From IMG/VR virus record IMGVR_UViG_3300012920_000342, positions 1 through 21,274 of that record: a stretch of 21,274 bases of DNA; one strand, given 5' to 3'. Origin of the DNA: a virus. Positions 1-21,274 of the stretch are shown here, in pieces. The notes under the pieces are model-generated. The model worked only from the letters and a program-made list of their open reading frames with translations. It was not told the DNA's origin and did not search any database. The first letter of the stretch is position 1. Each line of letters starts with the position of its first letter. Both the position numbers and the translations under genes were made by a program.

Positions 1-579
1 GATGATGAATATGCTCTATGTTTCAGAGGCACAGAGCCATCAGAGATTGGTGATATTCTAGCAGACTTAAATGCAATACCACGTGGTGCAATGACACACG
101 GTCTTGTTCACTCTGGTTTCATGGGCGAACTTGACAAACTGTGGCAGAACGTGACAGAGCATCATGGTAAGCACAAAGACAAGAAGTTCTACATCACAGG
201 CCATTCTCTTGGTGCGGCAATGGCAACTATTGCAACTTCAAGATTCGAAGAGTTTACAAAAGTAGAATCTCTTTTCACTTTTGGCTCACCCAGAGCAGGC
301 ACTAGAAGTTTTGTAAAGAATATCAAAACACCACATTTTAGATTTGTCAACAACAATGACATTGTGACTTCTGTGCCGCCAGCATTTATGTTCTATCGTC
401 ATCATGGAGACTTGACATATATCAATCATTATGGTAATATTAGAAAATTAACTCTTTGGCAGAGAATCAAAGACAAGTGGAGAGGACGTTGGAGAGCATT
501 TCAAAAGAGACAACCATTTGATGGTGCATATGATCACGGCATGGGCTACTATGTCAAACATATCGAAAAGAATAAATAA
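1..579 (+). CDS. Class 3 lipase-like hydrolase (5' end missing)
   Basis: The frame is open from base 1, so the start lies upstream; 192 residues are visible. The text around residues 7-10 (CFRGT) and the nucleophile elbow GHSLG (residues 67-71, Ser69) are those of alpha/beta-hydrolase lipases of the class 3 family. Asp120 in NNNDIV and His180 in YDHGMG are in the right order to complete a Ser-Asp-His triad. The family cleaves acyl esters such as glycerolipids. The stop overlaps the next start (TAATG), and two small membrane proteins follow, so a membrane-directed role, possibly in lysis, is conceivable but inferred. Family assignment is confident; substrate is unknown. Confidence 0.88.
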   Translation, partial: DDEYALCFRGTEPSEIGDILADLNAIPRGAMTHGLVHSGFMGELDKLWQNVTEHHGKHKDKKFYITGHSLGAAMATIATSRFEEFTKVESLFTFGSPRAGTRSFVKNIKTPHFRFVNNNDIVTSVPPAFMFYRHHGDLTYINHYGNIRKLTLWQRIKDKWRGRWRAFQKRQPFDGAYDHGMGYYVKHIEKNK

Positions 580-857
580 TGCTTGAGAGACTTTTTGACG
601 ACACTCTATGGATATACACTGCCATTCTAGGATCTTTAATTGGTGCTGCCTTTCTCGCATATTTTAAAGATACAAGAGCGGGCCTTTGGTGTTATGCTAA
701 GTTAGATCAGTTTCTAGACTATCTTGTAGATAGATGGGGACTGACGTGGTTTGAACAGCCAACAGATGCTTGGCGTAAGAAGTATCCTTATGTCACAAAA
801 AAGATAGACGAACTAGAAGCTAGAATAGTTGAACTGGAAAACAAAGATGGACAATGA
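579..857 (+). CDS. Small membrane protein with one N-terminal TM segment
   Basis: 92 residues. Residues about 10-28 are hydrophobic (LWIYTAILGSLIGAAFLAYF) and form a likely single transmembrane helix near the N-terminus. The rest is soluble, aromatic-rich, and ends in a charged heptad-like stretch (KKIDELEARIVELENKDGQ) that could be a short coiled coil. The start ATG overlaps the lipase stop, so the two are translationally coupled. I do not recognise the family. With the TM/coiled-coil protein that follows, it could be part of a lysis or membrane module. Confidence 0.7.
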   Translation: MLERLFDDTLWIYTAILGSLIGAAFLAYFKDTRAGLWCYAKLDQFLDYLVDRWGLTWFEQPTDAWRKKYPYVTKKIDELEARIVELENKDGQ

Positions 858-1119
858 TCAAATCTTTGATTACATAAACGACTTGAGAAAAGAGTCGAAG
901 CAGGAGCATGAATTATTGCATAAGCGTATATCTGACATGAAGGACGAACTTCTTGCAGAAATGAAAGAGATTCGTAAAGAACAATTAGAAGTGAACAAGC
1001 GCATGGATCAAAGAGTATCTTCTCTTGAGCGTTGGAAGTGGACACTCATCGGCGCCGCAATCGTTATTGGTTTCATTCTATCTGGTGGCATTGATAAAAT
1101 CTCAAACATTTTGTCTTGA
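847..1119 (+). CDS. Coiled-coil protein with C-terminal TM helix, XhlA/holin-like
   Basis: 90 residues from ATG 847. An upstream TTG at 829 is possible but ATG 847 overlaps the previous gene only slightly and has a GGA-type site before it. Residues about 5-60 are charged and helical with heptad character; a hydrophobic segment (WKWTLIGAAIVIGFILSGG) lies near the C-terminus. That order, coiled coil then C-terminal membrane anchor, matches XhlA-type holin-associated proteins. No sequence motif proves a holin role. The TGA stop (1117-1119) lies inside the TTGACA of the promoter for the primase. Confidence 0.7.
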   Translation: MDNDQIFDYINDLRKESKQEHELLHKRISDMKDELLAEMKEIRKEQLEVNKRMDQRVSSLERWKWTLIGAAIVIGFILSGGIDKISNILS

Positions 1120-1144
1120 CATTCTAATACTTTCCCACTAAAAT
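1116..1144 (+). promoter_or_regulatory. Sigma-70 promoter upstream of primase
   Basis: TTGACA (1116-1121), a 17-base spacer and TAAAAT (1139-1144). The expected start is near 1151, only a few bases before the primase ATG at 1155, so the message would be almost leaderless. The upstream gene's TGA stop is inside the -35 hexamer. Confidence 0.75.
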
Positions 1145-1154
1145 CATCTACATT

Positions 1155-2162
1155 ATGAGCAACTACATTGATCTAAAGTACCTGAATATATTGTCAGGTC
1201 AACTTTCGCAGTTCAAGCGAAAAGACAACAATCTATTCAACTTTCGCTGTCCGTTCTGTGGCGACAGTGAGAAGAACAAACTCAAAGCAAGAGGCTATGT
1301 GTTTCTTGTTGAGGGTGCGTATTTGTACAAGTGTCACAACTGCGGCACTAGCGCAAACATCGACAAACTTTTATCTCATGTAAACAGTGAGTTACACCGA
1401 GAGTACCGTACTGAACGCTTTGTGGATAGCGGTAGGAAGCCCGTACAGCGTAATCAGGGTAAGACTGGCATACAATTCAGTAGTAGAAAATATCACACAA
1501 ATACACCTCTTAAAACGCTCAAAAAGATTTCGCAGTTGGCGTTTGATCATCCAGCAAAACTATATGTTGAGAAGAGAAAGATTCCGTTAGAGTATCATCG
1601 TAAGCTATTCTACGCACCTAAGTTTGCAAAGTGGGTGAATAGTATTGTGCCTAACAAACTTAATGAGAAGTATGATGAGCCTCGACTTATCATTCCTTTC
1701 TTTGATGAGTATGAAAATCTGATTGGCTTTCAAGGCAGAGCATTTGGCAAAAGTGCAGTCAAATATATAACTATCATGCTGAATGAAGATGTGATCAAAG
1801 TCTATGGCCTTGAAGAAGTAGACAAGAGAAAGAAAGTTTATGTGACAGAGGGCCCTATCGATAGTATGTTTTTACCCAATAGTCTAGCTATGGCTGGGTC
1901 AGATATGAAATCTTTAGGTCTACAAGATGTTGTGTATATATACGATAATGAGCCTAGAAGTAAGCAGATATTGAGTAAGATTGCAAAAAATATTTCTGCT
2001 GGTCACTCGGTATGCATTTGGCCGAGTTTTTTACAAGAAAAAGATATTAATGATATGATACTAGCTGGAATGAGCATTTCAGAGATTTTGAAAATTATAA
2101 ATGATAACACATTTGAAAATCTTAAGGCGAAGGTCAAACTCGCAGAGTGGAGAAAAGTATGA
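1155..2162 (+). CDS. 61: DNA primase, T4 gp61-like
   Basis: 335 residues, close to the length of T4 gp61. The N-terminal zinc ribbon is visible as Cys32, Cys35, Cys60 and Cys63 (CPFCGD and KCHNCG). A Toprim domain follows, with Glu232 in VTEGPID, the DNE motif at 264-266 in YIYDNEP, and a later Asp300 in KDINDM. Such primases make short RNA primers for lagging-strand synthesis together with the gp41 helicase. The gene has a near-leaderless consensus promoter and no clear Shine-Dalgarno sequence, so its translation may be unusual. Its stop overlaps the thyX start (ATGA). Confidence 0.92.
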   Translation: MSNYIDLKYLNILSGQLSQFKRKDNNLFNFRCPFCGDSEKNKLKARGYVFLVEGAYLYKCHNCGTSANIDKLLSHVNSELHREYRTERFVDSGRKPVQRNQGKTGIQFSSRKYHTNTPLKTLKKISQLAFDHPAKLYVEKRKIPLEYHRKLFYAPKFAKWVNSIVPNKLNEKYDEPRLIIPFFDEYENLIGFQGRAFGKSAVKYITIMLNEDVIKVYGLEEVDKRKKVYVTEGPIDSMFLPNSLAMAGSDMKSLGLQDVVYIYDNEPRSKQILSKIAKNISAGHSVCIWPSFLQEKDINDMILAGMSISEILKIINDNTFENLKAKVKLAEWRKV

Positions 2163-2821
2163 AAGTAACATTGATTGATAGCATGGGCACAGATTTGACA
2201 ATCGTAAACGCCGCTAGAGTTTCATTTGCTAAACAATCTACATGGGGCAGAAATGTTCCCACGAATCCAGATAATCCGACTGATCTATCGGATAGAGATA
2301 AGAAACTAGTCAAGTATCTAGCTGAACACAATCATTGGTCGCCCTTTGGTCATGGCTCTTTGCAGTTTCATATCAAAGCACCTGTCTTTGTTGCTCGACA
2401 ACTAGTGAAGCATCAAGTCGGTCTTGTATGGAACGAAGTGAGTCGTAGATATGTAGATGACGAACCAGAATTTTACATTCCAAAAGAGTGGAGACTCAAA
2501 GCAGAAAATAAGAAGCAAGGTAGCAGTGATGAAACAATCGAATACGATGTATCAGGCGCCATGCAGTTTTGTAAAGAGACTTATCAGAATCTGCTGAATA
2601 GTAATGTAGCACCAGAGATGGCAAGAATGGTGCTTCCACAAAATATGATGACTGAGTGGTATTGGAGTGGAACTTTATATGCCTTTGCGAGAGTGTGCAA
2701 TCTTAGATGTAAGGATGATACTCAAGCAGAAACAAGAATTATTGCAAATCAAATTAGCGAAAAAGCACAAAAGAAGTTCCCAGTTTCGTGGGAAAACCTA
2801 ACAGGAGTAAGCTATGAATAA
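2159..2821 (+). CDS. thyX: Flavin-dependent thymidylate synthase ThyX
   Basis: 220 residues from ATG 2159, chosen over GTG 2147 because GGAG at 2149-2152 is well spaced and ATGA overlaps the primase stop. The N-terminus (NAARVSFAKQ), HNHWSPFGHG and the segment KHQVGLVWNEVSRRY (84-98) are ThyX-type. ThyX makes dTMP from dUMP using FAD, NADPH and methylenetetrahydrofolate. The classic RHR(x)7S signature is altered: aligned on NE..S.RY, the RHR positions read H-Q-V and the first Ser reads Val. I believe related forms occur in other marine phages. It neighbours ribonucleotide reductase, forming a dNTP supply pair. Confidence 0.9.
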   Translation: MKVTLIDSMGTDLTIVNAARVSFAKQSTWGRNVPTNPDNPTDLSDRDKKLVKYLAEHNHWSPFGHGSLQFHIKAPVFVARQLVKHQVGLVWNEVSRRYVDDEPEFYIPKEWRLKAENKKQGSSDETIEYDVSGAMQFCKETYQNLLNSNVAPEMARMVLPQNMMTEWYWSGTLYAFARVCNLRCKDDTQAETRIIANQISEKAQKKFPVSWENLTGVSYE

Positions 2822-4724
2822 TCTTCTACCAACAGAATATCAGTCTTTTATTCATCTATCAAGATACAGCCGCTGGCAACCAGAACTTGGTCGTCGTGAA
2901 ACTTGGGATGAAACTGTAAGTCGTTACTTCAACTTCTTTGAAGAACAACTAGAAACGCAGTGTGATTATGAACTTACGGTAGAAGAAAGAAACGAACTAG
3001 AGCAAGCTGTTCTTGGTCTTGGTATCATGCCGTCGATGCGTTGTCTTATGACCGCTGGTGAAGCACTCAAGCGTGAGAATATCGCAGGCTATAACTGTTC
3101 TTATATTGCAGTTGATTCGCCTCGTGCATTTGATGAAATTCTTTATATTCTCATGAATGGCACTGGTGTTGGATTCTCTGTTGAGCGTCAAGACGTATCG
3201 AAACTTCCTTCTGTTGCAGATGAATTGCATCCCACAGATACAACTATTGTTGTGCCTGATAGCAAACTTGGCTGGGCAAAGTCACTCAAAGAATTGATTC
3301 ATCTTCTTTATGCAGGTCAGATTCCAAACTGGGACCTTTCTAAGATTCGACCTGCTGGTGCTCCTCTCAAGACTTTTGGTGGTCGTGCATCTGGTCCAGA
3401 GCCGCTAGATCAACTGTTCCGTTTTGCAGTAAATATCTTTAAACATGCCGCAGGTCGTAAACTGTCATCACTTGAATGTCATGACCTCGTATGTAAGATT
3501 GCAGAGATTGTTGTTGTCGGCGGTGTTCGTCGTTCTGCACTTATCTCTCTTTCAAATCTTAGCGACGACCGCATGAGAGCGGCAAAATCAGGACAATGGT
3601 GGGAAGACAATGCACAAAGAGCCCTCGCAAACAATTCAGCGTGTTACTCAGAAAAGCCAGAAATCGGCATCTTCATGGACGAATGGAAAGCCCTTTACGA
3701 CTCGAAGTCTGGAGAACGGGGCATCTTCAACCGTGAGTCTGCCCAAAAACAGGCTAGTCGTAACGGTAGACGAGAATCAGACTGGGATTTCGGCACGAAT
3801 CCCTGCTCCGAAATCATCCTAAGAAGCAAGCAGTTCTGTAACCTTTCTGAGGTTGTCATTCGTTCAACAGACACGATGGCTACACTGAAAGAGAAAGTAC
3901 GTCTCGCTACAATTCTAGGCACGTTTCAGTCTACATTGACAAACTTCAAGTATCTGTCAAATTCTTGGACAAAGAATACAAAAGAAGAGCGTCTACTTGG
4001 TGTATCTCTAACAGGCATCATGGACAGCACACTTACAAACGGTACAGACGAAGGTCTAGAAGCAAGACTTGCTGAACTGAAAGAAGTTGCGGTCAAGACA
4101 AACGAAGAGTGGTCGACAAAGCTTGGCATTCCACAATCAGCGGCTATCACTTGCGTAAAGCCTTCTGGTACAGTGTCGCAGTTGGTTGATTCAGCGTCTG
4201 GTATTCATGCTCGTCATAACCCGTACTACATTCGTACTGTTCGTGCAGACAAGAAAGACCCGCTGGCTGCCTTCATGAAAGATGCTGGCTTTCCAGTCGA
4301 AGATGATGTAATGAAGCCAGAGCATACTTTTGTGTTCTCGTTCCCGATGAAAGCACCAAAAAATGCTGTGATGCGTACTGATATGACAGCTATCGAACAG
4401 CTAGAACTTTGGCTCACATATCAGAAAGCATGGTGTGAACATAAGCCTTCAGTCACTATCTCTGTCAAAGAGCATGAGTGGATCGAAGTTGGTGCATGGG
4501 TCTATGAGAACTTTGAGTGGATGTCAGGCGTATCATTCTTGCCGTTCTCTGAGCATGTGTATAAGCAAGCACCATATCAAGACATCGATGCTACAACTTA
4601 TGAAGAAGAAATTGAAAAGATGCCGACAAATGTTGATTGGGCAATGCTGTCACAGTACGAACAGTCTGATATGACAGAAGGCGCACAAGAACTTGCTTGT
4701 GTGGCAGGCGCTTGCGAAATCTAA
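2814..4724 (+). CDS. nrdJ: Adenosylcobalamin-dependent (class II) ribonucleotide reductase
   Basis: 636 residues, preceded by AGGAG. The thiyl-radical loop NPCSEI (329-334, Cys331, Glu333), the partner cysteines Cys95 (YNCSYI) and Cys342 (FCNLSE), GGVRRSA (236-242) and KPSGTVSQ (449-456) mark the monomeric class II type. The tail ends CVAGACEI (Cys629, Cys634; CX4C), which re-reduces the active site as in Lactobacillus RTPR. It reduces ribonucleotides to deoxyribonucleotides using B12, so replication would depend on host cobalamin. It is shorter than the roughly 740-residue Lactobacillus enzyme. CGT is the common arginine codon here, unlike the AGA-rich neighbours, which suggests strong expression. 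It overlaps thyX by 8 bases. Confidence 0.93.
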   Translation: MNNLLPTEYQSFIHLSRYSRWQPELGRRETWDETVSRYFNFFEEQLETQCDYELTVEERNELEQAVLGLGIMPSMRCLMTAGEALKRENIAGYNCSYIAVDSPRAFDEILYILMNGTGVGFSVERQDVSKLPSVADELHPTDTTIVVPDSKLGWAKSLKELIHLLYAGQIPNWDLSKIRPAGAPLKTFGGRASGPEPLDQLFRFAVNIFKHAAGRKLSSLECHDLVCKIAEIVVVGGVRRSALISLSNLSDDRMRAAKSGQWWEDNAQRALANNSACYSEKPEIGIFMDEWKALYDSKSGERGIFNRESAQKQASRNGRRESDWDFGTNPCSEIILRSKQFCNLSEVVIRSTDTMATLKEKVRLATILGTFQSTLTNFKYLSNSWTKNTKEERLLGVSLTGIMDSTLTNGTDEGLEARLAELKEVAVKTNEEWSTKLGIPQSAAITCVKPSGTVSQLVDSASGIHARHNPYYIRTVRADKKDPLAAFMKDAGFPVEDDVMKPEHTFVFSFPMKAPKNAVMRTDMTAIEQLELWLTYQKAWCEHKPSVTISVKEHEWIEVGAWVYENFEWMSGVSFLPFSEHVYKQAPYQDIDATTYEEEIEKMPTNVDWAMLSQYEQSDMTEGAQELACVAGACEI

Positions 4725-4978
4725 CACCGTGCATTAAAATCTGCACACTAGAAAAAAATGAAAGCACCTCATATTGTGTGGGGTGCTTTCGCACGCAAAG
4801 TGAAATTCGTGACTGGCTAATAATACTTGATGAAGATAAAATGTTGATTATGGACAAATGTCAACAACGAAGGAAATCCTATGAAGAAAGTTTTACACAC
4901 GGTTCTCAGACCTGGTCATGTGCTGAAGTCAAGTACAGGACAAAAAGAGTGGATCGTAGTAGACACAGGAGCAGATGA
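4712..4978 (+). CDS. DUF1289 family cysteine protein
   Basis: 88 residues from TTG 4712 (start uncertain; TTG 4697 is the next option upstream). The first 50 residues match DUF1289: TPCIKIC, then YCVGCFRTQSEIRDW, that is CX3C and CX2C pairs followed by R-T-x-x-E-I-x-x-W, as in the YdhL family of small proteobacterial proteins. The four cysteines suggest metal binding; function is not known. The last 27 or so residues overlap the next gene in another frame and look unconserved. A perfect-looking hairpin (4760-4790) lies within the coding part. Confidence 0.65.
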   Translation: MRNLTPCIKICTLEKNESTSYCVGCFRTQSEIRDWLIILDEDKMLIMDKCQQRRKSYEESFTHGSQTWSCAEVKYRTKRVDRSRHRSR

Positions 4979-5081
4979 GGTGATGATTGCATCAATCTCA
5001 TCATATAAGACACTACCAGTACAAGAAGTACAAAACTGGAATTTATTAGAGGAAGAGGATTGTCATAAACTGAAGAAATAA
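4881..5081 (+). CDS. Small protein of unknown function
   Basis: 66 residues, starting at ATG 4881 after GAAGGAAA. The sequence has alternating beta-type hydrophobics (LRPGHVLKS, EWIVVDTG, EVMIASISSY), which suggests a small beta-barrel or SH3-like fold, ending in an acidic tail. No family recognised. It overlaps the tail of the DUF1289 gene by 98 bases in a different frame; of the two reading frames in the overlap, this one looks more protein-like. Confidence 0.6.
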   Translation: MKKVLHTVLRPGHVLKSSTGQKEWIVVDTGADEVMIASISSYKTLPVQEVQNWNLLEEEDCHKLKK

Positions 5082-5087
5082 AAATCG

Positions 5088-5096
5088 CTAAATACT
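5088..5096 (+). promoter_or_regulatory. Possible T4-type late promoter
   Basis: CTAAATACT resembles the T4 late -10 element TATAAATA plus CT. It lies in a 38-base gap, with a start expected a few bases before the strong ribosome site of the next gene (AGGAGGGG, about 5107-5114). A single short match, so tentative. Confidence 0.35.
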
Positions 5097-5119
5097 CTCG
5101 ACCACACAGGAGGGGTATT

Positions 5120-5326
5120 GTGAATCTAGAAGAAGAAACAGTTTACGAACTAGAATGCGATTCTTGCGGAGCGGTGTATGAAATCGCTGTTGATGAGGAT
5201 GAAAAGAACGAACCAGTTTACTGTCCTTTTTGTGGATCTGATATTGATATAGAAGATATCGATGACGAATACTCCGATATTGACGATGAGTATGATGAGT
5301 TAGATTTTGAAGACTACAGAGACTGA
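5120..5326 (+). CDS. Small zinc-ribbon protein with acidic tail
   Basis: 68 residues from GTG 5120, supported by a very strong AGGAGGGG site. CDSC (Cys13, Cys16) and CPFC form a CX2C...CX2C zinc ribbon in the first 40 residues, as in small transcription- or primase-associated zinc ribbons. The rest is almost entirely Asp, Glu and Tyr, so it is highly acidic and may mimic nucleic acid or dock on a basic partner. Specific function unknown. A T4-type late promoter candidate lies just upstream. Confidence 0.72.
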   Translation: MNLEEETVYELECDSCGAVYEIAVDEDEKNEPVYCPFCGSDIDIEDIDDEYSDIDDEYDELDFEDYRD

Positions 5327-5762
5327 TTACGAAAATCCTTGGACTTTCAACGGTAAACCATTCAATTCAGAAGACATACAGAAGTATGTAGGGTTTGTAT
5401 ATGTCATCATTAGGAAAGATGATGGCCGACGCTACATCGGCAGAAAGTATTTCTACTCACTACGCAAGACGCCAGGCAAGACGAAACGCATTCGCAAAGA
5501 GTCTGATTGGAAGAGTTATTATGGAAGTAGTAGAGACTTGCTGGCTGATGTTGTGGCCACTGAAAAAAATAATTTCGAAAGAGTAATTTTGTCTTTACAT
5601 ACGACTAAAGGTGATGTAAACTATGAAGAAGTTAAACAACAATTTCTTGCGAATGTTTTAGAAGACACTAAATATTACAATGACAATATCAATGGTAAGT
5701 GGTACCGCAAAGCGGAACACATAGTTGAAGGGCGAAATTATAATGAAGATTTCAGACTTTGA
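5307..5762 (+). CDS. SegE-like GIY-YIG family endonuclease
   Basis: 151 residues from TTG 5307; no ATG lies before the conserved NPWTFNGKPF, so a TTG start is the best choice and it overlaps the previous gene by 20 bases. The GIY-YIG half motifs appear as VYVI (31-34) and YIG (43-45), followed by RK, then DWKSYYGSS (67-75) and SLHTTKGDVNYEE. This is the pattern of the SegE-type GIY-YIG domain found across T4-like phages. It could be a free-standing homing endonuclease or a domesticated relative with a replication or repair role. Confidence 0.78.
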   Translation: MKTTETDYENPWTFNGKPFNSEDIQKYVGFVYVIIRKDDGRRYIGRKYFYSLRKTPGKTKRIRKESDWKSYYGSSRDLLADVVATEKNNFERVILSLHTTKGDVNYEEVKQQFLANVLEDTKYYNDNINGKWYRKAEHIVEGRNYNEDFRL

Positions 5763-6435
5763 AAAAGTAAAAAAATTCCCATATCTCGCTGGTGATGGTG
5801 ACACGATGCAAGCCCGCTTTCGTGAACTAGACTGGCTTGGCCCAATGATCAGCGACACTGGCTGGAATCTGGAGTTTGGCGTTCACACAGGATCAACGAT
5901 CAACTGTCTCGCTACAATCAGACCAGACTTAGAGTTTGTTGGCTTTGATTCGTTTGAGGGCTTACCTGAATCATGGGACATGGGACAAAAGGTTGTCGGC
6001 ACAGATGCATTTGATCGCAAAGGTGAAATGCCAGAAGTAACTGATAATGTAGAACTTGTGAAGGGTTTCTTTAATGACTCTCTTCCAGAATGGTTGAAAT
6101 CAAAAGCGGAGCATGGCTATGTACGACCCGAACCGAGCAGTGAGAGCATATCTTTTCTTCACGTTGATAGTGATATCTATTCTTCTGCTGTCACCATCTT
6201 TGAATATCTAAACGACTATATCAAGCCTGGGTGTATCATTCGCTTTGATGAACTTTCATGCTGGCGCTATGTGTTTCATGAAGCATCGCCTACAGAACTG
6301 TCAAGAGTTTACTACACGACATGGAAAGATCATGAGTGGAAAGCACTTCATGAGTGGATGGACAAGAATGATAGAAAAGTTGCACCACTATGTCGCAACT
6401 GGTTTCAGTCAGGAACAGTGATTGTCACACAATGA
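5743..6435 (+). CDS. TylF/macrocin-type SAM-dependent O-methyltransferase
   Basis: 230 residues from ATG 5743 (TTG 5725 rejected). Class I methyltransferase features: SAM loop LEFGVHTGS (43-51), VGFDSFEGLPE (66-76), and HVDSDIYSS with a later RFDEL, which match the TylF family. These enzymes methylate sugar hydroxyls. It opens a run of sugar-modifying genes, and its TGA overlaps the sulfotransferase ATG, so the substrate is probably a glycan made by the neighbours. Substrate is inferred. Confidence 0.82.
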   Translation: MKISDFEKVKKFPYLAGDGDTMQARFRELDWLGPMISDTGWNLEFGVHTGSTINCLATIRPDLEFVGFDSFEGLPESWDMGQKVVGTDAFDRKGEMPEVTDNVELVKGFFNDSLPEWLKSKAEHGYVRPEPSSESISFLHVDSDIYSSAVTIFEYLNDYIKPGCIIRFDELSCWRYVFHEASPTELSRVYYTTWKDHEWKALHEWMDKNDRKVAPLCRNWFQSGTVIVTQ

Positions 6436-7043
6436 TTATCTCACACTACCATAAATTCATCTTTGTAAAGACTCGTAAGACTGCGGGCTCTACATTCGAA
6501 AAGTTAGTCTTGCCTTACTTGGGTAAGACTGATCTTTGTACGGGATCTATTAGAGATGAAACACCAGCATTGAATATGGCAATCAATCAAAATGGCCATA
6601 TCTCTTTGACTGATATTATGCGTAAGTATTTTCCTGATGGCTGCGACTACAATATTCTTACACTCGAAAGAAATCCATATGACAAAGTTGTAAGCAGTTA
6701 CTACTGGCACCAAAAGATCAAAGAGCAACAGTTTGGGAATATGGATTTTGAAACATATATGAAGACATGCAATCTTCTGCCTCAAGACTGGTCTCTGTAT
6801 ACTTTAAATGGCAAACTGCCAACTACACTTAGAGTGTTTCATTATGAATCTATGCACGAACTGTATCTTTGGCTTAAAGAACACAGAGGCATTCACATTA
6901 CACTTGACAAAGTGGGTGATACTAAGTTAAAATCAGGCATTAGAAAAGTAAAAGATTACAAAGAATTACACACAGATACGACAAGACAGATTACAGAAAA
7001 TTTATTCTCAGAAGAGATACAGGAGTTTAGTTATGAGTTCTGA
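6432..7043 (+). CDS. Sulfotransferase family protein
   Basis: 203 residues from ATG 6432 (ATGA coupling; the longer frame from 6390 overlaps the methyltransferase too far). The 5'-phosphosulfate loop FVKTRKTAGSTFE (11-23) and the 3'-phosphate motif ERNPYDKVVSSYYW (79-92) are those of PAPS-dependent carbohydrate sulfotransferases. The protein would move sulfate from PAPS, supplied by the host, to a sugar. Its place between a methyltransferase and glycosyltransferases supports a glycan substrate. Confidence 0.82.
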   Translation: MIISHYHKFIFVKTRKTAGSTFEKLVLPYLGKTDLCTGSIRDETPALNMAINQNGHISLTDIMRKYFPDGCDYNILTLERNPYDKVVSSYYWHQKIKEQQFGNMDFETYMKTCNLLPQDWSLYTLNGKLPTTLRVFHYESMHELYLWLKEHRGIHITLDKVGDTKLKSGIRKVKDYKELHTDTTRQITENLFSEEIQEFSYEF

Positions 7044-7761
7044 TCCCATTAAGCTGTTTATTGGCACTTCTTCAAACGGCGAAGATGCCAAAATTGAGAT
7101 GGCTTATGAGTACTCTCTAAGAAACAATACTGACAGAGAGATTGAGATTGAGTGGATGCGTAAATCAAATGACGCAGACTCATATTGGCATGGTTGGGCA
7201 GACAAGCACTGGTCAACACCATTCAGTGGATTTCGTTGGGGTATTCCCGAGCGTTGCGGTTTTAAAGGTCGTGCTATCTACACAGATGTAGATATGATCA
7301 ACATGAGAGACATCGGTGAACTTTTTGATTTGCCGATCCCAGACAATAAGTGGATGCTTGCAAGAGACGGCAAGCGTTTTGGTGGTAAAGAGTTTTGCGT
7401 CATTCTGTTTGACAATGAAAAGTTTGCTGGCAACATGCAGTCTGTGAATGAATGGAAGCATGTAGAGTCAGCCCATCATCAGTACATTCAGTTGTTCATT
7501 CAGAACAATCTAGTTGGTGATCTCGACCCACGCTGGAATAGTCATGATGGTGATACAGACGAAATCTGGCATCTGCACTATACACACATGCCCACACAGC
7601 CTTGGCAGCCTGCTTGGTTTACTGGTGAAGTAAAAGATCATCCACGTCCTGATCTTGTAGAACTGTATCATAAGACATATGCAGATGCTGAGGCTGCAGG
7701 ATACAATATTGAAGATTACGCTATCAATCGTGGCGTTAATTATGGAATTATTGGAAAATGA
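7033..7761 (+). CDS. GT-A glycosyltransferase, GT8-like
   Basis: 242 residues; ATG 7033 overlaps the previous stop by 11 bases. IYTDVDMIN (82-90) carries the DXD metal-nucleotide-sugar motif (Asp85, Asp87), and later HLHYTHMP provides histidines of the kind that complete metal binding in GT8-like enzymes. It begins with a short beta strand, KLFIGTSSNGED, as GT-A folds do. The sugar and acceptor are unknown. It is coupled by ATGA to a second transferase. Confidence 0.75.
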   Translation: MSSDPIKLFIGTSSNGEDAKIEMAYEYSLRNNTDREIEIEWMRKSNDADSYWHGWADKHWSTPFSGFRWGIPERCGFKGRAIYTDVDMINMRDIGELFDLPIPDNKWMLARDGKRFGGKEFCVILFDNEKFAGNMQSVNEWKHVESAHHQYIQLFIQNNLVGDLDPRWNSHDGDTDEIWHLHYTHMPTQPWQPAWFTGEVKDHPRPDLVELYHKTYADAEAAGYNIEDYAINRGVNYGIIGK

Positions 7762-8489
7762 CAAAATTTTATGGTGAAGTTCCAACAAGTCCAATCGTCT
7801 TTGCGGCTTGTGACTTCAACTACTTCAAAGAACATGGACCATCTTTCGTCTACTCATGTAACGATGTAGGCAAAGATGTTCATGTGCATATCACAGAACC
7901 CAATCAAGACACATTTGACATCGCTAATATTCTGAATACAGATACTGATGTTAGATGTACATTCTCATACAACGAAAGAGAAGAGATGGGTGCAGGTCAA
8001 AGAACATACTATGCATGTCTTAGATTTCTTGTTCTGCCTCTTCTTCTACAACATGCAAAGAAAGTCATGACCCTCGACATTGACTGTATGGTTATGAAAG
8101 ACTTTGCATGGCCCGAAAAGGCCGCCGGCTTCTTTCCTCGAGAGCCTATTCCTGGCACATCTGGTTGGGAACAAGCGGGAACAAGAGTAGCGGCTGGTGC
8201 TGTATATATGGATGAAAGAGCAATCCCACTTGCTAATGCTGTTGTAGAGCGTATTCAAAAAGGACCGTGGGATTGGTTTCTTGATCAAATCGCTCTATCA
8301 GAATCATTTGCAAGAGTAGATCAGTCTGAACTTGAGAGATTTGATTCGCAGTTTATGGACTGGGAGTTCAAAGAAGGCACGACTATCTGGACTGGCAAAG
8401 GTCCAAGAAAGTATGATAATCCTGTATATGTTCAGAAGAAGAATGAGTTCAATCGTTTACCTACAGCGACTACGAGGTGTTGGGCATGA
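7758..8489 (+). CDS. GT-A glycosyltransferase with DXD motif
   Basis: 243 residues. VMTLDIDCMVMKD (103-115) has the DXD pair (Asp107, Asp109) in the typical strand context, and VAAGAVYMDERA and the QIALSES segment resemble the acceptor region of GT-A enzymes. It is only distantly similar to the preceding transferase. Start ATG 7758 and stop TGA 8489 are both in ATGA overlaps, so it is part of one translationally coupled string. Confidence 0.72.
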   Translation: MTKFYGEVPTSPIVFAACDFNYFKEHGPSFVYSCNDVGKDVHVHITEPNQDTFDIANILNTDTDVRCTFSYNEREEMGAGQRTYYACLRFLVLPLLLQHAKKVMTLDIDCMVMKDFAWPEKAAGFFPREPIPGTSGWEQAGTRVAAGAVYMDERAIPLANAVVERIQKGPWDWFLDQIALSESFARVDQSELERFDSQFMDWEFKEGTTIWTGKGPRKYDNPVYVQKKNEFNRLPTATTRCWA

Positions 8490-9460
8490 CTAAAGTATTG
8501 ATTTTGAAACCTCGACTAGACTTACCTTTCAAGAACTTTGGTCTAGAGATTGCAAACAAAAATCTACCAGAGATTCGTGAATGGTGGGCTTTGTTTGTAG
8601 ATACACTGCACAGATATCACAAAGAAAGGGGTGACAAGGTAGTGCTTGTTGAGGCTCAGAGATATCAGTTTAATAAGAGTCTTGTAGAAAAGTATCAACC
8701 TGATGTAGCATACATTCCTCATGTTGAGAAGCATAACTTTGGTGGTGGTACTGAATGTCGATACTATATGCAAACTGTTGTGCCGTGGATGTTTACAATT
8801 GATGATATTGGCTGGGCAGGCGGCGGCTCTTTTGTGGGCGAAGACTTTGATAGTGAGCCTGATGATAATGGCCAAACATTTGCTAACTTTCAGGATCGTG
8901 TAAAGCTTGGTCATAGTAAGTACGAGCAACCGAATGATGATTCATTCTTCTGTGGTGAAGAGTTTATTTTCTGCCCATTACAGATTCCTCATGATGAGAC
9001 TATCAAGTGGCATAGCAAAGTAAAGATGCCTGATCTTGTTGAAGCACTATGCAAATGGTCTACTGAAAACGACCATGCTGTTGTCTTCAAGAGTCATCCT
9101 ATGAATCCTGAGAGCATGAAGCCACTGAAAGACATCACAAAGGGTCACAGAAAAGTCATGTGGATCGATCATGCAAACATTCACAATGTCATTCCAAAAG
9201 CGAAAGCAGTCTATGTGATCAACTCTGGCACTGGCATGGAATCAATGTGTCATGAAGTTCCTGTAGTTCGTTTCGGTGATGCAGAGTATAATGATGCTGT
9301 TATCTTAGGGGATATCAACAATCTCAACGAAACCTATAAAAAAATTGTCGCAATTGATAAAAAAAATATGGTCGAAAAATATGCGAAATTTTATAACTGG
9401 TTTATCAATAAGATTTGTTATGATGCTAACAAGATAGAAACCTTCCAGAAATTATATTAG
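8486..9460 (+). CDS. Capsule-polysaccharide-type glycosyltransferase (GT-B-like)
   Basis: 324 residues from ATG 8486. The C-terminal half has VVFKSHPMNPES (from about 199) and VINSGTGMESMCHEVPVVRFGD (from about 245), the typical HP and N-S-x-x-x-x-E-S pattern of capsule synthesis proteins (KpsS/KpsC-like GT-B folds). The last 40 residues are AT-rich in codon choice compared with the body. It closes the glycan cassette and is followed at once by two terminator hairpins. Confidence 0.7.
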   Translation: MTKVLILKPRLDLPFKNFGLEIANKNLPEIREWWALFVDTLHRYHKERGDKVVLVEAQRYQFNKSLVEKYQPDVAYIPHVEKHNFGGGTECRYYMQTVVPWMFTIDDIGWAGGGSFVGEDFDSEPDDNGQTFANFQDRVKLGHSKYEQPNDDSFFCGEEFIFCPLQIPHDETIKWHSKVKMPDLVEALCKWSTENDHAVVFKSHPMNPESMKPLKDITKGHRKVMWIDHANIHNVIPKAKAVYVINSGTGMESMCHEVPVVRFGDAEYNDAVILGDINNLNETYKKIVAIDKKNMVEKYAKFYNWFINKICYDANKIETFQKLY

Positions 9461-9478
9461 ACTCGAAATGCGACTATT

Positions 9479-9500
9479 AAGTCAACAATACTGACTTTTT
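9479..9500 (+). terminator. Hairpin terminator, first of a tandem pair
   Basis: AAGTCA (9479-9484) pairs with TGACTT (9492-9497) around a 7-base loop, with T continuing to 9500. It lies just after the glycosyltransferase stop. Confidence 0.55.
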
Positions 9501-9509
9501 ATATATACA

Positions 9510-9540
9510 AGTGCTGGCAGAAACTTTGTCGGCACTTTTT
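9510..9540 (+). terminator. Intrinsic terminator, second of a tandem pair
   Basis: AGTGCTGGC (9510-9518) pairs with GTCGGCACT (9528-9536), nine pairs including two G-T, with a 9-base loop and a T run to 9540. It isolates the glycan operon from the pseudoazurin cassette. Confidence 0.8.
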
Positions 9541-9568
9541 CATATATCTTATTTTACAGGAGAAGAAG

Positions 9569-9748
9569 ATGGCACGAGGCGTCGTCTTTGCTTGCGCTAG
9601 TGCGCTTGCTAATGCTTTTTCTCGTTATGACAATATCAGCGAGAGAGAACTGGACATTTATGTCCGCACTGAATATGGCCAAAACTGGCAGTGGGCGAAA
9701 ACATTTTATGAAATGAAGGGTCGCTTTCCACAATCAAGAGAAGTTTAA
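9569..9748 (+). CDS. Small protein, unknown function
   Basis: 59 residues, with a clean AGGAG (9558-9562) before ATG 9569. It starts MARGVVFACASALANAFSRY, a mildly hydrophobic helix, followed by a charged part with YGQNWQWAKTFYEMKGRFPQ. No family recognised. It is the first gene after the tandem terminators and heads the pseudoazurin cassette. Confidence 0.7.
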   Translation: MARGVVFACASALANAFSRYDNISERELDIYVRTEYGQNWQWAKTFYEMKGRFPQSREV

Positions 9749-9761
9749 GGGAGAATATAAC

Positions 9762-9944
9762 TTGTCCGAACTAGCACTAACATATATCGTAAATCCGCTA
9801 GACAATTTTTTTAAGAGCGTCGATAGGTTCTTTATGACAGTAGGCTATGCAAGAGCCGCTGCCGAACTTTCACGCATGGGTAAACACGAAGAAGCAAAGC
9901 AACTTTTGGCTGAAAAGTTAAGACTTGAGATGGAGACAAAATAA
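9762..9944 (+). CDS. Small helical protein, unknown function
   Basis: 60 residues from TTG 9762, supported by GGGAG at about 9749-9753. It has VNPLDNFFKSVDRFFMTVGYARAAAELSRMG, then an Ala/Lys/Glu helix. Short proteins of this type (a VNP segment, then AR/RAAAEL helix) occur in marine phages, but I know no function. The stop overlaps the pseudoazurin ATG (TAATG), so the two are coupled. Confidence 0.7.
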   Translation: MSELALTYIVNPLDNFFKSVDRFFMTVGYARAAAELSRMGKHEEAKQLLAEKLRLEMETK

Positions 9945-10372
9945 TGAAAACACTTGCATTTTATCTAACCGCATTTGCTATCATGTTCGCTGTTGGCACT
10001 GCTAACGCAATGACAATCGAAATGCTGAACAAAGATGCAGATGGCAACAAGATGATCTATAGTGAAGAGATTGCTCATATTGCTGTAGGCGAATCTATCA
10101 CATGGGTACCGACAGATAAGGGTCACAATGTAGAAATCATTGCCGCACCCGAAGGTTTCGATATTCCGAAGAAGTCGAAGAATAGTAAAGAAGTGACAAT
10201 TGAGTTCACAGTACCAGGCGTATACTACTACTGGTGTACACCACACAAAGGCATGGGCATGATCGGTCTTGTCGTTGTTGGTGAAGATACACATAACAAA
10301 GATGCAGTAGCCAAAGCAAAAGCACTTGGTAAGTCTAAGAAGAAACTCAAGAAGCTATTGGAGGATATCTAA
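9944..10372 (+). CDS. Pseudoazurin (secreted blue copper protein)
   Basis: 142 residues. A Sec signal peptide is clear: MK, a hydrophobic core, and an Ala-Asn-Ala cleavage site at about residues 20-22. The mature part matches pseudoazurin throughout: MLNKDADG, VPTDKGHNVE, TPGVYYYWCTPH-like strand and HKGMGMIGLVVVG. All four type 1 copper ligands are present: His61, Cys98, His101 and Met106 (C+3, C+8 spacing as in the family). The Lys-rich C-terminal helix is also typical. Pseudoazurins carry electrons in the periplasm to nitrite or nitrous oxide reductase, cytochrome c peroxidase or other partners. In a phage this is an auxiliary metabolic gene. GGAG at 9932-9935 precedes the ATG. Confidence 0.93.
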   Translation: MKTLAFYLTAFAIMFAVGTANAMTIEMLNKDADGNKMIYSEEIAHIAVGESITWVPTDKGHNVEIIAAPEGFDIPKKSKNSKEVTIEFTVPGVYYYWCTPHKGMGMIGLVVVGEDTHNKDAVAKAKALGKSKKKLKKLLEDI

Positions 10373-10527
10373 TGCTTGCTAAACTCTTTGAATTATTTCG
10401 GGTCGATCCCCTTGACTATCAACGAAAAGCTGAAGAAGCTTGGCTTGCTAAGTCTGTTGACCTTGTTGACTTGGAGCGTCGTCAGCGACAACTCACATAT
10501 GGGCAGAAAAAAACTGGGTTATTCTAG
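10372..10527 (+). CDS. DUF3563-like small protein
   Basis: 51 residues from ATG 10372, with a strong GGAGG (10360-10364) and TAATG coupling to pseudoazurin. The segment EEAWLAKSVDLVDLERRQRQL matches DUF3563, a family of about 50 residues with YLAQSxDLxDLERRxR text in proteobacteria. Function unknown. A longer frame in this stretch (10376-10567) is a shadow. Confidence 0.68.
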   Translation: MLAKLFELFRVDPLDYQRKAEEAWLAKSVDLVDLERRQRQLTYGQKKTGLF

Positions 10528-10538
10528 GGAGATATATC

Positions 10539-10601
10539 ATGTGGCCGTATACACAGGAAGAAAATGACTATTTGTCAGAAAAAAATCAAAAGAGGGCTTG
10601 A
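10539..10601 (+). CDS. 20-residue microprotein
   Basis: ATG 10539 follows AGGGAG closely (about 10526-10531) and encodes MWPYTQEENDYLSEKNQKRA. The WPYTxEE start looks like a conserved small motif, but I cannot name a family. Its TGA (10599-10601) is inside both the loop of the terminator and the TTGACA of the next promoter. Confidence 0.5.
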   Translation: MWPYTQEENDYLSEKNQKRA

Positions 10602-10618
10602 CATGGCCCTCTTTTTTT
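10591..10618 (+). terminator. Strong intrinsic terminator closing the pseudoazurin cassette
   Basis: AGAGGGC (10591-10597) pairs perfectly with GCCCTCT (10606-10612), with an 8-base loop TTGACATG and a T run to 10618. The loop carries the -35 hexamer of the next promoter. Confidence 0.88.
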
Positions 10619-10626
10619 GTTAAAGT
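10598..10626 (+). promoter_or_regulatory. Sigma-70 promoter nested in a terminator
   Basis: TTGACA (10598-10603), a 17-base spacer containing the terminator's 3' arm and T run, and TAAAGT (10621-10626). Expected start near 10633, so the transcript would open directly with the folded leader. Confidence 0.7.
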
Positions 10627-10636
10627 GATTCGTAAA
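10625..10636 (+). repeat. Shared leader element, copy 1
   Basis: GTGATTCGTAAA, followed by TCAGAGAGGG. The same element is at 16089-16100 and 19846-19857, where it is followed by AGAGAG-rich ribosome sites. Here it overlaps the -10 hexamer. Confidence 0.75.
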
Positions 10637-10728
10637 TCAGAGAGGGCATTAAGGTTGGTTGGCCCACAGTGAAAGTTCCATCAGTATGGTGTGGGATTGA
10701 AGTTGCCCTCTCTGATCCTAACTTGGAG
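10636..10728 (+). ncRNA. Structured leader RNA, riboswitch-like (candidate)
   Basis: A 13-pair perfect outer stem (10636-10648 with 10704-10716) encloses an inner hairpin: CCCACA (10663-10668) with TGTGGG (10690-10695) and CCAT (10678-10681) with ATGG (10686-10689), around a CAGT loop and a 9-base bulge. The bulge AAGTT (10673-10677) is complementary to AACTT (10720-10724), which abuts the GGAG ribosome site (10725-10728), so a pseudoknot could hide it. No known class recognised. Together with the promoter this fills the 135-base gap before the next gene. Confidence 0.65.
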
Positions 10729-10736
10729 ATAAATAA

Positions 10737-10817
10737 ATGACTGGATTCATGTGGTTTCTCTGTGGTGTCTTTACAGGCATCGCTGTAGTAATGTACTATC
10801 TGGTTTGGGCTCTGTAA
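10737..10817 (+). CDS. 26-residue membrane microprotein
   Basis: ATG 10737 follows GGAG (10725-10728). The product, MTGFMWFLCGVFTGIAVVMY plus six residues ending in VWAL, is essentially one transmembrane helix. It is the first gene after the folded leader. A second protein of exactly 26 residues and similar type lies at 16357-16437, the second gene of the transcript that carries copy 2 of the shared leader element. Function unknown; holin-like, toxin-like or complex-stabilising roles are all possible. Confidence 0.6.
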   Translation: MTGFMWFLCGVFTGIAVVMYYLVWAL

Positions 10818-10818
10818 G

Positions 10819-10935
10819 ATGCATAAATGGATTATAGGAATAGTAGTACTAGCACTTCTCGCAAAGAATGATTGGGAGATGTTTAGTTTACTACATGAGT
10901 TTTTAGTTACATGGCTTCGTAGCTCAACTGGATAG
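10819..10935 (+). CDS. 38-residue membrane microprotein overlapping a tRNA (uncertain)
   Basis: ATG 10819 lies just after the previous stop and encodes MHKWIIGIVVLALLAKNDWE followed by 18 residues. The first 15 residues could span the membrane. No good ribosome site is seen, and its last 7 codons and TAG stop (10933-10935) are inside tRNA-Arg, so it may be chance or a coupled gene with a tRNA-borne end. Confidence 0.35.
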   Translation: MHKWIIGIVVLALLAKNDWEMFSLLHEFLVTWLRSSTG

Positions 10936-10989
10936 AGCAACAGACTTCTAATCTGTAGGTTGCAGGTTCGAGTCCTGCCGAAGTCGCCA
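10913..10989 (+). tRNA. tRNA-Arg(TCT)
   Basis: A full cloverleaf with encoded CCA (10987-10989). Acceptor GGCTTCG pairs with CGAAGTC; the anticodon stem ACAGA/TCTGT holds loop CTTCTAA, giving anticodon TCT, which reads AGA. The T arm is GCAGGTTCGAGTCCTGC. AGA is the main arginine codon in many genes here, so it likely supplies a codon the host uses little. Confidence 0.95.
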
Positions 10990-10993
10990 ATAT

Positions 10994-11083
10994 GGAGAGT
11001 TGGCAGAGCGGTTGAATGCACCGGTCTTGAAAACCGGCAAAGTTGAAAAACTTTCGAGAGTTCGAATCTCTCACTCTCCGCCA
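10994..11083 (+). tRNA. tRNA-Ser(TGA)
   Basis: 90 bases with the long variable arm of a class II tRNA and encoded CCA (11081-11083). Acceptor GGAGAGT pairs with ACTCTCC; the anticodon stem CCGGT/ACCGG holds loop CTTGAAA, so the anticodon is TGA, reading TCA. Only 4 bases separate it from tRNA-Arg, so both probably come from one transcript. Confidence 0.95.
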
Positions 11084-11100
11084 TTCACGAGGAGTAGATA

Positions 11101-11712
11101 ATGGCAAATCATGTAAGTAGCACACTGACACTTCACTCAGGTAGCATGGAAGTACTCAAATGGTTTCACGGTCTATGTGATAGAGCAATCATTCCTGAAG
11201 AAGAGCGACCCAAAGATAGTTGGGAATATTTAAAGCCTGTCTACGAACTGTTCGATACATGGGATGATACAGAAGATAGAGATACCCGTGCATGGTGGGT
11301 AGATAATATTGGTGCAAAGTGGTGTCACTTTATTGACGTAGGTGATGACTCGATGCACTTTGAATCCGCATGGGGATATCCTGATGCGCTGTTTTTGCGT
11401 ATTCATCAAGAAGCATGTAAGATTGATCCTAATGTGGTCATGACTATTAGATATGATGACGAGATGCCAAACTTCTTTGGCTCTGCCGTCTACGCTAATG
11501 GTGAAATGTATGATGAAGAATATTGGGACAGTGATAGTTATGATAATTTAGAATTGAAGTTCTATTGGGATGAAGAAGAAGAGGGTGCCGAAGAACCTGA
11601 AGACTGGGAGCCTACTTACGATAGACTGTATGAAATTCAAGATGATGATATCAGTGGTATGCTTGAAAGTTTGGCAGAGGTAAGGGAAGATGCATCCGAT
11701 TCAACTGACTGA
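11101..11712 (+). CDS. Api92-like protein with YubB ferredoxin-like domain
   Basis: 203 residues. MANHVSSTLTLHS at the start and RAWWVDNIGAKWCHFIDV...MHFESAWGYPDALFLRI in the middle match the Api92/YubB (DUF1281) pattern of N-H-x-x-x-x-L-x, W...N.G.KW and AW. The domain is widespread on phages and plasmids and its function is unknown. The C-terminal third is extremely acidic (WDEEEEGAEEPEDWEP). A GAGGAG-type site precedes ATG 11101, just after the tRNA genes. Confidence 0.72.
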   Translation: MANHVSSTLTLHSGSMEVLKWFHGLCDRAIIPEEERPKDSWEYLKPVYELFDTWDDTEDRDTRAWWVDNIGAKWCHFIDVGDDSMHFESAWGYPDALFLRIHQEACKIDPNVVMTIRYDDEMPNFFGSAVYANGEMYDEEYWDSDSYDNLELKFYWDEEEEGAEEPEDWEPTYDRLYEIQDDDISGMLESLAEVREDASDSTD

Positions 11713-11881
11713 GAAGCGCATTGATTCCGCAATGGAAGCAATGAACAACTGTAAAAGAGGCACTTGGGCCCACAACTATTGGAGTAATGTAGTAGGCTAC
11801 TTACTCAGAAAACTAAATGGAGAAGTAAATGAGGCAAACACTCATCAAAGCACTGCGTCAACACGCTATTGGACACATTGA
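11690..11881 (+). CDS. Small protein, unknown function
   Basis: 63 residues from ATG 11690, overlapping the Api92-like gene by 23 bases. The core LTEKRIDSAMEAMNNCKRGTWAHNYWSNVVGYLLRKLN looks like a folded helical unit (K-R-G-T-W, then Y-W, then LLRKLN). The last 17 residues overlap the next gene in another frame. No family name known to me. Confidence 0.6.
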   Translation: MHPIQLTEKRIDSAMEAMNNCKRGTWAHNYWSNVVGYLLRKLNGEVNEANTHQSTASTRYWTH

Positions 11882-12032
11882 ACTACATAAAGCAAACATC
11901 GAAGTATATCTGCAAAATCCTGCAGGTATCGGTGAACACTCTGATATCGTTGAAGCAATGGAAAAAGAACTAAACACTATTGCACACTACGAAGATCAAC
12001 TCGAGGTGCTTGACAAATACTTTGCGGACTGA
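11829..12032 (+). CDS. Conserved marine-phage protein, helical, unknown function
   Basis: 67 residues from ATG 11829 after GGAGAAG. The pattern GHIELHKANIEVYLQNPAGIGEHSD followed by VEAMEKELNTIAHYEDQLEVLDKYF resembles a small protein I recall from T4-like cyanophages and other marine phages. It is helical with a likely coiled-coil C-terminal half. Function unknown. Codons near its end supply the -35 of a consensus promoter (12010-12038). Confidence 0.75.
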   Translation: MRQTLIKALRQHAIGHIELHKANIEVYLQNPAGIGEHSDIVEAMEKELNTIAHYEDQLEVLDKYFAD

Positions 12033-12038
12033 TATAAT
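12010..12038 (+). promoter_or_regulatory. Perfect consensus promoter overlapping the glutaredoxin start
   Basis: TTGACA (12010-12015), exactly 17 bases, TATAAT (12033-12038). All 12 bases match the sigma-70 consensus. The -10 shares two bases with the glutaredoxin ATG (12037), so RNA started near 12045 would lack that start codon. Confidence 0.5.
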
Positions 12039-12279
12039 GCCATATGTAATTTACGGAAGAGAAGATTGTAGTTATTGTCGTATGGCGAAGCGATTCTTAG
12101 ATGACAGACAAGAAGAGTTTCGCTATATCGATATTAGTCAAGATGATTTATCGAAGGCATATCTTCAAGCTGAGGGACACAAAACTGTTCCTCAGATTTA
12201 TGCTAACGGCACACATATTGGTGGCTACACTGATCTGGTATCACTTTTTGGTGAAGGCTCTTATGGAGACAACGCATAA
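12037..12279 (+). CDS. grx: Glutaredoxin
   Basis: 80 residues from ATG 12037 (an upstream in-frame start at 11980 would lie deep in the previous gene). The active site CSYC (Cys11-Cys14), the cis-proline loop TVPQIY and the glutathione-binding GGYTDL are all present. Glutaredoxins use glutathione to reduce disulfides; in T4 the equivalent feeds ribonucleotide reductase. A class II reductase is encoded in this window, and the neighbouring oxygenases could also benefit. The stop overlaps the next ATG (TAATG). Confidence 0.93.
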   Translation: MPYVIYGREDCSYCRMAKRFLDDRQEEFRYIDISQDDLSKAYLQAEGHKTVPQIYANGTHIGGYTDLVSLFGEGSYGDNA

Positions 12280-12887
12280 TGATGAAACTTGATTACTTGT
12301 TTCCTAGACCAGTATTTCATTCAGAACCCGATTTTGATGTATCTAGGTTGAAAGCCTTTTACAATAAAATCAGGGAACTGGATGAGACTGGTGCGAGGCA
12401 AAGTAATATAGGTGGATGGCAGTCTAATCTAATCAACATAGATGAATATGAAACAACTAGAGATTTTAGAGATGTTGTAGAAGAAAACATAAACAGTATG
12501 TTGAGTGAGTTTGGAGTAGTTAGAGCAAGATTTAAAATGTCGGCTATGTGGCTCAACTGTAATATTAATGACAATACGAATAGTGATCATATTCACGGGC
12601 CTGCATTCTTATCTGGAACATACTACATAAAAGTTCCTGAATCTTTAGAAGAAACAGATGATGGTGCGCTTGTCATAGCTGATACTTTTGATCAACAATA
12701 TTATAAGAATGCTTTGCTTTTATGTTGTGATCAGCCAACAAATCTGAGTGCATCTGAAGTGTCATATATTCCAAAAGAAGGCAAACTCATAGTCTTTCCA
12801 GCAAATCAAAGACACAGAGTAACACCAACTTATGTCAATGAAGAACGCATTAGTACAAGTTTTGATTTCGATTTGGAGTATTTCTAA
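12279..12887 (+). CDS. 2OG-Fe(II) oxygenase, Oxy_5 type
   Basis: 202 residues (ATG 12282 is an alternative start). Putative iron ligands are His104 and His106 in DHIHGPAFLSGTYYIKVP, and His179 in PANQRHRV; Arg190 in NEERISTSFDF would bind 2-oxoglutarate. The HxH plus FLSG-YY pattern is that of the 2OG-FeII_Oxy_5 family found in many marine phages. These enzymes hydroxylate substrates using O2 and 2-oxoglutarate; the substrate is unknown. Confidence 0.83.
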   Translation: MMKLDYLFPRPVFHSEPDFDVSRLKAFYNKIRELDETGARQSNIGGWQSNLINIDEYETTRDFRDVVEENINSMLSEFGVVRARFKMSAMWLNCNINDNTNSDHIHGPAFLSGTYYIKVPESLEETDDGALVIADTFDQQYYKNALLLCCDQPTNLSASEVSYIPKEGKLIVFPANQRHRVTPTYVNEERISTSFDFDLEYF

Positions 12888-13456
12888 TGGATTATAAACT
12901 TTGGGATATTGAATTTATAGAAGCTAACAAAGATACTTTTGTAGAACAGTGTCATATGTTTCATAAAGCTATTCAAGAATCAGTTGATGATGAAGATACG
13001 ACAAGAGCATATAGAAAGTATAATATATTTCAAGTAGCTGGTGGTAGTTATGGATTTTACATCTTGTATAAAACTGTCATACAAAATATACGAGAATATG
13101 TTGGAGATGACAGACCACTTTGGATGAGCGGTTGGTTGAACTTTCATGATCCATCAGAAGTACTAGATTGGCATAGTCATTATGGTAGTTTGTGTCATGG
13201 TTATTTAAGCATTGATCCGAAAAACACAACCACAAAATTTGAAGGCTATGATATTGAAAACAAGGTCGGAAGAATGTATCTGGGCCCTAGTTATAGAGAA
13301 CATAAAGTCGTAGTCAATGAGCCCTATGAGGGATATAGAATTACACTAGGATTTGATGTTAGTGATGGCACAGATGAAGATGGTGACGGTCATCTGTTAA
13401 TTAATACTAAAGAAACATCTGGACACGAATACCAATATTGTTTACCAGTACCATAA
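12887..13456 (+). CDS. 2OG-Fe(II) oxygenase-like protein
   Basis: 189 residues, coupled to the previous gene by TAATG. LDWHSHYGSLCHGYLSID offers His96 and His98, EHKVVV offers His139, and GYRITLGFDV offers Arg151, the order and spacing of a double-stranded beta-helix dioxygenase. It is only distantly similar to its neighbour. Its N-terminal third is unassigned. Substrate unknown. Confidence 0.7.
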   Translation: MDYKLWDIEFIEANKDTFVEQCHMFHKAIQESVDDEDTTRAYRKYNIFQVAGGSYGFYILYKTVIQNIREYVGDDRPLWMSGWLNFHDPSEVLDWHSHYGSLCHGYLSIDPKNTTTKFEGYDIENKVGRMYLGPSYREHKVVVNEPYEGYRITLGFDVSDGTDEDGDGHLLINTKETSGHEYQYCLPVP

Positions 13457-13468
13457 GAGAGGAAGCAA

Positions 13469-13783
13469 ATGGCAAAACCATCATACAGACAAGTTGAACA
13501 AATGAATGCTGAAATTGAAGAAGCAGAAGAGAGAATGAGACAGCAACAACAAATTCGTTCTGGGTTAGCATTAGGTATTATTGAAGTGTCTTTTACAAAG
13601 AAAGATGGCACAGAACGGACAATGAAATGCACACTAAATAGTCAGTATCTACCAGAACAGAAAGACCTCGAAGAAGAGATTGACAAACGAAATAAGTCTG
13701 ATGAGGTAATTGCTGTCTGGGACATTGAAAAAGAAGGCTGGCGATCATTCCGCTGGGACAGTGTGAAAGGCTATAAAGTATGA
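13469..13783 (+). CDS. WYL_2/Sm-like SH3 beta-barrel protein (DUF2693-like)
   Basis: 104 residues, with GAGGAAG before ATG 13469. An N-terminal coiled-coil (about 5-28, with QQQQ) is followed by EVSFTKKDGTERTMKCTLNSQYLPEQKD and VIAVWDIEKEGWRSFRWDSV, a pattern I associate with the phage WYL_2/DUF2693 family. WYL-type barrels often bind nucleic acids or ligands. Role here unknown. Its stop overlaps the next start (ATGA). Confidence 0.72.
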   Translation: MAKPSYRQVEQMNAEIEEAEERMRQQQQIRSGLALGIIEVSFTKKDGTERTMKCTLNSQYLPEQKDLEEEIDKRNKSDEVIAVWDIEKEGWRSFRWDSVKGYKV

Positions 13784-14769
13784 AACTGAATATTGTTGAT
13801 GATACGAAGAAAGATGATGATGACGAGTTCTCAATGGGGCCGACAATAGACGGCACCTATACAGATGCCAAAGGTGGCACTGAACTGATGAACAAAGCAC
13901 TGTACGAGCGAGTAGACAATGACTTGCTCGACCAGTTCTATCTTATCAAGTCTAGAGTTCGGTGGACCGATCCTAAAAGACCAAATCTTCTATGGCTTCA
14001 TGACACTTGGGATGATCCTGAGTCGCAACACCTGAAAGATGCAGAAGCAAGAAAGCGTTTTGCAAAACTGATCTTTGTGTCGAACTATCAACTTCAAACA
14101 TACAATCTTGCACTTGGTGTTCCGTATCACGAATCATTCGTTATGAAAAATGCGATTGACCCCATTCCGTATGCAGAGAAGCCTAAAGATCGAATCAATC
14201 TTATCTATCACACAACACCTCATCGTGGACTAAACATTGCAGTAGCGGCTATGAAAGAACTGGCTAAACTGCATGGTGATAAGATTCATCTTGACGTATA
14301 TTCTTCTTTCGAGGCGTATGGTTGGCCTGATAGAGATAAGCCATACTTGAGTTTGTTCGATGAGATTCGTGAGCATCCAAATATGACATATCATGGCTTT
14401 CAGGAAAATAGTGTTGTTCGTGAAGCACTACAGAAAGCACACATCTATGCATATCCTAACATATGGCCCGAGACATCTTGTATCTCTGCTATCGAAGCAA
14501 TGTCTGCAGGCTGTCAAGTCGTGTGTCCTAATCACGCCGCTCTACCAGAAACAACTGGTGGTTTTGCCACGATGTATCAGTTTAGTGAAGATATGAATCA
14601 ACATGCGAATGTCTTTGCTAACTTCTTGAACGCCTCTATTGAAAACCACAACTCAGAAGACATGCAGAGAAAAATGGCTTTCCAGAAGAACTGGACTGAT
14701 AACTTCTACAACTGGGATCTAAGATCGGCAGAGTGGACAGGTCTTCTTCAAGGACTTCTGAAGTCATGA
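13780..14769 (+). CDS. GT4-type (GT-B) glycosyltransferase
   Basis: 329 residues. The Rossmann-like C-terminal half has INLIYHTTPHRGLNIAV (about 139-155), and the sugar-nucleotide motif PETSCISAIEAMSAGC with Glu231 and Glu239 (EX7E). LWLHDTWDDP and LIFVSNYQ in the N-terminal half also fit GT4 enzymes. It lies among oxygenase genes rather than with the glycan cassette at 5743-9460, but could act on the same product. Coupled both upstream and downstream by ATGA. Confidence 0.85.
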   Translation: MKLNIVDDTKKDDDDEFSMGPTIDGTYTDAKGGTELMNKALYERVDNDLLDQFYLIKSRVRWTDPKRPNLLWLHDTWDDPESQHLKDAEARKRFAKLIFVSNYQLQTYNLALGVPYHESFVMKNAIDPIPYAEKPKDRINLIYHTTPHRGLNIAVAAMKELAKLHGDKIHLDVYSSFEAYGWPDRDKPYLSLFDEIREHPNMTYHGFQENSVVREALQKAHIYAYPNIWPETSCISAIEAMSAGCQVVCPNHAALPETTGGFATMYQFSEDMNQHANVFANFLNASIENHNSEDMQRKMAFQKNWTDNFYNWDLRSAEWTGLLQGLLKS

Positions 14770-15347
14770 TCTATGACGTAATCGATGACGTTATGCCCGA
14801 TCACTTTAACAAGTATATGATCGAAGCCCTTATACAGGTTAATAGATGGCGTCAAGCATTACCCGAATTGCATTCAGTTAAAAAGGACACATTGGTTGAT
14901 GATGCAGGAATGACAATGCTATCATTTCCAAATGAAGATGAAGACCACAAACTGAATCGTCTCAATATTTTATGTGATGTTATTCTGAATGGCGCTTTAG
15001 AAAGACACTCTTCTATTGGACGTTTTGAGAATTTTGATGTAGATAGATATGTGTTCAATCTTTACAATAGAAATTCTGTCTGTGATTTTCATCAAGATGT
15101 AACTCTTACTGGATTAGATCCTGGTCAGTATCTATCGACTTTCATTTATTCATTTAATGACTGTGATGGATACAATATCATTGCTGATGAAAAAATTGAA
15201 AGTAAAGCTGGTAGACTTATTTTATTTCCTAGTAATGTTTCACATAAAGCATATCCACCAAAGAATCAACCTCATAGATACTCATTAAACTGTCAATTCA
15301 AATATAGTTCATATTTCAGATACAATGATAATTACGGAACAGAGTAA
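14766..15347 (+). CDS. 2OG-Fe(II) oxygenase
   Basis: 193 residues from ATG 14766 (the longer frame from 14733 lies inside the transferase). The HxD pair is His109-Asp111 in DFHQDVTLTG, the distal ligand is His160 in NVSHKAYPP, and Arg171 in PHRYSLNCQF is the likely 2-oxoglutarate anchor. This follows the prolyl-4-hydroxylase-like layout. Substrate unknown; it is directly coupled to a glycosyltransferase, so sugar or protein hydroxylation are both possible. Confidence 0.78.
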   Translation: MIYDVIDDVMPDHFNKYMIEALIQVNRWRQALPELHSVKKDTLVDDAGMTMLSFPNEDEDHKLNRLNILCDVILNGALERHSSIGRFENFDVDRYVFNLYNRNSVCDFHQDVTLTGLDPGQYLSTFIYSFNDCDGYNIIADEKIESKAGRLILFPSNVSHKAYPPKNQPHRYSLNCQFKYSSYFRYNDNYGTE

Positions 15348-15875
15348 ATGAACATAGAAGTCATTGACAATTTTTTAGACCCACATGAGTTTGAAGAACT
15401 GAAAGATTTCATTTTTCATCCTGATGAAAACAGTAACATGAGAATGAATTGGGTTATGAATTATGGCGTGACAAATTCTGATGAAGATTCTTTTCAGTTC
15501 AATCATATGTTTTATGCGGATGGCGCACCACAATCTGATCAAATGAACTTATTAGTTCCTATTCTGACAAAAATACCAAATTTATTGTCAATGCTCAGAA
15601 TAAAAGCAAATCTTTTGACTAGAACATTAAATCATGAACAGCATGGATATCATGTTGATATGCATGACGCACAAGGACTTCCTCACAAGTCTGCGATATT
15701 CTATTGCAATACAAACAATGGATGGACACAGTTTGAGAATGGCACAAAAGTAGAAAGCATTGCAAACAGAATGGTCATGTTTGACGGACAACTAAAACAT
15801 TGTAGTGTGAGTCAAACAGATGAACCGTTTAGGGTTGTGATAAATTTTGTTTACATAGAAAAGCGAGTGATGTAA
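15348..15875 (+). CDS. 2OG-Fe(II) oxygenase, related to the one at 20596
   Basis: 175 residues. It opens with VIDNFLDPHEFEELKDFI, the usual N-terminal helix-strand of phage prolyl-hydroxylase-like proteins. Ligands are His102-x-Asp104 (YHVDMHD), His151 (LKHCSVSQT) and Arg162 (EPFRVVINF). The stretch NTNNGWTQFENGTKVESIAN closely parallels the fifth oxygenase (20596-21126), so the two look like paralogues within this genome. Substrate unknown. Confidence 0.82.
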   Translation: MNIEVIDNFLDPHEFEELKDFIFHPDENSNMRMNWVMNYGVTNSDEDSFQFNHMFYADGAPQSDQMNLLVPILTKIPNLLSMLRIKANLLTRTLNHEQHGYHVDMHDAQGLPHKSAIFYCNTNNGWTQFENGTKVESIANRMVMFDGQLKHCSVSQTDEPFRVVINFVYIEKRVM

Positions 15876-16045
15876 TGAGACACGAAGAATATATGAAACA
15901 GCGAATCGCAGAAGAAAAAATGCAAAAACCGGGGGTAAATGTAGAATATACCAACATGCGTTTGACAAAAGAAGTCGATCAAATCTTACAACGACTTGAA
16001 ATCATTGAGGAAAAAATTGACGAATTAATTAAAAAAAGGGGTTGA
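15875..16045 (+). CDS. Small charged helical protein, unknown function
   Basis: 56 residues from ATG 15875, in TAATG overlap with the oxygenase. An internal NVEYTNMRL is followed by a heptad-like stretch, VDQILQRLEIIEEKIDELIKK, a likely coiled coil and oligomerisation helix. Its last codons are inside the 5' arm of a terminator-like hairpin and its TGA is in the TTGACA of the next promoter. No family recognised. Confidence 0.6.
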   Translation: MRHEEYMKQRIAEEKMQKPGVNVEYTNMRLTKEVDQILQRLEIIEEKIDELIKKRG

Positions 16046-16058
16046 CATAATCCCTTTT
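16034..16058 (+). terminator. Terminator-like hairpin with promoter in the loop
   Basis: AAAAGGG (16034-16040) pairs with CCCTTTT (16052-16058), extended by G16041-T16051, with a 9-base loop TTGACATAA. The + strand T run is short (TTTTCC). On the - strand the run is longer, so it may work in both directions. Confidence 0.55.
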
Positions 16059-16069
16059 CCTGTTAGGAT
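16042..16069 (+). promoter_or_regulatory. Sigma-70 promoter nested in a hairpin
   Basis: TTGACA (16042-16047), a 16-base spacer and TAGGAT (16064-16069). The upstream gene's TGA is inside the -35, and the -35 is in the hairpin loop, as at 10598. The leader then carries the shared element and an AGAGAGAGA ribosome site. Confidence 0.68.
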
Positions 16070-16088
16070 GTAAGAGTAAGAGATAAGA

Positions 16089-16100
16089 GTGATTCGTAAA
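16089..16100 (+). repeat. Shared leader element, copy 2
   Basis: GTGATTCGTAAA followed by GAAAGAGAGAGACC and ATG 16115. It is 12/12 identical to copy 1 and 11/12 to copy 3. The bases just upstream (GTAAGAG..) also resemble those of copy 3 (GTAAGTTAG..). Confidence 0.8.
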
Positions 16101-16114
16101 GAAAGAGAGAGACC

Positions 16115-16357
16115 ATGTTTCGCATTCCCGCTTTTCATCAGATGAACCTCGGCTTCGAAGAAGCCTGTGCCATGCTCCGTGGCCATGCTGGTCAAGATAC
16201 CTTGATCGGCGCTATGGAAGCTGTGCAACAGCTTTGGGAAGACCATGCCCAGCGTGATGCTGGTCACGATGACCGGTTCTTTGAGACTTGGGCGTATGAA
16301 CTGAATGCCTACAATGCCGTTTTCACTCAGATGCATGACCTGCTTGGAGAAGCTTAA
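16115..16357 (+). CDS. Small protein, unknown function, possibly early and highly expressed
   Basis: 80 residues. The AGAGAGAGACC site sits directly before ATG 16115. Sequence: MFRIPAFHQMNLGFEEACAM, then a helical, His/Asp/Glu-rich region (LWEDHAQRDAGHDDRFFETW). It is much richer in G and C than its neighbours and uses codons such as CTC, GCC and CGC. It has its own promoter and conserved leader. I know no family. Early host-directed genes often look like this. Confidence 0.65.
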   Translation: MFRIPAFHQMNLGFEEACAMLRGHAGQDTLIGAMEAVQQLWEDHAQRDAGHDDRFFETWAYELNAYNAVFTQMHDLLGEA

Positions 16358-16437
16358 TGATGATCGCTGTTAAAATTCTGATGGGTACTTTTGGTGCCCT
16401 CGCTGTTATCGCCCTTCCTATTCTTCTTGTCTGGTAA
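16357..16437 (+). CDS. 26-residue membrane microprotein
   Basis: ATG 16357 overlaps the previous stop (TAATG). The product (MMIAVKILMGTFGALAVIAL then PILLVW) is a single hydrophobic helix. It has the same length as the microprotein at 10737-10817 and a similar end (VW). Function unknown. Confidence 0.58.
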   Translation: MMIAVKILMGTFGALAVIALPILLVW

Positions 16438-16450
16438 AGGAGATCATATC

Positions 16451-16672
16451 TTGAAACACTGTCTACATAAGGGTAGATGCATAGTTCTCAAAGCATCTAC
16501 TCGACACGGCAAAAATCGCATTCATCAACATGGTGACATTTGGTGGATCAAAGAAGTTCGTAATGATCGTATGCTTCTAGAAAGCAACGACCGAACTGAT
16601 AGAGGTGAGTTCGACTGGCGTTGGGTTGACCTACAAGATGACAGAGACTTTACATGGGAGCTTGCACGATGA
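16451..16672 (+). CDS. Small basic protein, unknown function
   Basis: 73 residues from TTG 16451, chosen because AAAGGAG (16436-16442) is 8 bases upstream; the longer frame from 16391 would read across the microprotein. The region RCIVLKASTRHGKNRIHQHGDIWWIKEVRNDRMLLES, then FDWRWVDLQDDRDF, looks like a compact beta-rich domain. I recall similar phage proteins but no function. Coupled to the next gene by ATGA. Confidence 0.68.
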   Translation: MKHCLHKGRCIVLKASTRHGKNRIHQHGDIWWIKEVRNDRMLLESNDRTDRGEFDWRWVDLQDDRDFTWELAR

Positions 16673-17145
16673 ATCGTAAACAACTTGAAGAATCCATTCT
16701 TGAAGACCTCACAGTCAAACGACCAAAAGCAAAGCGCAGGCGCAAGCCAATGACGCCAGAACAGAAGGCGGCTGCGGCAGAACGCTTGGCCAAAGCCCGT
16801 GAGAAACGACAGAAGGCAAACCCACCAAAGTATGCCAATGTACATGCTTCGGTTCTTGCACTGCCTGATGATCATCCATTCTCTCGAAAGGCTGTGACTG
16901 ACTGGATCAAACACCAGAAAGAACTGCTTTCAGAGTATCGAAGGCAAGAGCGAATGAAGATGAAAGGTGCTCCTGCAAAGGTTGCGAATGCTGTAGCCTA
17001 CATTCGACACTGTGAGTGGTATCTCAAAAATGGTGATTGGATCGATAGTTACTATGGCAAAGATGCAGACAAGAAGGTCCGCCGTCGAGTCATCGTACCG
17101 TCGAAAACTACTAAATATGAGTATCACGACGAAGAGGAGACGTAA
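16669..17145 (+). CDS. Conserved phage protein, basic, unknown function
   Basis: 158 residues from ATG 16669. The N-terminal third is Lys/Arg/Ala-rich and helical (VKRPKAKRRRKPMTPEQKAAAAERLAKAREKR), suggesting nucleic acid binding. The core has PPKYANVHASVLALPDDHPFSRKAVTDWIKHQKE and AVAYIRHCEWYLKNGDWIDSYYG, text typical of a conserved protein in T4-like marine phages. Function not known. TAATG coupling to the next gene. Confidence 0.68.
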   Translation: MNRKQLEESILEDLTVKRPKAKRRRKPMTPEQKAAAAERLAKAREKRQKANPPKYANVHASVLALPDDHPFSRKAVTDWIKHQKELLSEYRRQERMKMKGAPAKVANAVAYIRHCEWYLKNGDWIDSYYGKDADKKVRRRVIVPSKTTKYEYHDEEET

Positions 17146-17501
17146 TGACAAATATAATAAAGTTTCCTAGCGACTATAAGCCTGAAACCTTATCAGATGT
17201 CCAAGAGAAGATCGATATGGCGAAAGAGAAGTATGTGAATGCTTTGGTCGATCATCATTGCAGTCAACTTCTGGCTAACATCAGTCTGTCTGGAATTGAA
17301 ATCGAGACTGATGACTTCATGAAAGATTTCGCCTTCACAATTGAAACCGTTCGATCAGCAATGTATCGAAGTATGAGACTATCACATCCACTTCAAGATC
17401 AAATCGATGAAGCCATCGAACTTGTTGACACAGAAGAAGATGACGATTTCTCTGATGAGAGGATGTTACGTTGGGATGATGACGACGACGAAGAAGACTA
17501 G
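17145..17501 (+). CDS. Conserved phage protein with acidic tail, unknown function
   Basis: 118 residues. IIKFP near the start, then a helical middle (VNALVDHHCSQLLANISLSGIEIETDDFMKDFAFTIETVRSAMYR) and HPLQDQIDEAIELV resemble a small protein I know from marine phages. The last 22 residues are nearly all Asp and Glu. Function unknown. The acidic codon run (GATGATGACGACGACGAAGAAGAC) contains the likely start of the next gene in another frame. Confidence 0.65.
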   Translation: MTNIIKFPSDYKPETLSDVQEKIDMAKEKYVNALVDHHCSQLLANISLSGIEIETDDFMKDFAFTIETVRSAMYRSMRLSHPLQDQIDEAIELVDTEEDDDFSDERMLRWDDDDDEED

Positions 17502-17724
17502 AAACTACTATACCCAGAGACAATGGGATAGAACAGTTGGTTGGGGCAAAGTACCAAAGGAGTATCAGATGCCATCTAGTGAAGATATGTTGATTGAGCG
17601 TATTCTGCAAAACGAACTAGACACAATGAAAGTTTTGCAGAATGAACAGTACACTGATGAAGATGTAGTTGTTCGAAACTGGATGAAAAAGCGAATTGAA
17701 GACTTGACAAACGAGGACGAATAG
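17476..17724 (+). CDS. Small protein, unknown function (start uncertain)
   Basis: 82 residues if it starts at ATG 17476; 17479, 17455 or 17407 are other in-frame choices. Upstream residues overlap the previous gene and look unconserved, while NYYTQRQWDRTVGWGKVPKEYQMPSSEDMLIERILQNE looks like the conserved core. It is acidic at the end. Its 3' end carries the TTGACA (17704) of the promoter for RNase H. Confidence 0.58.
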   Translation: MMTTTKKTRNYYTQRQWDRTVGWGKVPKEYQMPSSEDMLIERILQNELDTMKVLQNEQYTDEDVVVRNWMKKRIEDLTNEDE

Positions 17725-17732
17725 TTTACTAT
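17704..17732 (+). promoter_or_regulatory. Probable sigma-70 promoter before RNase H
   Basis: TTGACA (17704-17709), 17 bases, TACTAT (17727-17732). A better-looking TATAAT (17732-17737) sits 22 bases from the -35, which is too far, so TACTAT is the likelier -10. The ATG is at 17764. Confidence 0.5.
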
Positions 17733-17763
17733 ATAATATAGGATGAAAAATTGAGTAGAGATT

Positions 17764-18627
17764 ATGATACTCTTAGATTTGAATCAGGTAATGATTTCGA
17801 ACCTGATGATGCAACTAAACAATCGAAACAACATTGTCGAAGAGGACATGCTTCGGCACATGATTCTTAACAGTCTACGGCTGTACAAAACAAAGTTCAG
17901 TAAAGACTATGGCGACCTTGTAATCTGTTGTGATGACAAGAATTACTGGCGCAAAGAAATCTTCCCATACTACAAAGCACACAGAAAAGCAGACCGTGAA
18001 AAGTCTCCTCTTGACTGGAACAACATCTTCACCATTCTGAATAAGATTCGTGACGAGATGAAAGAGACTTTTCCTTGGCGTGTTCTTCAAGTAGAGACGG
18101 CAGAGGCTGATGATATCATCGGTACTCTCTGCCATCGTTTTGGTCGAACACTGAAAGCAGACGATGACGAACCCATTCTTATTCTGTCTGGCGACAAGGA
18201 CTTTGGTCAGCTACAGAAGTATGCAAACGTCGAACAATTCTCACCCATCACAAAGAAGTGGATCCGTATCAACAATCCAGAAGCCTTCTTGCGTGAGCAT
18301 ATTATGAAGGGTGATCGAGGCGACGGCATTCCTAATTTTCTGTCTGGTGACAATGTGATAGTTGTTGGTCAAAGACAGAAGCCACTTTTGTCGAAGAAAC
18401 TTGATACATGGATTTCTCTTCAACCCGAAGACTTCTGTAACGATATGATGTTGCGTAATTACAAGCGCAATGAATCATTAGTCAATCTTGACATGATCCC
18501 ACAACATATTCAAGACAGTGTAAATGATTTGTATGATAAATATGAGATACCCCCAAGAAAGGGTCTACTAAATTACTTTATCAAACACCGTTTGAAGAAT
18601 CTTATGGATAGCATTGGAGATTTTTGA
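17764..18627 (+). CDS. rnh: T4-type RNase H (5'-3' flap exonuclease)
   Basis: 287 residues. The 5'-nuclease acidic residues are visible: Asp5 in LLDLNQ, Asp57/58 in ICCDDKNYWRKEIFPYYK, the AEADDIIGTL motif (113-122), LSGDKDFGQL (141-150) and the helix-three-turn-helix DRGDGIPNFLSGDN (184-197). In T4 this enzyme removes RNA primers from Okazaki fragments, partnering with gp32 and gp45. Its TGA overlaps the next ATG by one base. Confidence 0.92.
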   Translation: MILLDLNQVMISNLMMQLNNRNNIVEEDMLRHMILNSLRLYKTKFSKDYGDLVICCDDKNYWRKEIFPYYKAHRKADREKSPLDWNNIFTILNKIRDEMKETFPWRVLQVETAEADDIIGTLCHRFGRTLKADDDEPILILSGDKDFGQLQKYANVEQFSPITKKWIRINNPEAFLREHIMKGDRGDGIPNFLSGDNVIVVGQRQKPLLSKKLDTWISLQPEDFCNDMMLRNYKRNESLVNLDMIPQHIQDSVNDLYDKYEIPPRKGLLNYFIKHRLKNLMDSIGDF

Positions 18628-19058
18628 TGAGAAAGACTTTCTATGAAATTTTTACAGAAGTCGAAAAGTGTAAAACGAAGAAAGAGAAGATTGCTAAACT
18701 TAGAGAGAATAGCAGTGCGGCTATGAAAGCCGTATTGGGTCATACATATGATCCTGGTGTAAAATGGCTTTTACCAGAAGGTGATCCGCCATACAAGCCA
18801 GCGGTAGACGGTGTTGATGTACAAGGTCAGTTTGTCTCAGAGTTGAGAAAGCTTTATCTCTTTATTGATGGCCCTTCTGAGACACAGAGAAACTTAAAAC
18901 AGATTCGAAGAGAACAGCTATTTATTGAGATGTTGGAAAACATCGATCCCGGAGATGCAAAAGTTCTACTTGGTATGAAAGATGGTAAATTGCCATTCAA
19001 AGGTCTTACCAGAAAACTTGTAGCAGAAGCATTTCCTAGCATTTCTAAAAACTGGTGA
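18627..19058 (+). CDS. DUF6433-like conserved phage protein
   Basis: 143 residues from ATG 18627. MRKTFYEIFTEVEKCKTKKEKIAKL, GVKWLLPEGDPPYKP, LRKLYLFIDG and KGLTRKLVAEAFP fit a conserved family of T4-like marine phages that I know as DUF6433. Helical and basic. It sits after RNase H, so a replication-linked role is possible but unproven. Confidence 0.72.
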   Translation: MRKTFYEIFTEVEKCKTKKEKIAKLRENSSAAMKAVLGHTYDPGVKWLLPEGDPPYKPAVDGVDVQGQFVSELRKLYLFIDGPSETQRNLKQIRREQLFIEMLENIDPGDAKVLLGMKDGKLPFKGLTRKLVAEAFPSISKNW

Positions 19059-19078
19059 AAGGAAGATAGGTCACTCAT

Positions 19079-19261
19079 ATGGCTAAGAATAAGAAGACTG
19101 CCCAGAGCGATGATGAGCGTGGCTTCAAGCGTATTAAAGAACAGCGCAAGCCGATTAAGAATTTCAAGACGCATTTGAAAGATGTAGCGCAAGCATATTT
19201 GGATGAGGAAGACTTTGATCATGAAGACGGCATTTATTATAGGAAACGGGACGAGTCGTAA
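19079..19261 (+). CDS. Small Lys/Arg-rich protein, unknown function
   Basis: 60 residues from ATG 19079, with AAAGGAAG upstream. MAKNKKTAQSDDERGFKRIK and RKPIKNFKTHLKDVAQAYLDEED resemble short basic phage proteins seen near replication genes. Probably binds nucleic acid or is disordered. Its last 41 bases overlap the next gene. Confidence 0.62.
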   Translation: MAKNKKTAQSDDERGFKRIKEQRKPIKNFKTHLKDVAQAYLDEEDFDHEDGIYYRKRDES

Positions 19262-19802
19262 ACCCGTCGATTTGAATAAGCTTGTAGGCAAAGGCACCAT
19301 TTTTGGATGTAATGCTCTATATCGTGAGTTCAAAAACTATGATTATCTGATCTCAATCGATAGACAGTTTCAGATGATCATGGAAGCAAACGATGAAGTT
19401 TTTGGTGAAGATAAAAGAAATATCTTTCCACCAGAAGATGAGTGTTACGAAAGTGCAGAGTACAATCCGCAAAGACGGCGGAGCAATGCTGGCATGAATG
19501 CTATGCTCGAGGCTATTCGAAGAAACCATGACAAGTTGTATTGTTTGGGATTTGACTTTTTGCTTGAAGATGACGAGTTGTCAGAAGATAATCTCTTCAA
19601 GAATCAAAAGGGATATGGACCAGAGACTCATGCGAATCACTTAGACAACGTGCATCGAGTCGCATATCTCGAATGGTTTATGAGAAAATATCACTACACT
19701 CAGTTCACTTTTGTTTTACCAGAAGGTGAACCATTTCAAACACTTACAGCACCAAATGTATCTGGCATGTTTATTTCAAAATTTATTGAAAAAATGTGTT
19801 GA
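19221..19802 (+). CDS. Conserved protein with GNGTSR motif, possible transferase
   Basis: 193 residues from ATG 19221 (GAGGAAG upstream; ATG 19203 is the alternative). It opens with a strand and glycine loop, AFIIGNGTSRKPVDLNKLVG, then TIFGCNALYREFKNYDYLISIDR, SNAGMNAMLEAIRRNHDKLYCLGFDF and THANHLDNVHRVAYLEWF. This type, a GNGxSR loop and an N-A-L-Y segment, recurs in phages and resembles Rossmann-like DUF115 or sialyltransferase folds. I cannot assign an activity. Its TGA is inside the -35 of the next promoter. Confidence 0.65.
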   Translation: MKTAFIIGNGTSRKPVDLNKLVGKGTIFGCNALYREFKNYDYLISIDRQFQMIMEANDEVFGEDKRNIFPPEDECYESAEYNPQRRRSNAGMNAMLEAIRRNHDKLYCLGFDFLLEDDELSEDNLFKNQKGYGPETHANHLDNVHRVAYLEWFMRKYHYTQFTFVLPEGEPFQTLTAPNVSGMFISKFIEKMC

Positions 19803-19827
19803 CATATATCTCTCTCCTTGCTATAAA
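19799..19827 (+). promoter_or_regulatory. Sigma-70 promoter
   Basis: TTGACA (19799-19804), 17 bases, TATAAA (19822-19827). Near-consensus. The -35 holds the TGA of the upstream gene. The spacer contains TCTCTCTCC, an inverted match to the GAGAGAGAGA ribosome region about 45 bases downstream. Confidence 0.8.
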
Positions 19828-19845
19828 GTATATGTAAGTTAGTTA

Positions 19846-19857
19846 GTGATTCGCAAA
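19846..19857 (+). repeat. Shared leader element, copy 3
   Basis: GTGATTCGCAAA followed by GAGAGAGAGACATG, which runs into ATG 19869. One base differs from copies 1 and 2. Confidence 0.8.
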
Positions 19858-19868
19858 GAGAGAGAGAC

Positions 19869-20123
19869 ATGACGAAAGAAACGATCTTCCTTAACGCCCA
19901 GAACGGTGCTGTCGCTGTCTACAAAGGTGTAGCAAATCTTGTCGGTCTTGCCAAGAACGGTAAGACTCTGAAGTATATCTTTGACACTCACAACATCGAC
20001 TACATGAATGACCGTGTGTTCTTTCAAAGCACCATGGACTTTGCTGACGAAGAAGGTTTTGCTACCGCTGATGGTGCAAAGCAGATTGTAGCTGAAATGA
20101 TCAACGAAATGGAGATTGCATAA
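19869..20123 (+). CDS. Small protein, unknown function, possibly early and highly expressed
   Basis: 84 residues, with GAGAGAGAGAC before ATG 19869. Sequence has IFLNAQNGAVAVYKGVANLVGLAKNGKTLKYIFDTHNIDY and ends in an acidic helix. Codons are host-like (CTT, GTC, AAC, CGT) and few AGA occur. Near-consensus promoter plus shared leader suggests strong early expression. No family recognised. TAATG coupling to the next gene. Confidence 0.65.
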   Translation: MTKETIFLNAQNGAVAVYKGVANLVGLAKNGKTLKYIFDTHNIDYMNDRVFFQSTMDFADEEGFATADGAKQIVAEMINEMEIA

Positions 20124-20596
20124 TGTCTGCCTTTGTGATTGAAACTTCTGTTCTTGAAAACTATGCTGCCCATGATTCTGATTGGGATGGTGAGACAATG
20201 CGCTGGAAGCCCAAAGTCGGTTCTCGCTACATTGTCGAAACTGGCAATATGGCAGATGTTCGTGAGGTTCAGAATTTAGTGACATCTGAATCTGACTCGC
20301 TTATCGAGTCTACCTCTGACATCTATCAGGTCGAAGATTCTAACTGGGAGTCCGAGTTTGTTAAGATGCAGAAAGAGTATGACCCTCACGGTTGGGACAC
20401 GATCTACCTCGATCCTGTCATCCGTCGTGGTAAAAACTCTCACTGGTTTATGAAGCGTGGCTACATCGCCGGCAAGCACCTCGAAGATGACGAAAAGTTT
20501 GGTCATCTTGCTGGTAAGTTTGTCGGTTGGGTTGACAATCTCACAACTGGCGAATGTGTTCTTAAAATCGAAGGTGATAAAAGAGAGGTACTTTAA
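20123..20596 (+). CDS. Phage protein, unknown function
   Basis: 157 residues. It starts MSAFVIETSVLENYAAHDSD and contains MRWKPKVGSRYIVETGN and DPHGWDTIYLDPVIRRGKNSHW. The ENYAAHD and W-K-x-K-G-S-x-Y-I-V pattern recalls small phage proteins of unknown role. Arginine is almost always CGT/CGC here, as in the preceding gene. TAATG coupling to the oxygenase that follows. Confidence 0.65.
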   Translation: MSAFVIETSVLENYAAHDSDWDGETMRWKPKVGSRYIVETGNMADVREVQNLVTSESDSLIESTSDIYQVEDSNWESEFVKMQKEYDPHGWDTIYLDPVIRRGKNSHWFMKRGYIAGKHLEDDEKFGHLAGKFVGWVDNLTTGECVLKIEGDKREVL

Positions 20597-21126
20597 TGGA
20601 AGTAACACCACATAAAATCATAGATAACTTTTTGTCAGAAGAAGAACATCAAGATATCTATAGAAGGCTTATGCATGAGCAAATGCCACTAGAAGAAATG
20701 GGACAAACAGTGCCAATGTATTTCTCAGAAAATAGTGCATATCCAGGTGATACAGATGGTGGAGGTCACTGGTATAATCCACTTTATTTAGATCCACATC
20801 CAGTAAGTGACCACTTTGAGCCTATCTGTTATCCTATTCTAAAAAATGTAGCTGTCAAAGCTGTTGTTCGTGCTAGAGTCAATTGGTACTATAAAACACC
20901 AGAAATTATTGAACATGCTATGCATACAGATTTAGATTCTCCTATCGATAATCTTTTATATTATGTAAACACTAATGATGGATATACAAAGCTTCAATGT
21001 GGTACTAAAATCGAAAGTATCGCTAATCGGGCGGTATTCTTTCAAGGACATTTAGATCACTGTAGTACGACTACAACTGATCAACTACTAAGATGTAATG
21101 TCAACATTAATTTTATAGCACACTAG
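20596..21126 (+). CDS. 2OG-Fe(II) oxygenase, paralogue of the one at 15348
   Basis: 176 residues. IIDNFLSEEEHQDIYRRL opens the protein; ligands are His110-x-Asp112 (AMHTDLD), His155 (LDHCSTTTT) and Arg166 (LLRCNVNINF). YYVNTNDGYTKLQCGTKIES parallels NTNNGWTQFENGTKVES in the protein at 15348-15875. Codons revert to the AGA-rich phage style right after two host-like genes, so it may have a different history. Substrate unknown. Confidence 0.83.
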   Translation: MEVTPHKIIDNFLSEEEHQDIYRRLMHEQMPLEEMGQTVPMYFSENSAYPGDTDGGGHWYNPLYLDPHPVSDHFEPICYPILKNVAVKAVVRARVNWYYKTPEIIEHAMHTDLDSPIDNLLYYVNTNDGYTKLQCGTKIESIANRAVFFQGHLDHCSTTTTDQLLRCNVNINFIAH

Positions 21127-21139
21127 GGAGAATTAAAAA

Positions 21140-21274
21140 ATGCTATATAAGTCTCATCGTGATTTTGAGCCCGTCTATGAATATGGCGGTAAACTACTCG
21201 GTCGTTTTGAACATGACGATTATGAAGGTTTCAAAAAATATGATTATCATGTTTATGAACTTGCCGAGATTAAA
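21140..21274 (+). CDS. Start of an unknown gene (3' end missing)
   Basis: Only the first 45 codons are in the window. AGGGAG (about 21124-21129) precedes ATG 21140 by about 10 bases. The visible part, MLYKSHRDFEPVYEYGGKLL followed by GRFEHDDYEGFKKYDYHVYE, is Tyr-, Asp- and His-rich. Too short to assign. Confidence 0.6.
   Translation, partial: MLYKSHRDFEPVYEYGGKLLGRFEHDDYEGFKKYDYHVYELAEIK

Follow-up and report, generated by a model that had tools for sequence, protein, structure and literature searches.

Can a phage supply its host with a component of the respiratory chain? We address this question for a 21,274 nt stretch of viral DNA (IMG/VR record IMGVR_UViG_3300012920_000342), referred to here as the window. 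The initial annotation, made from the letters of this DNA, described one open reading frame as encoding a pseudoazurin in which the four ligands for type 1 copper are intact and a Sec signal peptide ends in ANA. It further proposed that the protein is phage-encoded, that no such phage protein was known to have been described, and that it might keep host respiration or denitrification running during infection.

The reading frame is complete, with 142 codons between an ATG start and a TAA stop. Its product matches the Pfam Copper-bind family (2.6e-15) and the NCBIfam pseudoazurin model TIGR02375 (107.4 bits). The latter score is below the curated cut-off of 109.85 bits, which is a threshold for automatic annotation and not a biochemical feature. 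Ten other viral and SAR116-type members were tested and all ten were also under the cut-off (99.7-108 bits). Since the window protein and all of these relatives miss it narrowly, the viral/SAR116-type subfamily is, by these scores, a slightly divergent branch of the pseudoazurins. In a sequence search of the PDB the top matches were all pseudoazurins (7e-25 and weaker). The AlphaFold2 model predicts a cupredoxin barrel followed by two C-terminal helices (residues 119-123 and 130-141). Its 27 best structural matches in the PDB are pseudoazurins, with TM scores of ~0.85-0.90 by target length, whereas plastocyanin structures reach only ~0.75. A plastocyanin label was dropped; the score against TIGR02656 was 38.3 bits, short of the 87.85 bit cut-off, and the C-terminal helices are present. 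Taken together, the modelled fold, the C-terminal helices and the phylogeny identify the window protein as a pseudoazurin. Ligand spacing, length and the two C-terminal helices are shared with the bacterial proteins of the family (TIGR02375; 1paz, 1bqk, 1adw and 3tu6; TM ~0.88-0.90). Conversely, identity to these proteins is 36-42%, residues W97 and K102 replace K and Y beside the ligands, the median protein of the subfamily is basic rather than acidic, and subfamily scores of about 100-108 bits sit just under the curated cut-off.

The ligands His61, Cys98, His101 and Met106 are all present, with the spacing C-x2-H-x4-M, and are invariant in 50 of 50 distinct viral homologues and in 73 bacterial homologues. 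As a member of this family, the protein should bind copper. W97 and K102 mark its subfamily off from the classical pseudoazurins. Thus, the residue before the copper cysteine is Trp in 44 of the 50 viral proteins and Lys in most classical pseudoazurins; a Lys at this position has been implicated in docking to NirK. Invariance among the viral proteins extends to the surroundings of His101 and to a patch of lysines (K59, K77, K79, K82 and K102). At the N-terminus, a predicted Sec-type signal closes with ANA at residues 20-22, as read from the sequence. A small-x-small motif occupies the predicted cleavage site in each of the 50 distinct viral proteins (strictly AxA in 36), and secretion to the periplasm via Sec is predicted. 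The assignment to pseudoazurin made in the initial annotation was thus upheld, and the sequence features of its putative signal peptide are present.

A secreted protein that is expected to bind copper might serve copper handling, by sequestering periplasmic copper or buffering redox stress in infection, and not respiratory electron transport. A glutaredoxin-like gene in the window would fit such a function. However, the invariant surroundings of His101 and the lysine patch exceed what copper binding alone would need, and no copper transport or resistance gene was recognised nearby. We regard copper handling as improbable.

The coordinates of the gene, its key elements and its neighbours are collected in Table 1. 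Between two predicted intrinsic terminators, the first of which would close the upstream transcript, the operon runs in the order small ORF, c1, pseudoazurin, DUF3563. Stop and start codons overlap by 1 nt (TAATG) at both ends of the pseudoazurin gene, with c1 upstream and with the DUF3563 gene downstream. The c1 gene is a conserved neighbour of the pseudoazurin gene; no Pfam match was found for the c1 protein. The c1 and DUF3563 proteins also accompany pseudoazurin where the genomic surroundings are unrelated, and stop and start codons often overlap there; in five loci (L001, L004, L026, L054 and L056) these companions lie upstream of the pseudoazurin gene. Downstream of the operon are neighbouring genes for tRNA-Arg(TCT) (10913-10989) and tRNA-Ser(TGA) (10994-11083).

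Table 1. Position of the pseudoazurin gene, its elements and the flanking features in the window.
Feature	Coordinates	Strand	Details
Intrinsic terminator (predicted), left operon border	9509-9537	+	13-bp stem and T tail; -16.4 kcal/mol, z -5.15
Small ORF, 59 aa, first operon gene	9569-9748	+	Homologues in the same place in L188, L194, L190 and L061
Small ORF c1, 60 aa, TTG start	9762-9944	+	Cluster c1, in 29 viral loci
Pseudoazurin gene, 142 aa	9944-10372	+	TIGR02375, E=3.3e-31; PDB pseudoazurins; model mean pLDDT 90.9
Predicted signal peptide, residues 1-22 (...GTANA)	9944-10009	+	Hydrophobic core, A-x-A; low-confidence helix in model
His61 codon, copper ligand	10124-10126	+	Same residue in all 50 viral and all 73 bacterial homologues
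Ligand loop Cys98-x2-His101-x4-Met106 (CTPHKGMGM)	10235-10261	+	Ligands invariant
Cys98 codon, copper ligand	10235-10237	+	Invariant in viral and bacterial homologues
DUF3563 small protein, 51 aa	10372-10527	+	PF12086, 8.8e-9
Intrinsic terminator (predicted), right operon border	10588-10615	+	11-bp stem and T run; -17 kcal/mol, z -3.86

Is the gene part of a phage genome? Its origin is bacterial and the window, a fragment, derives from a metagenome, as would also be expected of a bacterial gene assigned to a virus by a contig join or a binning error. Against this, the window also encodes T4-type primase, RNase H and DUF6433 proteins, as well as ThyX and a ribonucleotide reductase of class II. 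In three sister phages (L188/L282, L194/L288 and L190/L292), whose larger surrounding genes are mostly ~65-90% identical to those of the window at the protein level, c1 directly abuts the DUF3563 gene and the pseudoazurin gene is absent. On an independent contig (L061) the pseudoazurin gene is again found between c1 and DUF3563, in the same order as in the window. This exact pair of occupied and empty sites rules out a contig join, the objection that the initial annotation had itself raised. With ~70 viral contigs bearing the gene, some of them with gp23, sheath, portal, terminase or polymerase genes, bacterial contamination was rejected and misassignment is exceedingly improbable. The pseudoazurin gene is borne by phage DNA. 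Elsewhere in the window, reading alone pointed to one glutaredoxin-like gene and to several that probably encode 2OG-Fe(II) oxygenases (12031-12279, 12279-13456, 14733-15875 and 20596-21126).

The initial annotation had suggested looking for viral homologues beside phage genes, and these proved to be widespread. Scanning IMG/VR recovered homologues on 70 contigs, with identities of 52-79% in nearly all cases. The viral copies occupy different genomic contexts, including sites with NrdB or NrdJ genes on one side and RNase H on the other, and sites between regA/Hsp20 and the gp43 polymerase. A T4-like gp43 polymerase is encoded in 27 of 50 homologue-bearing records and a gp23 capsid gene in 5 of the 30 tested. 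On one contig (L169) a run of T4-type virion genes, by inspection terminase, sheath, tube, portal, protease, scaffold and capsid, lies upstream of the pseudoazurin gene. Carriers of the intact gene are a T4-like phage of marine origin and several dozen relatives. On other homologue-bearing contigs the tail sheath belongs to a different family, or the polymerase is of the family A type; hence, more than one phage lineage has acquired the gene. When relatives were picked by a neighbouring gene, carriers of the pseudoazurin gene made up 1 of 14, 1 of a further 79 and 0 of 80 of the matches listed, rough counts in that many contigs are short and the lysozyme scan is represented by the matches listed. 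Only a minority of related phages therefore carry it, and any benefit would be conditional. Pairwise dN/dS among the viral homologues has a median of 0.17 (449 pairs) and is mostly 0.03-0.2 for close pairs, indicating purifying selection. With its bacterial relatives, accessory distribution and purifying selection, this gene has the genomic marks of a phage auxiliary metabolic gene.

Some neighbours of the viral copies can be recorded here. In one lineage the gene that immediately follows pseudoazurin encodes a 161 aa protein matching Na_Pi_cotrans (PF02690, 4.5e-16), a half-length sodium/phosphate cotransporter (L009:6529-7014), with equivalents in L010, L020-L025, L028, L029 and L070. Near gp43 in another lineage (L004:2340-2621, L007:3180-3461 and L007:3487-4500) are genes for an IscA-like Fe-S biogenesis protein (PF01521) and a PnrA-like ABC substrate-binding protein (PF02608).

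The T4 late promoter motif TATAAATA does not occur within the window, and late-promoter control of its pseudoazurin gene was rejected. Among homologues, TATAAATA is found no more than 800 nt upstream of the gene in 25 of 61 cases against ~5 expected (0.08 per 800 nt, from the frequency of the motif in the same loci), counts that are not independent as the loci are related. In one lineage (L009, L016, L021 and L027-L034) the motif recurs upstream of the gene at conserved distances of 254-526 nt, and this suggests late expression there.

Phage plastocyanins that support host photosynthesis are known from cyanophages. Among 50,697 reference phages, these cyanophage proteins were the only matches to the window protein, at no more than 36% identity. 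The cyanophage plastocyanin (PetE, phrog_515; T4-like Kyanoviridae) is likewise a phage-borne, secreted type 1 copper carrier of T4-like marine phages. The match to it (33-36% identity) spans residues 1-112 and stops before the C-terminal helices. Its gene lies between gp16 and gp17, accompanied in S-SSM5 by PTOX, gnd and zwf, and serves photosynthesis. Here, in contrast, the protein is a pseudoazurin, the phages are those of presumably heterotrophic bacteria, and the genomic sites are others. In the open-access literature, to which our search was confined, we found nothing relevant on phage pseudoazurin, cupredoxin or azurin auxiliary metabolic genes. The supposition that phage pseudoazurin was undescribed is therefore borne out, and its novelty in phages of non-photosynthetic bacteria is supported, within these collections and this literature.

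Among bacteria, members of this subfamily were found in SAR116 and, rarely, in Rhodobacteraceae, most of whose pseudoazurins are only ~40% identical. A pseudoazurin is encoded in 63 of 136 SAR116-order genomes. The SAR116 (Puniceispirillales) proteins, including those from sox operons, show 56-74% identity and share the WCTPHK motif and a Lys-rich tail; the closest (L076) is 74% identical over residues 20-129. They differ in being chromosomal and mostly without a PKK loop insertion, and some paralogues lie beside Xdh/urate oxidase genes. In the phylogenetic tree, a single clade unites the viral with the SAR116-type proteins and is separate from the classical alphaproteobacterial pseudoazurins (support 99 and 100/100). 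Members of this clade mostly have Trp97, and have Lys102, in place of the classical Lys and Tyr. They are also mostly basic, with a median pI of 8.9-9.5 compared to 5.2 for the classical proteins; the mature window protein has a pI of ~6.9. Three chromosomal copies from Ascidiaceihabitans (Rhodobacteraceae; L072, L073 and L074) group with viral copies. This grouping, in a tree with many weak forks, suggests exchange of the gene between phages and hosts, in either direction. A donor tree, as the initial annotation had advised, thus placed the gene in the SAR116-type clade; the AU test rejected neither a single viral clade (p 0.26) nor a clade of viruses plus Ascidiaceihabitans (p 0.69).

The surroundings of the bacterial copies bear on function. 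Some SAR116 copies are located inside sox operons, with genes for SoxY, SoxZ, SoxC, a cytochrome c, a SoxB-like phosphoesterase and flavocytochrome c sulfide dehydrogenase (FCSD). Others adjoin genes for xanthine dehydrogenase, urate oxidase and hydroxyisourate hydrolase. Oxidations of this kind, in the periplasm or at the membrane, need an electron acceptor, and these neighbourhoods indicate that SAR116 pseudoazurins probably serve periplasmic oxidations. Divergent paralogues from SAR116 and other alphaproteobacteria (L092-L099 and L102-L106) also lie beside xanthine dehydrogenase genes, with urate oxidase, OHCU decarboxylase and HIUase among the neighbours of L092-L099, hinting at a role in purine oxidation.

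The main rival to a general electron carrier is one specific to host thiosulfate oxidation, captured from a SAR116 sox operon and taking electrons from SoxCD/SoxAX or flavocytochrome c. The closest bacterial relative and two others (L076, L077 and L080) do sit between Sox-type genes and a SoxB-like gene, and soxYZ, soxC and soxD are already known from phages (PMC8190135). These phage sulfur-oxidation genes, and dsrC, are also thought to feed the host electron chain; they differ in encoding sulfur carriers and enzymes, and azurin is unmentioned in that paper (PMC8190135). However, no sox gene was recognised beside the viral copies, the PKK insertion in the viral surface loop is missing from the sox-operon copies, and the tree does not specifically join the viral to the sox copies. 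In addition, soxZ was not detected in several gene-bearing SAR116 genomes, many of which are incomplete, so Sox may not be the sole partner. We consider an exclusively Sox-linked role unlikely.

The classical role of pseudoazurin, in Paracoccus and Alcaligenes, is to supply electrons to denitrification enzymes (PMC12423496), which here would be NirK, NirS or NosZ. Among 136 SAR116-order genomes, neither NirK nor NosZ was found over the cut-off, weak NirK matches resembling other multicopper oxidases, and the only NirS match was weak and partial, hence not convincing; the search covered this order. Denitrification is therefore unlikely if the host is SAR116. The exchange of Lys for Trp before the copper cysteine of most viral proteins also argues against it, and we judge such a role to be a poor prospect. 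Of the two functions first proposed, respiration or denitrification, the former is plausible and preferred and the latter disfavoured.

In our preferred reading, to which we assign a probability of roughly 60%, the phage supplies a periplasmic carrier that passes electrons from cytochrome bc1 and periplasmic dehydrogenases to an aerobic oxidase. A general carrier is favoured by the sox and Xdh neighbourhoods, the lack of detected denitrification enzymes noted above, the detection of COX1 in 11 of 15 pseudoazurin-bearing genomes, and the ability of cupredoxins to serve cytochrome oxidase (PMC12423496). Hyphomicrobium pseudoazurins respond to regulators (repressors) of thiosulfate oxidation (PMC12423496). 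The accessory gene would be that of a marine T4-like phage infecting a heterotrophic alphaproteobacterium. Related reference phages infect groups other than SAR116, and a search for T4 gp23 in the 136 SAR116-order genomes found nothing, which does not prove its absence. Following export by Sec, the pseudoazurin would take up copper in the periplasm. The mature protein could then act as a diffusible one-electron carrier, adding to or replacing the host pseudoazurin or cytochrome c. Electrons would pass from cytochrome bc1 and periplasmic dehydrogenases, of which the Sox proteins are the best-supported example, to an aa3-type cytochrome oxidase. Proton motive force would thus be kept up during infection, and the carrier probably keeps the infected bacterium respiring. 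A broader proposal is that phages of abundant marine heterotrophic alphaproteobacteria repeatedly acquire a haem-free pseudoazurin, sometimes exchanged with hosts, and so sustain lithoheterotrophic thiosulfate oxidation and oxygen respiration; this we advance only tentatively, and doubt more than we believe.

A cupredoxin requires only copper and can do without the many proteins that mature cytochrome c, an economy that may explain its presence in a phage. Through the phage plastocyanins, photosynthetic electron transport became the textbook example of viruses taking over host metabolism. That several myovirus lineages share a conserved pseudoazurin suggests that a similar logic extends to respiration in non-photosynthetic ocean bacteria. 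Being a single gene that is easy to express, it offers a way to test whether phages prop up the terminal respiratory chain of their hosts.

Follow-up and report, generated by a model that had tools for sequence, protein, structure and literature searches.

The window analysed here, i.e. the whole 21,274-nucleotide stretch of IMG/VR record IMGVR_UViG_3300012920_000342, belongs to a T4-like, marine phage, whose closest isolate, as judged by RNase H, is Methylophilales phage Melnitz (Kyanoviridae). It carries two copies of the leader GTGATTCGYAAAGARAGAGAGA, at 16089 and 19846 (100 shuffles yielded 0 matches), followed by small genes of unusual codon usage. An earlier note on this DNA took the coincidence of promoter, leader and codons at 16115, 19869 and 20123 as the signature of early, abundant, host-directed proteins, and the question raised by this locus is whether these features belong together. 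Our results separate what had been merged: a promoter with a ribosome-binding leader, which go with a gene family; a promoter box specific to one clade; and a codon bias.

Promoters and leaders of the cassettes

Both leader copies lie downstream of a TTGACA promoter (16042 and 19799), and at both sites TTGACa and TAtaaT-like hexamers are found 16-18 nt apart (Table 1). The -35 element of the cassette promoters is intact, while in a T4 middle promoter a MotA box would replace it. A plain consensus scan of positions 8000-21274 gave 35 promoter-like sites versus 36.9 expected, i.e. no excess, so that the promoter calls draw on conservation and position in addition to the consensus match. The genes at 16115 and 19869 directly follow the leader, as had been claimed, but 20123 does not: it is second in an operon behind 19869, its start sharing one base with the 19869 stop.

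Table 1. Features of the cassettes and of the third box site in the window
Feature	Position	Strand	Remarks
Third promoter and box	10598-10632	+	TTGACA 10598-10603; TAAAGT 10621-10626 overlapping GTGATTCG 10625-10632
Structured RNA, candidate new family	10636-10720	+	Outer stem of 13 bp, with covariation; internal loop GGUUGGUUGGCCCA...GUGAAAGUUCCA conserved
26-aa hydrophobic micropeptide MTGFMWFLCGVFTGIAVVMYYLVWAL	10737-10817	+	Downstream of the RNA
Cassette 1 sigma70-type promoter	16042-16069	+	TTGACA 16042-16047, spacer 16 nt, TAGGAT 16064-16069; consensus match only
Cassette 1 box GTGATTCG (shared leader element)	16089-16096	+	Followed by purine-rich leader
80-aa ORF	16115-16357	+	Right behind leader; highest GC among hand-listed genes
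26-aa hydrophobic micropeptide MMIAVKILMGTFGALAVIALPILLVW	16357-16437	+	Start overlaps stop of 80-aa ORF; absent from hand list
Cassette 2 sigma70-type promoter	19799-19827	+	TTGACA 19799-19804, spacer 17 nt, TATAAA 19822-19827
Cassette 2 box GTGATTCG	19846-19853	+	Followed by CAAAGAGAGAGAGAC-ATG
84-aa ORF, conserved phage protein family member	19869-20123	+	Codon-biased, acidic
157-aa ORF, second gene of cassette 2	20123-20596	+	6 relatives in IMG/VR

A cassette consists of a near-consensus sigma70 promoter, which would be read early in infection by the host RNA polymerase, a short leader that combines the GTGATTCG box, close to the predicted start of transcription, with a ribosome-binding GAGAGA stretch, and one or two small genes. 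The architecture recurs, and small genes are exchanged behind one type of promoter, with differing small genes behind box promoters in the sister contigs. It is like the T4-type early promoters described for Melnitz in the available part of PMC9004378, which are near-consensus sigma70 promoters, many of them located before small genes of unknown function; the authors regard the sigma70-type promoters of Melnitz as the early ones. Unlike those, roughly one in two SD-bearing promoters in the clade studied here carries in addition a shared box of 8 bp close to the start site. The explanation as a whole, in which the cassettes are modular and early, the 84-aa protein is an abundant takeover protein and the box is a DNA-level site, is the one that we hold, with slightly better than even confidence.

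Codon usage and the 84-aa protein family

The codon difference reported for the three genes was confirmed. When they were compared with the other 37 of the 40 hand-listed window genes, CGT, CTC, GTC and GCC together made up 30 of 83 Arg/Leu/Val/Ala codons versus 235 of 1505 (gene-permutation p=0.0004, for codons chosen post hoc in the earlier note). Among the indices not chosen in this way, C-ending F/Y/I/N/H/D codons amounted to 50/97 versus 674/1872 (p=0.0125), the CGN share of Arg codons to 11/12 versus 165/316 (p=0.0015), and G-ending K/E/Q codons to 28/58 versus 439/1150 (p=0.079). This usage is aptly described as capsid-like and AGA-avoiding. The capsid gene, which served as a positive control, ranked for C-ending codons at the 99th percentile in Melnitz, the 99th in record G002 and the 100th in record G003; it was not found in G001, a 72-kb relative. 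Replacement of AGA by CGN would fit translation that precedes the availability of the phage tRNA-Arg(UCU), a timing that we infer. The codon usage of early versus late phage genes is dealt with in PMC5683454, as far as its available part goes.

For genes standing first behind a promoter, G-ending codons were used as the control for GC composition. The C-ending codons of these genes were higher in G002 (p=0.009), G003 (p=0.042) and Melnitz (p=0.003), and were raised neither in the window (3 genes, p=0.67) nor in G001 (p=0.17); G-ending codons were also higher in the window (p=0.016), G002 (p=0.014) and Melnitz (p=0.001). The first genes of the G001 box promoters (n=8, a set picked after the box had been seen) exceeded the 113 other genes in C-ending codons (0.454 versus 0.364, p=0.003), CGN among Arg codons (0.88 versus 0.49, p=5e-5) and G-ending codons (0.506 versus 0.409, p=0.03). 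As G-ending codons are raised in promoter-first and box-plus genes of several records, composition may account for the bias outside the 84-aa gene.

It is a tenable, if less probable, alternative that 16115 and 20123 are recent or foreign small genes of higher GC, whose codons differ by composition without any selection for expression. The GC content of 16115 is 0.51 compared with 0.40 for the window, and a close-relative search of IMG/VR found none for this 80-aa gene. Its C-ending codons amount to 10/24 and its G-ending codons to 5/13. In 20123, G-ending (16/30) and C-ending (21/44) codons are both raised, and its bias is not conserved, the C-ending fraction being 0.48 in the window versus 0.21-0.33 in four of the six relatives. 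On the other hand, the Arg codons of the four relatives examined are mostly CGN (7/8, 7/8, 7/8 and 4/4), and the pattern of the 84-aa gene, limited to C-ending codons, looks like that of translational selection, 19869 being the only one of the three genes which appears to retain the signal in relatives. The structure model of the 157-aa product, built from 5 sequences, was poor (pLDDT 63.9).

The 84-aa protein belongs to a family with 110 relatives in IMG/VR and a homolog in the isolate Melnitz, and its gene has a capsid-like codon bias. Relative to the background of the respective contig, its C-ending codons were raised in 48 of the 52 contigs compared (Wilcoxon p=4e-8), which, being kin, do not amount to 52 independent tests, and G-ending codons lay above background in 32 of 52 (p=0.2); the bias is absent in L058, L073, L076 and L077. 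Counting the window, 45 of the 52 contigs have a scored promoter in front of the gene, and 44 of these 45 keep the -35 TTGAC and the 17-nt spacer, the -10 varying (TATAGT, TATACT, TATATT). In distant relatives the gene retains promoter and codon bias, and the GTGATTCG box is absent from most. Since the promoter is conserved, the leader purine-rich and the conserved bias like that of the major capsid gene, we infer that the cassettes are transcribed early and that the 84-aa product is probably both early and made in large amounts. The expectation of a strong early promoter and an abundant protein can thus be kept for 19869, on account of its conserved promoter and codon bias, and hardly extends to 16115 and 20123. 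Promoter and codons suggest high early expression and make this family a good first target for learning how these marine phages seize their hosts.

The Melnitz homolog, the product of gene 47 (QZI94558.1), is 50% identical and annotated as a hypothetical protein; its gene likewise stands directly behind a promoter (TTGACT-17-TATAGT) and a GAGAGAGG leader, and has C-ending codons at the 90th percentile. Melnitz differs in the gene located downstream and in that none of its promoters carries the YGAKTCG box (0/70 scored).

Among 55 aligned family members, A10, G26, S54, M56-A59, E61, G63, F64 and A70 are invariant, and the product would most likely be a small acidic takeover protein that uses its conserved SxMDFADEEGF segment to bind some component, of host or phage, which is itself widely conserved. 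The window protein gave no match at cut-off or with a significant E-value in Pfam, PHROGs, NCBIfam and PADLOC; a PHROGs search of the 55 members returned one match (phrog_4400, E=0.0039), and the PDB sequence search nothing better than E=1.1. The structure model is confident and has no clear structural match (best Foldseek E 0.22). The best VIA-align rows (Z 5.8, rmsd 3.0-3.5, 69 aligned), at a Z below 8 which may reflect a mere common arrangement, show a fold-only likeness to chains that mostly bear just the label ribosome and that we take to be ribosomal proteins uL18 and uS11. As these structural matches are weak, assignment of a HicB-like or uL18-like fold was withheld.

The shared box and its mode of action

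The GTGATTCG box (at least 7 of 8 positions matching) is found in 21 of the 43 distinct SD-bearing leaders of the clade versus 0.37 expected from shuffled leaders, and TGATTCG is the most enriched among the 7-mers found at least 6 times in 123 promoters (22 versus 1.0). In G001, the box precedes proteins of 742, 383 and 288 aa as well as a structured RNA. Since it stands before large proteins and RNA as well as varied small genes, and most distant 84-aa genes lack it, the leader does not single out host-directed genes as a class. Nothing among the literature matches listed links GTGATTCG with a phage promoter, which does not establish its absence from print.

In the majority of leaders, the box is located between the -10 element and the start codon, at a variable distance from the latter; in the RNA promoters and at G001:924 it overlaps the -10. 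As such an overlap would leave the box partly untranscribed, we suggest that the box most likely acts in the DNA, as a regulatory site of the promoter, a reading drawn from few promoters. Box offsets from the -10 end group at -2, 9-10 and 17-19 (24 hand-picked sites, a single one lying at 6; for a period of 10 the resultant length is 0.87), which is just a hint of helical phasing, because of the kinship of the leaders and because a small duplication may have produced the modes. An interpretation of the box as a uORF (GTG ATT CGY AA, i.e. M-I-R-K/N) was rejected, as frames and lengths vary by site and some frames, judged by eye, end after 3-4 codons.

It seems unlikely that the box works instead in RNA, within the ribosome-binding site, where GAGGTGAT would pair with the 3' end of 16S rRNA and the leader would act as a translation enhancer. 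Of the 31 listed box sites, 9 contain GAGGTGAT, an 8-nt stretch complementary to the 16S tail, and the usual location of the box upstream of the start codon would suit this role. However, 20 of the 22 remaining sites have as their longest 16S match just GTGAT or a stretch outside the box, the constant TTCG is not complementary to the tail, and the variable distance to the start codon and the overlaps with the -10 also speak against this role.

Still less probable is that the box is a GcrA/CcrM operator of an alphaproteobacterial host, by which the cassettes would be tied to the host cell cycle. The clade contains permuted tmRNAs, which are common in Alphaproteobacteria. According to the accessible text of PMC7987155, GcrA together with sigma70 activates promoters with methylated YGAKTCG from -40 to +40 of the start site. 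TGATTCG matches this motif, the L118 variant GTGAGTCG has the other allowed K, and in G001 the motif is on the top strand in 9 of 28 promoters versus 0.62 expected. As in the GcrA/CcrM-activated sigma70 promoters of Caulobacter (PMC7987155 and PMC3667746, in the portions available), it lies less than 40 bp from the predicted start of sigma70 promoters, the start being inferred from the -10 box. Unlike in Caulobacter, the sites are one-sided (top strand 23 versus 4.4 expected, bottom 3 versus 3.3, with one plausible inverted box at L098:5256), which tends to argue against such an operator, as a nearly palindromic site would be expected to work either way and, in the accessible text of PMC7987155, orientation should hardly matter. 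Moreover, conservation of the box extends beyond YGAKTCG, and the same text gives for Brevundimonas only GANTC and no extended motif. A gcrA gene was absent from the 24 phage records searched, which are mostly fragments. A phage CcrM was considered, PF01555 being present in 3 of 9 records (G014, G015 and weakly G002), and rejected: with 64.9 of the 830 bits required for CcrM, the G014/G015 methyltransferase falls far short, and the G014 protein is closer to generic N4/N6 methylases. The Melnitz tmRNA is of alphaproteobacterial kinship per its authors, yet this phage infects OM43 (PMC9004378, available part).

Similarly improbable is the broader idea that the box marks a phage regulon under DNA-level control, possibly by host GcrA/CcrM, with takeover proteins, membrane micropeptides and the 85-nt RNA as exchangeable cassettes; if true, the phage would sense the host cell-cycle state on firing its early programme. 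The box supplies a hypothesis testable in laboratory strains.

It is very doubtful that the cassettes are late, with TATAAAGTA at 19822 as a degenerate T4-type late promoter, since, although TATAAAGT is close to TATAAAT, the sequence given as the late box of Melnitz (PMC9004378, in the part available), and the codon bias also occurs in a late structural gene (capsid), the 84-aa gene conserves its -35 and spacer and has -10 variants incompatible with a late box.

A structured RNA and the micropeptides

Tracing the third box copy led to a structured RNA that covaries strongly and is matched by no Rfam family. For 10636-10720, no match reached the gathering level in Rfam, the best weak one being RF00249 (14.8 of 44.7 bits), and within the whole window only tRNAs matched at this cut-off. 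No title among the literature matches listed on new structured phage RNAs concerns this RNA, which does not imply its absence from print. A Pedobacter match of the RNA core was dismissed as chance, as it is antisense to an apparent radical-SAM coding sequence (by eye) and no stem was seen in it.

The 26-aa ORF at 16357-16437 has the same codon bias as the three genes and ranks third highest on the four-codon measure. Relatives of this micropeptide, of 26 or 27 aa, directly follow the box in the sister contigs L112, L113 (27 aa), L116, L117, L015, L118, L121, L126 and L128.

Codon usage behind the shared leader

The earlier note had placed the genes at 16115, 19869 and 20123 behind strong promoters and a common leader, and had described their codons as G/C-rich. 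These genes encode 80, 84 and 157 aa, respectively, and 20123 is second in the cassette opened by 19869. The observations were mostly borne out. The leader GTGATTCGYAAAGARAGAGAGA occurs at 16089 and 19846 and at no other site in the window at up to 3 mismatches, each copy is preceded by a TTGACA promoter, and the claimed codons account for 30/83 in the three genes vs 235/1505 elsewhere (gene-permutation p=0.0004). As these codons had been picked after looking at the sequence, other indices were applied to 40 hand-listed genes. C-ending codons in six two-way choices (F, Y, I, N, H and D) reached 50/97 in the three genes vs 674/1872 (p=0.0125) and the CGN share of Arg codons 11/12 vs 165/316 (p=0.0015); G-ending codons of K, E and Q, a control for plain GC content, stood at 28/58 vs 439/1150 (p=0.079).

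A plain promoter scan gave no excess (35 sites vs 36.9 in shuffles) and its filter does not catch the promoter at 19799, therefore the promoter claim depends on conservation. IMG/VR yielded 110 relatives of the 84-aa protein, of which 80 were kept; 57 distinct proteins were collected and 55 aligned, with residues ~54-64 nearly invariant. A sigma70-type promoter lies within 110 bases of the gene in 45 of 52 contigs. In these contigs (the window and others with at least 4 background ORFs, related to one another, so that the tests are not independent) the C-ending fraction of the gene exceeded that of its contig in 48/52 cases (means 0.480 vs 0.356, Wilcoxon p=4e-8; contrary were L058, L073, L076 and L077), and the G-ending fraction in only 32/52 (p=0.2). 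Only the 84-aa family was shown to have this C-only pattern. The C-ending bias of the 157-aa gene is not conserved (0.21-0.33 in the 4 measured of 6 relatives), while its CGN use is; a close-relative search of IMG/VR found none for the 80-aa gene.

The major capsid gene ranked at the 99th, 99th and 100th percentile in the Methylophilales phage isolate Melnitz and the relatives G002 and G003, respectively, so the C-ending index behaves as expected; this gene was not found in the 72-kb relative G001. Small size alone carries no bias in these four genomes; within the window small genes exceed large ones (0.414 vs 0.358).

For genes lying directly behind sigma70-type promoters in general, C-ending codons were raised in G002 (p=0.009), G003 (p=0.042) and Melnitz (p=0.003), and not in G001 (p=0.17) or in the window (three automatically called genes, p=0.67, a set that lacks 19869 because its -10 TATAAA failed the filter). 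G-ending codons were also raised in such genes (window p=0.016, G002 p=0.014, Melnitz p=0.001), and a compositional cause is thus a possible explanation for promoter-first genes at large. In the eight G001 first genes whose promoter carries the 8-nt element of the shared leader, hereafter the box, CGN made up 0.88 of Arg codons vs 0.49 in 113 other genes (p=5e-5); the C-ending fraction was 0.454 vs 0.364 (p=0.003), and the G-ending fraction was 0.506 vs 0.409 (p=0.03).

As regards the mechanism, the promoter type suggests that host RNA polymerase would read these genes early. The purine-rich leader might give efficient initiation, and the observed codon bias, towards a presumably fast-decoded set, may allow efficient elongation; avoidance of AGA would fit translation ahead of the build-up of the phage tRNA-Arg(UCU). 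The product would then be abundant early.

The promoter box and the genes behind it

In the sister contigs, compared by position relative to the RNase H gene, the region 1.5-3.0 kb upstream of that gene, where 16115 also lies, carries other small ORFs behind box promoters: in nine contigs a hydrophobic peptide of 26 or 27 aa, and elsewhere proteins of 59, 33 and 108 aa. In the window, the start of the 26-aa peptide (16357) overlaps the stop of the 80-aa ORF. Such different ORFs behind like promoters indicate that promoter, box and ribosome-binding leader form a module placed before exchangeable small genes. These modules are not confined to small genes of unassigned function, as the nine G001 box promoters include one each before 742-aa, 383-aa and 288-aa proteins and a structured RNA; by look, we take the 742-aa protein to be von Willebrand-type and the 383-aa protein an AAA protein. 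As a whole, the cassettes are a real and mostly well observed feature of an ordinary kind, early small-gene cassettes.

Features of the cassettes and the structured RNA (window coordinates)
Feature	Position	Strand	Remarks
26-aa hydrophobic micropeptide 1	16357-16437	+	nine sister contigs have a relative, placed behind a box promoter
26-aa hydrophobic micropeptide 2	10737-10817	+	downstream of structured RNA
Third promoter and box	10598-10632		before structured RNA
Structured RNA, 85-nt hairpin, candidate new family	10636-10720	+	covariation; Rfam without match

In 29 loci of the clade (the window, G001 and sister contigs), 43 distinct leaders contain a ribosome-binding stretch, and 21 of these leaders carry the box, GTGATTCG, with at most 1 mismatch, where simple leader shuffles predict 0.37. 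The match to the box is bimodal: 18 leaders are perfect, 3 have one mismatch and the remaining 22 match at 5/8 or fewer positions. TGATTCG was the most enriched 7-mer (22 vs 1.0) among those occurring at least 6 times in 123 promoters. Outside the clade, in loosely defined promoter sets among which false promoters are expected, the more general form YGAKTCG was absent from Melnitz (0/70), G002 (0/68) and the contigs whose RNase H has 60-72% identity (0/134), and rare in G003 (1/58) and distant 84-aa contigs (8/217). Distant relatives keep the promoter and the codon bias of the 84-aa gene and mostly miss the box, which marks it as a separate, clade-specific layer. The box overlaps the -10 hexamer in the RNA promoters and in the promoter at G001:924. 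If transcription starts 6-7 nt beyond the -10, most of the box would remain untranscribed, which favours a role at the DNA level.

One candidate for such a role is an operator of the GcrA/CcrM type, i.e. the methylated motif of GcrA-activated promoters. According to PMC7987155, YGAKTCG is the extended motif of methylated promoters activated by GcrA in Caulobacter. TGATTCG fits it, and the variant in L118 has the alternative base that the motif allows. However, the clade box, unlike the Caulobacter motif, is one-sided in orientation, and its conserved sequence is longer; PMC7987155 also gives the extended motif as absent in Brevundimonas, and no gcrA was found among the 24 records searched. We consider a GcrA-type operator improbable.

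A candidate structured RNA family

The third box promoter precedes a candidate new structured RNA family, proposed from comparative sequence analysis. A covariance model built from 11 sequences gave 51 matches in 87 chosen sources (related loci, including core-pattern contigs and the training loci), and the exact core pattern occurs in 48 IMG/VR stretches. Over 28 distinct rows, aligned by fitting to the structure, 98.0% of cells pair, and both sides have changed at 16/21 pairs, among them every one of the 13 outer-stem pairs; a MAFFT alignment of 11 gave 12/21. Sliding the partners lowers pairing to 38-49%, and in 500 shuffles the further pair types were reached by 24 and the other four measures by none. 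The internal loop, GGUUGGUUGGCCCA...GUGAAAGUUCCA, is conserved. Rfam contained no matching family, and blastn of two of the RNA sequences against the phage isolate collection gave no match. A promoter stands just upstream in 32 of the 49 occurrences examined (of 51), with the stem starting 3-10 nt past the -10 box. Among these 49, some of which are near-duplicates, 12 lie no more than 1.5 kb from a tRNA gene.

A terminator-like hairpin, AAAAGAGGGC...GCCCTCTTTT followed by a T-run, lies at 10588-10615. Its loop contains TTGACA, the -35 element of the promoter ahead of the RNA, so that terminator and promoter overlap.

The 84-aa protein and the origin of the window

The 84-aa family is an unnamed, conserved protein family. 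Pfam, NCBIfam and PADLOC gave no family at cut-off for the window protein, and PHROGs one weak match in 1/55 members. The AlphaFold2 model, a confident one (pLDDT 93.9, pTM 0.84), comprises three strands, a helix, a strand and two helices; Foldseek found no match at E <0.001 in PDB or BFVD. The top VIA-align rows are mostly ribosomal-protein chains (Z up to 5.8), presumably uL18 and uS11, a likeness of the modelled fold that may reflect only a common arrangement. All 56 members scored for net charge (K+R minus D+E) are acidic (-2 to -11). Because the segment at residues ~54-64 is retained between phages of probably different hosts, the most likely role of the protein is to bind some partner that is itself widely conserved.

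The window, a virus record of 21,274 bases, represents part of the genome of a T4-like marine phage. Megablast against phages returned 28 records, and among the 20 listed the matches were confined to short pieces, namely stretches resembling tRNAs and a single one of 157 bases within a reductase-like gene. The RNase H of the window shares 55.6% identity with the enzyme of Melnitz, which is filed under Kyanoviridae. The window carries genes for tRNA-Arg(UCU) and tRNA-Ser(UGA). In contrast to the CGN genes, AGA/AGG dominate the Arg codons of AT-rich genes at 12279-13456, 14766-15875 and 20596-21126; for the gene at 20596, PHROGs gave phrog_274 (E=7e-37).

GANTC is strongly depleted in the 125,860-base G002 (108 vs 402 expected by a Markov estimate, the minimum over 24 letter permutations), a pattern that would fit a host restricting or reading GANTC. 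Permuted tmRNA genes occur in the clade at L098:4285-4649, L116:9430-9772, L123:15128-15506 and L127:14642-14952, with tags such as ANDNFAPEMRLAA. Finally, G001 may produce leaderless mRNAs at 10455, 13937, 20736 and 69448, where the -10 (TATATT, TATAAC) stands 6 nt before ATG, which would put the start of transcription at the start codon; one gene behind such promoters we take, by look, to encode a DNA polymerase. Gaps of 10 nt between -10 and ATG were seen at 1116 in the window and 38152 in G001.
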